Shown here in pieces: positions 1 to 64,000 of a stretch of 64,000 nt of DNA. The DNA comes from Parietichytrium sp. I65-24A (lineage: Eukaryota > Sar > Bigyra > Thraustochytrida > Thraustochytriidae), in NCBI GenBank assembly GCA_012862575.1, contig BLSF01000029.1, forward strand, positions 248,001 to 312,000, read 5' to 3'. The stretch's first letter is position 1; each line of letters opens with the position of its first letter. Both the position numbers and the translations under genes were made by a program. The notes below the pieces were generated by a model that had not been told where the DNA came from, ran no database searches, and saw only the letters and a list, made by a program, of their open reading frames with translations.

Positions 1-724
1 CTCCACTCGGAGCAGGGGCTTGCTGCTGCTGCTGCTGCTGGTGATGATGATGTTGCTGTGAAGGAGGAGGCATAGAACCGCCGCTGCCTCCGCCACTGCT
101 CACATTGATTCCGGGCGTTGGCGGGTACATGGACGTGCCTCCAAAGGATGCACCATATCCCTGCTGTCCTCCGCCCGGTGCTGGTTCGCCCATTTTGGGC
201 GGAGGCGGCAGATTCGCAAGCCGTGCTCGCTCCACGGACATATCCACGGTCGCACCGAGTATCTTTGGCGCAGTCCCCGTGCGCTGCTCCTCGCTGAACA
301 TGATCGGCATCAAATACTGCTTCACGCCGAATCCCTGCGCGGCGTCGTAGGCCGTGTGGCCGTTGTCATTCTTCTCCAGCACATTCACGCCCATGTCCAC
401 GAACATCTTGACCAGCTCCAAATGGCCCCCGGCGGCCGCGAGATGCAAGCACGTATTATTCCTCATGCCTCGAGCGTGGAGGTCGGCGCCGTTCTGCAGC
501 AGGAAGCCCACCAACTCGGATCGTCCATTGAACGCCGCCACATGCAGCGGGCAGTTTCCCTTGTCATTTCGGCGGTTCGCGTCGTACCCGAGACGGTTCA
601 TCCACTCCTGCACGGCGCTCACTTGGCCGCTCGCTACGGCGCTCCAGAACTTGTCTTCGTCGCTCTCCTCCGGCGCGAGCTTCTTGTACAGCTCGGCCAC
701 CTTGTCCTCGAAGAAACCAAACAT
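1..724 (-). CDS. Ankyrin-repeat protein with poly-His/poly-Gln tail (3' end outside window)
   Basis: The reverse strand is open from the ATG at 722-724 to the window edge, giving about 241 residues; the C-terminus lies outside. The protein starts MFGFFEDKVAELYKKL. Residues 25-145 hold about three ankyrin repeats with typical cores (CPLHVAAFNGRSELVGFLL, CLHLAAAGGHLELVKMFV, HTAYDAAQGFG). A Gly/Pro-rich low-complexity region follows, with four His and then seven Gln near the visible end. Ankyrin repeats mediate protein-protein contacts, and nothing here shows an enzyme. The 5' leader is a GA-rich tract (CT-rich on the + strand). It diverges from Rab3GAP2 across a 1.7-kb spacer. Identification as an ankyrin protein is firm; its partner or role is unknown. 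Confidence 0.85.
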   Translation of the reverse strand, partial: MFGFFEDKVAELYKKLAPEESDEDKFWSAVASGQVSAVQEWMNRLGYDANRRNDKGNCPLHVAAFNGRSELVGFLLQNGADLHARGMRNNTCLHLAAAGGHLELVKMFVDMGVNVLEKNDNGHTAYDAAQGFGVKQYLMPIMFSEEQRTGTAPKILGATVDMSVERARLANLPPPPKMGEPAPGGGQQGYGASFGGTSMYPPTPGINVSSGGGSGGSMPPPSQQHHHHQQQQQQQAPAPSG

Positions 725-752
725 CACGGATTTCACACCGGGACCTCCGCCC

Positions 753-819
753 GCCTCTCTCTCCCTCTCTCTCTCTCTCTCTTTCTGTTTCTCTCTTTTT
801 CTCTCTCTCTTTCTTTCTC
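753..819. repeat. CT-rich microsatellite
   Basis: The + strand is almost pure C/T (CTCTCTCT with TTTCT interruptions). It lies 29-95 bp upstream of the minus-strand ankyrin ATG and is therefore probably part of that gene's GA-rich leader or core promoter. Confidence 0.8.
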
Positions 820-1503
820 GAGGCTCGAGGCTCGCTCCTTAGAGGTTTCGCTCTAGTGTTTGGATGGAAGAGGAAGGGCAGTGGCAGTGGCAGTGCGCGC
901 GGACGCGTTGTCGCCGTTACAAGCGCGGTCGGTTACGGCCGAGGACACTTTTTTGGGGGGGTTGGCGTTACAGAAAATGAGCAAAAAATCCTCGCCAAAT
1001 TCCATCCTTTTCCACCCACGACTATGACTCGGCTAGGCAATAGGGTAATATCAGGTACATCGGAGACCAAGGAAGCGGGGACGTCGTCGAGTAAGAGAGC
1101 CTTGACGCTCTCGCTAGCGGAATGGGTAGCGGGTGTAGAGAACAAGGAATTGCTCGTCCACGGTGGTGGCGGAGGGCTATGCGTCGGCGTAAGTACCAGG
1201 AACCGAACGAACCGAAGAACCGAACGAAGCAAAGAACCGGCGCTGGAACCGGAACGCAAACGCTCTCCGGAGAACCCGTCAGCCGCCCGGACTCAGAGAC
1301 TCCTTCGACTCCTTCGAGTCGCGCGTCGCCGGAACGGAAATTTCTTCCATGTGGTGGCTCCATTAATGTCAAGACAGTAGTCGGACCACCGTCGCGCAGT
1401 CCGCTGATCATCTACCGGAATTGACAAGGAAGCGAACGGGAGCTAAAGGAGCGCTCAAATAGACTGAAGAAGAAAACGTACGCAGTCACATACGTATGTA
1501 CTT

Positions 1504-1515
1504 GGTACGCGTACC
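1504..1515. promoter_or_regulatory. Palindrome GGTACGCGTACC
   Basis: A perfect 12-bp dyad containing two GTAC half sites 2 bp apart. It belongs to a recurrent intergenic family (1819, 1878, 6328, 9580, 18594, 20197, 27209, 52233, 55200). A transcription-factor site is inferred from recurrence only. Confidence 0.3.
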
Positions 1516-1877
1516 CTGATCCGCGCAGATGAGTCGCCTCGCTTCAGTCCATCTCTCTAGCTACTAGAACCAAGCTGCAACAGCGTTTCGGTTCTTTTCC
1601 CTATGAGTCTGACGCACTTCTACGCGTGTCGTCTAAGTCGTCTACCTCGGGCCTAACCCCCTCGCACCAGCACATAGTGGAAACGCCTAACATTCCGCAC
1701 GTTCTTGACATTCTGCTCGTTCTGCGGAACTCATTACTAGCAAATGTCCTCGCGCTCAGGCGCGGTCCAACGCGCGGTTTTCACTTGAGGAACTCATTTG
1801 GTTTTGCTAGGAACTTTTACGCGTACGCGTATCGTCCACCCCAAGTGGCACTGGGACCGCCAGCGAGTACCGGCAGT

Positions 1878-1889
1878 GTACTCGAGTAC
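1878..1889. promoter_or_regulatory. Palindrome GTACTCGAGTAC
   Basis: A perfect 12-bp dyad with two GTAC half sites 4 bp apart, in the divergent spacer about 580 bp upstream of the Rab3GAP2 ATG. The identical word occurs at 18595-18606 and 52239-52250, both upstream of other genes. Regulatory function is inferred. Confidence 0.3.
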
Positions 1890-2468
1890 CGCCGCGGGTG
1901 TACAGCTAGTCAGGCGGCAGAGCGAAGTTCGGTCGGTGCTGGGCGGGAGAAGTCAAAGTTGTATTGCCGCCAAATAGGCCAGGCTTTCTGTGTTGGGTGT
2001 GTTGGGGTGAAAAGAGTGAAAAGACAGTGAGACTTGAGGACTCTGTGGGCACGGGCACTCTCGGAAGCTCTTGGCGCGCTGCGCTTGGAGCGCTTTCGGG
2101 TGTGGACTCCAGTCGGCGGGCGTGATAGCTTTGGAATTCGGCGCTGTGTATCGTTGATATTCTTGCCAGGTAGCTGTTGAAGAGTGTTGGAGAAAGAGGA
2201 CAGCGTCCGCGGTCCTCCTTGCAGAAGACGCTTGCAGAGCTTTCGGAGCAGCGATTATTAAGCAGTTACGCTGAGGATCTGCCGAAACGCACTGCTTGAA
2301 CTCGCTGCGCTGGAGTCTCGCGATTGTCACGAAATAACTCGGAGATACGTTTGCAGACCCTTTCAGGTTTCTTCGACTCACACTCAGTGAACATCGATCG
2401 AAGGCTTGACGGAAAGGTATATTGGTATTGACAGACATATTGACGAAGGCACTGGTAGAGGCGGAAAC

Positions 2469-5400
2469 ATGCTCGGGCGGACAGGGAGCTCGCGAGCGCC
2501 ATGCGCCGGCGCAGCGCCGTCCTCGCGAATATTGAGACTTGGCCCGGGCAGTCTCGCAGCCGTTGTGCAGAGTGCGAAGAGCGTCCACGTGGTGCGTATG
2601 AATGGCAAAGAGGATGAGGGCAGGCGCGTGGCCAACCTGGACGGCGTACGCGGCGTGGCATGGGTCGACAGCGGTTGCCTGGTGGCAGGGTACGCGAACG
2701 GGCTTGTAAGGCTGGTGCAGTTCCGCGAGGGGCGCGAGGGCAAGCAGTTTGTGTTTCACCAAGGTCCAGTGCAGAGCGTCCGCGTCACGGGGCGCGACAG
2801 GTTGTGGGTGCTGTACGAGGACGGCGTGCTCGTGGGCGCCAGCGTACGAGAGCTCAAGGCTGCTCCGAGCTGGGCTGATGTTCCCAAGCTGAGAAAGTGG
2901 AAATTCAAGAATCAGGAGCATATCGTAGGGTTTGCGCCCTTTCCAGTCAGACATGGTTATTATCGGCCGAGCGGCGTGTTTGAGCATCGGGGAAACGACC
3001 AGGTGGAGTGGGCTGTCGTGGTCGTGGGGGCCAAGCCGAGCTGGGCTATCTTTCACTTGGAATGGTCGTTGAAGGACAATTACGGCAAAGCCCGGGCCGT
3101 GAGCAATGCCCTTGGAACTATCGCCTCTTCAATGGCATCAACGCTCTCTAGTAGCAGTGTCGTGGCGCTCGCAAAATCGTGGATCTTCTCGTCTCCCTCC
3201 GCGTCGCAAGGGGTGGGCTCGGAAGAAGTGAACGATGGTGACGGCGAGCCCGATAGTCCTGTGGCGGGCGGACAGGGATCTTCTTCGCATGCTTCAGCCG
3301 GTGAAAGAAAGAAGTTGGTTGCTCCTTCGCAAGGTATTTATGACTCTTCGTCTCGTGTCTTCCTGTCAAATTTGGACGGAAATGACCCGTCGCAACGTTA
3401 CTGTGTGTCCGTGGACCAACTCGGTCGAGTAACCCTTATCGACTCGCAATCACTCCGGCTCGTCAAGATCTGGAAAGGCTACAGAGATGCTCAGACAGGG
3501 TGGATTACCAGTCCAGAAAAGTGGGAAGCTCAGTGGGACGAGGCAGAGTACGGGCCCACTCGAGCCTCTACCAAGTTCCCCGTCTCAGATGCCGTTGGCT
3601 CGAAGCGAGTTCTGAGGTGGTGCCACTATCTCGTCATTTTGGCGCCATGGAGACTTACAGTCCAAATCTGGCGAGTGCCTGGTTGCACGTTAATCTCAAG
3701 CTTTCGGTTACCAAACGCTTGCTCACCAGACTCAGTCTCATTAGCGTCACGTACAAATAAGCTAGGCTGCTCAAAATGCAAGCTCTTGCATTGGGCTCAC
3801 AACGGAGACGTCGTATTTTACGACGTCAAGATGGATGTAATTAGTCTGGAAAACCATCTTGGGCGGTCCAAACATTCTACAAATCAGACAACAGGCTTAG
3901 TGACCCACCATTTGCGACACGCCCTTACCTCAAATCGGGGAAGCCTGCTGCCAAGCATTTTCACAAGTTGTAAGGACGTGATGACGCTGTGGAAGCTCTT
4001 TCAAGTTCTGGACTCGCACACTCCACAGCCACCGTCCGCAGACCATGCTGTACATCAAGCTATTATAGAGGGGGCGATGTCTTACCTTCAAACCGTGTCC
4101 GCGTCACTCGAGAGAGAACAAGCGGACGACGGGGATCTGGATGACAGCGCTGATGCGCCAAGCGCCCGACGCTTACATATTCAAAATGAGCTGGCTTTTA
4201 TAGGCCGGTTCAAAGCACTATTGAAGGCGAGGCGGGAAGCCGTGCAAGCACACGCTGATCTCAAAGTGTCAAAAACGGCAAGTCAGGAGCTGCAAGACAT
4301 TGTTTCAACAGCGAGCTTCGAGTTGTTCCATAAGAATGATGTGAGGCCCGAAGAGCTACCGGATGAATTTTTAAGGCCGGTTGGCCGCAACGCAGCGCCT
4401 ATATCCATCCGCGACTTGTGTTACACTGCAGGTGTGACTTTTTCGTTCGACTCGCCGGGACAGGAATTGAAGATTGAACCAATTTCCCTCGATCAGCTGT
4501 CTTCATCAAGAAGAGCGGAACTCGGAGTGTTGTTGTACTCTCCTCTGCTTGCTGATGTCTTCCTCCTTCCGAGGGTTGCAAAGCTGGTGAAGCTTTTGGC
4601 TATTCCGAGTACCAACCAGCAAGATCTCTTTTTGGATTGGTGGTACGGCCGAGAAGCGAACAACATTTCTGCCGTGATAACCTCATCCCCGCGGAATGGG
4701 CTTGTCCGCATATTAGAAAAGCTGGAGTCCGAGAGCATAGAAATATCCGAGGCGGACTCCGCCTCAAGCGGCGAGAAAGAGCAAGATGTCAGTTTAGACC
4801 TCGAAACAGAGTTCAACGTTGGCTCGGGGTTGCCCAAGTGCGAATCGACAGCAAAATCTCAATTCTTCCAGCGAATCAGCCGGGCTGCTCGGATGTCACC
4901 GTGGATTTTGCATTCGTTCTGCCTGGTATTCGCGCTTAAGTCGTCGAAGCAGTTTCAGGCGTACAACGATGATTTGGAGAAGCTCGTAAAGGACCTTTCG
5001 CTATGCTTGGCACTGGGAGTTCGGCTTGGCCCCCCTTCATTTGGTCTGTCCCCCTGCACGTTGGAGAATCTTGAGGACAAATTTAACTTTTGCAATGTGA
5101 TCGGAAATGCGTTGTTTGCGAACGCAATTGACGAGGCCGACATTGTAGAACTCACCGAGGTATTCCCAAAGCAGATGGAGCACGGCAGAGATGAAATTAT
5201 TTGCGCAGAAATGGTTAAATACGTTGACAACGACTCCACCCAAAAGCTCCGAGCCGTTTGCTCGCATTTGGCCACTCGCTGTCAAGATGTTCAGCACAGC
5301 GCTACTCGAGTGGGGTTGATGCTTTTCGTTTGGAATGCGACTATTGTGCAAAAGTTGTGCCATATTTTAGAGAATGTGGAGGATTTCGATTCTGCCTCAG

Positions 5401-6296
5401 ACATTGTATCTGGGGCGCTTGAGCTCGTCGACAACGCGATACAGGATGTAGGGGACGAAATGACAGCTCTCGAAGTCTCGCACGAGACGCTCTGGCCCCC
5501 AGTCTTTCTAGTCCTACAAGAGAGTGTCTGTGAGCCTGTGTTCAGGCATTCAGAAGCTATCAAGTGCTACTTGACGCATAGTAGAACCTGTCTTATTGCT
5601 GCGCAAGCTTTACTAACCCTAAGTCGCAAGCCTCGCTCTGATCAAGACAGCAGAAGAAACCTGTTAAAGCTGACGAGGCAGCTATTTGTGTCGTCACAGG
5701 AGGTTCTGAGCCCCTTTGTAATTCCTGAAGATATTTCCGAAGCTGGCAATTTTCCTGATGTTCGGGGTGAGCCAGACGACCTGGAGCTGATAAACCAGCG
5801 TCGCCTTCAACTTGTACAGCGACTGTTGCGAACGGGGCAGTACCCGAGCGCAGACACCGTGAAATCCGCGAATTTTGCCGCTCGTGCGCTAGGCGTACCA
5901 GTTGACAAAGTCCGCCAAGAACACGCACAACTTTTGTATGCCCATGGCTCTGATGCTGAGGGCGAGAAAATCGCTTCTCAGGTGGTGGATACTGAGGCGC
6001 TTGGAATGATGCTCCTAGTCGTTGCGAGAACCCGCATGTGTCACATCTTGCAGAATATGCAAGGAAATCCAAAATACAGGCATTTGCTCGCCGTGGTGGC
6101 TGTGGACACAAGCCGCTGGATTCTCTCGGCTGGCACGAGTGGGTCCATGCAGACCAGTGCTGATCTCTCTTCGACTGTCATTCTGCTGCGCAAGGTTCAG
6201 GAATACCTTCCACCGAGCAACTCTGCCCAAAAGCGCTGTCTTCAGATGTCTCGTGCAGCAGATGCACTCTTTCGACGGATCCAAGAGATGCGCTAA
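2469..6296 (+). CDS. RAB3GAP2: Rab3 GTPase-activating protein non-catalytic subunit (Rab3GAP2-like)
   Basis: A single exon of 1275 codons from the ATG at 2469 (context AAACATGC). The frame is open further upstream, but without another ATG and without conserved sequence. Family signatures are in the N-terminal half: a beta-propeller-like start (VRGVAWVDSGCLVAGYANG), then around residues 290-350 SRVFLSNLDGNDPSQRYC, LGRVTLIDSQSLRLVKIWKG and YRDAQTGWI, the hallmark of the RAB3GAP2_N domain. The C-terminal ~900 residues are mostly helical. Length fits the family (about 1390 in human). In animals this subunit pairs with RAB3GAP1 to activate GTP hydrolysis on Rab3, and also acts with Rab18 and in autophagy. 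The catalytic partner is not in this window. It converges with the oxidoreductase gene 315 bp downstream. Confidence 0.9.
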   Translation: MLGRTGSSRAPCAGAAPSSRILRLGPGSLAAVVQSAKSVHVVRMNGKEDEGRRVANLDGVRGVAWVDSGCLVAGYANGLVRLVQFREGREGKQFVFHQGPVQSVRVTGRDRLWVLYEDGVLVGASVRELKAAPSWADVPKLRKWKFKNQEHIVGFAPFPVRHGYYRPSGVFEHRGNDQVEWAVVVVGAKPSWAIFHLEWSLKDNYGKARAVSNALGTIASSMASTLSSSSVVALAKSWIFSSPSASQGVGSEEVNDGDGEPDSPVAGGQGSSSHASAGERKKLVAPSQGIYDSSSRVFLSNLDGNDPSQRYCVSVDQLGRVTLIDSQSLRLVKIWKGYRDAQTGWITSPEKWEAQWDEAEYGPTRASTKFPVSDAVGSKRVLRWCHYLVILAPWRLTVQIWRVPGCTLISSFRLPNACSPDSVSLASRTNKLGCSKCKLLHWAHNGDVVFYDVKMDVISLENHLGRSKHSTNQTTGLVTHHLRHALTSNRGSLLPSIFTSCKDVMTLWKLFQVLDSHTPQPPSADHAVHQAIIEGAMSYLQTVSASLEREQADDGDLDDSADAPSARRLHIQNELAFIGRFKALLKARREAVQAHADLKVSKTASQELQDIVSTASFELFHKNDVRPEELPDEFLRPVGRNAAPISIRDLCYTAGVTFSFDSPGQELKIEPISLDQLSSSRRAELGVLLYSPLLADVFLLPRVAKLVKLLAIPSTNQQDLFLDWWYGREANNISAVITSSPRNGLVRILEKLESESIEISEADSASSGEKEQDVSLDLETEFNVGSGLPKCESTAKSQFFQRISRAARMSPWILHSFCLVFALKSSKQFQAYNDDLEKLVKDLSLCLALGVRLGPPSFGLSPCTLENLEDKFNFCNVIGNALFANAIDEADIVELTEVFPKQMEHGRDEIICAEMVKYVDNDSTQKLRAVCSHLATRCQDVQHSATRVGLMLFVWNATIVQKLCHILENVEDFDSASDIVSGALELVDNAIQDVGDEMTALEVSHETLWPPVFLVLQESVCEPVFRHSEAIKCYLTHSRTCLIAAQALLTLSRKPRSDQDSRRNLLKLTRQLFVSSQEVLSPFVIPEDISEAGNFPDVRGEPDDLELINQRRLQLVQRLLRTGQYPSADTVKSANFAARALGVPVDKVRQEHAQLLYAHGSDAEGEKIASQVVDTEALGMMLLVVARTRMCHILQNMQGNPKYRHLLAVVAVDTSRWILSAGTSGSMQTSADLSSTVILLRKVQEYLPPSNSAQKRCLQMSRAADALFRRIQEMR

Positions 6297-6611
6297 CAAG
6301 TTGTAGCCCTCAGAGAGAGTGATTCGTGTACGCGTACTTCTCGCTCCAAGCAAAGCCGATACCGTGAACGCTTAGACCTATTCAGCCAAGATCAACTGTA
6401 ACTAATGCATTAAAAAACTCGCCTCTTTGGTTCCCCTTTTCTCTTTTATTTTATTTTTTTCAAAAGTAGTGACTCCTCAGTGAATGTGCAAAAAAGCAGA
6501 GGCATTGCACTTTCTTGTAACGCTCGTTCAGTTTTAAGAAAATAAACTTGGAGGCACAAATCTATGGTCAAAGACGTGGTTTTACATTACTGATCTAAGG
6601 GAACTGGAGAC
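6297..6611. other. Convergent 3' spacer
   Basis: A 315-bp spacer between two convergent genes, so it holds both 3' UTRs. It contains a GTACGCGTAC palindrome at 6328-6337, a T-rich tract near 6440-6465 and an AATAAA at 6540-6545 suitable as a poly(A) signal for the + strand gene. No coding sequence is seen. Confidence 0.5.
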
Positions 6612-8399
6612 TTAAAAGTGGAAAATTTCCTCGTGGCAATGCGCGATGAATCCCAAAGCCTTTTCTTGTTTGGCAGTTGCATCGAAAACGTCGTCGACAA
6701 GACTGACTGGCCCGCATGCAAGGACTCCAACAAGAGGTCTTGACTTTGATCCACGGATTCCATTCACCTCGAGAGCGATGGTGGAGTCGAAGACAGGGCG
6801 GTTGCCAATAGAAAGGCGGGCTTTCCTGCCGAGGGCTGTGTGCAACTCAGAGGTGCTTGCATCTGTGAGAAGGGTGTCGGTCAGGAAAACAGACGCAGAG
6901 AGCCCATGCTCCTCGCACCACGCTTGAATCACAGGGGCAAATTCGAGCAATAGCTCACTGTCCCTGAGTGTCCAGATCAGACTTGTGAATGAGCAGCCGC
7001 CACTTTTTTGAGCCGCTTCTTGAAACAAAGGAAGAAGCGCCGTAATACCAATCCCACCAGCAATCAAAATGATCTTATCGTACTCGTCCAGTCCGAGAGG
7101 CAGCTCCAGCCCGCCGTGCGGCCCCTCCACGTAGACAGTTTGCGCTTTGTAAGCCTCCTCGCCGGCTGCGCACAGGGCAAGAAGCTTGCGTGACCAGCTC
7201 TGCTCTTGCGCACCACAGCTGCGGAGCTCGCGCGGGGCCGCTTTGACGTAAAGGACCAGTTCTCCGCCGATGGTGTCAGAGAGGCTTCTCTTAAGAGGGG
7301 CGGCAGAAGAGGCAGAGGTAGGAGACGTCGGGTCCAGGTTAGCGGCGCATGCGCAAGGGCTAAACGGATGTATCTCCGTCCTCGAGATAGAGGGGATGTT
7401 GAGATACACCCAACTGCAAGGCCGAGTCAGTTCCATATCGCTCAAGCATCGCCTAGAGCCCTTTCCCCTGACGGTGAGGCGCACGATGTCCTGATTGATG
7501 ACCTGCATGGTGGCGATTTCGCATGCCCCGCGCTTGTAGGTTGCAGAGCCGCGTGTGTACTTGTCGTAGATGAGAAGCAAAGCTGGTATGGACGCCTTGC
7601 CAAGGAACTCGATTCCCTCGTGGTGCCAGAACACGTAGAGCATGTACGCTGGTGCGGCGATCACGTGAAGGATCCAGAAGCCGTGGTAGTTGGCCCTGCG
7701 GAGCGAGTCAAAGCTGCCAAAGTGGAGGATGCAGAGGAAAAAGAATGCCACGGAGCCTTCAAAGTTCTCCTCTTTGAAGAACTTGGCCCGGAATGTTCCT
7801 TCGTCGAGCCAGTTGTAGTAGAATCCGAAAGCGTGCACGCAAGTGAGCACAAAGACGCCCCTGCCGATCCATCGGTGCCACTTGACCAGCTTGTCAAACG
7901 ACATCCCAGAAACCTTCACAAGCAGCGAGTTGCGCGACATGGGCAGCAGCAGCAATGCCGAAAAAAAGTGGATCATGTCGCCCGTGTGCTGCCCGAATTT
8001 TTTCACTCTATACGAAAAGTTTTCGCAGCTCTTCTTCGGCTTGGCCGCGAAGCACCCTTCGTACGTCAATCTGGGCCCGAGCTCCACCACCACGTACATC
8101 AATGGTCCCACTACCATCAGCACCGCCAGCACAAGCTCTGTCCACCGCAATTTGCCCAGCCCATGCGGCACTAGCCACTTCCACCTACCAAGCAGCGGCC
8201 TCCTGCCGCGCCACACATTCCACGCGCTCCTCTGCGAGGCGTTGCGCTCCATCCCGTCTTGCGAGTGCTGTGAGGTCTGCCAAGCCGAAGACTGAGAATG
8301 CGACGGCGATCGCGAATGAGAAGGGGATGTCGGCGTTTGGGTTGGCGTTGGCGACAGTCCCAGTGGTTCCAGTTCGATACTACTCTCTTCTGAGAGCAT
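6612..8399 (-). CDS. NADPH oxidase / ferric-chelate reductase family membrane oxidoreductase
   Basis: 595 residues from the ATG at 8397-8399. A Ser/Thr/Pro-rich cytosolic head (1-70) precedes about six membrane segments (~86-275). Two His pairs spaced 14 apart, H175/H189 (HRWIGRGVFVLTCVH) and H245/H259, match the bis-haem ligands of the ferric reductase domain. HPFS at 344-347 is the FAD motif. GPHGG (427-431), GGIGITALLPL (448-458) and ACGP (561-564) are NADPH-binding motifs. The chain ends HCHEEIFHF, like FRE/NOX enzymes. It should pass electrons from cytosolic NADPH through FAD and two haems to an acceptor across the membrane. No EF-hands are present. Motifs alone do not decide between superoxide production and Fe(III)/Cu(II) reduction; the SRNSLL and HRWIGR context looks closer to ferric reductases. 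Confidence 0.88.
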   Translation of the reverse strand: MLSEESSIELEPLGLSPTPTQTPTSPSHSRSPSHSQSSAWQTSQHSQDGMERNASQRSAWNVWRGRRPLLGRWKWLVPHGLGKLRWTELVLAVLMVVGPLMYVVVELGPRLTYEGCFAAKPKKSCENFSYRVKKFGQHTGDMIHFFSALLLLPMSRNSLLVKVSGMSFDKLVKWHRWIGRGVFVLTCVHAFGFYYNWLDEGTFRAKFFKEENFEGSVAFFFLCILHFGSFDSLRRANYHGFWILHVIAAPAYMLYVFWHHEGIEFLGKASIPALLLIYDKYTRGSATYKRGACEIATMQVINQDIVRLTVRGKGSRRCLSDMELTRPCSWVYLNIPSISRTEIHPFSPCACAANLDPTSPTSASSAAPLKRSLSDTIGGELVLYVKAAPRELRSCGAQEQSWSRKLLALCAAGEEAYKAQTVYVEGPHGGLELPLGLDEYDKIILIAGGIGITALLPLFQEAAQKSGGCSFTSLIWTLRDSELLLEFAPVIQAWCEEHGLSASVFLTDTLLTDASTSELHTALGRKARLSIGNRPVFDSTIALEVNGIRGSKSRPLVGVLACGPVSLVDDVFDATAKQEKALGFIAHCHEEIFHF

Positions 8400-10137
8400 G
8401 GACTGCCGCAGACGCCACCTTGACGGAACTTTCCTCTCTTCTTTTTTTCCTTCCTTCCTTCCTTCCGACAGCTTCTAAGCCACTCCCTTGAGAGCCTTTG
8501 TGAGCCCTTCAATGGAGAAGGGTTGCTTCCAGTGTATATTCTGCTGCTCGAGCAGCTAGTGGCCAGCGAAGACGCACCGCTAAGCAGCAGGAGGGAGGAC
8601 TGACGAGACTGACGAGACTGTCGTGACTGACGTGGCCGACGAGCGAGTGTTAGGAAAAGATCGCCTTCAAACTATGACCTTGGACTTGAGACATGCAAAA
8701 CTGTAGTCGCACTCACACTCACACTCGCACTCACAATCCGTGGCGCGCTTGTGATAGTGCCCGTCTCCTCGGGCTTCTCTCTCTCTCTCTCTCTTCTTGA
8801 TTGAACTGCGTCTTCAGTGTCAGTGAACATCTGGTTGGCACATGTTTTGATTGTGTTGTCTCTTGTTGGGTTGCATGGACACGAACTGCTACAGTTACCA
8901 TTGACAGTGCCATAGGGGTGCAGGTGATCAATGAAAGATGGATGTAACATTCTTGATCAAGGGAAATTTGATCGATCCAATGAGGGACGGAAGCTACCAT
9001 AAACTCTTAAGGAATGCTATTATCTAATCAGAAGGTTACTCCATAGCGCTAATACACCCCCGCGACCCTAGGCGAGGTTAATGGAAGCAACAATGGCGCA
9101 GTGTGAGTACCTACTAGGGAGTACTAGCGGCTGCTACCACAAAGAAGGTTGGTGCTCCAACCTCTGTGTAACCTTAACTAGGAAGCGTCATTACCGGAAT
9201 ACCCGGAATCGAAGGATGGAGATCCGTGGCAGGCTAAGTCGGGCTCATCACATATCATCACTTGCGCGAAAGCGTCTTCCAGCAAGAAAGCAAGAATATG
9301 AGAAAGCAGAAACCAAAAAGCAGAAAGAGAAATGAATAAAGGAATGCAAAGTGCAAAATGAGAAATGCGTAGAATAAGAGGAAATGAGTCTGCACAGAGA
9401 GCCTCGCACATTTTTGCGGGAAACTTGCCCAGCTGGAAACGTCCGCGAGCCGGACAGAGAACTCTTTCAATGTTGGACTTGCGGTGAATCGAGCGAGCAA
9501 CTGGTGGCAGCCCCTGCTGTTGTCCAGCTGGCAAGCTAGATTTGATCGAGCTGCAGAAACGATGCAGTGGCTCTTCTTGAGTACCGGTACTTTCATCCGA
9601 CTGGCGAACCTGACAGTGCGTTTGCATAGGAGCCAGGCAGTCGGTGAACTTGTGCGCTGAGGTGGGAGCCGGTTTGCATCGATGGTTTTGCGGAAGCAAA
9701 CACTCGTTCAACACGCGAGCTTTCGCTTTCCATCAACATTTGGCGTTCTTCTTCGTGCTTGAGCTGCGCCTGTCTCCGGCAAGGCAGGCTTGCTCGGTGC
9801 ATAGTTTCTTCAAGAAAGAAGCACCATGCCGAAATGGATCTCCAACGCAGATTCTGCACAACTCAAAGCTTGCTTATGGGACGACACTTGGGTTTAAGAC
9901 GGCGCAATATGCATGACTCAAAAAGCATGACGCAAAATGTAAGAAGCTCAAAATACGGGTCAAAAATGCACAGCACTTTCTTCAGAACGACAAGAAGGGA
10001 AAATAAGGCAGGCGATAGATAGATTGACTTGTGAAACATGGCAGTGTCAGACTGCGAACATCATAGCGCAAAACATTCACAAATGTACCGCACGCTCTAG
10101 GCTAGCTACAGCTATTTATAGCGAAGATATGTATGCA
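8400..10137. other. Intergenic region, no gene supported
   Basis: 1.7 kb between the oxidoreductase start and the 3' end of the first VWA gene. It holds a CACACT-type microsatellite (8708-8740), a short CT tract (8778-8796) and the palindrome AGTACCGGTACT at 9580-9591. Open frames of up to 178 codons (for example 9178-9714 minus) have no recognisable motif and overlap on both strands, so I treat them as chance. Confidence 0.5.
9580..9591. promoter_or_regulatory. Palindrome AGTACCGGTACT
   Basis: A perfect 12-bp dyad of two GTAC half sites separated by CG. It shares its core with the 16-bp palindrome at 20197-20212 and with the site at 52233-52242. No gene start is close, which weakens a promoter reading. 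Confidence 0.25.
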
Positions 10138-12660
10138 TTAGTTCGTGATGCTACTACAGTCTCCTCCATACAATGTGTTGCCCCAGCATACCAGCTTATC
10201 ATTCGATTTCAATGCAGCAAATGCGTAACGTATTGCGAAGATATCTTGAACGCCGCTGGACAATTCTGTTGCCACCGTCCCCGCTTCTCCTCCGGCATAA
10301 TAATGTCCCCACACCACAAGAGAACCGTCTGTCTTCAGCGCCGCAAATGCAGGATAGGTAGCTTTCACTTTAGAGACGCCGCCACTTAGGAGGCTCGCCA
10401 CTGTACTGCTATCTCCCCCATAAGTGCTCGAGCCCCACGTATACACCGAGTTGTCGTCCTTAATGGCTGCGAAAGCATACATATTTGCAACAATTGTAGT
10501 CACTCCGCTAATGCTGACAAGAGGGCTCCCGCCGAATGAGCTTGAACCCCAGTTGACCACAGACCCGGATGAAAGTAACGCGGCAAAACTGAAGCTTGTC
10601 GCAAAAATCTTTTGAACACCAACCAAGAGAGTTGACACTGTATGGCTATCACCACCATTTAGTGAGTTACCCCATGTCACTACAGAACCATCGTCTTTGA
10701 TGGCAGCGAAGGCATATTGATTGGCCGCAATCGAAACCACTCCGGACGACAGCTCTGTGCCGACAGCTGAAGAGCTACCGCCTCTCGAGTTCAATCCCCA
10801 CGTCACAACCGACCCGTCAGACTTCAGCGCAGCAAACGAGTAAAAAGTTGTACTGACTGCGGTGACTCCCGATGACAACAGCGAAGACACACTGCTTACG
10901 TCGCTGTAAGTGCTCTGTCCCCAACACACGACAGATCCGTCATCTTTTATGACCGCATTCACTTGGTATCCTACAATCACTTCCGCAACACCGCTCGACA
11001 ATTCTGTTATGGAGCTCGTGTCAGAGTAGGAATCTCCCCAACCCACCAGCGCTCCGGTATCCTTGAGAGCGAAGAACCCATATTTCGTCGCAATTAAGGA
11101 CACCACACCGCTTGTGAGGAGCGTAGACACGCTGCTCGTTGATCCGCCGTAACTCGAGTGTCCCCAGGCCACAACAGAGCCGTCCGTTTTAAGAGCCGCT
11201 AGAGCATATAGGTTGCCAGAAATCTGGGCCACACCACTCGCCAGGTTCGCCGCTACAGTGCTGGAATCCCCTCCATAGCTCGCAGATCCCCAAGTCACCA
11301 CAGGCGAGTCGCTCAGCATCTGTGCCGCAAAGGCTGAAGGAAGCAAGTTCAGATGAACAAGTGACTGCTTCGCCGGGTTGGTGTAGCCATCGTACACTTT
11401 GGCTCGGAAGGTAGTTGGGGAGCTTGTCGGTGAACTTGTCGGATTACGAGTTGGAGGGTCGGTTGGTGAGCTTGTCGGCGAGCTTGTCGGGTTACGAGTT
11501 GGAGAGTCGGTCGGTGAACTTGTCGGATTACGAGTTGGAGAGTCGGTTGGTGCGCTTGTAGGCGAGCTTGTCGGGTTACGAGTTGGAGAGTCGGTCGGTG
11601 AACTTGTCGGTGTGCGTGTCGGAGAGCTCGTCGGAGACATGGTCGGGGCGCCTGTCGGGGAGGGCTTTGGGGCGCTCACTATTGGAGAGCTTGTCGGCGA
11701 GCCGGTTGGGGCCGCCGTGGGCGATGCGGTAGGCGAAGCGGTTGGAGTGTACAGCTTCTTGTACTTGTCGTACACCGTGCAGCCTTGAAGCCGTTTCCAG
11801 TAACATTGCGACCGCAGCGTAGAGCTGAACGCGCCGTCGTTGTCCAGACCGCGGTAGTTCTTCTTCACCTTCAAGCATGCCTTGCGCTTGGCTTTTGAAC
11901 TCAGAGACGTTTGCATCACCGCTTCGCAGGGATCTTCTTGAATAGTTGTTGGCTGGCATACGAGGTTCTGCAGCATCTCGGTCGCTACTGCAGTGACAGA
12001 GAAGCTCTGACGCGGGTCGTTTGCGAGCCACACAGCATCGCATGCACACTTGAAGAAACTTGCAGATTTGGCCTTCGACGTTGGCTGAAAGCACAAGACG
12101 TTAACGTCCGGGTTCGAGCCCTTGTACGAGGCAGCGGCCTTGCAAGCCGCTTTGACCGCCTTTTTGCCGCCGCGGTATTTTGGCGTGAATGGCTTGCCGT
12201 CCGACATGATGAGCATGCTCGGGTAGTCGGATGCAGATGGCAAGAGATTGACTTGGGTTGAAGCGAACAGATCCACAAAGTTGGTATAGGTCTGGCGTGT
12301 TTCGGGATCGGCAAACAACGTCGAGATAGCGCTGCTTACACTGTTGACGTCAATGCCATTTGCCAGCTCGAGGAGTGTATTTGTTTTAAGACCTAGACGA
12401 GAGACTCCGACCATGACGCCGTCGGTTCCTCCGATAGGCATGAGGTCCACAAGCTTTTGCACAACTTGCTGTTGGCGCTTGTACTCGGCCGAGTTGATGC
12501 TGCGCGAATCATCGACCGCGATGAGCAAGCTGGTGCCCTGGCAATTGGCATACGGTTCCGGCGTCGGGGCAAACGTCGGTGCTGAAGATGGCACAGGCTC
12601 GGCATCGGCCGCGCTCAACAGTGCAGAGAGCGTGACCAGGATTGCGGATGGGATTCGCAT
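10138..12660 (-). CDS. Secreted VWA-domain protein with PT-rich linker and RCC1-like repeats (copy 1)
   Basis: 840 residues from the ATG at 12658-12660. Residues 1-20 form a signal peptide ([20 protein letters not shown]). A von Willebrand factor A domain (~40-235) has the MIDAS motif DDSRS, a TYTN loop and MSDGKPFT. A Cys/Lys-rich stretch (~240-300) follows, then a long Pro/Thr/Ser linker (~304-415) of [11 protein letters not shown]-type repeats, likely O-glycosylated in the secretory pathway. The C-terminal half (~445-838) has ten repeats of about 40 residues with the pattern GSVVxWGxxxYGG...SGVxxIxAxxYAFAALK, resembling RCC1/BLIP-II-type propeller blades. An extracellular metal-dependent adhesion or wall/matrix role is inferred. 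A close paralogue follows upstream at 14142-16436. It has no transmembrane segment other than the signal. Confidence 0.85.
11409..11740. repeat. Coding minisatellite for the PT-rich linker
   Basis: GTCGGTGAACTTGTCGG-type units of about 18-36 bp repeat imperfectly inside VWA copy 1 and encode SPTxxPT on the minus strand. The paralogue has only about a quarter of this array (15430-15520), so the length changed after duplication, as expected for slippage or unequal exchange. Confidence 0.75.
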
Positions 12661-14141
12661 TGTGCTTCGTTATCTTGGGATCCTACGTTTGTTGTCTCGA
12701 GATCCGGGTTTGTTGTTGGATTGGATTGGATGTTGTCTCAAGTTCCGGGTTTGTTGTTAGATTGGATTGGATGACAGCATTCTGAATCCACTACCATGCT
12801 TTGTTTTCTCCTTCGAATGGCGCGCTGAAGTACTTCGCCTGTTAGCTAGCGCACGAAAATAAAGAGAAGCAAAAAACTGCATTACCATTGGTCAGAGTAC
12901 GAGCAACAACTTGTTACAACAACTGACCCTCGAAAACTACTCAGACCGTTACATTCATTCGCCGGTCAAAACTTTCCAGCCTCCAGAGCCCCGAACATGT
13001 CAATGTTACTCAAAAGATGCGGGACAGTAGAACTCGGTGTTCGCATCGAGGATGAGAAACCGCAAATCTGTCTGCTTCTTTTTGTAACCCACGAGTAGCA
13101 AATAGCCTCTCTGAGGAGATCAATTTCCAGGTGGCGCTCCGTTTGATGGTCTGTAGTGTCATCCTAACTAGTTCCTATAGCGTGCTTCTTTTTCGCGAGT
13201 TTATGGACTGTGAAACCAATCAATAAATCTCAGTCTTCAATCAATTGGAAAACATCCCGAATACTGCGTCCACTACCAACACGAGATCGTGCCCTTACAG
13301 GTTTACGTACAAGGAAAAGATGCTTCTCTTTCACCTTTAGCCCCCCGCAAGATGTCCATCTTGCGGGGCAAATAAAAAATTCTGAAACGCGGCCGATCAC
13401 GTTCTTGTCGGGAGAGTATGAGCATCTCCTGGGACATTGCATTGGCCGCGCGAAAGCGAGTCTGGTTGCATTGCCATTTGCACTTGGCAAAAAGCGTGAA
13501 GTGTCCGTTGGCAAAAAGAAGTACTAGTAGTAGTACCACACATACTAGCAAGGAGTCCGAGTCAAGAGCTAGCTAGCTACGAGTCCAGAGAGCTACTGAG
13601 AAACGAACGGGCAAGAAGTCCTCGCCCGCAACGCCCGCAAATTTACAGAATCAGAATTCAGAGCTCAGAAGCAGCGGCAAAAAGAAAAGATGTTGAGCAG
13701 TGAGCGGGAATGAAAAGAACAAGAAAATGTTGGACAGTGAGCAGAAATATGGTTACAGTACTTAGTCAAAACTCCACTGCTAATCGCTCTATCTTTCAGA
13801 CCCATTCTTCAGACGGCGTTTGTATGCGGAACCAGGTGGCGATGTGACAAATACAGAATCTAACCAACCGCACGAACATACGCAACCCACCCATTCCATC
13901 CGGTTCCTGGTACCCAATCCTAGAACCAAAGAACCCGAACCGGGTCATGACGATCCAAGTCACCCACGCGGCCCACGCGAGTATGCCAACCCTTTAATGT
14001 CCGAAAGGGTGTATCTTGAAATCGATACAACACGACGCATGCGCGGAGCATCAAAACACATTTTGCTGAGAGTGTTTCCCTAGCTAATGATGGTTCTCCT
14101 GCAGCAATTTCAGCTAGCCGGACAGCGATGAAAAGTATTCA
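12661..14141. other. Spacer between duplicated VWA genes
   Basis: The first ~400 bp are the promoter of copy 1 and align with the region upstream of copy 2 (16437-16840). Shared words include TTCGTTATCTTGGGATCCTA, GATGACAGCATTCTGAA, GCTAGCGCAC and CCGAACATGTCA. Copy 1 has an extra tandem duplication of a ~42-bp GTTGTCTC...GGATTGGAT unit at 12689-12770. The rest contains a strong hairpin (13343-13368) and no supported gene. Confidence 0.6.
13343..13368. other. Perfect 12-bp-stem hairpin with 2-nt spacer
   Basis: CCCCGCAAGATG is followed by TC and then its exact reverse complement CATCTTGCGGGG, then an A-rich run (AATAAAAAA). It lies in the 1.5-kb spacer between the two VWA copies, about 800 bp from the end of copy 2. 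The shape resembles a processing or termination hairpin (for example a histone-like or small-RNA stem), but its function is unknown. Confidence 0.6.
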
Positions 14142-16436
14142 CTACCCCACGAGGGCAGTACAGTCTCCTCCATATGCTGCGAAGCCCCAGCATACCAGCT
14201 CATCATTCGATTTCAATGCAGCAAATGCGTAACGTATTGCGAAGATATCTTGAATGCCACTGGACAGTTCTGATGCCACCGTCGCCGAATCCCCTCCGAA
14301 AGAAGAACTTCCCCACGCCACCACAGATCCGTCTGTTTTCAGCACCGCAAATGCTCTACTAGTTGCTTTCAGTTTAGAGACGCCGCCACTCAAGAGGCTC
14401 GCCACTGTACCGCTATCTCCCCCGTAACTGCTCGAGCCCCACGTGTACACCGAGTTGTCGTCCTTTATGGCTGCGAAAGCAACGAGATTTGCAACAATTG
14501 TAGTCACGCCGCTAATGCTGACAAGAGGGCTCCCGCCGTATTGGCTTGCACCCCAGTTGACCACAGACCCGGACGAAAGTAACGCGGCAAAACTAGCGCC
14601 TGTGGCAAAAATCTTTTGCACGTTAACCAAGAGAGTTGAGACCGTACCGCTATCACCACCGTTTCCTGAGTTACCCCATGTCACTACAGAACCATCATCT
14701 TTGATTGCAGCGAAGGCATATCGATTGGCCGCAATTGACACCACTCCGGACGACAGCTCTGTGCCGACAGCTGAAGAGTCACCGCCAGATGCGCTCTCTC
14801 CCCACGTCGCCACAGACCCGTCAGACTTTAGCGCCGCAAACGCTAGATATGTTGTGCTGACTGCGGTGACTCCTGAGGTCAACAGCGAAGACACACTGCT
14901 TACGTCGCTACTAGTGCTGTCTCCCCAACACACAACAGATCCGTCATCTTTTATGACCGCATACACATTAGATCCTGCAATCACTTCCGCAACACCGCTC
15001 GACAATTCTGTTATGGTACTCGTGTCAATGTTGGTTTCTCCCCAACCCACCAGCGCTCCGGTGTCTTTGAGAGCGAGGAAACCACCAGTTGACGCGATCA
15101 AGGACACCACACCGCTTGTCAGGAGCGTCGACACTGTGCTGGTCGACCCGCCGTAACTCGAGTATCCCCAGGCCATAACAGAGCCGTCCGTTTTCAGAGC
15201 CGCTAGAGCATAGGCGTTTCCAACAATCTCGCTCACACCACTCGCCAGGTTCGCCGCTACAGTGCTGGATTCCCCTCCATAGTCCACAGATCCCCAAGTT
15301 ACCACAGAAGAGTCGCTCAGTTTCTTTGCTGCGAACGCTCTGGGGAGCAGATACTCATTACTTATTGCCCGGTCGGTATCTGGAGCCATGGTGTAGGAAT
15401 CGAACACTTCGCTGACGAAGGCCACGGAGCTCGTCGGAGCGATTGTCGGCGAGCTTGTTGGCGAGCTCGTCGGAGAGCTAGTTGGGGCCAACGTGGGCGA
15501 AGCGGTAGGCGAGGCGGTCGGAGTGTAAAGCTTCTTGTACTTGTCGTACACCGTGCAACCTTGAAGCCGTTTCCAGTAACATTGCGATCGCAGCGTAGAG
15601 CTGAAGGCGCCGTCGTTGTCCAGACCGCGGTAGTTCTTCTTCACCTTCAAGCATGCCTTGCGCTTGGCTTTTGAGCTCAGAGACGTTTGCATCACCGCTT
15701 CGCAAGGATCGTTTTGTACAGTTTTCGGCTGGCATACAAGGTTCTGCAGCATCTCGGTCGCTACTGCAGTGACAGAGAAGCTCTGACGCGGGTCTTTTGC
15801 GAGCCACACAGCATCGCATGCACACTTGAAGAATGTTGCAGATTTGGCCTTCGACGTTGGCTGAAAGCACAGGACGTTAACGTCCGGGTTCGAGCCCTTG
15901 TACGAGGCAGCGGCCTTGCAAGCCGCTTTGACCGCCTTCTTGCCGCCGCGGTATTTTGGCGTGAATGGCTTGCCGTCCGACATGATGAGCATGCTCGGGT
16001 AGTCCGACGCAGATGGCAAGAGATTGACCTGGGTCGAAGCGAACAGATCCACAAAGTTGGTATAGGTCTGGCGTGTTTCAGGATCGGCAAACAGCGTGGA
16101 GATAGCGCTGCTTACACTATTGACGTCAATGCCACTTGCCAGCTCGAGGAGTGTCTTTGTTTTAAGACCTAGACGGGAGACTCCGACCATGACGCCGTCG
16201 GTTCCTCCGATAGGCATGAGGTCCACAAGCTTTTGCACAACTTGCTGTTGGCGCTTGTACTCGGCCGAGTTGATGCTGCGCGAATCATCGACCGCGATGA
16301 GCAAGCTGGTGCCCTGGCAATTGGCATACGGTTCCGGCGTCGGGGCAAACGTCGGTGCTGAAGATGGCACAGGCTCGGCATCTGCCGCGCTCAACAGCGC
16401 AGAGAGCGCGATCAGGATTGCGGATGAGATTCGCAT
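14142..16436 (-). CDS. Secreted VWA-domain protein with RCC1-like repeats (copy 2, short linker)
   Basis: 764 residues from the ATG at 16434-16436. Signal peptide [20 protein letters not shown], then a VWA domain almost identical to copy 1 (same DDSRS MIDAS, SDGKPFT), the same Cys/Lys-rich stretch, a short PT linker (~304-338) and ten WG...YGG repeats to the C-terminus (ending CWGFAAYGGDCTALVG). The N-terminal ~300 residues differ from copy 1 at only a handful of positions, whereas the repeat half differs at many surface-like positions, mostly in the variable xxxYGG segment. Copies 1 and 2 are in direct orientation 1.5 kb apart and share upstream sequence, so they arose by a segmental tandem duplication including the promoter. 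Function as for copy 1: extracellular, unknown ligand. Confidence 0.85.
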   Translation of the reverse strand: MRISSAILIALSALLSAADAEPVPSSAPTFAPTPEPYANCQGTSLLIAVDDSRSINSAEYKRQQQVVQKLVDLMPIGGTDGVMVGVSRLGLKTKTLLELASGIDVNSVSSAISTLFADPETRQTYTNFVDLFASTQVNLLPSASDYPSMLIMSDGKPFTPKYRGGKKAVKAACKAAASYKGSNPDVNVLCFQPTSKAKSATFFKCACDAVWLAKDPRQSFSVTAVATEMLQNLVCQPKTVQNDPCEAVMQTSLSSKAKRKACLKVKKNYRGLDNDGAFSSTLRSQCYWKRLQGCTVYDKYKKLYTPTASPTASPTLAPTSSPTSSPTSSPTIAPTSSVAFVSEVFDSYTMAPDTDRAISNEYLLPRAFAAKKLSDSSVVTWGSVDYGGESSTVAANLASGVSEIVGNAYALAALKTDGSVMAWGYSSYGGSTSTVSTLLTSGVVSLIASTGGFLALKDTGALVGWGETNIDTSTITELSSGVAEVIAGSNVYAVIKDDGSVVCWGDSTSSDVSSVSSLLTSGVTAVSTTYLAFAALKSDGSVATWGESASGGDSSAVGTELSSGVVSIAANRYAFAAIKDDGSVVTWGNSGNGGDSGTVSTLLVNVQKIFATGASFAALLSSGSVVNWGASQYGGSPLVSISGVTTIVANLVAFAAIKDDNSVYTWGSSSYGGDSGTVASLLSGGVSKLKATSRAFAVLKTDGSVVAWGSSSFGGDSATVASELSSGIQDIFAIRYAFAALKSNDELVCWGFAAYGGDCTALVG

Positions 16437-17485
16437 TGTGCTTCGTTATCTTGGGATCCTACTTTTGTTGTCTCGAGTTCCGGGTTTGTTGTTGTTGTAT
16501 TTGGATGACAGCATTCTGAACCTTTTGACAAGCGTTCTTTCTCAATCGAGATGGAAAGTGCAGTATGCTCGTTTGCTAGCGCACATAAATAAAAAAAGTA
16601 GACACAGACTGTCGTTCGTTAGAGCAGTGCAAAGAGTACAAGGAACTAAGATACACAGACCGTAGCATCACGCGCACACTGGCAGCTCCAATGGAAGCAA
16701 GCAATCATGAGCAGCGGTAGCCCCTACCACATGCGGGTCTCATTCGCCTTTGACTCGGAAAATCTCCGTCTTCCCGAGCTCCGAACATGTCAGTGTCACT
16801 CGAGAAATGCGTGGCAGTAGAATTCCGTTGTCGCCTTGTGAATTTCTCGTGGATATCAGCCTTCTTTGCACTCCTTTTGTTTCTCTCGCTTGCACAGAAA
16901 CAAGTGGCTTTATCCGTTAATGTTGTGCCATTCGAAGTTCAAGTTCAAGTTTAATGTTGTTGAAAAGAGCTCGAGTTCGATAGTAGTGCAAGTGTAAGTG
17001 CCCTAATACTAGTGGCGAAGTGTGGTCAGCAATGGCTTTTCTGTGGTGTGACTTGAACTTGTTCCCATTTTGTGAATGCCCTATTTAGCGAGGGGCATCC
17101 CCCAACGTGACTGCGGCAGGGGAGGCAAACTCCCGGGCCGAACACTTACGTAACAGCACGTCTGAATCATGATTGCTCTCTACTAACCCTAACTATTACT
17201 ATCTAGCTAGAGTAGAGCGTAGAGGCTACTAGCTAGCCAGAATTGGCCAATTGAAAACATTTGGACTTGTTAGTGGATTGAGCTTGGGTCACAAGAGAAG
17301 GATGCAAGCAGCTTTTGGTTTCGATACCTGTGTGAAAGCAGACTCTGAGTTGGAACTTGTCAACAACGCCTTTGGGCTAAGTACCGGTGCAGAGTCTTAT
17401 CGGTTGTAACTTGTATCTCACGCTGTTAATCAATGTAAAGTCGTTCGGCGAAGTGGTAAGTGTCCGTTGACCAAAGAAGCCTCAG

Positions 17486-17523
17486 CTTCCGATAGGGTTT
17501 GTTTACGCTGCCTTTCGTGGCTC
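17486..17523 (+). repeat. Dispersed ~50-bp element, copy A
   Basis: Begins CTTCCGATAGGGTTTG and ends TTTCGTGGCTC. It matches copies B and C over about 38 bp but lacks their leading CCCCAC and shows no flanking direct repeats, so it may be an older or partial copy. Confidence 0.65.
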
Positions 17524-18005
17524 GGAGTATCTCGGAGTCCTCTTTTAAATGCAAAAGAAGCAGCCTGAGCTTAGCCTGCTTCTTGATTGAGAAGCTTTCT
17601 GACTTGAGCTTATACAGTAAATAATAAAAGATGCTCGTGGGGGGACCTTATTTCGCGCTATGCGTTGTTCCTTGAGTGTTGGTGATGTTCTCAGCGATCT
17701 CACGGAGTGCCCAAATGTGTTGAATTAATTTCGAATTTTTTTTGACTTACCTAATAAACAAAGATGTGCGTTTTCTTCATGTTTAAAATTTGAAAAAACA
17801 ACATTTTGGAAGTACGACGAAGAGTAGTGCTAAAGGCTTCTTCTAAATACCAGAAAGCTTCTCGTCTCTGGTGCTTTTTGATCTGGCCAGAACTGACAGT
17901 GAATTGAACTGAACTGAACTGTTCATGAATGGCAGGGAATGATCAGTTCACCACAAATCAATTCATTCAAAAACGTTTCGCGTTTACTCCTCGGAGGCTC
18001 GCATT

Positions 18006-18058
18006 AAAAGTGAAGCCACGAAGTGCAGCGTAAACAAACCCTATCGGAAGGTGGGGTG
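18006..18058 (-). repeat. Dispersed ~50-bp element, copy B with direct repeats
   Basis: Read on the minus strand it runs CCACCCCACCTTCCGATAGG ... CGTGGCTTCACTTTT. It is bracketed by the 10-bp direct repeat GGCTCGCATT at 17996-18005 and 18059-18068, which looks like a target-site duplication. With copy A it forms an inverted pair about 500 bp apart. Confidence 0.65.
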
Positions 18059-18593
18059 GGCTCGCATTGAAGGGCTCACGTTTGGGTACCGGTAGTAATC
18101 TTCTTTTGAACCAAAACATGAAGAAGCAGACGAATGGCGAACTCAGCAGTCCAAACCAGCAGCGGCCGTCTTTACACGCCATACTCCCTCGCGAACGCAG
18201 CCATCCTGAATGCTCCCTCGAGATGTATTGCTCAGTCGCGGCCCAACGCGCTGCAAGTGGTAACTCTCGCGATGCGATGCAGTAAAACAGCAACCAGTGA
18301 AGGAAAGATAACAGCAGGTCGATGTTTTCTTCCTTCTGACTCAAATCAAGAGACAGTAAATCACCGAAATAGAAGAGACTAACAGATCCTCTAAATTCCA
18401 CGTGAACGTGGAATCGCACCCCAGTCTCCATGGACTCCATGGATCTCCATGGCGAACAAACATCCTCAACATCCTCAACGCGACGAACGTGGCGCCACAC
18501 CAGAGAGCACTGAGTGCGATTGTACAGATTTTGCCAAGTTCAATCTAACTAGTAGCAACCGCTATTTGATTGCTGAGCGAGAGCCCACTGCTG

Positions 18594-18607
18594 TGTACTC
18601 GAGTACA
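18594..18607. promoter_or_regulatory. Palindrome TGTACTCGAGTACA
   Basis: A perfect 14-bp dyad with two GTAC half sites 4 bp apart, 109 bp upstream of the zinc-finger gene ATG, followed by AAGTACTCAGTACTGG. Its position fits a core or proximal promoter element. Confidence 0.35.
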
Positions 18608-18715
18608 AAGTACTCAGTACTGGCGCCGCAGTGCGAGGATAGGTAAAGTCGGGTTGGCAAGCAAACAAAAAAGCGCACTGGACACAGGGAGGGGAGACTT
18701 GGCCAGCGAAAAGAG

Positions 18716-19675
18716 ATGGATGATGGGACGGGCGAGTGCGGTGAGCGCGGAGAAGCATCTTCTGGACAAGCTCACCACTCTCTTAAGAGGAAAGCCAGGG
18801 CATTTGGGTGTGACGAGTGTGGACAAACGTTTAAACACGCTCAATCTCTTCATAGACACGTCAAAACAATTCATCTGAAACAGAAGGATTATGAGTGCGG
18901 CGAGTGTGGCAAAGAGTTTGCACGAGCTGAAGATCTTCGGAGACACATCAAGACAGTCCATCTGCAACAAAGGGATTATGAGTGTGGCGAGTGTGGGAGA
19001 GCGTTTGGACAAGCTGGAACTCTTCGCATACACATCAGAACAATTCATCTGAAACAAAAGAATGTTGAGTGCGACGAGTGCGGCAAAGCTTTTCGAGACA
19101 ATTCATGTCTCCGCATACACTTCAAAACAGTTCACCTGAGACAAAAGGATTTTAAGTGCGACGAATGTGGGCAAGCATTTGGAGAAGCTGGAGGGCTTCG
19201 CATACACATCAAAACAGTTCATTGGAAACGAAAGGATTATGAGTGCGGAGAATGTGGGAAGCGTTTTAAGCACTCTGGATATGTTTTAAAGCACATCGAA
19301 AAAGTTCATCTGAAACAAAAGGATCATCATGAGTGCGGAGAATGCGGAAAAGCTTTTAGTGACGCTGGGCACCTTCGAATGCACACCTCACATTTTCATC
19401 CAAAGCAGGATGCTAAACTCTGCAATGGTGAGGCAGCGTCACCTCGACAAGTTGGAGCTTTCAAGGCCGTCCAATCGGCGCAAGTACAGCGTGGCAACGA
19501 AGGAATTTCACTACACAACGACTTCTTTCCAGGCCAAAAATGTGAAGCGGATCCCAACTTGCACGGATTGACATTTGTGTCGGAAAACAGTCTCTCACTA
19601 CTCGGCAAGTCAGAGTGCAGTCCAGAGTGGTATCTAAACATGTCTCCCGAATGCAATGTTATTGCGATCGAGTGA
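18716..19675 (+). CDS. C2H2 zinc-finger protein with seven fingers
   Basis: 319 residues from the ATG at 18716 (context GAGATGG). Seven tandem Cys2His2 fingers fill residues ~30-228, each C-x2-C-x12-H-x4-H on a 28-residue period, for example CDECGQTFKHAQSLHRHVK and CGECGKEFARAEDLRRHIK. The linkers are LKQKDYE-like in place of the usual TGEKPY, and a conserved I/V-H-L/W-x-(Q/R)-K-D pattern recurs. The last ~90 residues carry no recognised domain. Such arrays bind DNA or RNA in a sequence-dependent way; the target is unknown. The high similarity between fingers points to internal duplication. A 151-bp tandem repeat lies just downstream. Confidence 0.88.
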   Translation: MDDGTGECGERGEASSGQAHHSLKRKARAFGCDECGQTFKHAQSLHRHVKTIHLKQKDYECGECGKEFARAEDLRRHIKTVHLQQRDYECGECGRAFGQAGTLRIHIRTIHLKQKNVECDECGKAFRDNSCLRIHFKTVHLRQKDFKCDECGQAFGEAGGLRIHIKTVHWKRKDYECGECGKRFKHSGYVLKHIEKVHLKQKDHHECGECGKAFSDAGHLRMHTSHFHPKQDAKLCNGEAASPRQVGAFKAVQSAQVQRGNEGISLHNDFFPGQKCEADPNLHGLTFVSENSLSLLGKSECSPEWYLNMSPECNVIAIE

Positions 19676-19829
19676 GGGCCGTTGGAAGAGTGCGTGGCGG
19701 ATCGATTAGAGGTGCATGCCGCGCTTGGTATTACCAAGCCTTCACCCTCTCCTAACAGTGAGTAGTCGGCAAACAATAAGCGCACAAGGGCATCAAAGCG
19801 TTTTCGCTGAGCGAGTGCCTGGTCAGAGC

Positions 19830-20129
19830 CGATTTATGTTTTGTACACAAAAGCTAGAGGAGGAACACAACCATGGCGTGTTTTTGCAATTCGCAAACCA
19901 CAAGAAACTCGAACGACGAAATAGGTAGCTGAAAGAGCTGATGATCTAAGTGGGGTCTCGCATTCCAAAGCTCGCAGAACCGATTTATGTTTTGTACACA
20001 AAAGCTAGAGCAAGAACAACCATGGCATGTTTTTGCAATTCGCAAACCACAAGAAACTCGAACGACGAAATAGGTAGCTGAAAGAGCTGATGATCTAAGG
20101 GGGGTCTCGCATTCCAAAGCTCGCAGAAC
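19830..20129. repeat. Two-copy tandem duplication (151 and 149 bp)
   Basis: Copy 1 is 19830-19980 and copy 2 is 19981-20129. Both start CGATTTATGTTTTGTACACA and end CTCGCAGAAC. They differ by a 2-bp indel and a few substitutions, so the duplication is recent. It lies in the 3' flank of the zinc-finger gene. Confidence 0.9.
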
Positions 20130-20196
20130 CTTCCTCAATAAAATCTTCAGGCAACGACCGACACTCGAGCACACCAGCTCACACCATGCATGATTC

Positions 20197-20212
20197 TCAG
20201 TACCGGTACTGA
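20197..20212. promoter_or_regulatory. 16-bp palindrome TCAGTACCGGTACTGA
   Basis: The longest perfect dyad of the GTAC family in the window, 321 bp upstream of the Mtr3 ATG. A regulatory role is inferred from its symmetry and recurrence. Confidence 0.35.
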
Positions 20213-20532
20213 CGCGTGAGTGTACACGTATCGCACACATCTTTCGCTGACTGCGAGAGAGATCATTTTTTTCCCGCCTAACTGAACCTACCTTCCCCTC
20301 ACTACCGCTAGCTACTGCTTTCGTGAACAATTCCTTGATCGAGAACAGCCTCCCATTCCAATCTTGCGTTCCGCACCGCGACCACACAATAGCTCGCTCC
20401 TCCCAGTACTTCCAGTCAACAAAGCAGCCTCCCTCAGTGAAAAAGCACCACAGTCCCCACAGTCCCCACAGTTCCCACAGTAAAAGAGTCCGCGCGTACG
20501 CCCACACACCCACAAGCAAACGCAGCTCAAGA

Positions 20533-21462
20533 ATGCGGCCGTACCGCCCCAAGGTGGTGTCCTCCTCCTCCTCGTCATCATCAACGTCATCAACGTCGGG
20601 GGTGCGCGCCAAGATCCTCGGCGAGGACCCTTCTTCCTCCTCCCGTCAGAGCCGCGCTCCTCCTGCGGGCGGTGTGTCCCCGCGCGGCGATGCGTTCAGC
20701 GGCGAGGACCTTTCGGTTGGCGTGGTCAAGTCCGCTGCGGGGTCCGCGATGGTGCGCGTGGGGAGCAGCCGCGTACTGGTGTCCGTGCACGGTCCCACCG
20801 CGATCCGGTCCGCGTCGGAAGTGTCCGCGGACGGCGCGATATCGTGCCAGGTGCGCATGGCGCCGTTCAGCCAGTACCAGCTGCAAGGGCTGGACAGCCG
20901 CGGCGCGGAGACGCTGAGAATCCGCGCGGAGAGGCGGCTGGGCGCGAGCATCCTGCGCGCGGTGCAGGGCAGCGTGCGGGTGGACAGGTTCCCCAAGGCG
21001 CTGCTGGAGCTGCACGTGCTCGTGCTCAGCGACGGCGGCGCGGCGCTCAGCGCGGCGGTCACGGCGGCGTCGCTGGCGTTGGCGGACAGCGGCGTGGAGC
21101 TCTTCGACCTGGTCACGTGCGCCACGGTGGCGGTCATGGGCGGCTCGGGGGCCAATGCCAATGCCAATGCAAATGCAAATGCCAATGCAAATGCCAATGC
21201 AAATGCGGAGGGTAAGATGGAGATGGAGATGGTGGCGCAGCCCAGCGCGGAGGAGGTCGCCGCGTGCGTGAGCAGCACGACCATGGCGCTTCTGCCGACG
21301 TCGGAGACGCTGTCCGATCTCGTGGTGGACGGCCCGGTGTCGTTCGCGCAGGCTGGCGAAGTGACAAAGGCGTGCTTTGCCGAGTGCGCGCGCATGCACC
21401 AGGCCATGCGCAAGTGTCTGCTCGAGAGCGCGCTCGAGAAGGAGAAGGAGTTCAGCTCGTGA
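20533..21462 (+). CDS. MTR3: Exosome core subunit of the RNase PH family (Mtr3/EXOSC6-like)
   Basis: 309 residues from the ATG at 20533 (AAGAATGCGGCCGTACCG). After a Ser-rich head, the RNase PH fold shows VGVVKSAAGSAMVRVGSSRV, LVSVHGPT, ISCQVRMAPFS and the block ALLELHVLVLSDGGAALSAA with VTAASLALADSGVELFDLVT. The last two are closest to Mtr3/EXOSC6 as I remember it. Mtr3 is a non-catalytic member of the six-subunit ring of the RNA exosome, which carries out 3'-5' RNA decay and processing in nucleus and cytosol. An (Asn-Ala)n run of about ten units at residues ~205-225 comes from a hexanucleotide repeat. Rrp42, Rrp46 or another ring member is a less likely alternative. It converges with the carboxypeptidase gene. 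Confidence 0.8.
   Translation: MRPYRPKVVSSSSSSSSTSSTSGVRAKILGEDPSSSSRQSRAPPAGGVSPRGDAFSGEDLSVGVVKSAAGSAMVRVGSSRVLVSVHGPTAIRSASEVSADGAISCQVRMAPFSQYQLQGLDSRGAETLRIRAERRLGASILRAVQGSVRVDRFPKALLELHVLVLSDGGAALSAAVTAASLALADSGVELFDLVTCATVAVMGGSGANANANANANANANANANAEGKMEMEMVAQPSAEEVAACVSSTTMALLPTSETLSDLVVDGPVSFAQAGEVTKACFAECARMHQAMRKCLLESALEKEKEFSS
21150..21207 (+). repeat. In-frame AATGCC/AATGCA hexanucleotide repeat
   Basis: About ten hexamer units inside the Mtr3 gene encode alternating Asn-Ala. Unit variants (AATGCC, AATGCA) are interspersed, so the array has had time to diverge at synonymous sites while the reading frame was kept. Confidence 0.9.
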
Positions 21463-21843
21463 GGAGGAAGGAGGCTTGGTTTCGTTGGACTGTGCATGTG
21501 CATGTGCATGTGCATGTGCATGTGCATGTGCATGTGCATGTGCATGTGCATGTGCATTTTGAAAAGCGTCTGGGAAGCTTTGCTCCTTGGTGCGGTCCGT
21601 CACGATCCCCAAGCGCGCACAGAAGAAGGGTCGGTGAGCCCTTTTTGCATCTCTCGCATCTTTCTTCGGCTTGTGATCTCTGCCGGCCGTGTGCGGTGCC
21701 GCAGACCAAAGTCTTTTCGTTGAACATGCAGTTTGTAAGTAAATGATCAATGTTTACAGAGAAATCTCTCTACTAGCTACTAGTACGACAAAGGCGTTGT
21801 CTTCCCCCCTGAAAAGACGCCGCCGCCTCACCTGCTTGCCGCA
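21463..21843. other. Convergent 3' spacer with hexanucleotide repeat
   Basis: 381 bp holding the 3' UTRs of the convergent Mtr3 and carboxypeptidase genes. The only notable content is the TGTGCA array at 21491-21557. Confidence 0.6.
21491..21557. repeat. (TGTGCA)n hexanucleotide microsatellite
   Basis: Eleven near-perfect hexamer units, 29 bp after the Mtr3 stop codon and thus probably in its 3' UTR. The unit is related by period, not by sequence, to the coding AATGCN array 300 bp upstream. Confidence 0.9.
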
Positions 21844-23337
21844 TCATGACGACTTGGCCCGACTCCGCCTCGCCGCCCGACGACGGTATACAATGGAGAA
21901 GATAACAAGAACTCCGCAGACTCCCACGATTTCCATTGGCTGTGAATCAAATGTCGGGGTCATGACAGCCACGCTGCGCAAATCAATTTCTGACTCCCCT
22001 GCGCTCGAATCGCCGGCGAGGGGTGTTCCTATCATCTCTTTTCCGGCATCTTGTCTAACAGTGAATACATTTAGATTCTCCGAAGGTCTGCTGTTTTCAA
22101 AATCCATTCCTCTTGCAATTTTTCCATTGCCAGCAGCATCTGACACTGCTCTGACTTCCTGCTCCCCAGCGCCACCCACGCTTGACTCGCCGAAAGACTC
22201 TGCACCGTGAGGTGAATCATCTACGCCGTCGTCTTGCATCTCGGCAACAAAGCTCCCGACGAATGAGTTGTCAATTGGGACCGGGTCCTTCACCTCCCAC
22301 CTCGACTCCGCACCGTTCGCTTCAATCGACTGATCTTTGCGAGTCAAGATCCCGGAGGCGGTTCGGACAACCTGTGCAAGAATCTGCGTGGTTGGACGAA
22401 TCGACTGCGGGGTAACCTTGAAGAGTTCTCTGAAGGAGCTCGGCGACGGCTTTCCCGGCACCTCGACAATGTACGCAGATCTCACAGAAGGCTGTGCTTG
22501 TATCCAGTCGATAGAAACTCCAGTATTGGCTGGGTCGCCAGTGAACGGACTTCGCTCGCTCAAGCGCAGTACTGGATGCGAGCCCGCCAGGGCCTGCGCT
22601 TCCTCCAGCTGCGAAAAAGAAGCTGAATTCGGGGGAAGAATACTTTTCGAGCAGCAATGAACGTCCAAAACCACGCTGCTTCCTCGAAGCAAGTTTTGAA
22701 CGAGCTGACGAACACCCCTGGACTCCCTCTCAGTAAAAGGCTTTGTGCCAGCGTACAGCTCGCTTCGTGATGGAGACATGTATTTGTCAGGCTCCCAGTG
22801 GTCGAGCACGCCGAAATTGCGATTTAGGTCTACTCCTGAACTACCGTTCACTTGTGGGGACCTTGTTTTCCGCCAGTGCCGGCCGCCGTTGTGAGTGTAC
22901 TCAAAACCGTCTGGGTTCACCACTGGCAAAGCTATCACCCTGCCGCCTGCTTTAAGCACCCACTCGCTCAACTCTTGCATCTTGCTCGCAAGCAGGCACA
23001 TGATGGCTCCAACGGATGCCCACTCCCGCCCATGCATTCCTCCCAAAAGCACAAGGTCCCCCACTTGGTCAGCTGATGATTCACGCCCATTTTTGGGCTC
23101 CAATATCAGTACAGTCAGCGGCCTTCCCTCGTAGCTATAGCCATCGTCCTCTTCTCGGAGCACTGCTATGGCAGACTGGTTCAGCTTCTCTCCCGCAGTG
23201 GTCACCACCTTGGCGGAAACCTCGCTGCCCGGTGCGTTCGCTCGAGCCGCCAGCTGCTCCAACCAACGCACAGCCCAAGAAGCAGACGCCGGGAAGCGAG
23301 AGCACATGCGCGTCGAGACATCCGCTGCTCCCGTCAT
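21844..23337 (-). CDS. Zinc carboxypeptidase, peptidase family M14, with C-terminal membrane anchor
   Basis: 497 residues from the ATG at 23335-23337 (a second in-frame Met is residue 11). The M14 catalytic set is visible: MHGREW gives zinc ligands H102 and E105; NPDGFEYTHN; GVDLNRNF with substrate-binding N172/R173; LDVHCC gives zinc ligand H227; SIDW and YIVEVPG give the general base E292. It should remove C-terminal residues from peptides. Family members are normally made with a signal peptide and propeptide; neither is evident here. A single hydrophobic segment (~467-483) followed by RRRAARRSRAKSS ends the chain, suggesting a tail anchor with the enzyme domain in the cytosol, or type I topology if an unseen signal exists. 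Substrate class cannot be fixed from sequence alone. Confidence 0.88.
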   Translation of the reverse strand: MTGAADVSTRMCSRFPASASWAVRWLEQLAARANAPGSEVSAKVVTTAGEKLNQSAIAVLREEDDGYSYEGRPLTVLILEPKNGRESSADQVGDLVLLGGMHGREWASVGAIMCLLASKMQELSEWVLKAGGRVIALPVVNPDGFEYTHNGGRHWRKTRSPQVNGSSGVDLNRNFGVLDHWEPDKYMSPSRSELYAGTKPFTERESRGVRQLVQNLLRGSSVVLDVHCCSKSILPPNSASFSQLEEAQALAGSHPVLRLSERSPFTGDPANTGVSIDWIQAQPSVRSAYIVEVPGKPSPSSFRELFKVTPQSIRPTTQILAQVVRTASGILTRKDQSIEANGAESRWEVKDPVPIDNSFVGSFVAEMQDDGVDDSPHGAESFGESSVGGAGEQEVRAVSDAAGNGKIARGMDFENSRPSENLNVFTVRQDAGKEMIGTPLAGDSSAGESEIDLRSVAVMTPTFDSQPMEIVGVCGVLVIFSIVYRRRAARRSRAKSS

Positions 23338-23669
23338 TATCTTTGATGGCCCCGGTCACCGTCACCGTCACCGTCGCCTGCTGCTGCTGCTGCTGCGTGT
23401 AGTCTCCTGAACGAGTGAGTTTCCGGCCGTCTCTTGAGTCTCTTGGCTACTATAAGCTACTAACTCTATACTGCTCCTGCTACTACCACCACCACACAAA
23501 GATATATATATATAATTGCGTCGAAGGTAGTCAGAGATAGTCAGAGCCAGCTAGCTCTGTGGCCAGCCAGCTACTCCGTACCAGACAGATCGACCCTCGA
23601 GTAGCTCTGTGCGATGTATTCGCTCCATTCTGCAACACGAAAAAAGTGAGTGTGTTCGCGGGGGTTAGG
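23338..23669. other. Spacer between carboxypeptidase start and TrmO end
   Basis: 332 bp. It contains a CACCGT/CTG repeat (about 23352-23398) in the carboxypeptidase leader and a TA run (23503-23514). Both flanking genes are on the minus strand, so this holds the carboxypeptidase promoter. No gene is seen. Confidence 0.5.
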
Positions 23670-24868
23670 TCACTTTTCCTCGGTAGTGCTCTTTTCGTGG
23701 TGTTTTGCCAGATCAGCGCGGTCATACGCCTTGGCCCGTAGGACGGTGACAAGGCGAACGTGGTGGCGAACATCCATGAAGAACTGCACATTGTCCATGA
23801 CGCACTGGTGCTCCTCGACGCTGGACTCTTCTACGTCCGCGCCTCGGCCCTGGTGCACGGCGCGAATGTCAAGCCGCAGAATCTGCACCAGCGCGGCGGC
23901 CAAGTCATCGCGCGTCTTGTAAAACTCCGTGACTCCGGATTGCACCATCTGGTCCATATCCGCCAGCGCCCCTGACCCCATTTCAATCTTCCAACTGATG
24001 TTGTCCTCCGACTGCACCCATGGCGCGAAGCGAAGCGGCGTGCACACTTCCTCGAGGCCACGCACGGGTTTCAGTTCGTAGCCGAAGGGCACGTCGCCCG
24101 GCACGAACGGCTTGACGTCCAAGATCGGCGTCTCATCGCACAAGTCGATGCCCTTGACCACTAGCCTGCGCTGTCCGGGGTCCACGCTGACGATCGTGGC
24201 CAGCGTGAGCCCAATTGGGTTGGGCCGGTGGGGCGAGCGCGTGGAGAACACCCCCGTGGACGCGCCCAGCAAGAGCGGCGGGCGGATCATACCCGGGTAA
24301 ACCCTGCCTTTATCCTGCCACCACCCTCTGCGCCGTCCGCCCGTCTTGTTCCTGGAGAAGACAAACACCAGCCAAGCGTGCGAGAACCCTTCCAGTCCTT
24401 GCAGCGCCGCGTGAGACACTCGAGGGCTCAGCTCCACGCATCCGGCGGTGTCCGGCGCCAGGTTTCCCTGCCGCGGCACGCCACGTTTGTTGGCGAAAAC
24501 CGATCTACATTGCCCCACACTCCGGAACGTAAACCCCCCGTCAGCGTCCGCCTCGCCGCACGCGTCCAGCGCTCGTCCCGGCTTCTTGTCCCCGCCGCGG
24601 CGAATCCCCACACCTACGTGTCCCCGCTGTCCCCGCTGTCCCAGCTGTGCGGATGCTGCTCTTGCCGAAGCGCCGTCCTCGCCCAGTCCCCGCAGTCCCC
24701 GCAGTCCTCGCCGTCCTCGCCCGGCAGTTTCGCCGAGTCCTCGCTCGAGTACTTTACCGCCTCGATGGGGGAGTGCGCTTGCTCACCCACAGCTGCTGAG
24801 TCCTCTCCGTCTCGCTGGGGGTCCTCGCCGCGACCCAAATTCGCCGAGCCGCCTTCCTGGGAAGCCAT
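23670..24868 (-). CDS. TRMO: tRNA (adenine(37)-N6)-methyltransferase TrmO/TRMO (TsaA family), probable 5' intron
   Basis: The long exon (23670-24613) encodes the TsaA/TrmO fold: FRSVGQCRSVFANKRGVPRQ, FSHAWLVFVF, the family hallmark STRSPHRPNPIGL, LDVKPFVPGDVP and a C-terminal DIRAVHQ...VRLVTVL part. The enzyme N6-methylates t6A37 of tRNA-Thr(GGU) to m6t6A using SAM. The exon has no in-frame ATG before the conserved domain. An ATG at 24866-24868 opens an acidic frame (MASQEGGSANLGRGEDPQRD) in another phase. A GTGAGC donor at 24786 joined to the GTAG acceptor ending 24614 restores the frame (exon 1 24787-24868, intron 173 nt). Other GT-AG pairs, such as a GTAAAG donor, also work, and no clear branch site is visible, so the junction is tentative. 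A sequence error is the alternative. Confidence 0.75.
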
Positions 24869-24869
24869 C

Positions 24870-24950
24870 TCTCTCTATGTATATGTATATGTATGTATCT
24901 CTCTCTCTCTCTCTATGTATGTATGTATGTACGTATGTACGTATGTATCT
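24870..24950. repeat. CT and TATG/TACG microsatellites
   Basis: CT runs alternate with ATGTAT and TACG units directly upstream of the TrmO ATG, so they probably form its leader or core promoter. Confidence 0.8.
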
Positions 24951-25519
24951 CTACGGGCACTAAGCTCCGTCGCGTAAGTCAGTCGCGTACCCCCGATAGT
25001 GGGTGGGTGTGCGCTCGAAACCGTAGCGCAGCTGTGTGGGTTAGCCCGAAGCTAGTGGTTGTTATGATCTCGGGGAAACGGGGAAATGATGAATGAATGA
25101 ATGAAACATCCCAGTGATCACTGTGGACCACTGCAGGGGTTCTAGCGTATGTGCCTGTGCTGCGGGGACGAACAGAGAACTGTTCAGAGGAGCTGAGAAC
25201 CGAAGAACCGGGAAAATATTCGCAGAATTTGAGAAACGTAGATGGCCAACGGTGCTCCGCGCACCAAAAGAAACCAACCCTCTCTAGAGCAGCTACAGGG
25301 CACCCTAGGCCTCGATGGCTGGTTCCGGGGACCTTACGCCACACCACCACGCTCTACGCCAAACGCCTCCCTCCGCACCGGCGCGGAACCCATATCCACC
25401 TCAGCGGCCCTATCCGTGTCACACATTGCCACACTCGAACTCCTACCGCGGAACCCAATCCCTTACCTCTGCGAAACCCAAATTGCGTTCCTCGGACCCC
25501 GAGATTCTCATAATTCTCA

Positions 25520-25566
25520 CCCCACCTTCCGATAGGGTTTGTTTACGCTCTCACCCCGTGGCTTCA
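25520..25566 (+). repeat. Dispersed ~50-bp element, copy C with direct repeats
   Basis: Runs CCCCACCTTCCGATAGGGTT ... CCCCGTGGCTTCA. It is bracketed by the 11-bp direct repeat CATAATTCTCA at 25509-25519 and 25567-25577. The flanking repeat differs from that of copy B, as expected for target-site duplications of independent insertions. Confidence 0.7.
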
Positions 25567-25699
25567 CATAATTCTCATCGTTCCCCATCCCCAACATTGC
25601 AATCTTTTATAATCTTTTTTGATTTGATTGACAGTGAGTTGGTACTGTGAGTACAGTGAGATTGATTTCTCAAGAGAGAGACATGGAGAGACTGAAAGA

Positions 25700-25842
25700 C
25701 AGACGAACACACAAACACACAAACACAAACAAGCAAACAAACAAACACACACAAAGAGAGAGAGAGAGAGAGAGAAGTGTACTCGCAGTACGTACGTACG
25801 CTGATTGATTGATTGATTGAGTGAGTGAGTGAGTGAGTGAGT
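25700..25842. repeat. Compound microsatellite (ACACAA, GA, GTAC, GATT, GAGT)
   Basis: Successive short arrays of ACACAA/ACAA, GA, TACG, GATT and GAGT end 15 bp before the dehydrogenase ATG, giving a purine-rich leader. Confidence 0.85.
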
Positions 25843-25856
25843 AAGAGAAGCGGACG

Positions 25857-27014
25857 ATGGCGCAGGAAGACAAGATGCGCGCAGTGTGCTTCGAGCGACC
25901 GCTGCAAGTGTCCGTGCGAAGCGTGCGCGCCCCTCGCGTGGAGCATGGCGGAGACGCGGTGGTGAGGGTCCGTTACGCAGGGTTGTGCGGCAGCGACCTG
26001 CACCCTTTCCGAGGCGCGGAGCAGGGGCTCCAGCCGGGCACGGTGATGGGCCACGAGGCCATCGGCGTAGTGGAGTCCGTAGGCAGCGACGTAGCGCAAT
26101 TCCGCGTGGGCGATGTGGTGGTGGCTCCTTTCACAGTGTGCTGCGGCGGCTGCCCAATGTGCGCGACAGGACTGTCATGTAGGTGCGAGAAGAGCGCGCT
26201 GTTCGGTTGGGTTGCTCAAGATACGGGAGCGGGCCTGCAAGGCGCGCAGGCCGAGATGCTACGCGTGCCAATGGCGGACGCCACGCTGTTCAGATTGCCC
26301 GACGGCGTGGACCAAAAGAAAGGGCTCCTGCTCGGAGATATCCTGCCAACCGGGTTTTACTGCGCCATGCGGGGCTTGAAACTTCAGGATGCTCAGAGCA
26401 CGGTGTCCGAGCAGCAGGTGGCGTCGGACTCGGCACAGCCCAAGCAGAGGCTCGTTGTCGTCATTGGATGCGGGCCGGTTGGGTTATTGGCAATCGCATC
26501 GGCAAGGTCTTTGGGAAAAGAAGGCGTCAAAATCTTGGCGGTCGACGCTGTCAAGGAGCGCCTCGAGACTGCTATCAAGTTGGGTGCCGATACGGTGAGC
26601 AACTTCAAGACAGATGATGTAGCCGAGGCTGCGCGCCAGCTTAGCCCCACCGGTCTCGGCGCGGATGTCGTGCTCGAGGTTGTCGGCCAGCCGTCCGCTA
26701 TGCGTCTTGCGTACGACTGCCTCAGACCTGGCGGTGTGATCTCATCGGTTGGCGTTCACGCATACGAGAAGAACGAGATCTCGCCGATTCTTGCCTACGA
26801 CAAGAATATCACCTTTGCGTCTGGCCGGTGCCCAGTGCGCTCGTTGCTCTCCAATCACGCCGACGAGATGCTTAAAGTCCTGGAACAACTTGACGGGGAT
26901 GCATTTTTCACACACGTCGTAGACATCGAGCAGGCAGAGAGGATGTACGAGATTTTCAACGAGCAAGCCGAAGGCATAATCAAATGTCTCTTTGATTTTG
27001 GGCAACCAAACTGA
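25857..27014 (+). CDS. Zinc-dependent medium-chain alcohol dehydrogenase (formaldehyde-dehydrogenase-like)
   Basis: 385 residues from the ATG at 25857. Catalytic zinc ligands are C44 (GLCGSDLH), H66 and E67 (GHE), with D161 in GDILPTGFYCA. The structural zinc set C96-x2-C99-x2-C102-x7-C110 is complete. A Rossmann NAD(P) motif GCGPVGLLA starts at 204, followed by VDAVKERLETAIKLGAD. The GDILPTG motif is shared with formaldehyde dehydrogenases and related polyol/alcohol dehydrogenases of the MDR superfamily. The reaction is oxidation of an alcohol to an aldehyde or ketone in the cytosol; the substrate cannot be read off. No targeting peptide is visible. Length (about 385) and domain order are normal. 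It converges with the coiled-coil gene 262 bp downstream. Confidence 0.9.
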   Translation: MAQEDKMRAVCFERPLQVSVRSVRAPRVEHGGDAVVRVRYAGLCGSDLHPFRGAEQGLQPGTVMGHEAIGVVESVGSDVAQFRVGDVVVAPFTVCCGGCPMCATGLSCRCEKSALFGWVAQDTGAGLQGAQAEMLRVPMADATLFRLPDGVDQKKGLLLGDILPTGFYCAMRGLKLQDAQSTVSEQQVASDSAQPKQRLVVVIGCGPVGLLAIASARSLGKEGVKILAVDAVKERLETAIKLGADTVSNFKTDDVAEAARQLSPTGLGADVVLEVVGQPSAMRLAYDCLRPGGVISSVGVHAYEKNEISPILAYDKNITFASGRCPVRSLLSNHADEMLKVLEQLDGDAFFTHVVDIEQAERMYEIFNEQAEGIIKCLFDFGQPN

Positions 27015-27208
27015 GCTGGCAAGTTACATACATCTATTTATTCACTCGTATCACCCTCTTTACCAGGAGCTGGTGCAAGTCTGGCTGGCGAATGGGGGAC
27101 ACAATGGCAAGAGCACCCGCTGCAGCGAGACATCTGCCCGGACGGATATTAAAATAGTAATGCCCTCGCAAGTTCGTCTATTCTTACTTTACCTTAGTCT
27201 GGGCACGT

Positions 27209-27218
27209 GTACGCGTAC
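27209..27218. promoter_or_regulatory. GTACGCGTAC palindrome cluster in convergent spacer
   Basis: GTACGCGTAC lies inside a longer run of alternating GTAC/CACGTG words (27203-27235). This copy is in a convergent 3' spacer (27015-27276) rather than a promoter, which argues for a structural or neutral origin of at least some of these dyads. Confidence 0.3.
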
Positions 27219-27276
27219 ATACGTACACGTGTACTGCAAACATAAACGATCATACTTCCGTGACGACACCTAGCAG

Positions 27277-30200
27277 TTATCTGAGGTTCTCCAGCTGCTG
27301 CTGGACCTTTTCGAGCTCGGCTCGAAGCTGCTCTACATCGGCTACACGATCATCAGTCGCACTCTCGTCCCCATCGCTCATGTACTGACTGTCATCGTCG
27401 CCTTGGAGAGCAAGTTGCAGATTTAGCTGCTGCATCTTAAGATTGAGCGCCCGTCGTTGCGAAAAGCGCCATTGACTCACGTCAACGCTCTCCTCCTCCT
27501 CGCCGTCCAGCTCGAGATCCCCCAGATTCCCATCGTTGCTGCCAAGCTCGCTAGTCTTGTCTTCATCTTTGGCATCAACTTCTACAAGCTCTCCCTCGAC
27601 ACTTGCGTCGTCGTTGCCAATTGGAAGATCCTCGACGTCCACAAATATTGGTTCCTCCCCATTCCTGGCAGTTTCATCACCGTATCGCATCGAAAGAGAC
27701 CGATTTAGAAACAAATCATGCGGTGTTGACGTTTGGTGCAGGTGGCTGCGAGTTTCCAAATCAGCGATAGAGGAGCCGTATGCAGCTTGCGGCCGTTGGC
27801 TCAAGAGCGCCTGTCTTGCTTTCAAAGACTTGTCGAGGTCCTGCATGCAAGCGTCCATTTTAAATTGATACGAAGATGGGTCGTCAGCCTCCGCCACAGT
27901 TCCCCACATTGTCCCACTTGCGCCCTCTTCCTCAAATAGCGGTGCAACATTTATCGCGTAGTTGTCTACATGGCGCACTGGACTCTCTATTACATGTCTC
28001 TGGTGCTCCAGGTAGACTAGATTGTTTGCCTGTTTGACAATATCTTGAAACCTCTCCTCAAGATTGTCTTTGCGAACTTGGAGTGCTCGTAGTCTTGTGC
28101 GGGCTGCTTCAAGCTCCGACTCCCCCGGAACGTCGCGCAATCCGTCCAAGAAAATGGCCACGTCTTTGCACAGCTCGCTTAAGCTTCCCGAAATCTGCAA
28201 CGTGAGCTCCCCGTACATCATTGGAGTCAGAATTGCTGATAATCGCTCGAGCCGAGTCATCGTGGCTTGCGAACTTTGTAAAATTGTCTCGCCCTGGATG
28301 GTGATGGAGTCTAATTGTACCTGAATAAGGTCGTCTCTCATGTCACCACCGTTTTCCTCGCTGGGCTGTTGTTTCGCAGAAGAACCCGTTTGCTGCTCTT
28401 CAACGATCCGAGACAACTGAGATGATGGGCCCAAGCGCTTCTGGGCTTGATCATCATCTTCACCTAAAGTTTCGCTTTCTCCGCTCTCCATAGGACCCGA
28501 CGCCTCCCTGCCGTCAGACATTTGGCCACCAGAGGCGTCGTCATCTACGATGTGGTCTTCGTCAAACTCCATCACCGTCTCCTTAGCCAAGATCGACTGA
28601 GCCATAGCCTCGCGCGCTGAGCGTGCGCGCGCAATTAAAAGTGGCGTCAACATTTGCAGCTCGCCTATCGGCGAAGCCGGTCCCACACTCTTCGAAAGTG
28701 TCGCGGGGCTTGACGGGTTGCTGCTATTTTCCGAACACCTTTTCCGTGATGGAGTTCCAAAGTGCTTCTCTTGCGATGAATGTAGAGTGGGAGGCTCCTC
28801 GTGAACAAGATTCCACTTAGCTTCGAGCGATTGCCGAGTCTGCTCTGCGCGCTGGTCAATCTCTGCAAGACGGGCTTCAAAGTCGCGCTCCATTCGCTCC
28901 CGGGCATCCTCTAGCGCCTTACTCTGTGCTTCGAGTTGATTTTTCCGAGTGACAATGTCCCTTTCTACCAGACGCTTTTCTTTTCGTATTTCTTGGACTG
29001 CTTCAATCAAAAGCTGCTTTATCTCTAGTTCTTGTGGAAGCGGAGCTTGGTCATCTTTTTCAATTGAAGGAATTTGCTGCTGTAAAGTATCCACAATCTT
29101 CTCGTCCCGCTGAATTGACGTTGCCCTCTCGGCTTGAATTTGGTCCCACTCGTCACGCATCCGTTTGCGGATCTCGTCCCTCTCCTTGTCGAAATCGGCT
29201 CGTTCTTGGACCTGCTTTTCCTGGAGCTGCTTTCGTTCGACCTCTACCTGAGCAAGCGCTTCTCGAAGCTGATTTTCAAGCGAGTCTCGCGCGGCATCTC
29301 TTTGTGCAACGCGCTCCATATTTACACGAGCGCCCTCTGTTTCGCGACCGCTCTCCTTAATGACCTCGTTCAAACGTTTGAACACAGCATCTTCTGTTTG
29401 CTGGTGTACGCGAGCAAGCTCTTCTTGCATCTTGCTCAGTTCAATTTGCTGCTTTCGAGCAAGCTCACGAGTTTGGTCCTCCAACGTCTTCTCCATGCTC
29501 TGTTGAGCCCTCTCCAATTCCTCCAAGTCGCTTTTCCAGCCGTCCTCTTGCTTTTTACGCAACGATAGCAGGTTCTCAATCAGCTCTCGAGCAACAGTCG
29601 AGTCAACAAACTGGTTTGGCTGAACCTGTAATTGTTGTTGTTGCTGCTGCCCTCTTGAGGCATCAGAAAATCTAGCCTCTAGTTGGTGGACATACTGCTT
29701 CAGTTTTTTGGCTACAGTCTCCGAAGCCTCCAAGTCTTTTGACCTTTGCTGTTTGTGTGCCCTCCATCGTTCGGCCAAGCGATTGTCCTCCACTTTGAGT
29801 TTTATTTCCACTCGACTGATCTCTGCCTCGCGCTTTTGCAAACTAGATTGCTTGGCCCTCAATTGCTTCTCCTTTTCCTCGAAACTTGCCTTCCTGCTCT
29901 CAAGCTCTCTGGTTCTCGCATCGCATTTCCGACGCTCCCGGTCCAGAACGACGGCTTTACCGTCCAACGACTTTGCCATGGCTTCGATTTTCTTGCGCTG
30001 CTTCTCCAGCTGCTTTGCTTTCGACCGAAGCGCGCTCGCTGCCTCGCGTAGCTCGATCCTGATTTCTGTGTGATGCTGGACTCGTTTAAGTTGTTGCTCT
30101 TTAGCAGCTACCTTTGACTTCGACTCCGTGCTCGACTGTCGAATGTGCACAGCATTTATCCGCTCATTTTCTTGCGCCAGGTGGCCGAACAGAGCCTTGA

Positions 30201-33200
30201 GCCGTTCCTCTTGGGATGCGATTTCAGCTTCTCGGGAAGCTAGCTGTGAGGCTAGCTGTTCCAGCTTGGCCCCTTCGGCCAATAATTGGCCCCGTTTGCT
30301 TGCCAACGCCGATTCCTCTCTTTGAAGATCCAAACTTGCAGATGCTTGGTTCTGAGCAAGACTCGAGGCAAGTTGATCATTTGAGGCCTCCTGCTCAAAG
30401 AGTTTGGCTTCCCGTTTCTCTTGCGCCTTGTGCATCCGCTCAAGCTCCAGTTTCTCGTTCGCGAAGGCTCGCTGTTCGAGGTCCATCTGGGCCCGCATGT
30501 CCGCAACTTCGTGTTTTGCTTTATCGAGGGTCAGCCTCTCCTCTCGCAGTCTATCTTCTAAATTTTTCAGGTCTCGCTGTTTCTCTTGAATCTGCTCCTT
30601 GACCAATTTCGCTTCTTGTTGCTCCTTTAAAAGCTCAAGTCGAGCCTCGCCAAGTTTTTTCCGCTCTGCCTCTATCTCTCCAAGCTTGCTATGATACTCT
30701 CCGAATGTCTTGTCCGAGATTGTCGCAGTTTGCTCCAGTCGCTTGACCTGTTCTTGTTTATCGGACTGTAGCTGATCAAGATGCTCTCGAAGAGCACTCA
30801 CCCGATCTTTCTCTAGCAGTAGCTCGCGAAGCGTCCGACTAGCTTCTTCTTGCAAAGATTTTTGCTCGGTTTCCCAGGTCGCGCAGTGCTCTCGGAACTG
30901 TTCTTGCTGCTTCAAAAATTCGAGCTTGGAAGAATTGAAGCTATCTTCCCGTGCACGTAGAGCATTCTCTCTGTCGTTGAGCTCTGCATCGCGTTGCTCC
31001 ACAGTGGAGCGAAGCCTCGACACCTCGTCTTGCTCTCGTTGGACTTTATTTCTCTTTTCCTCCACAGAGCCTAGCATGGACTCGGCTTCTTTGAATTTTG
31101 CCGTAGCATCTTCTTCAAGTTTAAGCAGTGTTTTCTCAGCTTCTGCGAGCTGTTCCGCCTTCTCCGCCAACCGCCTCTGTTCAGCCGAGAGATTGGCATC
31201 CTTTTGCTGAAGAGATTCCTTATTTGCCTCAAGACGTTTCTGTGCAACTCCATAGGACGCGGCATGTTTTTCCAACTCTTTACAGTCTGCCTCAAGCCGC
31301 CGTCTCCTGGCTTGTATTTCTTTGTTGTACGCCACGAATTCCGCACGCAGCGACTTCAAGCTTGAAAGCTTTTGCATAAAGTGAGCCTCGGCCTCTTCCG
31401 CATTTTGCTGCGCCTCTTTCGCGTCAGCTTTGGCCTGTAAAGCTTGCTGTATTGTAGCTTTGGCCTCATCAATTTGTTTCGAGTGCTCCGCGAGAGACTT
31501 TTGCTCCAGGGCGTTTCGAATACTTGTTGACTTGGCTTCTTCCAGCATAGTGTTCAACTGTCGCCTGTCTTTAACAACTTGCAAAGCTTGATGTTCCAGA
31601 TCTTTTGCACGGTCCTCGAGCGCAGACTCGCTAATACGCAAGACTTGTTTTTTTTCCGCCTCAGCCCTGTAGGACTTTACCTGATCCTCAAGTTTCTTGA
31701 TTTGAGATTCAAGCTCCGCGACGGTTCCTTTCTCCGTTTTCCAAAGTGCCTTCTCGCTTGCAAATGCTTCCCTTTCAAACTTGAGATCGTTTTGACCCAT
31801 CTCAAGCTTTAGTTGCTCCTCTCGCACCTGTACATGCACGGACTGCAAATTTCGTAACGACCGTTCCCGAGAGGACAAATTGGCCTCTGCAGCTTCGCAT
31901 TGGCGCATTCGGGATTCGGCGTCGTGAGCTGTTTTAAGAAGCTCAACTTGTTTAACTTCCATGCGTTGCCGTTCAGCCTCGACCCTGCCTTCCCACTCCC
32001 TCCACGATCGCTCCAGGCTTGCCCTTGCAGCTTGCTCTTGTTGTTGTTGTCTCGCTTCTTTTGCCGCGAGATTAGCTTCTTTCTCCTGAACCTCGCGCAT
32101 TCTAGAGTCAATATCTGCACGAGTCTGCAGATCACTTTCAGCACGGCGCTTCGCCCTCTCGCTTTCGAGTTGCAGCTCTCGGTGGATTTGCTCAGCCTGA
32201 GCGAGTCTGTGCTCAACAGCTCGCTCTCGCTCTCTAACGAGGTCCAATTTGTCTTGTAGCTCCTGCTGCGCTTCGTCAATGCGTCTTGTTTCCGCTGCGA
32301 GCTGAGATCGCGCGACTTGATCGCGTGCTCTGCTTTGTTCAATATCATTAGCGAGCCCGTCTAGTCGTTCTAGCTCGAGCTGCTTTGACTCGGCCTGCGC
32401 TACTTTGCGATCCACGGACTTTTCTCTCTTCACTAAGGCGGCATTCCGCTCCGCTAGAGCGACACGTTCTTGCTGTAGATCCTCGCGTGCCTGATCCAGC
32501 TCTGTTTGCAGACTTTCCAAGGCTTTGGCCCGGCCCAGATGCTCCTGTACGTAGGCAAGCTTGTGCTCAAGGTCAAGACGCCTGGCTTCCAAATCTTGGG
32601 ACATCTGCAGTTGTGCATCTTGACAGCTCTCCAGCTGCTTCTGTAGTCCAAGGATGGACTCGACTTGATGGGATCTACGATCAAGCTCTTGCCGCTGAAG
32701 CTCTAAGTCACGGGCAAGCTGTTTTACTTTCTCGCGATCATGTTCAAGCTCTGCTTTGCTGGCGGAAACCTGACCTTCGAGACGGTCAAGGCTTTGCAGT
32801 CGCTCAATTTGTGCGTGCATACTTTTCAGCTGATCTCGAAGCCGGGTCTCCTCCTGCGCGAGCTGTTTCGTCCGCTCAAGAGCCGCACTCTCTCGCTCCA
32901 GAATCTCCACTTCTAGAGCCCGCTGAGCCCTGCTCAATACCCCAGTGGACGCGCCCTTCTCTCCAGCATTCGAAAATGCTGACACCGCCGCAGCTTTTGC
33001 TCTGGCGTGGTTTATTTTCCCTTCCCCGCCACCCTTGGTTTCCGCCTTACAAGCTGCAGCAGGAGGCATTGGCGGCGATTCGGAGGACGACAGAGACGCA
33101 GAAGAGGTCGATGATGTTGACGATGACGATGACGACACGGACAAGTGCCGGTCACTTTCCTTCTTGTGCATGAGCGCCGCTCTCACGCTCGCCTTCGCGC

Positions 33201-33216
33201 GGCCCAACCCGTCCAT
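27277..33216 (-). CDS. Giant coiled-coil protein (1979 residues)
   Basis: A single exon from the ATG at 33214-33216. Residues 1-75 are Ser-rich and basic. Residues ~85-1480 are almost unbroken Glu/Gln/Lys/Arg/Leu heptad-type sequence with few Pro or Gly, i.e. a long coiled coil, with one low-complexity Gln run near 1193-1200. The C-terminal 500 residues include a less charged segment (SPIGELQMLTPLLIARARSA), then acidic stretches and a final short coiled coil (VADVEQLRAELEKVQQQLEN). No ATPase head, kinesin motor, GRIP or other named domain is visible. Long rods of this type serve in the cytoskeleton, Golgi tethers, nuclear lamina-like or centrosomal structures; which one applies here is unknown. 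It shares a 1.1-kb divergent spacer with the ankyrin gene. Confidence 0.8.
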   Translation of the reverse strand: MDGLGRAKASVRAALMHKKESDRHLSVSSSSSSTSSTSSASLSSSESPPMPPAAACKAETKGGGEGKINHARAKAAAVSAFSNAGEKGASTGVLSRAQRALEVEILERESAALERTKQLAQEETRLRDQLKSMHAQIERLQSLDRLEGQVSASKAELEHDREKVKQLARDLELQRQELDRRSHQVESILGLQKQLESCQDAQLQMSQDLEARRLDLEHKLAYVQEHLGRAKALESLQTELDQAREDLQQERVALAERNAALVKREKSVDRKVAQAESKQLELERLDGLANDIEQSRARDQVARSQLAAETRRIDEAQQELQDKLDLVRERERAVEHRLAQAEQIHRELQLESERAKRRAESDLQTRADIDSRMREVQEKEANLAAKEARQQQQEQAARASLERSWREWEGRVEAERQRMEVKQVELLKTAHDAESRMRQCEAAEANLSSRERSLRNLQSVHVQVREEQLKLEMGQNDLKFEREAFASEKALWKTEKGTVAELESQIKKLEDQVKSYRAEAEKKQVLRISESALEDRAKDLEHQALQVVKDRRQLNTMLEEAKSTSIRNALEQKSLAEHSKQIDEAKATIQQALQAKADAKEAQQNAEEAEAHFMQKLSSLKSLRAEFVAYNKEIQARRRRLEADCKELEKHAASYGVAQKRLEANKESLQQKDANLSAEQRRLAEKAEQLAEAEKTLLKLEEDATAKFKEAESMLGSVEEKRNKVQREQDEVSRLRSTVEQRDAELNDRENALRAREDSFNSSKLEFLKQQEQFREHCATWETEQKSLQEEASRTLRELLLEKDRVSALREHLDQLQSDKQEQVKRLEQTATISDKTFGEYHSKLGEIEAERKKLGEARLELLKEQQEAKLVKEQIQEKQRDLKNLEDRLREERLTLDKAKHEVADMRAQMDLEQRAFANEKLELERMHKAQEKREAKLFEQEASNDQLASSLAQNQASASLDLQREESALASKRGQLLAEGAKLEQLASQLASREAEIASQEERLKALFGHLAQENERINAVHIRQSSTESKSKVAAKEQQLKRVQHHTEIRIELREAASALRSKAKQLEKQRKKIEAMAKSLDGKAVVLDRERRKCDARTRELESRKASFEEKEKQLRAKQSSLQKREAEISRVEIKLKVEDNRLAERWRAHKQQRSKDLEASETVAKKLKQYVHQLEARFSDASRGQQQQQQLQVQPNQFVDSTVARELIENLLSLRKKQEDGWKSDLEELERAQQSMEKTLEDQTRELARKQQIELSKMQEELARVHQQTEDAVFKRLNEVIKESGRETEGARVNMERVAQRDAARDSLENQLREALAQVEVERKQLQEKQVQERADFDKERDEIRKRMRDEWDQIQAERATSIQRDEKIVDTLQQQIPSIEKDDQAPLPQELEIKQLLIEAVQEIRKEKRLVERDIVTRKNQLEAQSKALEDARERMERDFEARLAEIDQRAEQTRQSLEAKWNLVHEEPPTLHSSQEKHFGTPSRKRCSENSSNPSSPATLSKSVGPASPIGELQMLTPLLIARARSAREAMAQSILAKETVMEFDEDHIVDDDASGGQMSDGREASGPMESGESETLGEDDDQAQKRLGPSSQLSRIVEEQQTGSSAKQQPSEENGGDMRDDLIQVQLDSITIQGETILQSSQATMTRLERLSAILTPMMYGELTLQISGSLSELCKDVAIFLDGLRDVPGESELEAARTRLRALQVRKDNLEERFQDIVKQANNLVYLEHQRHVIESPVRHVDNYAINVAPLFEEEGASGTMWGTVAEADDPSSYQFKMDACMQDLDKSLKARQALLSQRPQAAYGSSIADLETRSHLHQTSTPHDLFLNRSLSMRYGDETARNGEEPIFVDVEDLPIGNDDASVEGELVEVDAKDEDKTSELGSNDGNLGDLELDGEEEESVDVSQWRFSQRRALNLKMQQLNLQLALQGDDDSQYMSDGDESATDDRVADVEQLRAELEKVQQQLENLR

Positions 33217-34320
33217 CTGCCGCGTTCCTTGCTAGTGCATCCGAGGGTGTGATTCGAACCAAGCAACAACCCTTCTCACAACCTACAACTCACAACTCAC
33301 AACACACAAGTCGCCAGTCACAACTATTCACAACTCACAAGATGTTGCTTTTGCAACACGCAAGCTTCCAGCAGTGCTCTCGCAGTTCCCCACGCAGCGC
33401 TTTCCAGTCCCACAGATGATACTAGCCGGGTTGTTAGGGTGAATTGTTTATCGTGATACGCGGTTCAGTTCCACGGTCAATGAGTATCAAGGAAATCAAG
33501 GAGTCCTAATGAGTCATAATGAGTCCATCTAGTCAATGAATGGGACTGGTTGGGTTCCGCAGTTCCGAAAATATTTGAAATGGTCAACATCCGAATTCCG
33601 CAATTCGGCGCGAGATGTCTGCACGGACTTCTCCGTCTACGTTTTTCAGTAATCCCGAGATTATAAAAATGTCCATTAAATAGTAGTAAGATAGCTGTAG
33701 GTGATTTCATTTATCCGGTCACGAGTCAGGAAGTTGGAGTTCAACTTTTCATTCATGAGCATAATTACTTGATAGTCAAAAGGTGCAGAACATTTTCTTG
33801 GCACAAAGCATGCAAATGAATGGATTCTGAATGAATGATGGAGACGGTTTGTTGGCAGCGAGCACATTTACCGAAACGTTGGAGAGCACATGACAGACAC
33901 AAGTGGCGAAGTGGCGAGGCTCTGATGCGCCAGTAAACGAAAGTTCGGGCCATTGAATTCTGAAATTCTAATCGTTGCGCCGATGTCAGTTTGGCGCAAG
34001 TGAGACTGTTGATTGATGGGGTCGTTCGCGAAATTGAGTCGACTTTGTCCCAAAGTTCAAAGTTCAAAGTTCGAAGGTGTGGAGTTTGGGCTTGGCCTTA
34101 TTTGTGTGTGCTTCATTCAGTCGCAAGGCTTTCACGCTTTCCTTCGTCAGTCAATCGTCATCATTCAATTGCTCTAGTTCATCATACTCTGAACTCTGGT
34201 ATTCTGGTGTAGCAGACAGGGTGAGACGAAAGCTCAACGAGTCGTTCGTTATCGGTGGCGTTCCCAAGAAAGGCAAAGTCGGCAGTGCTCGAAGACAAGT
34301 CGTGGCAAGGCGGAGGGAAG
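33217..34320. other. Divergent spacer, no gene
   Basis: 1.1 kb between the divergent coiled-coil and ankyrin genes. ACAACTCACAA-type repeats occupy 33280-33345, and CAAAGTT repeats three times near 34052-34072. The ankyrin frame is open from about 34255 but lacks an ATG before 34321. A GGTTCGAATCA word (33248-33258, minus) resembles a pol III B box but has no tRNA around it. Confidence 0.5.
33280..33345. repeat. ACAACTC-type short tandem repeat
   Basis: Imperfect repeats of CACAACT/CACAAG in the leader region of the coiled-coil gene. Confidence 0.7.
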
Positions 34321-36747
34321 ATGGGCTACGGGTCTCGGCGAAGGGCTCGCAAAAGCTGGTCAGAAAGCGATGATTCTTGCAGCGAAGAGGACGAGACCAA
34401 GTCGGGCGCAGAGAGCGAAGAGGAAAAGTCGGATGACGAAGATGATGACTACTTGGAAAGACTCATCGCTGGGGGGACCACGCGTAGGCCGGCGACATTG
34501 AGAGGAAGAGATTCCATGCGAGGAATGAGCAACAATTTGATATCGACGGTACTCGGAAGCTGTGATCCGAATGACTTGAGTCAATTTACGACGGCGGAGC
34601 TCATTTCCAGCTCAGATAACCAAGGCAGGACAGCCCTTCATCTGGCTTTGTTGGGAGACAATCTGGATCTTGTTGAAGAGATTTTGCGAAGAGTACTTGA
34701 GGACGTGCGGAGACTCATCTCGGAGAGCCGTCGGAAAAAGCATCGCCTCGATCTCAGTGTTAAGCGGCAAATGCAGCTCTACTCTACTTGGAAGGAAGAT
34801 CACAAGCATTTCGAGGAGTTCAGAATTGAGACCGAGCGAGAAGTACTCGCCGCTCAAGAGAGCGCGATTGTAAAGTTGTACTCCAAATCAGACAAGGAAG
34901 GCTGGACCGCTTTGCACTTTGCCTCGCAAGGATGCACTGGATCAATGTCGAGGCTCCTTAGATGCTTACCTGCGCTGCGCTCCAGTCAGGCATTGGGCCC
35001 CTCAGAGATGAAAGAAATGCTCCAGATTCGACGAGAAATCCTGAGTGCCCAAAATTCCACCGGATGCACACCGCTTCACATCGCAGCCAGTAATGGAAAT
35101 AGTGAGGCAATCCATATGTTGATCGATGGAGGCGCAGATCGTTTTGCGGCAAATCTTGACGGTGAATCTCCGATGGATGTAGCCCGAGACAAAATAATTA
35201 GGAGAGTGCTGGCCAAAGGTCTCGTGAAGGAGATCTGCGATGGTGTCAAGAATTCGTTAAAGTCTTTCGAGATTAGAGCGGAGCTCGGGGAAGGGCTTGA
35301 TGAGCGGGGCGGCTTAACATTTCAATCTGCTCTGCATCAGGCATGCGAACGGGGCAATCTCGAGCTTGTAAAGTACATTTTGATTCAGGACCATACTTTG
35401 GTGCACTCTGTGGACGGGCTGGGATGGTCAGCACTCCATTATAGTGCAAAAATGTCGAAGCCAGGAAATTACGCTGTCATGGACGAGCTTCTTGGCTGCG
35501 GGGCAGACGCAAACCAAACTACATCATCTGGATTAAGTGCGTTGCACGTTCTTGCTAAAGAGGGATCTGGCTCACAGGGGAGTGAAATGGCAAAGTTACT
35601 TTTGAGAAAAGGGGCAGATATCGATGCGAAAACACCTAGCGGCAAGAGCGCGTTTTTGATTGCAGCGAAAGCGGGATCGGCAAGCATGGTGCAGTGTCTC
35701 GCCCGGGCTGGGTGCGACATTTATTCTACTGACAAGAGACACTGGAACGCGCTGCACTTGGCCTGCTTTTACGAAAATATGGATGTAGCCGTCTTTCTCA
35801 GCCGAATGGACTCAGAAACTAGCAAGCTGAAGCAAATGCGCAACTTGGCCAATAAGATTCCTAGTGACTTTATGTGTCAATCTTGGAGGGAGAAAAGTGC
35901 GCTTTTGACTTTGTGGGAACTTGCTGCAATGAAACAACTTGATGAGCTTCGCCTTGCAATTCGCTCGATGAGAGGTAGCGGCAGCATGCACGCCCCTGAT
36001 TCCTCCGTGAACGCTCCCAGCGTTGTCTCCAAGTTTACTCCTCTTCACGCCGCGGTGCTTGGCCCTTTCATGAAGCATCTGTCAAAGTCGGGCCCCAAGC
36101 TGGCGGCGCAGGTGCGAACGCACTTGGAGTCTAAACTTCGAGTTCGCCAGTCCTCGCAGCGAAAGCAGAGCAAGAGTACTCGTGCGCAAGTTGTCAAATT
36201 TCTACTTGCGCAAAAAGAAGTATTTGTGGACGCATCGGACATTCGCGGCTGCACAGCTTTGATGTACGCATGCATGCTCGGAGAGCAAGAGATAGTCGAC
36301 TTGCTTTTAGAACGAGGCGCAGACACCAACTCCGCGGACAAGAATGGGAATACAGCCCTTCATTATGCATACGCCTTTGGAATGAGTAAGGTCTTGCAAC
36401 TGAGCGACCGTTTTGACGAAGAGGCACAGAACTCGAGTGGGCATACTGCACTTGAGGTCGCTGGTGCAGCAGGCTCCACTTTTCGAATGCCAAATGCTCG
36501 GAGAATGGGCCCTTTTGTTTCCCATTTGGGTGAAAATGTCAGCGATAGCGACGAGGAGACTTCAGAGTCCAAGGAGGAGGACGACACATTGCTCAAGAAT
36601 GCGAAAACTTTACAACAAGTCGCCCAAGCGATGGACTCGGAGGATGGACACTACAACGGCGGCAAAACTCTGCAAGATGTTGCCGACGACGAGTGTCGAC
36701 CCAGTGCTCGGACTGCCTTAAGGGCAGCTGCGCAAGAAGTACAGTAG
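34321..36747 (+). CDS. Ankyrin-repeat protein
   Basis: 808 residues from the ATG at 34321 (ATGGGCTACGG); the upstream in-frame extension has no ATG. An Arg/Ser head and an acidic tract (~20-45) precede at least ten ankyrin-type repeats, for example GRTALHLALLGDNLDLVEEI, GWTALHFASQG, GCTPLHIAASNGNSEAIHML, GWSALHYSA, GLSALHVLAKEG, HWNALHLACFYENMDVAVFL, GCTALMYACMLGEQEIVDLL and GNTALHYAYAFG. An insertion of about 90 residues (near 560-640) with RVRQSSQRKQSKSTR basic sequence splits the array. There is no kinase, DHHC, channel or SOCS domain, so a scaffold role is the most that can be inferred. The C-terminal ~70 residues are acidic. Cytosolic or nuclear location is likely. Confidence 0.87.
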   Translation: MGYGSRRRARKSWSESDDSCSEEDETKSGAESEEEKSDDEDDDYLERLIAGGTTRRPATLRGRDSMRGMSNNLISTVLGSCDPNDLSQFTTAELISSSDNQGRTALHLALLGDNLDLVEEILRRVLEDVRRLISESRRKKHRLDLSVKRQMQLYSTWKEDHKHFEEFRIETEREVLAAQESAIVKLYSKSDKEGWTALHFASQGCTGSMSRLLRCLPALRSSQALGPSEMKEMLQIRREILSAQNSTGCTPLHIAASNGNSEAIHMLIDGGADRFAANLDGESPMDVARDKIIRRVLAKGLVKEICDGVKNSLKSFEIRAELGEGLDERGGLTFQSALHQACERGNLELVKYILIQDHTLVHSVDGLGWSALHYSAKMSKPGNYAVMDELLGCGADANQTTSSGLSALHVLAKEGSGSQGSEMAKLLLRKGADIDAKTPSGKSAFLIAAKAGSASMVQCLARAGCDIYSTDKRHWNALHLACFYENMDVAVFLSRMDSETSKLKQMRNLANKIPSDFMCQSWREKSALLTLWELAAMKQLDELRLAIRSMRGSGSMHAPDSSVNAPSVVSKFTPLHAAVLGPFMKHLSKSGPKLAAQVRTHLESKLRVRQSSQRKQSKSTRAQVVKFLLAQKEVFVDASDIRGCTALMYACMLGEQEIVDLLLERGADTNSADKNGNTALHYAYAFGMSKVLQLSDRFDEEAQNSSGHTALEVAGAAGSTFRMPNARRMGPFVSHLGENVSDSDEETSESKEEDDTLLKNAKTLQQVAQAMDSEDGHYNGGKTLQDVADDECRPSARTALRAAAQEVQ

Positions 36748-37531
36748 CTTGGTCTCATCAGATGGGGCCAACTTGGAGATTGCAAATCTCTTTTCCTCTT
36801 CCTCTGAATCGGTAAGCACGCGTATTGGAGGATAATTTAGCCATCGCAATCCAATCACATCCAATCACACATCCAATCACTGAAATTTATTACCCTTTTT
36901 TTATGAAATTTTGTTCTCGCTTGTCTGTGGTATGTTGAGGACTCTAATATCATTCTCAAGAAGGCTACTTAGCAAGAGTCAAATTGCAAACGCTTTGGAA
37001 TGCAGAATTCACTGTCAGTAATCATTTTGATTCACATTCCAAAATGAGCACATGGCTGGACACTGCGAAGCAAGGTCTACCGGCGAAAGCTCCACCGGTT
37101 TGACGAACCTCCCGTACCTCCCGTACCTCCCGTACCTCCCGTTCGCGGTTCTCGCTTGATTGTAGATAACCTCAAGTTTAAAAAGCGACATCACGATGTG
37201 GATTTCGGATAGCGGAACCCTTTAAATTTCCGATTTTAGGATCAAGATGCTGATTTTTCTCAATTTCACGTATTTTCGCCTCGTCCGTTGGGCCTTGATT
37301 AAGAACGGAGACTCAAGAGGATTTAAGCACTGAAATTCAGGAGTATTCAAGAGAAATTGGTTATATTTTTGAATTTGATCGTGTCACGTGTGCAGGCTTT
37401 GAAGGCGCGGGGAGAGCTTGAAACGGAAGTGGTACGAAAACGCATAATCTTGTGAGGGAGCGATCACTGTTCACTGTGTTCCAAACTTAGGACTTATCGT
37501 GCACCTACTAGGTTTCGGCACCAAAAGAGTC
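36748..37531. other. Upstream flank of the transposase gene
   Basis: 784 bp between the ankyrin stop and the transposase ATG. It holds a nine-bp inverted repeat TTTGGAATG/CATTCCAAA (~36994 and ~37036), four units of CCTCCCGTA (37108-37142) and several TTAA sites (37178, 37222, 37299, 37323), any of which could be the left end of a piggyBac-type element. I could not match a terminal inverted repeat with the right flank by eye. Confidence 0.45.
37108..37142. repeat. CCTCCCGTA tandem repeat (four units)
   Basis: Three perfect 9-bp units and a fourth degenerate one (CCTCCCGTT), about 390 bp upstream of the transposase ATG. PiggyBac elements can carry subterminal repeats, so it may belong to the element. 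Confidence 0.7.
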
Positions 37532-40500
37532 ATGGGAAGGGCAGGGTGGAGCGCAAGAGAACCTTCGGAAGGAAAGGAGGCGGAGGGGCCACTGGAGAGA
37601 GACGAGGTTCAAGTATTGTCTGATGTTGAGTGCACGTTGTGCCTTCAAAAGGGCCATGCCGATGCAAGGAGTCCTTTGTGCGGTTTACGTGGGGTTGGCC
37701 TCTCTGCGCAACAAAAGCGTGCACTTCGAAAAGGAGGAAGTCCTATGGTTGATTTGACTTCTGCTCAACAGCAACCGAAGAGGGAGAAGAGAGAGTTTCA
37801 CCAAGAATGGCAAAGGCGCAAAGAAGAACAACCAGAAATTTTGTCTCGCGCAGAAGCGAATCAGTTGTGTAAGATCGATGAACGCTCGAAACTACATGTC
37901 AGCCACATAGCAGGCAAGTTGAAGTCAGCTTGGAAGGAGGTGGACTCTTCTGAGTCTGTACAGGAGTCTCCTCTGTCCGAATTGAACTTCTTTGACTTGG
38001 TTGTGGGACCTGCGCGAGAGAACATTCGAAAATGGACCAATATCAAGATCCGCCAACACTTCCAAGGAGTGAAGCCCGTTGCGCCGTGGGAGTTCGACGC
38101 ATTTATGGGTCAGCTTCTGATAGTCCTGTTGTCCTCGCTTAGAAAAGAGACTTGCTTGGATCTTGCCGCTCCGTATCTGGCGCTGAACCTTGGAATAGAC
38201 ATATCCACAAGGCTGAGCATAACCCGATTCAACCAGATTCAAGCTGCGTTCTCGGGCTTCAGGCCGCGTGACGAGGCCACTGCAACGTCGCATGCTGACA
38301 CCGACCCTTCAAAGGACTTTGAAGAGCTTGACAAGAACTTGAGCGCCTTCATTCTCCGTGTCGTGCCAAACAAGTACATTCGGATCACCATTGATGACCG
38401 CAACTGTGGGACGGTCTCTGCGATGAATCCCAAGAAGACGTATCGGCCGAGAAAGGCTCATCAGCATGGGGCCGGATCCGACTCTGCTGCTGACTCAACG
38501 CTGCGTTTTGTGCTCATGAATGTGCTGTATCCTATGGATTACAGTCAAAAGCAAGTTTTGGAAAGCATTCTCTCCAAGTTGAAAGATTCTATGATTGACG
38601 TACAAGGGGTAGAGGTATGTCTGGATCGAGGCTATCCGAGTGTGGAGCTCTACAGTTGCTGTGCAAAGTACGGCTTCTCTTTGATCACCATCAACGACAA
38701 GAACAAGCAACAAGGGAATCCGTTTGTTGCAAAGTCTGTACTTGCCGAGCGGCCAGCTAAATACACGGAGAGGAAATGGGCAGTGAATGGTGCATATGTC
38801 AACTTCAAGAAGCCCTTTATTGTCGATGACGACCCGCAAATGGGAGCGCAGATATTCTCTGCGTCTAGGAGCATGTCGAAAAATACTGGAAGAACTGTAA
38901 GTGCTCGCGCTTACGCCGTTCGCGAGCACGGAGACGGCAAGCGAACTTTTGTGCATCGCTTCGTAGTCATGTTAAGTGACGAGCTCATGGACGCCTTTGG
39001 CCGCAATTTCGTCATGGAGCCTTACCCACGGGCGAGAGCCGAGGCAACGTCGTGGTGGCTCTTTTATCCGAAGAAAGTCACAGGAGCAAACGCTCCAGTC
39101 GACGCGGAAGAAGACGGCGGCGAGGAAGTGGCCGGCGCTGTCGAGGATGAGGACAAAGACAACAATCAGAGCGACGAGGAGTACAAGGACGGAGAGGAAA
39201 TGCCGATCAGCAGTGATGACGATGAGGGGAACACTCAAGAAGTTTTAAGTTTAGATGCCGGAGACGAAAGTCACGACGATGATGAGGACTCCGATATTGC
39301 CAATGAGTCTGACTCCAGCGCTGTGAGCGACAACAACGAGAGCGACTTCCTTGACAAGAGTAGCATGCTGGCCAACGACGCAGGTGCATTTTGGAGAGAT
39401 CTTGATGGTGACGAGAATCGCGACGACATGAAGCTTCGTGAAGAGATGGACGGCCAAGTGCTGCAATCATTGAAAGACGGCAACGGACCTAAGGCTCTTG
39501 AACTTCTGGAAAAGAGCCTGAAGTCTGACGTGGAGCCACTCACTGCTGGCCAGCGCTGTGCTGATTGGTTTATCTTTCGCCAATTTATGGTGACAGGGAC
39601 AACCGGCCAGGAGATTGCCTCGAAGGACCCTTTAGTACGAAGATTGCTCTACGAGGATCCAACCAAGGGGAACACGGCACCGATCTCTGAGAAGGAGATT
39701 GCTTGTAAGCTTTTCCAGACATGGTTTCATACACCGAGAACGCTTGGTAGCCAGGCAAATCGGGCAATGGTGATTGGGTCTCGGAACGAGGATGGCGTGG
39801 TGCAAGAGCTGCGCAAGAGGTCATACGTGAAAGCAGTGTATACCATTGGTCTCGTTCAGTCTAAGCGCGATCGACATCTCGGCGTCAGCGCTGATAACAT
39901 AATCGTCATCGATGCACCAAACGGAGAGACCATCATAGCACCGCTGGAGATCAAAACCAAAGTGAAGCCTCGCACACTGGATCCTCCAACAAAAATTGCC
40001 CACAAGTTTGGCACCTACTTTGAGTGCACGGCTGGCTCAAAGCTTTGGTTTCAGGCCATTCCGCAAGAATATCGAGGGCAGTTAATTCATCAAGCGGCGG
40101 TCTTTAACCGCGAGACAGCAGTCTATTGTGTTTCAAGCGAGGTTAGCCTTTTGCACGTCACTATCGTTCGGTTTACAAGGAGTCAATTGAAGGCCTGGGT
40201 TAACGCATTCGCAAAAGTGAGGGACATGCTGAGCTGGGCGTGGAATGCTGTTGACGACAACACCGTCCCAAAGGGATCCTCTATTCCTGGAGTATGGGAT
40301 GAGCCCCAGAGAGCTGTCATCAAATCAAGATTACCAATCTGGCAAGCATTGCATCGCAAACGACTGGCTGTTGGCGTCCTACAACCGGTTCGGTTAATTC
40401 GATCACTCGTGCAGTTTTACTACAGCAAGGGAAAACAAGGGGTTGACGGTGTTGACGAATACCAGAGCTCCTTCCAGACGCGCGCACTTAATGTGTCCTG

Positions 40501-41164
40501 GGAGGTGAAAGTGACCATAAGCCGACTTGTAGACGCGTGTATCAACGCCGGGTTATTGTGGAGAATTTACAAACTGTATGATCTCTGCGGGGATCATTGG
40601 CAAGGTCTTGACTGGTTTCGAAACCGATGCAGTCGATATCTCGCCATGACAGACTTTTGCATCAGAGTGGCTTTCCAGCTTTTACAAAATGCTGATAGGT
40701 TGAGATCTTCCATGGGTGAGAACCTGGTAGTAACTCCGATTTACGAAGGCGAGGATACCAATCGAGACCTGGGGGATACCAAACGAATGCTCGACAACGA
40801 AGAGCATTCTCAGGCACTGAGTTACCTTTGCAAGAGGAAAAAGGACAAACTAGTGCGAGCAAATGAACCCCTCGCAAAACGAATGAGGCTTTCTGCAAAT
40901 AAGCACAACAAGGTCATTGCGCGTTCTAATCGTGTCTGCGTCGTTTGCGGTCTAACGACCCCTGCTCAGTGCAGCTTTTGCCAGGAAGCTATGCATGTGC
41001 GGCCTGCATTTTCGTTGCAGACGCAAAGTTATGAGACCTGCTGGGACAAATGGCACACGATGGATGTTTTACCTCTGAAAAGGACCCCGAAGAAACCGAA
41101 AAAGAAAAAGGACCAAAGCGCGGATTCTGCAAGTGAGCACTCAAGCGATTCTGCACTTCTCTGA
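37532..41164 (+). CDS. PiggyBac-type transposase with a YqaJ-like nuclease domain nested in its DDE core
   Basis: 1210 residues from the ATG at 37532, uninterrupted. Residues ~150-295 match the piggyBac N-terminal region (FFDLVVGPARENIRKWTN) and end KYIRITIDDRNCG, first catalytic Asp D288. VEVCLDRGYPSVELYSCCAK gives the second, D365. An acidic linker (~525-620) leads into a YqaJ/lambda-exonuclease-like domain (~673-895): FRQFMVTGTTGQEI, VIGSRNEDGVVQEL (E753), GVSADN (D788), PLEIKTK (E806, K808) and YRGQLIHQAAVFNRETAVYC. The piggyBac fold then resumes at YYSKGKQGVDGVDEYQS, with D972/D975, then WEVKVTISRLVDACINAGLL. The end carries C-x2-C-x7-C-x2-C-x4-H-x14-C-x4-H, like the piggyBac Cys-rich DNA-binding tail, then a Lys-rich segment. 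PiggyBac enzymes cut and paste at TTAA. It is a plain DNA transposon gene or a domesticated one; all catalytic residues are present. Confidence 0.92.
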   Translation: MGRAGWSAREPSEGKEAEGPLERDEVQVLSDVECTLCLQKGHADARSPLCGLRGVGLSAQQKRALRKGGSPMVDLTSAQQQPKREKREFHQEWQRRKEEQPEILSRAEANQLCKIDERSKLHVSHIAGKLKSAWKEVDSSESVQESPLSELNFFDLVVGPARENIRKWTNIKIRQHFQGVKPVAPWEFDAFMGQLLIVLLSSLRKETCLDLAAPYLALNLGIDISTRLSITRFNQIQAAFSGFRPRDEATATSHADTDPSKDFEELDKNLSAFILRVVPNKYIRITIDDRNCGTVSAMNPKKTYRPRKAHQHGAGSDSAADSTLRFVLMNVLYPMDYSQKQVLESILSKLKDSMIDVQGVEVCLDRGYPSVELYSCCAKYGFSLITINDKNKQQGNPFVAKSVLAERPAKYTERKWAVNGAYVNFKKPFIVDDDPQMGAQIFSASRSMSKNTGRTVSARAYAVREHGDGKRTFVHRFVVMLSDELMDAFGRNFVMEPYPRARAEATSWWLFYPKKVTGANAPVDAEEDGGEEVAGAVEDEDKDNNQSDEEYKDGEEMPISSDDDEGNTQEVLSLDAGDESHDDDEDSDIANESDSSAVSDNNESDFLDKSSMLANDAGAFWRDLDGDENRDDMKLREEMDGQVLQSLKDGNGPKALELLEKSLKSDVEPLTAGQRCADWFIFRQFMVTGTTGQEIASKDPLVRRLLYEDPTKGNTAPISEKEIACKLFQTWFHTPRTLGSQANRAMVIGSRNEDGVVQELRKRSYVKAVYTIGLVQSKRDRHLGVSADNIIVIDAPNGETIIAPLEIKTKVKPRTLDPPTKIAHKFGTYFECTAGSKLWFQAIPQEYRGQLIHQAAVFNRETAVYCVSSEVSLLHVTIVRFTRSQLKAWVNAFAKVRDMLSWAWNAVDDNTVPKGSSIPGVWDEPQRAVIKSRLPIWQALHRKRLAVGVLQPVRLIRSLVQFYYSKGKQGVDGVDEYQSSFQTRALNVSWEVKVTISRLVDACINAGLLWRIYKLYDLCGDHWQGLDWFRNRCSRYLAMTDFCIRVAFQLLQNADRLRSSMGENLVVTPIYEGEDTNRDLGDTKRMLDNEEHSQALSYLCKRKKDKLVRANEPLAKRMRLSANKHNKVIARSNRVCVVCGLTTPAQCSFCQEAMHVRPAFSLQTQSYETCWDKWHTMDVLPLKRTPKKPKKKKDQSADSASEHSSDSALL
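39548..40213 (+). other. Nested YqaJ-like PD-(D/E)XK nuclease domain
   Basis: This is the segment of the transposase gene encoding the inserted nuclease. Codons for the catalytic set are at 39788 (Glu), 39893 (Asp), 39947 (Glu) and 39953 (Lys). It sits between the second (38624) and third (40445) DDE Asp codons. YqaJ proteins are 5'-3' exonucleases related to lambda exonuclease. Several eukaryotic DNA transposon groups (ISL2EU, from memory) carry YqaJ as a companion protein, but not inside a piggyBac catalytic core as far as I know. Confidence 0.85.
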
Positions 41165-42056
41165 GATGATTTCGCATTGAAAAATAAACAAACAAGCAAT
41201 TTCTCGAGTCGACGTAATAATTTCTCCTATCAAGACTTCTTATTTGCGTGATTATCATTAAAGTTATACATTCAATGTATACTTGACTGAATACTTTCTC
41301 TCCAAGTTGGATCGGATCAGAGGTCTTAACAGCTCCTATACTTTTGTTTATACAAAATCAAAATTTTAATTTCGATTCCTTGCACACCCGACCAAAATCA
41401 ACTTCTTCCATAGCTTACTATTTACTAACGATAATTCTTAAGAATATTTTTTTCGACATCATGATTTCGAGAATGAAAATCCTGAGGATAATGCTAAGAC
41501 AGTCTTGAAAGTCTTGAACGACAACAATGTGTAAAACAGCATTTTGTGGGAATTACCATAACACTCGACTGACCCTCGGCGTGGAGAAGACTTGCAAGCA
41601 AGGGACGCAGTCTAGTAGGTGTTCGAAGAAAAACTATCAAAATTGATACGATCAGCTATATTTAAAACGCACAAGCGTACAGGTCAATCTTCAAAACGAG
41701 TCTGAGGGATGAAAATAAATTCATTCTTCCACAGGAATGCAGTACAAGGTGGGCACGGCATATCAAATTGCACATGACATCCATTCAATCGAGCTGGCCA
41801 TAGCCATGCAAAAGTTCAAACACCAAAACGTCATAGACCCCGTCAATCGAAGTGCTACTGAGTTCTGGTTGCGTGTGCCACATATGCATTGTTGCATCGG
41901 GCCCCACAAAACTAACCACTTGGACAAGTGGACAGCAATATACAAGTGGACAGCAATATATAATACCACACAAAGAGGTGAACAATGGAATCAACGGCAC
42001 CCAGCAGGATCCACCGGCCACACAAAACATACGGATCACGCATCAAAGTGAGGTGC
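41165..42056. other. Downstream flank of the transposase gene
   Basis: 892 AT-rich bp between the transposase stop and the 3' end of the convergent AP2 gene. TTAA sites at 41258, 41326, 41366, 41438 and 41681 are candidate right ends of the element. A perfect 18-bp tandem repeat (41924-41959) lies close to the AP2 gene. An open frame at 41737-42051 (+) has no recognisable content. Confidence 0.45.
41924..41959. repeat. 18-bp perfect tandem duplication
   Basis: ACAAGTGGACAGCAATAT occurs twice in a row, in the 3' flank of the AP2 gene. Confidence 0.9.
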
Positions 42057-44378
42057 TCAGTGTCCCTCTTGAGCAGCTTGTGTGCCGTTGGATACGCCTG
42101 TATTCTGAGTTTTCCTTGACGCGGAGGAGGGGATGGATGAGGCGCCGTTTTCCGTGGCCACCTCACGCCTCAGATTGCTTGGGCTGCTTGGCGCACGGCG
42201 TTTGTGGCTCAGAGAAACTCTTCTCTGTAGCTCGGCGTCGTCATCGTTCTCCTCACTCGCGCTGGGGCTTCCTGATCCACTTCCACCAGATCCACTTCCT
42301 CGTGAGCCCCCTCCAGACCCGGACCCAGATCCAGAGCCCGACCCGCTCACTCCAGAGCGGCTTTCAGAAGGCGTCGAGTTTGAAACCAGAGTGCTCCCGG
42401 ACGCACCACTTTCGTTTCTAAACGACTCCAGCAACTTCTTTCGAACGGCGGGGTCAGGAAAATTCAAGGACTGGCTACTTTCGCCTTGCTGCAACAACCT
42501 AAGATCCACTGCAAGAGCGGCGCACATCTCAGAGGAATAAACTCCTAGGTGCTCACTCTTTCCGTTTACCCAAATTCTCGCAATCCACTTCTTCCCTCTC
42601 TTGTGCCAGGAAACCCCGCGATATTTCGAGCTGCGTTTTCTCTCTCTTCGATCAGCGTCTTTCTCTCCGTCCTGGCCCATGAATTGCTGGAACCCCATCG
42701 CAGGCATGGCATAGAACGCCGGTCCGGAGACGTTGCCACCGACCACACCTGGGTGGTGAGCATATACGACAGAGTAAGGTACTGAATTCACTGGACCCAT
42801 TGACACAGGGATATACTGCTGACCGCTTTGGGCGTAGACCGCAGGGGGGGCATACTGTATGGGTGGAGAGCTTGAGTTGCTTGGGGTGACGATACTGTTT
42901 GGGTTGGCGGGTATTTGCTGTACTGCTCCGTGGTATGTCTGGGGGCCCATAGCAGGAGAAACGGAAGGGTCATTTGAGGTGACGCTCGGGTTGTGGCCCA
43001 TGGAATTGTAACTAGAGTTTTGTGGGATATTGGGTGATGGACCGGAATTGGCAAAGGAAAGGTGCTCACCGTTCGAAGTTGGTGTAGGAGAGCTCATCGT
43101 CGGAATCCCATGGGAGCTATACATCTGACTCTGTCCTGCGTTTGAACCCGAGTTTGGGCCATTGGAGTTTGTCATCTTGTTCGTCCATTGCTGGTTCTGA
43201 GAGTTTCCGGGTATGTTGAGAGGGACTTGGTACGGTGCAAAACCCTGATGTTGCACGGAACTGTCCTGTTGCTGTCCTGCGTGTGAAGAGCCTTGGCCAC
43301 CAGCATTAAAGTGGCTTTGGCTGCCAATGCCATGAAGGTTGCTGTCTCTTGGAGTCTGCCCTTGCTGAGTGTTCCCTGACCCGTAGCCGTGTGGTGGTGC
43401 ACCACTATTGCTGCTATTGTTGGTGCTAGGGCCACCATTACCAGTGCTGTTGTTCCCCATGTACATGTTTGTCTGTGGTTGCATTTGCGGCACCCAAGGC
43501 TGATTGTTTTGGTTGGGGCTGGCATTCACGTTTCCGTGCATTCCAGAGATGTTTCCGTGGGCAAAGTTTCCACCCTGGTTCTGCCCATACATGTTTCCTT
43601 GGAAGTTCAAGTTTGAGGATGGCAGAATGCTAGGGTTTGAGGCAAAAGATCGATCTGGGCCAGATGTAGGGCCAAACCTGTTCGCGTTGCCGTTATTTTG
43701 CTGCCATACCATATTGCCGTCGTTAGATTGCTGATTTGGCGGCTGGCCATTACTCCCAGTTCCATATTGCGACGGTCCGCCATCGCGGGAACCGCTTTTT
43801 TGGTTCAAATTTGAATTGAAGTTGAGGGTCCCGCTATTGTTGACCATCGAATTGTGACCTGAACCCATGCCGTTGCCGACTACGGCAGGAAATCCACTCA
43901 CAACATTCCGTGACTGATCGTTCGAAGGCCCATTCGAACCGATGCTCGGATTTGTCATCATGCTTTGATTGCCGGCCTGATTTGTGCTGTTGTGGTTGCT
44001 GTTATTATTATTGTTGAGGAACATCTGATTCCATGCCTGGCCATGTGAAAGTACTGGAAGTTGCGTGCTGCCAGATGTGAACTTTTGCTCTTGGTCTGAA
44101 GGCTGGGAGTTTTGCGTCTGCGAGTTCTGGAGGAGGTTGTTATTATTGCTGTTGTACACGATCTGATTTGGCTGGTTTGGGTAGAATCCATAGCCGGAAG
44201 TGAAATTCTGCTGCGAAGGCCCGTTATTCCCGTAATTTTGAAGTTGTTGAGTGTTTGGTGGTTGAAGGGATGACAGCCCATGCTGAAATAGCTGAGTGGA
44301 AGGAACCTGGTGCAACCCATTTTGGTCACTTTGAGCACCAGATGGGCGATTCTTGCCAGAACCTTCCCCCTGCCCCAT
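42057..44378 (-). CDS. AP2/ERF-domain protein with long N/Q/S/G-rich region
   Basis: 773 residues from the ATG at 44376-44378. Residues 1-570 are Asn/Gln/Ser/Gly/Pro-rich and disordered, resembling transactivation or prion-like sequence. A single AP2 domain spans ~584-643: SSKYRGVSWHKRGKKWIARI, then HLGVYSSEMCAALAVDLRLL and SLNFP, with the usual YRG, W and A..A landmarks. A basic RRERKR stretch precedes it. The tail contains a (Ser-Gly)n run and an acidic patch. AP2 domains bind GC-rich DNA in plants, algae and apicomplexans, so this is most likely a nuclear transcription regulator. Only one AP2 domain is present and its targets are unknown. The transposase gene converges on it from the 3' side. 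Confidence 0.9.
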   Translation of the reverse strand: MGQGEGSGKNRPSGAQSDQNGLHQVPSTQLFQHGLSSLQPPNTQQLQNYGNNGPSQQNFTSGYGFYPNQPNQIVYNSNNNNLLQNSQTQNSQPSDQEQKFTSGSTQLPVLSHGQAWNQMFLNNNNNSNHNSTNQAGNQSMMTNPSIGSNGPSNDQSRNVVSGFPAVVGNGMGSGHNSMVNNSGTLNFNSNLNQKSGSRDGGPSQYGTGSNGQPPNQQSNDGNMVWQQNNGNANRFGPTSGPDRSFASNPSILPSSNLNFQGNMYGQNQGGNFAHGNISGMHGNVNASPNQNNQPWVPQMQPQTNMYMGNNSTGNGGPSTNNSSNSGAPPHGYGSGNTQQGQTPRDSNLHGIGSQSHFNAGGQGSSHAGQQQDSSVQHQGFAPYQVPLNIPGNSQNQQWTNKMTNSNGPNSGSNAGQSQMYSSHGIPTMSSPTPTSNGEHLSFANSGPSPNIPQNSSYNSMGHNPSVTSNDPSVSPAMGPQTYHGAVQQIPANPNSIVTPSNSSSPPIQYAPPAVYAQSGQQYIPVSMGPVNSVPYSVVYAHHPGVVGGNVSGPAFYAMPAMGFQQFMGQDGEKDADRRERKRSSKYRGVSWHKRGKKWIARIWVNGKSEHLGVYSSEMCAALAVDLRLLQQGESSQSLNFPDPAVRKKLLESFRNESGASGSTLVSNSTPSESRSGVSGSGSGSGSGSGGGSRGSGSGGSGSGSPSASEENDDDAELQRRVSLSHKRRAPSSPSNLRREVATENGASSIPSSASRKTQNTGVSNGTQAAQEGH

Positions 44379-46000
44379 TTTAGGAAGAACTGGGTACTAT
44401 TGCCCCTTCCAGGGCGGCACTTGTGTTCTGGCCGATGGCCGGAAGGGTCTCTTGGACCACGACGATTCCTGTCTCCAAAAAGAGGAAGATTAATGCCCAG
44501 TGAGAAAGACGTTCCCGAGGATTCGCTAGCTCGTAAAGCTGTGTTGATGATACACACACCACATTAAAAATTTTAAAAATCCGGAAAAAATGAGAAGAGA
44601 AAAAAGTCAGAGAAACCATTCACCACGAGTATTTTCCACTTGCGGCTCAACCGCAGCACCTTTGGATCTCTCCCCACAATCGCAGTCGAATCTGTTCGAA
44701 TCCGGTATCCGCTTCGTGCCCGTCGCCTACTCCGTCCACTAGACCAGGTAGACCGACCACCCGTAAGGTAATTCCTTCGCACTTCTACGCGATTTGCATT
44801 GCAATGCAACTCTCCGAGCACATGCACGGAATCCGTCGCGCGTTGTCCGCTCGATGAAGCAGGACCAGGCGTTGTGCCAGTGAGGCGATGTTCCCAACCT
44901 TGAGTACCGGGACGAAGAAGGAGTCCACCACCCAAAATCCAGCAAGGAAGAAGGCGGGGGAGTGGGACTGGGCAGATGAGATGTTGCGAGGAGAAGAGAG
45001 GTTGCAAGCCGCGCATACACAACACGCGAGAATAACTTACCAGAGGATGAAAGCTGCGGCCCAGCACATGAAGACCCCCGATGCCAGAAGGGAGCGAGGT
45101 CCGATCGCGGGAGCAATCAGGTCGAGGATCGATCGTCAGGAGGAAGCTGCAGCGAGCGAGGGAGGCACGCAAGCAAGCAAATGAGGAGCGAGAAGCGATG
45201 CAAAAGTGCCTGCGTCCCCGCGTCTCGGAGCCGAATTCGCTGTCGTTGTCGTTGTCGGTGTCGCCGTCGTTGCCGATGCCGTCGTCGCGCGGTCAAGTGC
45301 GTCTCCTGCGCTGAAGCCAAAGTACGCGGGTTGTTCGGTAACTAGAAAAGGCGGAGGTGCGGGGGAGAGGCAGCTGGAGAGCCTGTTAATAGTCAAGAGC
45401 GTTTGCTTCTTTCTTGCGGCGCGGCCAAGTGCAGGCGAGAGCAAGATGAGGTGGCTGATACCTGCCAGTAACTGGGGCGGTGGACTTCTCCGACGAGGCT
45501 TGTTGCTTGCAGTGTGGTGGAGCTCGCTGTGTCGGTCATATAGAACGCGCCGAAGCTCGGTGCTCGACAGCACCGAGGGGATAAATGGCTAAAAGTCAAA
45601 CTGCCTTTTGTGTGAAGCCCCTCACAGCGACAAGAATTGTTTCAAAATTGAAAGCAGCTCGCAACAGTGCTGCGCCGCCACTAGTCGCAAATGGAGTGCC
45701 AAGTGTGATCAACAGGGGGCGCTACTGATTTTCGGCATCAAAACGTTTTGGATGCAGGTTTCTGGGCGTCTTCTACGCTCAATTCTTTCGGATCAGCCTT
45801 AACACTAGCTGTTGTTCCCCGCGAGGCTATCTGCCATCATGTTCAGGCCGTGATCAGTCAGCTTGTCGTCGTCTTTTTCCCTCCCCGTTCGTGGTTCGTG
45901 GCTGATAATCATTCGCCGCCACTCCAACGCCCGTAGACGACACGTACCCGCCACGGTAATGGCGCATTCGTCTCACACCTCGACACTACGCATTGGCTAT
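44379..46000. other. Upstream region of the AP2 gene, no supported gene
   Basis: Contains the AP2 promoter and a GTC/GTT-rich triplet stretch (about 45238-45292). Several open frames near 100-200 codons exist on both strands (44573-45172 minus, 44888-45184 plus, 45136-45573 minus, 45206-45592 plus). They overlap each other and show no conserved motif, so none is called. A small gene on the + strand near 44888 cannot be ruled out. Confidence 0.4.
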
Positions 46001-46440
46001 GACCTTTCCTTCTCCCGCCACGCTTATTGATTCTTTTCTCTTCCTACTTCCTACTTCCTTCTTCCTTCCTCGTTCTCCCTCTCGCAGCCGCAAAACATCA
46101 AGTTACGGAGTGCCCTGGACGCCCTCTATCTCCCTTAGTCCTCCATCTTCCTCTCCCTCTCAGTTTCAGTTCCAGTCTTTTTTCAATCTCTCTCTCACTC
46201 TCGCCCTCACTCCCCTTTCTTCCTCCCTTCCTTTCTCCCCTCCCAACAGCGCGGGAAAATCGCTTTTCTTGCCTCCTCCTTCCCCTCGTAGGAGAATCCC
46301 CTTCCTCCTCCTCTTCCTTTCATACCCTCCTCACCATTACCCTTCTTCCTCCCGGCGGCCCCTACCTTCTTCCCAGTAGGCTCATCCTGTCTACTCCTAC
46401 CATCAGAAGGACTCCTGGAGGGGCTGACTGTTTTCCTTCT
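46000..46440. repeat. Long pyrimidine-rich tract
   Basis: About 440 bp in which the + strand is dominated by C and T (CTTCCTCC-type runs). It could form triplex or other non-B structure. Apparent Pro/Ser/Leu open frames here come from the composition. Confidence 0.6.
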
Positions 46441-46895
46441 TATTTTTCATTTTTCGACTCGTGTGGAGATTGACAGGAATGAGAAAGTGTCGTAGGTGCA
46501 GGAGATGAAGGCCAATTGCGAAGAGTGCTGGCACCTAGTACTCTGGTCTCGCGTCGCAAGGCGGGGATTAGAATACAGCTCTCGCGGACTGCGTGGACCA
46601 TGAAAAGGAACGCATCGAGTGCATCTATGAGCTCGCACTCAAACTCTCCCTTTGGGCCCTGTACATGCTACTGTACCAGGCTGTACGGCCTGTGCAAGTC
46701 TCCATTCAATTGAGTTTTAGCAGTACGTCCAAATAGCCGGGTGATACTGGGAGTGTGCGTTCGGCGGGAAAAGTATCGACGAGTTACTTTGGAAGAAACC
46801 CCGGTCCTTGGCTGTGAATGGAAGGCGAGGTCAGATTTGTTCACTCATCGATCGAACATGAACAAACTCAGCCATACGGCGACAAGTCAGGCCAC

Positions 46896-46927
46896 TGTTT
46901 TTGTTTTTGTTTTTGTTTTTGTTTTGT
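46896..46927. repeat. (TTTTTG)n microsatellite
   Basis: Five units of GTTTTT in a row. Confidence 0.85.
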
Positions 46928-46964
46928 AAATGTTGTTCATCATGAAAATAGATCACAACTCTTT

Positions 46965-47020
46965 TTGATCAAGTCAACGAAATCAATTATTATTGATCAA
47001 GTCAACGAAATCAATTATTA
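46965..47020. repeat. 28-bp perfect tandem duplication
   Basis: The unit TTGATCAAGTCAACGAAATC plus AATTATTA occurs twice without a mismatch and is followed by TTA repeats. Perfect identity indicates a recent event. Confidence 0.9.
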
Positions 47021-50000
47021 TTATTATTCGAAGAGCCAAACTTTCGTTTCGAGCCTTCGGGGCCTCTCCCCCCGAGTCCACTGGGTGGAATCCCCTCCTG
47101 GTCAGTCGGTGTCAGGGAAACACAGCTGTCATGCAGAACAGAACAGGGATGCACAGTGTGTCACACTGCGAAGAGAATTGTCGCTGCGAGCTCCAGCCTC
47201 GCGCAACGCCGTGTATCGCTGTGGAAATTTGTCTCCCAAACACCACTTATCAATTTACCCCGCTCGACATTCTTTCCTTTGTGGATTGCATGTGTCGCTC
47301 ATCGCTCGTTCATTCTTGGGTTGTGAGTAGTCAGCCATCAATGATTGAGAATCAATTAATATTACGATTTCTTTTCAAAGTGCACCTTTTCAAGTGTAAC
47401 CGGATAAACAAAGACAACTCCATTGCATCCTGATCTCCCGAGAGGAGTTGAAATTCTAGCAATCAATTTATTGTACACTACTGTATGTATCGGACGGAGT
47501 AGGTAAATTATAGGAGTGAACTGCACAAAGGAAAGCTTTTCCCTCTCAGATGAGCTGCTCAGAAGGAGCGAAAGTGTCAAGTCGCGAGAGAGTTCCTTGC
47601 TGACAGGAAGGAGGTAGTCATCCTGAAGCCTGCTCGGTTCAGATTCATTCGAAAAGCGAGGAGATTTTGACCAATTTCTGGAAGTATCGGAGACCATAGT
47701 GGAAGCATAGGAGTGTGTTTTACAGGACCAGGAAAAAGGTGAAGGGGGCTACGTTACAAAGTATGGATCCTATACTCTGCGGTAGGGATTCAAAATGAGA
47801 GCAATTGGCCTTCGTGTTACAAAGCGGGAGACAGCAAGATGGGACAGGAGTGAGGAGAGCGCGAAAGAAGCGGGAGAAGATTGGAGGTTGTGCAAAGTGT
47901 TCCTCCCCAGTCTTCTTCCCGCATGGGCTAGCCATCGGATACTCTATACAACATCCTCACGTCTCAACATATTTTTGTACCAGTGCTTGGTACTCGTTCT
48001 CACCCACGAAAAATTATTTTCGGATTTGCGATTTGGAAGAGTCTGAGACTCCAGCATCCAAGTTTAAACTACTACTACCGTCTTTTTGTCTAAGACTCGA
48101 ATCAGTTACGACGCTTCAAAAGAAGAGTATGTAAAATACTAGACACGACTATGAAACAGTCGTTCTAGTTTTACTTGATGTCTTGAAAAATCCTCCTGAG
48201 GTTTCAATGAGGAGCTTCACGCGAATGATACACCCAATAGATCCGTAGGCACGTCATACCACCGTGGATAGTATGAATTGTAGAACACTTGAGATAACCA
48301 GTAGGATCACCTATTGGGAATCTAATATGGCCGAACTCAACAACTCGTGGGGGGCAAGTACAGTCCGTAAGAGGGAATCGACAACTGTGAGGTTTGAAGA
48401 CAGAGGAGGATTCTCCTTTCCAGCACCTCCGACACGGATTAGTAGTACATAAGCTTTCTATAGGATCCCTGAAATGGTTACTCCGTTTCCAAGTGCGGGC
48501 TAGGTCTTATATATATGAAAAGCATACCCCATCTTTATTCCTTGCCACGAAACTCCGAAAAAGGAGTGGTATCAGCTGGACGTTTCTCCGAGAGGAGTCT
48601 CTTCACATGCACTCTTCTCCTCCTGGTCACCACCGATCAGTTTCAGCGAGTGCTCCGTTAGGGGTCTCTACCACACAGTCTAGTAAGCAAGTTGCAATAT
48701 TTTCAACCGCTCCCGTACAGTTCATCTATGTGCTCTAAGACTCCCTCGGGGCTGGCCAGATTTCGCATTTTCGTCAGCCGCGAGTTTCCTCTCTGCTCAT
48801 TATTCTCTCTGCCTTCCGTGAAAGGGGTAGTCAGTACTGGTAGGGTTCTTCTGCAAGTTGTCATCGTAGTGGCTTCGTAGGCGTCCGTCCTTTCAAAAGG
48901 CAGCTAAAACGCTTGTGCTCAAATGAAAAAAAAAATAGCTGGGCTCAACCGGACGCATTCGGACCGCGACTTGCAGGTGAGCATGAGGACCTGAAGCAAT
49001 GTGGCTGTCACGTAAGTTATTTTGCAATTTGCATTTGGAGTAAGTTCTAGATCCTGGTTCTGAATCTCACTGCAAAATGCGAAAGGAATGAAGGGATCAA
49101 CTGCGTGCGCTTTTTCCAAGGTCTATCCCGCCTTTTACTTGACTTGTCTCTTACATTGACGGGCAAAGGGAGGGGGGGACGGCGAAGGAAGGAGATAAGT
49201 TACTCGTGTAGAAGGAAACCAAGTGCAAGCGGCTCCCTAACTTTTGCTGTACCCTCTAGCTAGCAGGCTGTGCTTGCAAGAGAGAGGGAGAGAGAGAAAG
49301 AGAGAGCGCCGGTGGGAGAGGAAGTGCGCCGGCGAGTTTCTGAGACTTTGTCGTTGTCTAACTAGCTAATAGCGCAGCGACAGTGAGTTGATTCCAACCT
49401 TCAGCGCACCATCAACAGCTGAACTTTGGGAATGTAGGAAGAGGGTACTGAGTAGCGAGCGATTTTATTTTTCACTTTCGCAGAGCATTCATGTGAGATG
49501 GAGGTGGGGGCGGCGGTAGAAAGGTGGAGAAAAGCCTCTTCTCGCTAACGAGGCAGCCTAAGAAAACGCTGACGGCGGCCGAATCGGAACATCGGGTGGA
49601 GGGGTTGAAAAAGCTTTCGCTTTTGCGCAGTAGGAGGCACTATGACTGCGGCAGGAGGAAGAACAGGATTGCATTGCATTGGAACTCCTCAAGCGCCGCA
49701 GTAAAGCCCGCCACTAAACATGTGAGGGATAGCCATCCGCAGCGAGCTGGTAGGCCATGGCGGACGTTTATGTAAGAGGTTTGCAACAGCTGTTCCGCAA
49801 GAGATCCAGGAGTGTGTATACTGGAGCAATCCTGCAGAGTTTTCCACTGGCAAGAACGAGACGAGATTATTGAAGTTGATAGACTAATCTATAGGGTCTC
49901 TAATAGTGATATTTTCCAGCTGTGGAGATATAAATGGCGTCTCTTCCCACACCTTGTACGATAACACGAAGAGATTTGTTGATTGTGGACATTTTGCCTA

Positions 50001-52232
50001 TTGTTTCAGCCATAAACTGTGGTGCTTTGATCTATAGCGGTATTGATAGTAATTATCTACGTGAATACCTACAAATAATTGAAGTTTTGAGGACCATGGC
50101 ATTATACCGCCTTATGAAGAGCAATATACCCGTTATAACCCCTTATATTTGGAGGCCTAAAGAATATCATATGGAATATCATATACTGATCTTGGCCAAT
50201 TTTTTCTTTGGTTCAGACCAGAAGCATGCGACGGCTCGATAGGTTCCAACAAAAGTTGAAGTTATCAGTGCAATTTCGTGCCGAATGTTGAGGTACAAGG
50301 CGCCAACAGGCTCATCACGTCACACTTGTCAGCCAGAATTCTCTCACGCTTGAAACGAATTATTTGCTGTTTTTAATTTCAATGATTGAAAGAATCAGAA
50401 AATTCAACAAAACAAACAGTGAATACTCAAAATGAACTTAGCCAGCCCAAGCTTAGGAACAAATCTACGGTCTCTACTCCTACTCTTCCTGCATGTACCG
50501 ATCATGTAACAAACATTGTAGATAAGTACTGAGTACTTGTAGTGCTGCACAATTTTCTTCCTTTTCCCCTCTGTCTTTGTCTTTCTTTCCAAAATCGTGA
50601 TTTCACAATCAATCGAGCAGCTCTGACCAGAAACTAAACAAAATTCGCAGTCAGCAATACTGTACTAGCGCTGAGCCGCTCCACTCTTGACACAATCCAG
50701 AACAAGTTTCAAATAACTTTGTATTTTATTGTATTGTCTATCAGTTCACAGCCGCTTCAACTTGAATTATTCGAAGGGGTTCATTTACAGAAACAAGTTG
50801 CCGAGGACGACAGTAATGGCTGTGAATGCTGCAACATGAGACGATCTAGAGACATCGCTACGATCTCAGCCGCCTCCACACCCTGCCAAGTCACAGCGCG
50901 AGCAGTTCTCTGATACCTCCTCACAGTCAGTCACTCCAGACACGCTTGCCCTCCGCGTTATTCCGCTCAGGTTGCAGAAAAAGCTAGAATTCCATCCACT
51001 GTCACGCAATTCGCGCTATTCGCGCCCTCTGATCTGGCGCTCAAGAGTGGCAAAGTGTGGACGGTGGGCGCGGATAAAACAGTTTCACCGACTGAGGGCC
51101 GCTTTCTTTTTTTTCCCCTTCCCTCTCGAACATACATACGTTCTGTTCTGATTCTGCAAAAAATGAATCCTCTCCGAAGCGCTCTCGAAAGAGTTCAATC
51201 TGACATGTGAGTTCTGATTTTCCAACCTATCAATCGAGACCACCCAATCACAGCATATCTTTTATATGCTCCGGTGTCGGCGAGTATGGGAACGCTCGAG
51301 TCGTTGAAAAAGGAAATTGGTAAAGCTCGATGTGAACGAGGAATGAGAGAGGGAAGGCTGGCACGAACCGAGCCAAATTCGATGTGTGGACCAGCGGTTC
51401 GAGTACGAGTACGTACTTGAGGAGTACAACGGGAACGTCGTGAGAAAATTTTCAGGAGTCGGGGAAAAATTATGCATGTGACAAGCAGAGAGCGAGCGCA
51501 CTGCCACAAGCGCCACTCAAAATTGGCAAACGCAGATTCACTCATATTCATTCTCTCGCCGATACGCGCAACGGCGGCGGCAACAGGGGGAAAGGAGGAC
51601 TCAAGAGTGGACCTCTGTGGCGATATATAATTCTGGCTGCTTGAAATCTGCTTTCACAAAAGACTTGGCAGCCTTAAAGAGTTCAGTGTCGTGCTTTCTC
51701 ACTTTGTCTTTCGTGAACAAAAATTAGGACTCTTGATGGACTGTGAAGCCACTCTTGACTGGCCAAAGAAAAATAATACAATTCATTCATTCGCGAACAA
51801 AAAGCAAATTGATTGTCAGTTGCTGACGGAGAAGGCGTTCGGGATTCCCGTGTCGGAGCGCGTCTGTCTGAAGAGTCTGAAGACAATGTTTGGCAAAAGT
51901 TGATTGAGTGATTTTTCTCTCATCTTCTTTCTACATGCGCGGCTGAAGTAGGAAGCTAGCTAATTCATACCGTTTAAGATAGGCCAGCTTAGTACCTCCT
52001 CTAACTCTCTCACTATATTAGAGTCTACTAGGGACTAGTGTAGAAATGAGTGTGTGGCATATCCATCCTTACGTGATCCGAAATGATAGATTACAGTTAG
52101 GGTAGGTACCAATATGTCAAGGAATACAGAATGATCGCGATCAGATCTGTGTTCGTGTACAAACTTTGTTCATCTGCTATTCATTCTTCCTAATCTTCCT
52201 TGGGGTTCCTATTCTTTGGTAAATGAGTATCC

Positions 52233-52250
52233 GTACCGGTACTCGAGTAC
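52233..52250. promoter_or_regulatory. Overlapping GTAC dyads
   Basis: GTACCGGTAC (52233-52242) overlaps GTACTCGAGTAC (52239-52250), combining both spacer versions of the palindrome, 174 bp upstream of the small membrane-protein ATG. Position and symmetry suggest a binding site for a dimer. Confidence 0.35.
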
Positions 52251-52423
52251 CAGAAGAATAGTACGCGCAGGAGCGACCCCGCACCAGAGAAAAAAAGCGC
52301 GCACCGGTAGTGTTAGTATCCATTCAGCGAAATCTGTGGCGTACTAAATAGCGAGGACACGACGGATCAGCATAAGAGCAACAGGGGAAGGAGAGAAAGA
52401 CATACAGAGAGAGATAGAGTTAG

Positions 52424-52780
52424 ATGATGAGTGTGCAAAACGTGGACGATGTGAACGCAGCGGTGACGACCGGTCTTCGTGCGTTCCTGAACGGTTCGCT
52501 GGCGGAGATGGGTTCCGGGCGAGTGACGGTTGCGCTGCTTGCTCTGTGCGCAGGCATCTGGTTCGTTGAGAAGACCATGACAAGACACGGCTTAGTAGTA
52601 TGCTCGGCAGTACTCGAGCTTGTATCTGCGTACGGCTTGATCAGCGTGGCGTTGGCGCCTGTGTTTCCCCAAGACCCGGCAAAGCGGTCCATGGCGGCTA
52701 TTACGGCGTGCTTTGCGCTCGGACTCGTGACACCGGCTGTGCTGCTCAATTCCAACGCAATCGGCGCTTTCCAATACTAG
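52424..52780 (+). CDS. Small hydrophobic protein, resembles the last pore segment of Trk/HKT transporters
   Basis: 118 residues; an in-frame TAG lies immediately before the ATG at 52424 and a second ATG follows. There are three hydrophobic segments (~33-50, ~57-78, ~90-108). The middle one reads VVCSAVLELVSAYGLISVAL, which recalls the P-loop/selectivity filter of Trk-type cation transporters (FE-V/I-VSAYGTVGLS in fungal Trk, from memory), with the filter SAYG intact. A full Trk/HKT protein has four such units and is several times longer. This is therefore either a fragment, a small unrelated membrane protein, or a chance likeness. A GTAC dyad upstream and the clean ATG favour a real gene. Membrane location is likely; transport function is not shown. 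Confidence 0.45.
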   Translation: MMSVQNVDDVNAAVTTGLRAFLNGSLAEMGSGRVTVALLALCAGIWFVEKTMTRHGLVVCSAVLELVSAYGLISVALAPVFPQDPAKRSMAAITACFALGLVTPAVLLNSNAIGAFQY

Positions 52781-53139
52781 TCTCGCGTAGATGCCGCTGA
52801 TTGATTGATTGATAGCTGAGTTGAGTTCCTTGGGGGCGGAAAAAATTTGCAGAATTCAGACATTTTCACAAATTTATTCTACAATACATATGGGGCGTGA
52901 CCGGCATGAATCGAGTGGTGATTACGTTATGGATCTCCGGCTTTGGCAATTGAAATTATTTCCCGGCGATGGCCGCGGAAATGGGTTACCTTTTGAGGAC
53001 TTCCTCAAAATTCTTGTGGGAGGAAAATTACACTGCAGACACATGGAACCTGACCGGCATGATCCGAGTGGAGATTACATCATGGATTTCCGGCGTTGGC
53101 AAGTTTTGGCGGTCTCCCGGCGATGGACTCGGCGATGGT
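52781..53139. other. Spacer with diverged 153-bp tandem repeat
   Basis: 359 bp between the small membrane-protein gene and the 3' end of the EF-hand/Cys-rich gene. Most of it is a two-copy repeat whose second copy reaches to about the stop codon of the minus-strand gene. Confidence 0.55.
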
Positions 53140-53150
53140 TTACATATCGA
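52890..53150. repeat. Diverged tandem repeat, period about 153 bp
   Basis: GACCGGCATGA at 52899 and 53052 starts two related blocks, each continuing GAGTGGNGATTACNT...ATGGAT...TCCGGC.TTGGCAA and ending CCCGGCGATGG. The + frame gives two similar peptides (DRHESSGDYVMDLRLWQ and DRHDPSGDYIMDFRRWQ) in which most changes are conservative. Confidence 0.75.
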
Positions 53151-54927
53151 GGCGTTCTCGGAGCCTCCGATTCTCCTCTTGAAGCGCTGCAATTTTCTCG
53201 TTTAGCTCCCGGCTTGTGGAGTGGTGTAGGTCCGCCCAGGACTTAATCTCGGCTGAGGAGGCCTTAGCAAGCTCGTCCACCTCATGCAAAAACTGCTGCT
53301 TCTCTTGCTCGAACGCTTCTCTTTCTTCCACCATAGCATAGATCATCTGGTCTTTAAGTTTAAGTTCCTCCCGGAGCTTGTCTGTTTCACGAGCTTTGTT
53401 TTGATTGGATTTGAGCTCTTGCGGAAGCGGTTGATTATCTGGATCGCTGCCATCGCCACCCAAAACTTGCTCAAGCTTTCCAAGCGGATCTATTTGCAAA
53501 GGCGACCCCACCAACTTCTGATCAAGTTGACTGTAAGGAGTGTCAACCAGTTTCTGGGCCGCACTTTCGAAGTCTTTAAAGAGATTGACAAAGTCGCGCA
53601 TGACCAAGGGGTGCGGGAACTGCTCCTGCTCCAAGAATATTCGCTTCGCTCTCTCGCGCTGTTTTCGGTACGCAGCAACGATCGGGTCGTCCGTTGGCCC
53701 ACCAGCAAACGAGCCAAGGCGGAGCGAGTGGGAAAGGTGGGCTGCCAAGGTGTCCATTCTCAAAGCATCTCTTGGTCGAGGACCGGCAGCCAGGTATTGG
53801 AACTGACTTATACGCTCCAGCATCCGTCTGTGCACTCCGCCAACCGCATCTGCCTCTGCGCATTTACTATCTACCGCCCCTTTCAGATTTCTGATGATTT
53901 TATCGAGCTCGATTCGCGTTTGATCTTCGATCGTTTTCCCCTTCTTCCTTATCGTAGACTTTATCTCCTCTATCCGCTCAAGCACACGCACCTCAGCTTC
54001 GATTCTGGGAGCCAGCACTGCTTCAAGCAGACTTTGCAGATGCAGAAAGTCTCGTCGTAAAAGTGCAGTCCCGGCATCGTCAAATTGGCCGGGTAAAGTC
54101 GACAAGTGAGGGAGCGGACTACAATATAATGGCGATTCCGCTGGCATTGTCTGACACTGCCGTGTTCGCTGGACACAGCTGTAAGGATAAGCAAAGTCCC
54201 CATGCGTCCTGCAACACATATCGCACAGACACCCCGAAACGCACTCGAATACAGGGGAAGTGGGGCGCTTTTCCTCGCCACACTTGCATCCTCTAATGTC
54301 CTTACAAGTGCAATCCTCGAATTTAGGCTTTGGCCAGCAAAAGCAGTTTTCGTAACCCGGAGGACACGAGCACGACCTACTGTACGGGACACCTTCCTCT
54401 CTCACACCGGCTATTGGTGCGCCGTCAGGATAGTAATAGTCGCAAACGTGTCTCCTCTGAGGACAGCAGAACACCCTTTTCCCTTCACGTTTCTGTGCAG
54501 CAAGCTCCTCGTATATCTTCTGAAAATCTGCTCTGGAAATCGATCCATTCTTTCGGCTGTCGAACCTTTCGAACAGAACACCAGCATCGAACAATTTTTG
54601 CTCACTAAGACCGCCTCCTTCGCGATTTGAAGGAAAGTTCCTGGTCGGCACCTTCAGCTCCCGCATCAGCTCTTGGAACCCGCTCCATGTGATCCTGTCT
54701 TGCCCACCGGAAAACCTCGCAAACAGCCTGCCGTGGTCGAAAGCCCCCATGTTCCCGCCATTGTTTCCGCCATCCACCGCAATTGGCCCGTCAGACTTGG
54801 CAGCGGGGCCGGCCTCCGCGGGCTCTTCCACCGCCACGCTCTTCGCCTTGTCCTCTTTCGAGGAGGAGGACGACGACGACTTTTTGCTCTTCTTCGCGTC
54901 CTTGCCGCTCTTGCCTTTGGAGGACAT
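53140..54927 (-). CDS. EF-hand-like, Cys-rich and coiled-coil protein of unknown function
   Basis: 595 residues from the ATG at 54925-54927 (GTAAAATGTCC). A Lys/Ser-rich head with a poly-Ser run (1-45) is followed by two EF-hand-like units: a degenerate one (RLFARF..GQDRITWSGFQEL, ~68-91) and a better one (VLFERFDSRKNGSISRADFQ, ~117-136). Residues ~154-258 hold about 20 cysteines in CxC, CxxC and CC pairs (CSCPPGYENCFC, CTCKDIRGCKCG, CLCDMCC), suggesting a zinc-binding or disulphide domain. A middle helical region follows, and the C-terminus (~500-595) is coiled coil (ERLDM end). I recognise no family. The combination suggests a Ca2+-responsive structural or basal-body/cytoskeletal protein, but this is inference. 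It diverges from the TFIIIC gene. Confidence 0.8.
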   Translation of the reverse strand: MSSKGKSGKDAKKSKKSSSSSSSKEDKAKSVAVEEPAEAGPAAKSDGPIAVDGGNNGGNMGAFDHGRLFARFSGGQDRITWSGFQELMRELKVPTRNFPSNREGGGLSEQKLFDAGVLFERFDSRKNGSISRADFQKIYEELAAQKREGKRVFCCPQRRHVCDYYYPDGAPIAGVREEGVPYSRSCSCPPGYENCFCWPKPKFEDCTCKDIRGCKCGEEKRPTSPVFECVSGCLCDMCCRTHGDFAYPYSCVQRTRQCQTMPAESPLYCSPLPHLSTLPGQFDDAGTALLRRDFLHLQSLLEAVLAPRIEAEVRVLERIEEIKSTIRKKGKTIEDQTRIELDKIIRNLKGAVDSKCAEADAVGGVHRRMLERISQFQYLAAGPRPRDALRMDTLAAHLSHSLRLGSFAGGPTDDPIVAAYRKQRERAKRIFLEQEQFPHPLVMRDFVNLFKDFESAAQKLVDTPYSQLDQKLVGSPLQIDPLGKLEQVLGGDGSDPDNQPLPQELKSNQNKARETDKLREELKLKDQMIYAMVEEREAFEQEKQQFLHEVDELAKASSAEIKSWADLHHSTSRELNEKIAALQEENRRLRERLDM

Positions 54928-55486
54928 TTTACACTCTCCACTCTCCACTCTCTCTCTCTTTCTCCTCTGTTTTGATATGCTTCTTTCCTGCGTTCTCTCT
55001 CAACGCTTTCACTCCCAACGAAACACCGTGCGCGCGAGCACCGCCTGTGAATCGCCGAATACAAAGGAAAGGCTGACCGGTACCAGTACCCTACAACACG
55101 CCTAAGATAACTCTAGCTAGCTAGCCTAGTGACTAAGGATGTTGCTGTCTATCTACTATGTTAGCTAGCAATTTCAAATTGTTGCTATGGCACTTAACTT
55201 ACCGGTACCGGTACTGAAGGTTGAGTCGAGCGTTAGGGATTTTGGGATGCACGTTTCTTCCTAGCAATCCTTAATCCACTTCTACTAGTAGCTACTAGCT
55301 AATAGCCAGGGCTATGCGATAGGATCCCGGAACTGGGAAAAAAAGGGTACGCGGCGAGTACCCCCCTCTTTGTTTTGCCGAGTTCCAAGTGAGCAACTGA
55401 GAGCAACCGAGAAGAACTGAGAGCGACTGACAAGGCGCGCAGAGCAGGAGAGAAGGAGAGCAGCAAGGCAGGAGAGCAAGGCAGGT
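54928..55486. other. Divergent promoter region
   Basis: 559 bp between the EF-hand/Cys-rich gene (-) and the TFIIIC gene (+). Contains a CT/GA tract at the left edge (54930-54962), CTAGCTAGCTAG, GGTACCAGTACC at 55079-55090 and the 14-bp palindrome TACCGGTACCGGTA at 55200-55213, and a purine-rich leader before the TFIIIC ATG. Confidence 0.5.
55200..55213. promoter_or_regulatory. Palindrome TACCGGTACCGGTA
   Basis: A perfect 14-bp dyad 273 bp upstream of the TFIIIC subunit ATG. It contains overlapping ACCGGT and GGTACC words and continues into CTGAAGG. Confidence 0.35.
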
Positions 55487-58400
55487 ATGGGCGGGGACGA
55501 CTCCAGCTCGGACTCCGGGTGGGACGAAGAGCACGATAACTCGCGCGCCCCGCAGCTGGAGGAGGAGGAGAAGGAGGAGAAGGATGAGAAGGAGAAGACG
55601 ACGGCGCATGAGGCCCCGCACGAAGCTGCGGGAAGAGACAAGGAGGAGGAGAAGGAGGAGGATGCCATGGAACTGGAGCTGTCGGAGATAGACGAGGACA
55701 ACGAGGAAGACGAGGAAGAGCAAGAAGAAGAAGAAGATGATGAAGATGAAGATGAAGACGACGATTATGGAGATGGAGATGAGGATGGGGACGGTGTTGC
55801 CGAAGAAGACCGCCTTGAGGATGATGAAGATGAAGACGATGACGATGAAAACGATCTGGACGAGAACGAGGAAGACGATTTTGACCAAGATGGTGACTAC
55901 GAAGATGAAGATGAAGATGCAGACGACGATGACGATGACCAGGAGGGCGCAGATGACTTGGCCGAGGACGAAGACGACTTGGCCGAGGACCAAGATGGGG
56001 AAATTCTTGGTGGCGAAGGGCGCCAAGAGGGCATTGAAGGCGAAGGCAGAAAGAGCACGGCACCTCCTAAAACTGCGGTGCTCAACCCGCTCATGATGAT
56101 CGACCTGCAGCCCGGACAGCGCGCAGGTAAGGCGAGCATGTTTGGGTCGTCAGGGGAGGAGATCTTCGCCAACAGGGCGAAAAAATCCCGAAAAAGAAAA
56201 CGCAAAGGACCTAAAGCGAGCAACAGGAGGATACCAAAGGCGACCCAAGTCTTAATCGGCCGTGCGACCCAGCACCACGTGGACCAAGAGTTCGATCAGG
56301 CCATCGCACTTTGCTACGAAATTGCCCAGCACAACCCAAGGCTGTCCGACCCGTTCCATCTCCTCGCTACTATTTTTTATGACAAAGGGGAGAAGGAGAA
56401 AGAGCTTCATGCTCTGCAAATGGCCTGCGAGCGTGAGACTTTGATGAACATTAGCAACTATCAGCGGATTGCAGAGCTGGGACTTGAGCTAGGGAGAGAT
56501 CCAAAACTTGGACTTTATGACGCTGACAGTCACCTCGAGGACGAGCCTCAGAATGATGCGTCATCTATGCGTATGGAAGAAGAACAGCAGGAAGAAAACA
56601 ACGCGCTATCTGATCAGGTGAAACGGTATAGCCCAGAACAACGCAGGCAGTTTCTCCAAATTGCTGAAGACGCCATCGACCGCGTTCTACGGCGCAAGCC
56701 TGGACTGGAGCTCGCAATGATCAGAGGAGAGATACTCGAGAATCTCGGCGATTTCAAGCGCGCCGCAGACACGTACAAGAGGCAACTCAAACGCTGCTTT
56801 GATGCAAAGGAGCTGAATCTTGCTCTTGTTCTCCGTTTAGCCCGAGCTTACAGGCTTCGGAAAAAATCTCAAAAGTCCGAGTCCATCTTGGAAAAATATG
56901 TGCCGTGTGTGTTATACCCGCTTCCAGAATCTTTGCCTACTTTTCGCAAGCACGCAATTGCAAGCGCTGCAGAGCGAGCCATGAAAGAAAGCGAAGCCCA
57001 AAGGCGCAAGGAAGCTCGGAGAAACAGAAAGGAAAACCTTCGGAAGGCTGCAAAGGTACCAGAGGAGTCTGGACTTGCTTTGGAACAGAAGCTCGATGAA
57101 CAAACTGGAGAAAACAAAAAGACTTTTACTAAAAAACGAAAGGGTGACAAAAACTCCTCCGCCCCTACTGCTTTCGACGAGGATGGCGACGAAGGCGAAG
57201 ACGACGACGACGAGGAGGAGGATGATGACGACGTGGCTCTTGAAAAGGCTATATATTTCGAGCGAGACCAGCTCGCAGCGGGGATCAATATCTTGAGTAT
57301 GTTTGTCGAGATTCTGATTGAGAAGGAAGAGCATGCTAGGGCGCTTGGTTTTCTCGAACGATTTTTGGAGTTTATCAAAAACGGCCTCAGCTCCAGCACT
57401 TTGAAGAACCAGTGGCAATACTGGGAGGAGATCAAGCCTCAACTAAACGTAGACTTGTGCCAGATGCTTGTCATTTGCTATATACGGAACGGGGACTTTC
57501 TGACGGCGAGAAATTACATGAAGCTGTTCCAAGATATAGAGCTCAACAAGAGCACGAATTCGAGGTTGATTCGCTTCGAGTACGAAATCGCTGAAGCATG
57601 GACCAAGCAGAACAAGTACGTCACGGCGCTTGAGCTCTTCGAAGCGCTGCTCAAAATTTCGTCGCTTAAACTCATATTAAAGGTCGACGCACTTTCGCGG
57701 GCTGCATTTTGTTGCGAGTGTATTGACTATCAGGGAACTCCTGAAAGAGCTGCCGCGACTGCCGGTGGAAAGGCCATTAATTACTTGCGTTCCCTGATTG
57801 ACCTTCTCGACTCAAAGGTAGAGGAGCAGCAGTATGCAGAACTCCGGGAAACAAGAGACATCGCGATTAGGCGACTCGAGCGGATGCTACGAAGATGTGA
57901 GCAGAATGAAGAAGCCAACGAACTGATTGCGACCAGAGCGCGAATCGCGCGGGCTATTGAAGATCAAACACAGTCGGACGCAGGGGCTGATGTAGAGGTT
58001 TATCGGTCATCCATAGGCGCGGATGCCTCCAACCGAACGCATGTACACTCTGCACCACTTCCGGCCCCACCGCTTCTCTCGAGGTCGTTTGAGCGCGATC
58101 ACCAGCCGCTGAACCTTGTTCGAAAGCGGAAAAACTCCGAGCTCAACATTCCGGTTGTATCGCCGTTCACACTAAAAACGGCGGCTCCATCGCCATCTAT
58201 GCCTTCCGAGATGGTTGACAAACTGGAGAAGGTCCATAAATTGTACCTGGACGGCGCCTACACACAGTGTGTCAGAGCGTCCATGCCGCTGTTGGCGGGC
58301 TTTTTCAGAGAGAGAAAAACTTCTTTTGCACAGCTGGTGTTTCAGATCCAGTCCATTCTCGGCGATTTGGAGCAAGAAGGTAGCGACAAGAAGAAGGCCA

Positions 58401-59365
58401 TGGACGACGCAATTCAGGGCGCTTTAAGCGACATTACCAACGAAGGTGTCACGGTACAGATGATCGAGAATGACTACACTCTCCGCTTTGTGCAAGAATG
58501 GTGCGTCTCGCTGATGCGCCTCGGGCATGCGGAAATTGGTGTCGCCTTCCTAAAAAGAATCATTCCCAGGCGGAAGAAAGGCATCAAGGGCGAAGCTTAC
58601 AAGAGCCAAGCGCAGGTTCTCTTTACGGGGCTCTGTTTGGTCACACAGGACTTTGACGCTACTTCGAAAGTTTTGATGGACTCTACTCGACGCGTTCGAG
58701 ATGCCATGTCCAATGAGAGAAGCTCCGTGTGGGGTGACGATATCTCTATTCTCTGGGAAGTTCTCAACGGAGTTTTATGCTGTATGCGCTGGGGTAAAAA
58801 CTCTGCCGAAGTAAAGGCAGTGATGCGCCGACTGGAACGCTTGACTCAAAGCATTGCTGGCGCCAGGAAAGAGGAATCGCGAATGCAATCCTATGGGCTC
58901 AGCATGCTCATCGCGCATCAACAAGTACTCATGCACAATCCGGTGAAAGCGCTCTCAAACTATTTTGTGGCGCGCAATCTCTCACACGACAACCCTCTCG
59001 TGGCGTTGTGCCTGGCGACTTGCTATTTGCGAGTTTCAAACTCGAGGTCAGCTGAGGACCGAAATAACAGCGTTCTTAAGGCCTTTGCCCACATGCAGGA
59101 CTACCAACAAAAGAGGGAGAGTATGGCAAGTACTGCGCAGCAGACAAGCTCTTTTCTTGTGGAGATCTACTACAACTTTGGAAGGCTCGCCCATCAAATT
59201 GGTTTTCCTGTCTTGGTCGACTACTTTTACCGCAAAGCGCTCGATGTTCCCGACGTTAGCGTCCGTGAAAAACGCGAAGCGGCATACAATTACATGTTGT
59301 ATCAGCGCTCGATTGGCAATGACGAACTCGCTAGAGCGATTGCCGAGAGATTTCTTGTTTTGTGA
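55487..59365 (+). CDS. GTF3C3: TFIIIC TPR subunit (Tfc4 / GTF3C3-like)
   Basis: 1292 residues from the ATG at 55487. Residues ~10-195 are extremely acidic (Asp/Glu codon repeats). A basic patch, KKSRKRKRKGPKASNRR (~230-245), precedes the first TPRs, with VLIGRATQHHVDQEFDQAIA and YEIAQHNPRLSDPFHLLATI, typical of the Tfc4/GTF3C3 N-terminal TPR array. A second acidic insert lies at ~562-585, and more TPR-like helices follow. The C-terminus (VEIYYNFGRLAHQIGFPVLV, YFYRKALDVP, REAAYNYMLY, ELARAIAERFL) matches the family end. In yeast and animals this subunit bridges TFIIIC bound at the A/B boxes to TFIIIB, so it is needed for tRNA gene transcription. Length is above the ~886 of human, mostly through the acidic parts. 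It is nuclear by inference. Confidence 0.88.
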   Translation: MGGDDSSSDSGWDEEHDNSRAPQLEEEEKEEKDEKEKTTAHEAPHEAAGRDKEEEKEEDAMELELSEIDEDNEEDEEEQEEEEDDEDEDEDDDYGDGDEDGDGVAEEDRLEDDEDEDDDDENDLDENEEDDFDQDGDYEDEDEDADDDDDDQEGADDLAEDEDDLAEDQDGEILGGEGRQEGIEGEGRKSTAPPKTAVLNPLMMIDLQPGQRAGKASMFGSSGEEIFANRAKKSRKRKRKGPKASNRRIPKATQVLIGRATQHHVDQEFDQAIALCYEIAQHNPRLSDPFHLLATIFYDKGEKEKELHALQMACERETLMNISNYQRIAELGLELGRDPKLGLYDADSHLEDEPQNDASSMRMEEEQQEENNALSDQVKRYSPEQRRQFLQIAEDAIDRVLRRKPGLELAMIRGEILENLGDFKRAADTYKRQLKRCFDAKELNLALVLRLARAYRLRKKSQKSESILEKYVPCVLYPLPESLPTFRKHAIASAAERAMKESEAQRRKEARRNRKENLRKAAKVPEESGLALEQKLDEQTGENKKTFTKKRKGDKNSSAPTAFDEDGDEGEDDDDEEEDDDDVALEKAIYFERDQLAAGINILSMFVEILIEKEEHARALGFLERFLEFIKNGLSSSTLKNQWQYWEEIKPQLNVDLCQMLVICYIRNGDFLTARNYMKLFQDIELNKSTNSRLIRFEYEIAEAWTKQNKYVTALELFEALLKISSLKLILKVDALSRAAFCCECIDYQGTPERAAATAGGKAINYLRSLIDLLDSKVEEQQYAELRETRDIAIRRLERMLRRCEQNEEANELIATRARIARAIEDQTQSDAGADVEVYRSSIGADASNRTHVHSAPLPAPPLLSRSFERDHQPLNLVRKRKNSELNIPVVSPFTLKTAAPSPSMPSEMVDKLEKVHKLYLDGAYTQCVRASMPLLAGFFRERKTSFAQLVFQIQSILGDLEQEGSDKKKAMDDAIQGALSDITNEGVTVQMIENDYTLRFVQEWCVSLMRLGHAEIGVAFLKRIIPRRKKGIKGEAYKSQAQVLFTGLCLVTQDFDATSKVLMDSTRRVRDAMSNERSSVWGDDISILWEVLNGVLCCMRWGKNSAEVKAVMRRLERLTQSIAGARKEESRMQSYGLSMLIAHQQVLMHNPVKALSNYFVARNLSHDNPLVALCLATCYLRVSNSRSAEDRNNSVLKAFAHMQDYQQKRESMASTAQQTSSFLVEIYYNFGRLAHQIGFPVLVDYFYRKALDVPDVSVREKREAAYNYMLYQRSIGNDELARAIAERFLVL

Positions 59366-59996
59366 CCAATCACGCCCACGTTATCTGACTGTGAACACTG
59401 CCTTGCCTTCTTGATTGTGCAATCAATCATCTCCGATAATTGAGCCGCGCTGCTATATTTGGATGAATCGGCGCTGCCAGTTCCATTTCATTTCTTCCAT
59501 TCTCAGACAAGAGCAAAAGTCAGCGCCGTAAGAACTCACTCGGTCAGGTTCCTGACAACACACAAAGTGTACTTCCACTCAAACTGCCAAACATCTATTC
59601 TCAACTCCTCTGTGTTGTAATCAATGCCACTCAAAAATGCTCTCGTCACTCTCGCTACCAGGACTCACATTCATTCCCCTCGGTTCTATCTATCTATCTA
59701 ACTAACTAACTAACTCCACGATCCATACATTCCCTTGTACAGAAGGAAACATTTGGAAATGCGAAAAGAACCGGTTCCGGTTCTCCTCCCCAGTTCTGGC
59801 AGTGTCAGTGGCTCGAGAACCGGAACGAGCTGACGGAAGTCCAAAGTGCGAAGAGCAAAGTATAAATTGCGAAGTGTACACAGTGTACAGTGTAAAGTGT
59901 AAAGTGCGAAGTTTACAGTGTAAGGTGCGAAGTGTAAAGTGCGAAGTGTGAGGTGGACGAGCAGGCTTGTTTGGAAGGGATAGGGCTGGAGGAGAA
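59366..59996. other. Intergenic region with simple repeats
   Basis: 631 bp. Contains TATC/TAAC tetranucleotides (59688-59715) and an AAGTGTAAAGTGCG minisatellite (59865-59955) that ends about 40 bp before the next ATG. No other gene is seen. Confidence 0.5.
59865..59955. repeat. AAGTGTAAAGTGCG minisatellite
   Basis: About ten imperfect units of 8-9 bp (GTGCGAAGT, GTGTAAAGT, GTGTACA) in the leader or promoter of the 283-residue gene. Confidence 0.8.
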
Positions 59997-60848
59997 ATGC
60001 ACGCAGATGATGCCGAAAAGCCTTTGGCACAGGCAGTTGCGGAGCTGCAAGAGCGAATTTCGCAGATGGGATTCGCTCTTGACAAGATGCTCGAGGTCCT
60101 CGGAAAGACTGGGGAGGTTGATGGTGATGGCGACGGCGGGGAGAACGTGGTGTTGGCCAAGGATTCGAAATTGGTTGAAATAGTCCGTGAAGGCGGATGG
60201 CTCGCCTCGAAGTTGAGTTCCGCACCCCCGAGCGGGGAGATGGAGCACGGGACACTCATGCAGTTTGAGTCCACTTTTGCTGCTCTTTCGGAATACCACA
60301 CGCCTTTGAAGCAGCAAACGACGAAGGGCGAGTGGTCCCCGAATTCTACGAGCACCGATGAGCAGAGCCCAATGAGCACGGGTGATTCCACGGACCAAAG
60401 CGCAGCAAAACGTACGGTTTGGGACGGAGAGCTGCCCTTTTATACCGGCCCAAAATCTCGCAAGAGATCTGCTGCTCGTGCGCAGTGGGACCTTTTCTTG
60501 AAGCTGAAAGAGCAGGGGTATTGGGTGGCCACCGTTTCCGCTTCAGAACAAGGCAACCGCCAAGCCCAGCATTTTTTCGCCACTCAGGAAGAAGCATGCC
60601 AGTGGCACAATCTCTGGTCATATCTTTACACCGGAAGGTGCACCAACCTCCATCCGGTCCAGCCGCTCATGCGCACAGAACACTTTTCCGTTAGTTCGGC
60701 GACACTGCCATCCGAGTTGCCGGTGGTTCTCAGCGCCCAAGCCAAGCTCTCCCGGCTGCCATCAAGCTTAGAGTTGACCACGCGACTTTCCAGTGCGACA
60801 AATTACACAAATTACCTCGATCTGGACTACTGGCCGAAACCTCAATAG
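59997..60848 (+). CDS. Unrecognised protein with a possible AP2-like DNA-binding fold
   Basis: 283 residues from the ATG at 59997 (GAGAAATGC). Residues 8-40 form an amphipathic helix (AQAVAELQERISQMGFALDK). Residues 110-140 are Ser/Thr-rich. A basic stretch, GPKSRKRSAARAQWD (~151-165), leads to YWVATVSASEQGNRQAQHFF, then ATQEEACQWHNLW and GRCTNLHP (~175-220). The W-V-A ... F-x-T-x-E-E-A ... G-x-x-x-N spacing recalls the beta-sheet/helix layout of AP2 domains (compare WIARI...YSSEMCAALAV...LNFP in the AP2 gene at 42-44 kb). This is a by-eye resemblance without the YRG start. If real, it is a divergent nuclear regulator; otherwise the function is unknown. The gene itself looks genuine from its codon structure and clear ends. 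Confidence 0.6.
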   Translation: MHADDAEKPLAQAVAELQERISQMGFALDKMLEVLGKTGEVDGDGDGGENVVLAKDSKLVEIVREGGWLASKLSSAPPSGEMEHGTLMQFESTFAALSEYHTPLKQQTTKGEWSPNSTSTDEQSPMSTGDSTDQSAAKRTVWDGELPFYTGPKSRKRSAARAQWDLFLKLKEQGYWVATVSASEQGNRQAQHFFATQEEACQWHNLWSYLYTGRCTNLHPVQPLMRTEHFSVSSATLPSELPVVLSAQAKLSRLPSSLELTTRLSSATNYTNYLDLDYWPKPQ

Positions 60849-61287
60849 TGTGCCAACTTCAGAACCTCGCGCCTCTTGACTTTCGGACTCGGGCATCGAG
60901 GAGCAGCAGTCCAGGTTTATATATACATCAATCAATCATTCATTCAAACCACAAGCTCACTATCTGTAGCATGGTTCGCCCCATGGCTACAAAGCCACAA
61001 GCCACCAGACCGCTTTCAGCTTCCAGCTATTCCAGCTTCCAGTTTTTAGCTTTCGGCTTTCATTCTTTGCTTGACTAAACCTGGCACTCAGTGAGAAGAC
61101 GATCGATGCCTCTGGCATTCTACTGTACTGACAGTGAAGTCCGAAAAAGAGCATCGGGCTACCAATGTGGTAAGCTCGACTGGGCACAGTGCGATTGGCT
61201 TTTGACCGGGTCAACTCTTCCAGCGAGCGCAACGAGGCGGGCTGGCGGAAGGACGCAGGGCGGAAAAGTAGAAACGGGCATACAAGA
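60849..61287. other. Short spacer before ADAT2
   Basis: 439 bp between two + strand genes. It has TTCCAGC-type short repeats (61017-61055) and no coding content I can support. The ADAT2 frame extends upstream to about 61189 without an ATG. Confidence 0.5.
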
Positions 61288-61932
61288 ATGGAGGAGGACG
61301 CAGAATGGATGCGGGAGGCACTAAAGGAGGCGCAGTCAGCGCTCGACCGACGGGAAGTGCCCGTCGGCTGTGTGTTCGTCCTCCCTGCTGAGCACAGCGT
61401 GAGCGGCCAGGCGACTATAGTTGGCCGCGGCGGCAACGAAGTAAATGCGACGGGAAACGCTACGAGGCACGGTGAGTTTGCGGAGATTTTGGGGGTTGGT
61501 GTTGGCCCAAACTCCGGGCATCACCCAAATGATGGATGAATGGGATTCTGTGGCTTACTGATGCTTTTGCCCGGGACAGCCGAGATTGTAGCGATGGACG
61601 GGGTTCATGACATGTTGCACGGCGGGGAGCTCAAAGGTTTCAAGAATGTGAAGGATGTGGTGAGCAAGTGCTGCCTTTATGTAACGTGCGAGCCGTGTGT
61701 GATGTGCGCCTCGGCTCTGTCACACGCTAACGTGGCCAAAGTGGTTTTTGGATGTCGTAATGACAAGTTTGGAGGGTGTGGGTCCGTGCTACAGATTCTC
61801 GATACACGCATTCCGATTGTGACAGGGGTCAACGAGGAAGAGGCGGTGAGCCTCTTCAGACACTTTTACGACAGAGACAATCCTCAGGCTAAAGAGTCTC
61901 TGCAAGTCAAGTTTAACGGACAGGCAAATTGA
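61288..61932 (+). CDS. ADAT2: tRNA-specific adenosine deaminase catalytic subunit (ADAT2/Tad2), two exons
   Basis: Exon 1 is 61288-61471 and exon 2 is 61580-61932; joined they give 178 residues. The start MEEDAEWMREALKEAQSALD aligns with ADAT2 proteins, as do REVPVGCVFVL and NEVNATGNATRH in exon 1. The zinc/catalytic motif H61-A62-E63 is formed exactly across the splice junction. PCVMC gives zinc ligands C101 and C104, and VVFGCRNDKFGGCGSVL is the ADAT2 hallmark. With its ADAT3 partner (not in the window) the enzyme converts A34 to inosine in several tRNAs. Without splicing, neither exon alone has a full active site. The gene converges with the EF-hand gene only 48 bp away. Confidence 0.93.
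61472..61579 (+). other. Spliceosomal intron in ADAT2
   Basis: 108 nt, phase 1: donor GTGAGT, branch-like CTTACTGAT about 22 nt before the acceptor, pyrimidine-containing GCTTTTGCCC, end ACAG. It contains in-frame stops. Removing it restores RHAEIVAM, the conserved active-site block, which makes this the best-supported intron in the window. Confidence 0.93.
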
Positions 61933-61980
61933 TTGGTTATTGATCATCAAGACAAAGCTACTCTGCGCAGATCTAGATTC

Positions 61981-63219
61981 TCAGGGCTTTGCACGAATCT
62001 GAAGTCTGGCCTCCGTTGGACTAGACGGAAGAAACGGTATCTCAGGAGCTTTAGGTTTGGGTTCAGGCTGCGGTCTCTCAGTGTCTGGAGTGCGGTGCAC
62101 AATTGCCCTTGCTTCATGAGGGTTACAAGGGTAAAATGGAACTCGAAGCCGCTTGGGCCTTTTGGTGGCCTGCGGCCTCGTTTTGGTCAGATTCTTTACA
62201 AACGCGCGTCGGTTATTGTACGCATACACAAATTCTGCAAATTGCAACGACCCATCTCCATTCGGATCGAGAATGCTGAAGACTTGTTCTACCTCGTCTT
62301 CTCTCAACTCAAGGCCGAGCTCATCCAAGAGCAGGTCTAGAAATTCGTCTTTAGAGATTTGGCCGTCTCCGTTCATGTCAAAATTCTCAAACATTTCTCG
62401 CAACTTGTCTACTGGCTTGCGCTCGACCTTCGATTTGCGCTCCATTCGCTTCCATGTATTCCTTTTTCGAAGAGTTTTCGCAAGCTTAGCCCGCGCCTCG
62501 CTGTCTTCGACGGCCTTCTGTATTCTCTCCATCGTCAGCAAAAATCGATCAATCTCCGAGCGCTGCTTTTTGGCGAAGGAATCTTCTGAATCAACCTGAA
62601 GGCGTTCAGGATTGTAAAATTTCTGAACAATTTCAAAGTAGTCAACGTGCCCGTCCTTATCCTCGTCAAGGTGGTCCACCAGAGCAAGTGTTTCCTCCAT
62701 CGATAGCTGAAGCCCAAATTGAGATCGAAGCTGTCTGCGGAGCTGCTCCGGAGTCATAGCCGCGCCTTCGAACCCTCGAAGATCCAGATCATACCTTCGG
62801 GACTCTAATAGGCCCTCGACCACCTGGCGCACCTTTTGGAGCGCTGATTCTTTCGGAGACATGTGTTCATTTCTCTGCGCTTCTTGGGTGCCGGTCTTGG
62901 GCGCGTCGGGCTTGAACAGATACTCCCGCCTAAATTCGCTCATCGCCGTGAGCTCGCTACTGCTCGACCTCAACAAATCTTTCGACATGCCCAAATACTT
63001 TCTCTCTCCGGTGTCTACACACGCCTTCGGTGGCTTCTGAGTAGCTTTCTTCTCCATAATCACCGCAACCATACCGCGGTCCTGTCCGACGAACTGCCCC
63101 GTGGACAAGCTCTTGCTGAGCACGGGAAAGTTCCTCATTACCCTTTGCCCCTCTGCATCTTGCCTCCTCCTCTCTCGCTGGCGCTGTTTCCCCAAGTTGC
63201 CTTTGCCTAAGCCCTCCAT
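61981..63219 (-). CDS. EF-hand calcium-binding protein with three EF-hands
   Basis: 412 residues from the ATG at 63217-63219; the frame is open upstream but without ATG. A basic Arg/Gln-rich head (1-30) and an uncharacterised N-terminal region are followed by three EF loops: DEDKDGHVDYFE (185-196), DMNGDGQISKDE (281-292) and DPNGDGSLQFAE (318-329). The last two form a canonical pair with good Ca2+ ligands at positions 1, 3, 5 and 12. A helical spacer separates the first loop from the pair. The C-terminus has two related motifs, PFYPCNPHEAR and PFLPSSPTEAR, about 34 residues apart, in Pro/Lys-rich sequence. A Ca2+ sensor or adaptor role is likely. It lacks kinase or phosphatase domains and is not calmodulin or centrin by length. 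Confidence 0.88.
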   Translation of the reverse strand: MEGLGKGNLGKQRQRERRRQDAEGQRVMRNFPVLSKSLSTGQFVGQDRGMVAVIMEKKATQKPPKACVDTGERKYLGMSKDLLRSSSSELTAMSEFRREYLFKPDAPKTGTQEAQRNEHMSPKESALQKVRQVVEGLLESRRYDLDLRGFEGAAMTPEQLRRQLRSQFGLQLSMEETLALVDHLDEDKDGHVDYFEIVQKFYNPERLQVDSEDSFAKKQRSEIDRFLLTMERIQKAVEDSEARAKLAKTLRKRNTWKRMERKSKVERKPVDKLREMFENFDMNGDGQISKDEFLDLLLDELGLELREDEVEQVFSILDPNGDGSLQFAEFVYAYNNRRAFVKNLTKTRPQATKRPKRLRVPFYPCNPHEARAIVHRTPDTERPQPEPKPKAPEIPFLPSSPTEARLQIRAKP

Positions 63220-64000
63220 CCTGAGGTCCCCGCTTTCACTCGCGATCCTCCGAGGCCAATCCGGCACCCCAAAGCCTGACGAAGCTGACAGCCCAAACGT
63301 GTCGATGATGATACCTTTGGAATCGTCAGACAGTCCAACCCGGCAGCCGCGCCCCGCGCATTGCCGTACCCAAAGAAGGATATAGAGGAGGCTTGGATTG
63401 CGATGCCCGTGGGCTCAACAATGGCCTGTCTTTGGCGATGGCTCGGCTTCGAGGCGACCAAACTACGAGTGCAGCTATGGAGAGGACCCTTTCCAAGAGT
63501 TGAGAAGAGCCTAACAGTTCACCAATGCTGTGCATGAGTTGAGATCTGTAGTGCAAGCTTCTCACAGTCGATCGATGGACAGTGTATCCACAGTCGCGAA
63601 TTCTCGATGCACAGTACCACCAAAATTCGAAGGAAGCTATCTCTCCCTTCCCAGCCTTTTTGTCCGCTTGAGTTGACTTTGCACTGCAACACTTTCTTCT
63701 GGCATCCACATCGGCATTCGCATTCACATTCACATTCACATTCACATTCACATTCGCATTCACAACCGTTCGGACTCGAACGCGAACCAACTATTTAAAA
63801 TCTCAGTCAGAACAACATTGCAGCTCGCACAGTTGGCCGTGCTCACTGCCTGACAGTGCATTGGAAATTTGTGAATTCAGACTCGGATTACTTATTGATA
63901 CTTATTGCCAACATTTGCCAACGGATAAATTCCACCTCCACGTCACTCAAGATCCTATCGTTACGCCAACCGCACTGTGCAAAAGGCGCTTCCTCTTTGT
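63220..64000. other. Right-edge intergenic region
   Basis: 781 bp upstream of the EF-hand gene. A CATTCA hexanucleotide array (63715-63763) is the only clear feature. No gene start is recognised before the window ends. Confidence 0.5.
63715..63763. repeat. (CATTCA)n hexanucleotide microsatellite
   Basis: Eight units, mostly CATTCA with some CATTCG, in the upstream region of the EF-hand gene. Confidence 0.9.

Follow-up and report, generated by a model that had tools for sequence, protein, structure and literature searches.

In piggyBac transposases the insertion domain is placed after the second catalytic Asp. The pBat transposase is described as a dimer, in which a hairpin at pBat 382-399 lies just downstream of the insertion domain and before D413 (PMC11707139). 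For the Dada transposons of Laccaria and Ectocarpus, the published description places an exonuclease after the second catalytic Asp and ahead of the DxxH motif (PMC3706591). KolobokE elements are described as carrying a DDD/E transposase together with a PD-(D/E)xK nuclease resembling lambda exonuclease (PMC9587614). ISL2EU, a DDE transposon of eukaryotes, comes with a YqaJ exonuclease; an initial reading of the present locus, made from the DNA letters alone (hereafter the sequence-only reading), had cited YqaJ as a separate companion protein in ISL2EU, which agrees with the accounts placing it in its own ORF (PMC4482050, PMC9179366).

Anatomy of the reading frame

The window, that is, the whole 64-kb stretch of DNA analysed, contains a long frame whose upstream limit is a GTG at 37499 and whose stop codon lies at 41162-41164. 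Its 1221 codons, counted from the GTG, contain no in-frame stop, in keeping with the uninterrupted frame claimed earlier. Residues are numbered from the GTG (P0001 numbering), which adds 11 to the numbers of the sequence-only reading; counted from the ATG, those are correct (D288, D365, D972/D975, E753, D788, E806 and K808). The features of the frame are as follows.

37532..41164, + strand: single open frame from first ATG to stop, 1210 codons plus stop
37631..37681, + strand: N-terminal Cys/His cluster C-x2-C-x4-H-x7-C (aa 45-61), read from the translation
38015..38530, + strand: piggyBac-like N-terminal region (aa 173-344), which takes in IRKWTN and LSITRF as well as the first-Asp strand, from hhalign
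38393..38395, + strand: first catalytic Asp, D299 (earlier D288), aligned with T. ni D268 by hhalign
38624..38626, + strand: second catalytic Asp candidate, D376 (earlier D365), from motif CLDRGYPS and spacing only
39149..39418, + strand: acidic linker (about aa 551-640), from residue composition
39548..40213, + strand: YqaJ/lambda-exonuclease domain (about aa 684-905), from Pfam, PHROGs, alignment, hhalign and predicted fold
40409..40555, + strand: third-Asp block YYSKGKQGVDGVDEYQ...ACINAG (aa 971-1019), in which D983 (earlier D972) is aligned with T. ni D447 by hhalign
40937..41056, + strand: C-terminal Cys/His cluster C-x2-C-x7-C-x2-C-x4-H-x14-C-x4-H (aa 1147-1186), with piggyBat-type CRD spacing, from the ligand pattern

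The frame thus runs from a piggyBac-like N half with the first Asp through the second-Asp motif, the acidic linker and YqaJ to the third-Asp block and the Cys/His cluster. The N-terminal cluster (aa 45-61) we take to be a zinc-knuckle-like motif. Within the linker region, Asp and Glu together make up 46% of the 50-residue block 551-600 and 30% of block 601-650. At the sequence level the proposed DDE - YqaJ - DDE order is upheld, both piggyBac-like flanks and the nuclease being found in one frame, and we regard this anatomy as highly probable. Its natural reading would be that an exonuclease was captured into a DDE core.

The frame has as neighbours an ORF with ankyrin repeats (34255-36747) and an AP2-like ORF that scores below the Pfam cut-off (42057-44378). 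Judged by its genes, the host is a eukaryote. Rfam gave no match in the 64-kb window.

The YqaJ domain

The Pfam model PF09588 scored 26.4 bits (E 9.5e-6) on residues 635-935 alone and 22.3 bits on the whole protein, the curated cut-off being 22 bits. The same piece was matched by PHROG 434, a RecE-like exonuclease (E 2.7e-8), and hhalign of a phage-exonuclease profile against the nuclease piece gave a P of 7.6e-5, which was reached by none of 200 shuffles. Alignment revealed that the catalytic set E764, D799, E817 and K819 is kept, as are W690, R694, G760 and Q861. Eight of the nine columns invariant across 10 phage exonucleases are retained, including the catalytic residues and the Gln, the exception being a change from F to L911; 12 more columns are conserved in 9 of the 10, and four of these are kept.

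Structure prediction for the nuclease gave a pLDDT of 78.4 and a pTM of 0.80, the other 41 rows of the underlying alignment being viral-contig relatives of phage exonucleases, so that the predicted fold is not independent of those enzymes. All nine PDB matches of this fold at E <= 0.001 were lambda exonuclease or LHK-Exo. Superposition on lambda exonuclease was moderate (TM 0.44-0.49 by query length and 0.57-0.65 by target length, rmsd 5.4-6.5). The fold is matched by phage and giant-virus proteins alike, and the nuclease may have come from either source. The sequence-only reading had posited a complete YqaJ-type PD-(D/E)XK set in mid-frame and a YqaJ fold at residues ~673-895 of its own numbering. 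Both are borne out: PF09588 lies above its cut-off on the whole protein as well as on aa 635-935, the catalytic residues are kept, and the structure predicted for the nuclease piece matches lambda exonuclease. The YqaJ assignment, which draws on Pfam, PHROGs, profile comparison, invariant positions and the predicted fold, is solid.

Searches for relatives

Relatives of the whole protein were sought in viral_contigs, with no pattern match, and in genome_contigs, where none of 16 pattern matches was confirmed. The nuclease piece gave 10 pattern matches in viral_contigs, none confirmed, and the piggyBac profile A1 gave 56 in viral_contigs and 110 in genome_contigs, again with none confirmed. The sole phage match, to phage Cygsa01 (E 0.9 with the whole protein, E 0.2 with the nuclease), lies on the strand opposite to an annotated gene and was taken as chance; PF09588 had no match in the Cygsa01 record, the control genomes being positive in 2 of 14 cases. 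Sequence searches of the PDB yielded nothing for the whole protein at E up to 1, nor, at E up to 10, for either the nuclease or the C piece. The only PDB match of the N piece, tachycitin, had an E of 2.1 and is meaningless. NCBIfam returned only noise below its cut-off.

The piggyBac-like flanks

When compared with piggyBac/piggyBat by hhalign, the N-terminal region (aa 173-344) reached a P of 0.0039 and the third-Asp block (aa 971-1019), with its Asp in a GVDxxD context, a P of 0.00067; in neither case was any of 200 shuffles as good. The two segments align colinearly with T. ni piggyBac, and the tiles holding them ranked as the top two (the third-Asp tile second) among 44 drawn from the 25 frames that are at least 271 residues long in the 64-kb window. 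The second-Asp region behaved differently, 71 of 100 shuffles scoring as high by profile. The spacing between first and second Asp is 77 residues here, against 78 in T. ni piggyBac (D268/D346) and 72 in pBat (D237/D309). Between second and third Asp, the distance is 607 residues as opposed to 101 in T. ni and 104 in pBat; hence, about 500 extra residues are placed in one stretch.

The C-terminal cluster shares its ligand pattern with piggyBat. This pattern, which was set after inspection of the sequence, occurred in none of 200000 shuffles and in one of 917 frames. Against the piggyBac profile A1, in which the only CRD is that of T. ni, 54 of 100 shuffles scored as high as the cluster; the T. 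ni and pBat CRDs are described as not homologous (PMC11707139). Of the piggyBac landmarks listed in order by the sequence-only reading, the first Asp and the third-Asp block stand on the shuffle comparison (0/200 each), whereas the second Asp is a matter of motif and spacing and the Cys/His cluster of ligand pattern. The DDE_Tnp_1_7 domain to which that reading had pointed was not recovered: PF13843 matched no piece at E up to 10, a range in which the HMMER filters drop most hits above about 0.1, and T. ni piggyBac as a control scored 8.7e-71. The kinship of both flanks with piggyBac is accordingly remote, lying below Pfam detection and above shuffles when measured against two solved transposases.

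Modelling of aa 142-1203 gave a mean pLDDT of 51.2 and a pTM of 0.47, with 634 of 1062 residues below 50 and low confidence outside YqaJ, and for this reason the model is silent on nesting in space. Its nine PDB matches at E <= 0.001 were all exonucleases, with no transposase among them. Lambda exonuclease is a trimer. Its toroidal form, named in the title of PDB 1avq, differs from the dimeric state of piggyBac, so the two halves of the protein may not share symmetry.

A putative resecting transposase

We propose that the frame encodes a piggyBac-like transposase protein in which a 5'-3' exonuclease of the lambda-exonuclease/YqaJ type and an acidic linker are inserted between the second and third Asp, with a putative role in gap resection; we judge this proposal to be evenly balanced. 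By analogy, the insertion appears to occupy the stretch where piggyBac enzymes have their insertion domain. The donor gap left by piggyBac carries 5'-phosphorylated overhangs, and lambda exonuclease prefers a 5'-phosphate. The ends of the excised piggyBac transposon are described as hairpinned (PMC6900584). In the present protein, the DDD core would nick and hairpin the element ends as in piggyBac; such ends, having no free 5' end, should escape the nuclease, and the donor gap with its 5'-phosphorylated overhangs should be a good substrate for it. Resection of the gap in the 5'-3' direction would yield 3' tails and steer repair to homologous recombination. Such recombination, for example using the sister chromatid, would put the element back where it had been excised and so increase its copy number. 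This donor-gap mechanism falls a little short of an even chance. That the protein is a working transposase, combining piggyBac hairpin excision with donor-gap resection by the in-core 5'-3' exonuclease of the same complex, and amplified through recombination-templated repair that takes the place of seamless cut-and-paste, is doubtful.

Element ends and alternative explanations

A search of 36301-37531 and 41151-42700 for inverted repeats flanked by TTAA gave none that was convincing, the best of 25 TTAA pairs having 9/14 matches, and consequently the gene may be immobile or domesticated. In a wider TIR/TSD scan the best score was no better than that of shuffles, although seven candidates were counted against 0-6 in 20 shuffles. 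The frame is placed among ordinary ORFs (ankyrin repeats; AP2-like) and has no second copy within the 64-kb window. These observations favour a domesticated or stranded piggyBac-like gene that has lost its ends, either as the fossil of an element immobilised not long ago or as a single-copy host protein that now serves in defence, rearrangement or DNA repair. However, the copy search spans 64 kb only, short or diverged ends can be overlooked, and an imperfect 20-nt inverted pair (37351-37370 / 41186-41205, 80%, without adjoining TTAA), though probably due to chance, does flank the frame. We give this alternative a substantial minority chance.

It is improbable that the nuclease fold is kept merely as an enlarged insertion domain, binding ends or flanks without resecting DNA in transposition. 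PiggyBac-family enzymes are described as having an insertion domain in this region of the fold (pBat, PMC11707139), and the insertion domains of Hermes and RAG as shaping DNA in other DDE enzymes (PMC6900584), yet all exonuclease catalytic positions are kept here, which a purely structural role does not need.

A gene-model or assembly artefact, with nuclease and transposase as two genes or with an open intron, is very improbable. Third-position GC is fairly even over the frame (0.564 in DDE-N, 0.562 in the linker, 0.559 in YqaJ), the slightly lower value of the C part (0.517 vs 0.56) speaking for an artefact. Against one, the 1221 codons are free of stops, and the frame continues past the nuclease into the third-Asp block and the CRD; no sign of a gene model that separates the nuclease was found in the sequence. 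Equally improbable is a DDE part from Kolobok, which targets TTAA, has lambda-exonuclease-bearing members and is reported from rhodophytes (PMC9587614), or from Dada with its nested exonucleases (PMC3706591), since the single C/DxxH found on the way from second to third Asp falls within the acidic tract (aa 589), the third residue is an Asp in a piggyBac-like GVDxxD, and flanks and CRD resemble piggyBac/piggyBat, Kolobok and Dada being judged here by their published descriptions.

Comparison with known systems

PiggyBac owes its value as a tool to scarless excision. If the proposed resecting transposase is real, a resecting nuclease in such a core would show cut-and-paste elements controlling the repair of their own break, and would offer, within one protein, a system in which cutting is coupled with recombination. 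The protein resembles the piggyBac superfamily (T. ni piggyBac, 6x67; piggyBat, 9c0f) in its N-terminal motifs, first-Asp strand, D1-D2 spacing and GVDxxD third-Asp block, and its C-terminal Cys/His ligands are ordered as in piggyBat. Unlike T. ni piggyBac and piggyBat, it has about 500 added residues with YqaJ between second and third Asp, and unlike the superfamily it lies below Pfam detection and is without convincing TTAA ends. Its nuclease has the fold and catalytic set of lambda exonuclease, LHK-Exo and giant-virus YqaJ, which differ in being stand-alone viral or phage-type proteins outside transposases.

Dada shares the exonuclease within the DDE core, but as described it belongs to another DDE superfamily and its enzyme is a DEDDy DnaQ-like 3'-5' exonuclease, whereas the nuclease here is a PD-(D/E)xK YqaJ (PMC3706591). 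In KolobokE the nuclease is described as lying downstream of a transposase domain with the Kolobok C/DxxH signature (PMC9587614), while in the present protein the third-Asp block comes after the nuclease. ISL2EU differs in its separate YqaJ ORF, Harbinger-related transposase and AT target duplication (PMC4482050, PMC9179366); here, YqaJ is in the same frame. Teratorn also joins a piggyBac-like transposase to foreign genes of viral origin, but by the fusion of whole elements (41-182 kb) and not of domains in one protein, according to its description (PMC6431247). Exonucleases inside or beside DDE transposases are thus already known, and a YqaJ nested within a piggyBac-type core was not seen in a search of open-licence papers. 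Taken together, the published descriptions of Dada, KolobokE and ISL2EU and the present protein suggest that DDE transposases have repeatedly acquired exonucleases, and at different places, which makes transposase action on the donor break after excision a testable idea.

Frame and gene model

The transposase-exonuclease, in which piggyBac-like flanks surround a YqaJ/lambda-exonuclease domain, is encoded by a frame (37499-41164, +) whose 1221 codons are all open upon translation. Residues are numbered here from GTG 37499; the first ATG lies at 37532, and the residue numbers of the sequence-only reading, which are 11 lower, are correct when counted from there. Third-position GC is fairly even along the frame (DDE-N 0.564, linker 0.562, nuclease 0.559, C part 0.517), and the window sequence gave no sign of two genes or an intron. 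The translation also contains the following element, which was absent from the earlier list and is possibly an additional DNA-binding element:

37631-37681 (+): zinc-knuckle-like N-terminal Cys/His cluster, C-x2-C-x4-H-x7-C

The nuclease domain

A YqaJ nuclease had been proposed, and Pfam YqaJ indeed matched the whole protein at 22.3 bits, narrowly over its cut-off of 22, and more strongly the nuclease part (aa 635-935; 26.4 bits, E 9.5e-6). The same piece was matched by PHROG 434 (RecE-like exonuclease; E 2.7e-8), while Viral_alk_exo scored 19, narrowly under its own cut-off of 20. For comparison, ten phage exonucleases from named records were used (lambda plus nine chosen among 40 listed of 339 records). 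Their profile matched aa 635-935 with P 7.6e-5 (score 37.1; best of 200 shuffles 23.1). Eight of the nine columns invariant among them are kept (W690, R694, G760, E764, D799, E817, K819 and Q861), among them the entire catalytic set of Glu, Asp and Glu-x-Lys, as well as the Gln that the sequence-only reading had named; the ninth is Phe in the phages and L911 here. Columns common to nine of the ten are kept in only 4 of 12 cases. Against 41 viral-contig relatives, eight of nine invariant columns are likewise kept, the exception being a Ser replaced by T701, as are 7 of the 19 columns conserved to at least 90%. These column counts point to a complete catalytic set within a domain that has otherwise drifted far.

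The AlphaFold2 model of the nuclease (42-row alignment) reached pLDDT 78.4 and pTM 0.80. Nine PDB entries matched it at E <= 0.001, every one a lambda exonuclease or LHK-Exo structure. They superposed moderately, with a TM of 0.44-0.49 by query length and of 0.57-0.65 by target. The viral matches among the 50 listed of 60 at this threshold included phages and giant viruses (Pandoravirus, Pithovirus). Because the other alignment rows are relatives of phage exonucleases, the predicted fold supports the exonuclease identity and is no independent discovery.

The piggyBac-like flanks

The expected DDE_Tnp_1_7 domain did not appear: Pfam gave no match to it, for the whole protein or any piece submitted, at E up to 10, the control T. 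ni piggyBac scoring 8.7e-71. A profile built from two solved enzymes only, T. ni piggyBac and piggyBat, matched both flanks of the nuclease. In the N flank, aa 173-344 aligned to T. ni 144-312 (P 0.0039), pairing IVKWTN with IRKWTN, MSRDRF with LSITRF and LTIDE, which includes T. ni D268, with ITIDD. In the third-Asp flank, aa 971-1019 aligned to T. ni 435-483 (P 0.00067; matched stretch, T. ni first, YNQTKGGVDTLDQ/YYSKGKQGVDGVDEYQ), and this flank was recovered with the whole protein as target as well (P 0.0023). None of 200 shuffles scored as high in either case (29.9 against a shuffle best of 26.4 for the N flank, 34.1 against 23.0 for the third-Asp flank). When 44 tiles from the window's 25 stop-to-stop frames of at least 271 residues were ranked, the two carrying the flanks came first and second (35.1 and 33.9), followed by the middle tile of the same frame (23.3); the best tile from other frames reached 19.9. 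Alignments, shuffles and tile ranks argue for a remote but real piggyBac kinship of the two halves, which lie on either side of the nuclease in the expected order.

The second Asp, D376, is a weaker candidate, supported by its VCLDRGYPS motif and by its distance from the first Asp; its stretch was equalled or bettered by 71 of 100 shuffles against the profile. It lies 77 residues from the first Asp, D299 (78 in T. ni, 72 in piggyBat), and 607 from the third, D983, as opposed to 101 and 104 in T. ni piggyBac and piggyBat, so that some 500 additional residues are accommodated at one place. The C-terminal cluster scored no better than chance (54 of 100 shuffles as high) with a profile that contained only the T. 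ni Cys-rich domain. Part of PMC11707139 describes the piggyBat Cys-rich domain as without structural homology to that of T. ni. The cluster of the transposase-exonuclease has piggyBat's ligand order and shares several of its spacings, namely C-x2-C, C-x2-C-x4-H and C-x4-H. A pattern covering both clusters, defined after inspecting both sequences, occurred in 0 of 200,000 tail shuffles and in one of the window's 917 stop-to-stop frames of at least 40 residues, the transposase-exonuclease itself.

The full-length model, spanning aa 142-1203 and made with a 37-row alignment in which relatives covered only the nuclease, folded the nuclease, and the DDE parts mostly stayed under pLDDT 50 (634 of 1062 residues overall); its nine PDB matches at E <= 0.001 were all exonucleases. 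The proposed DDE-YqaJ-DDE nesting is therefore established along the sequence, not in space.

Mobility and surroundings

No convincing TTAA-flanked inverted repeats were found in the flanks (25 TTAA pairs, best 9/14). An imperfect 20-nt inverted pair (37351-37370/41186-41205, 80%) surrounds the frame without adjoining TTAA. A wider TIR/TSD scan yielded seven candidates against 0-6 in 20 shuffles, which also reached the top score, and no second copy was present within the 64-kb window. Thus, we describe the protein as a piggyBac-like transposase, without classing it as a piggyBac transposon.

Other genes in the window, which mark it as eukaryotic, encode RAB3GAP2, a ferric reductase, ankyrin repeats, C2H2 fingers and EF-hands. 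Two adjoining paralogues (10138-12660 and 14142-16436, -; 78% identity over 840 columns) each have an N terminus that looks signal-like by eye, together with a VWA-like domain (narrowly over the Pfam cut-off in one, narrowly under it in the other), a Ser-Pro-Thr linker and RCC1 repeats. The linkers differ in length, and the longer, in gene 10138-12660, is encoded where an 84-nt tandem array lies (11414-11623; 97% matches over 11426-11610), a likely source of the difference. A C2H2 zinc-finger ORF (18716-19675, +) contains an 87-nt array of 6.2 copies (18814-19357), and two repeats of a 149-nt unit (19824-20130, 95% matches) lie directly downstream. A perfect TGTGCA array (21491-21557, 11.2 copies) directly follows an RNase PH-like ORF (20323-21462). 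The 1979-residue ORF at 27277-33216 (-), coiled-coil by look, had no Pfam match at E 0.001.

Possible mechanism and known systems

The piggyBac donor gap retains 5' TTAA overhangs and is usually ligated scarlessly. Lambda exonuclease, which acts as a ring of three, digests the 5'-phosphorylated strand. In piggyBac the hairpin forms on the excised transposon (part of PMC6900584). Given these three properties, hairpinned transposon ends would be spared by the nuclease and the donor gap would be resected, which could steer its repair to recombination. The symmetry mismatch between a trimeric ring and the piggyBac dimer would be a difficulty for this mechanism.

A YqaJ domain nested in a piggyBac-type transposase was not found in searches of open-licence papers, the hits being judged mostly by title and start of abstract. 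In Teratorn, piggyBac is joined to a herpesvirus (part of PMC6431247). Dada elements of Laccaria and Ectocarpus encode an exonuclease in a comparable place, after the second Asp and before DxxH (part of PMC3706591), but theirs is of the DEDDy kind and not YqaJ. KolobokE has a lambda-exonuclease-like PD-(D/E)xK nuclease, situated downstream of its transposase domain (part of PMC9587614). In ISL2EU, YqaJ is located in a second ORF (parts of PMC4482050 and PMC9179366), whereas here it shares one frame with the transposase parts. Thus, both the kind of nuclease and its place of insertion have precedents, in other superfamilies.
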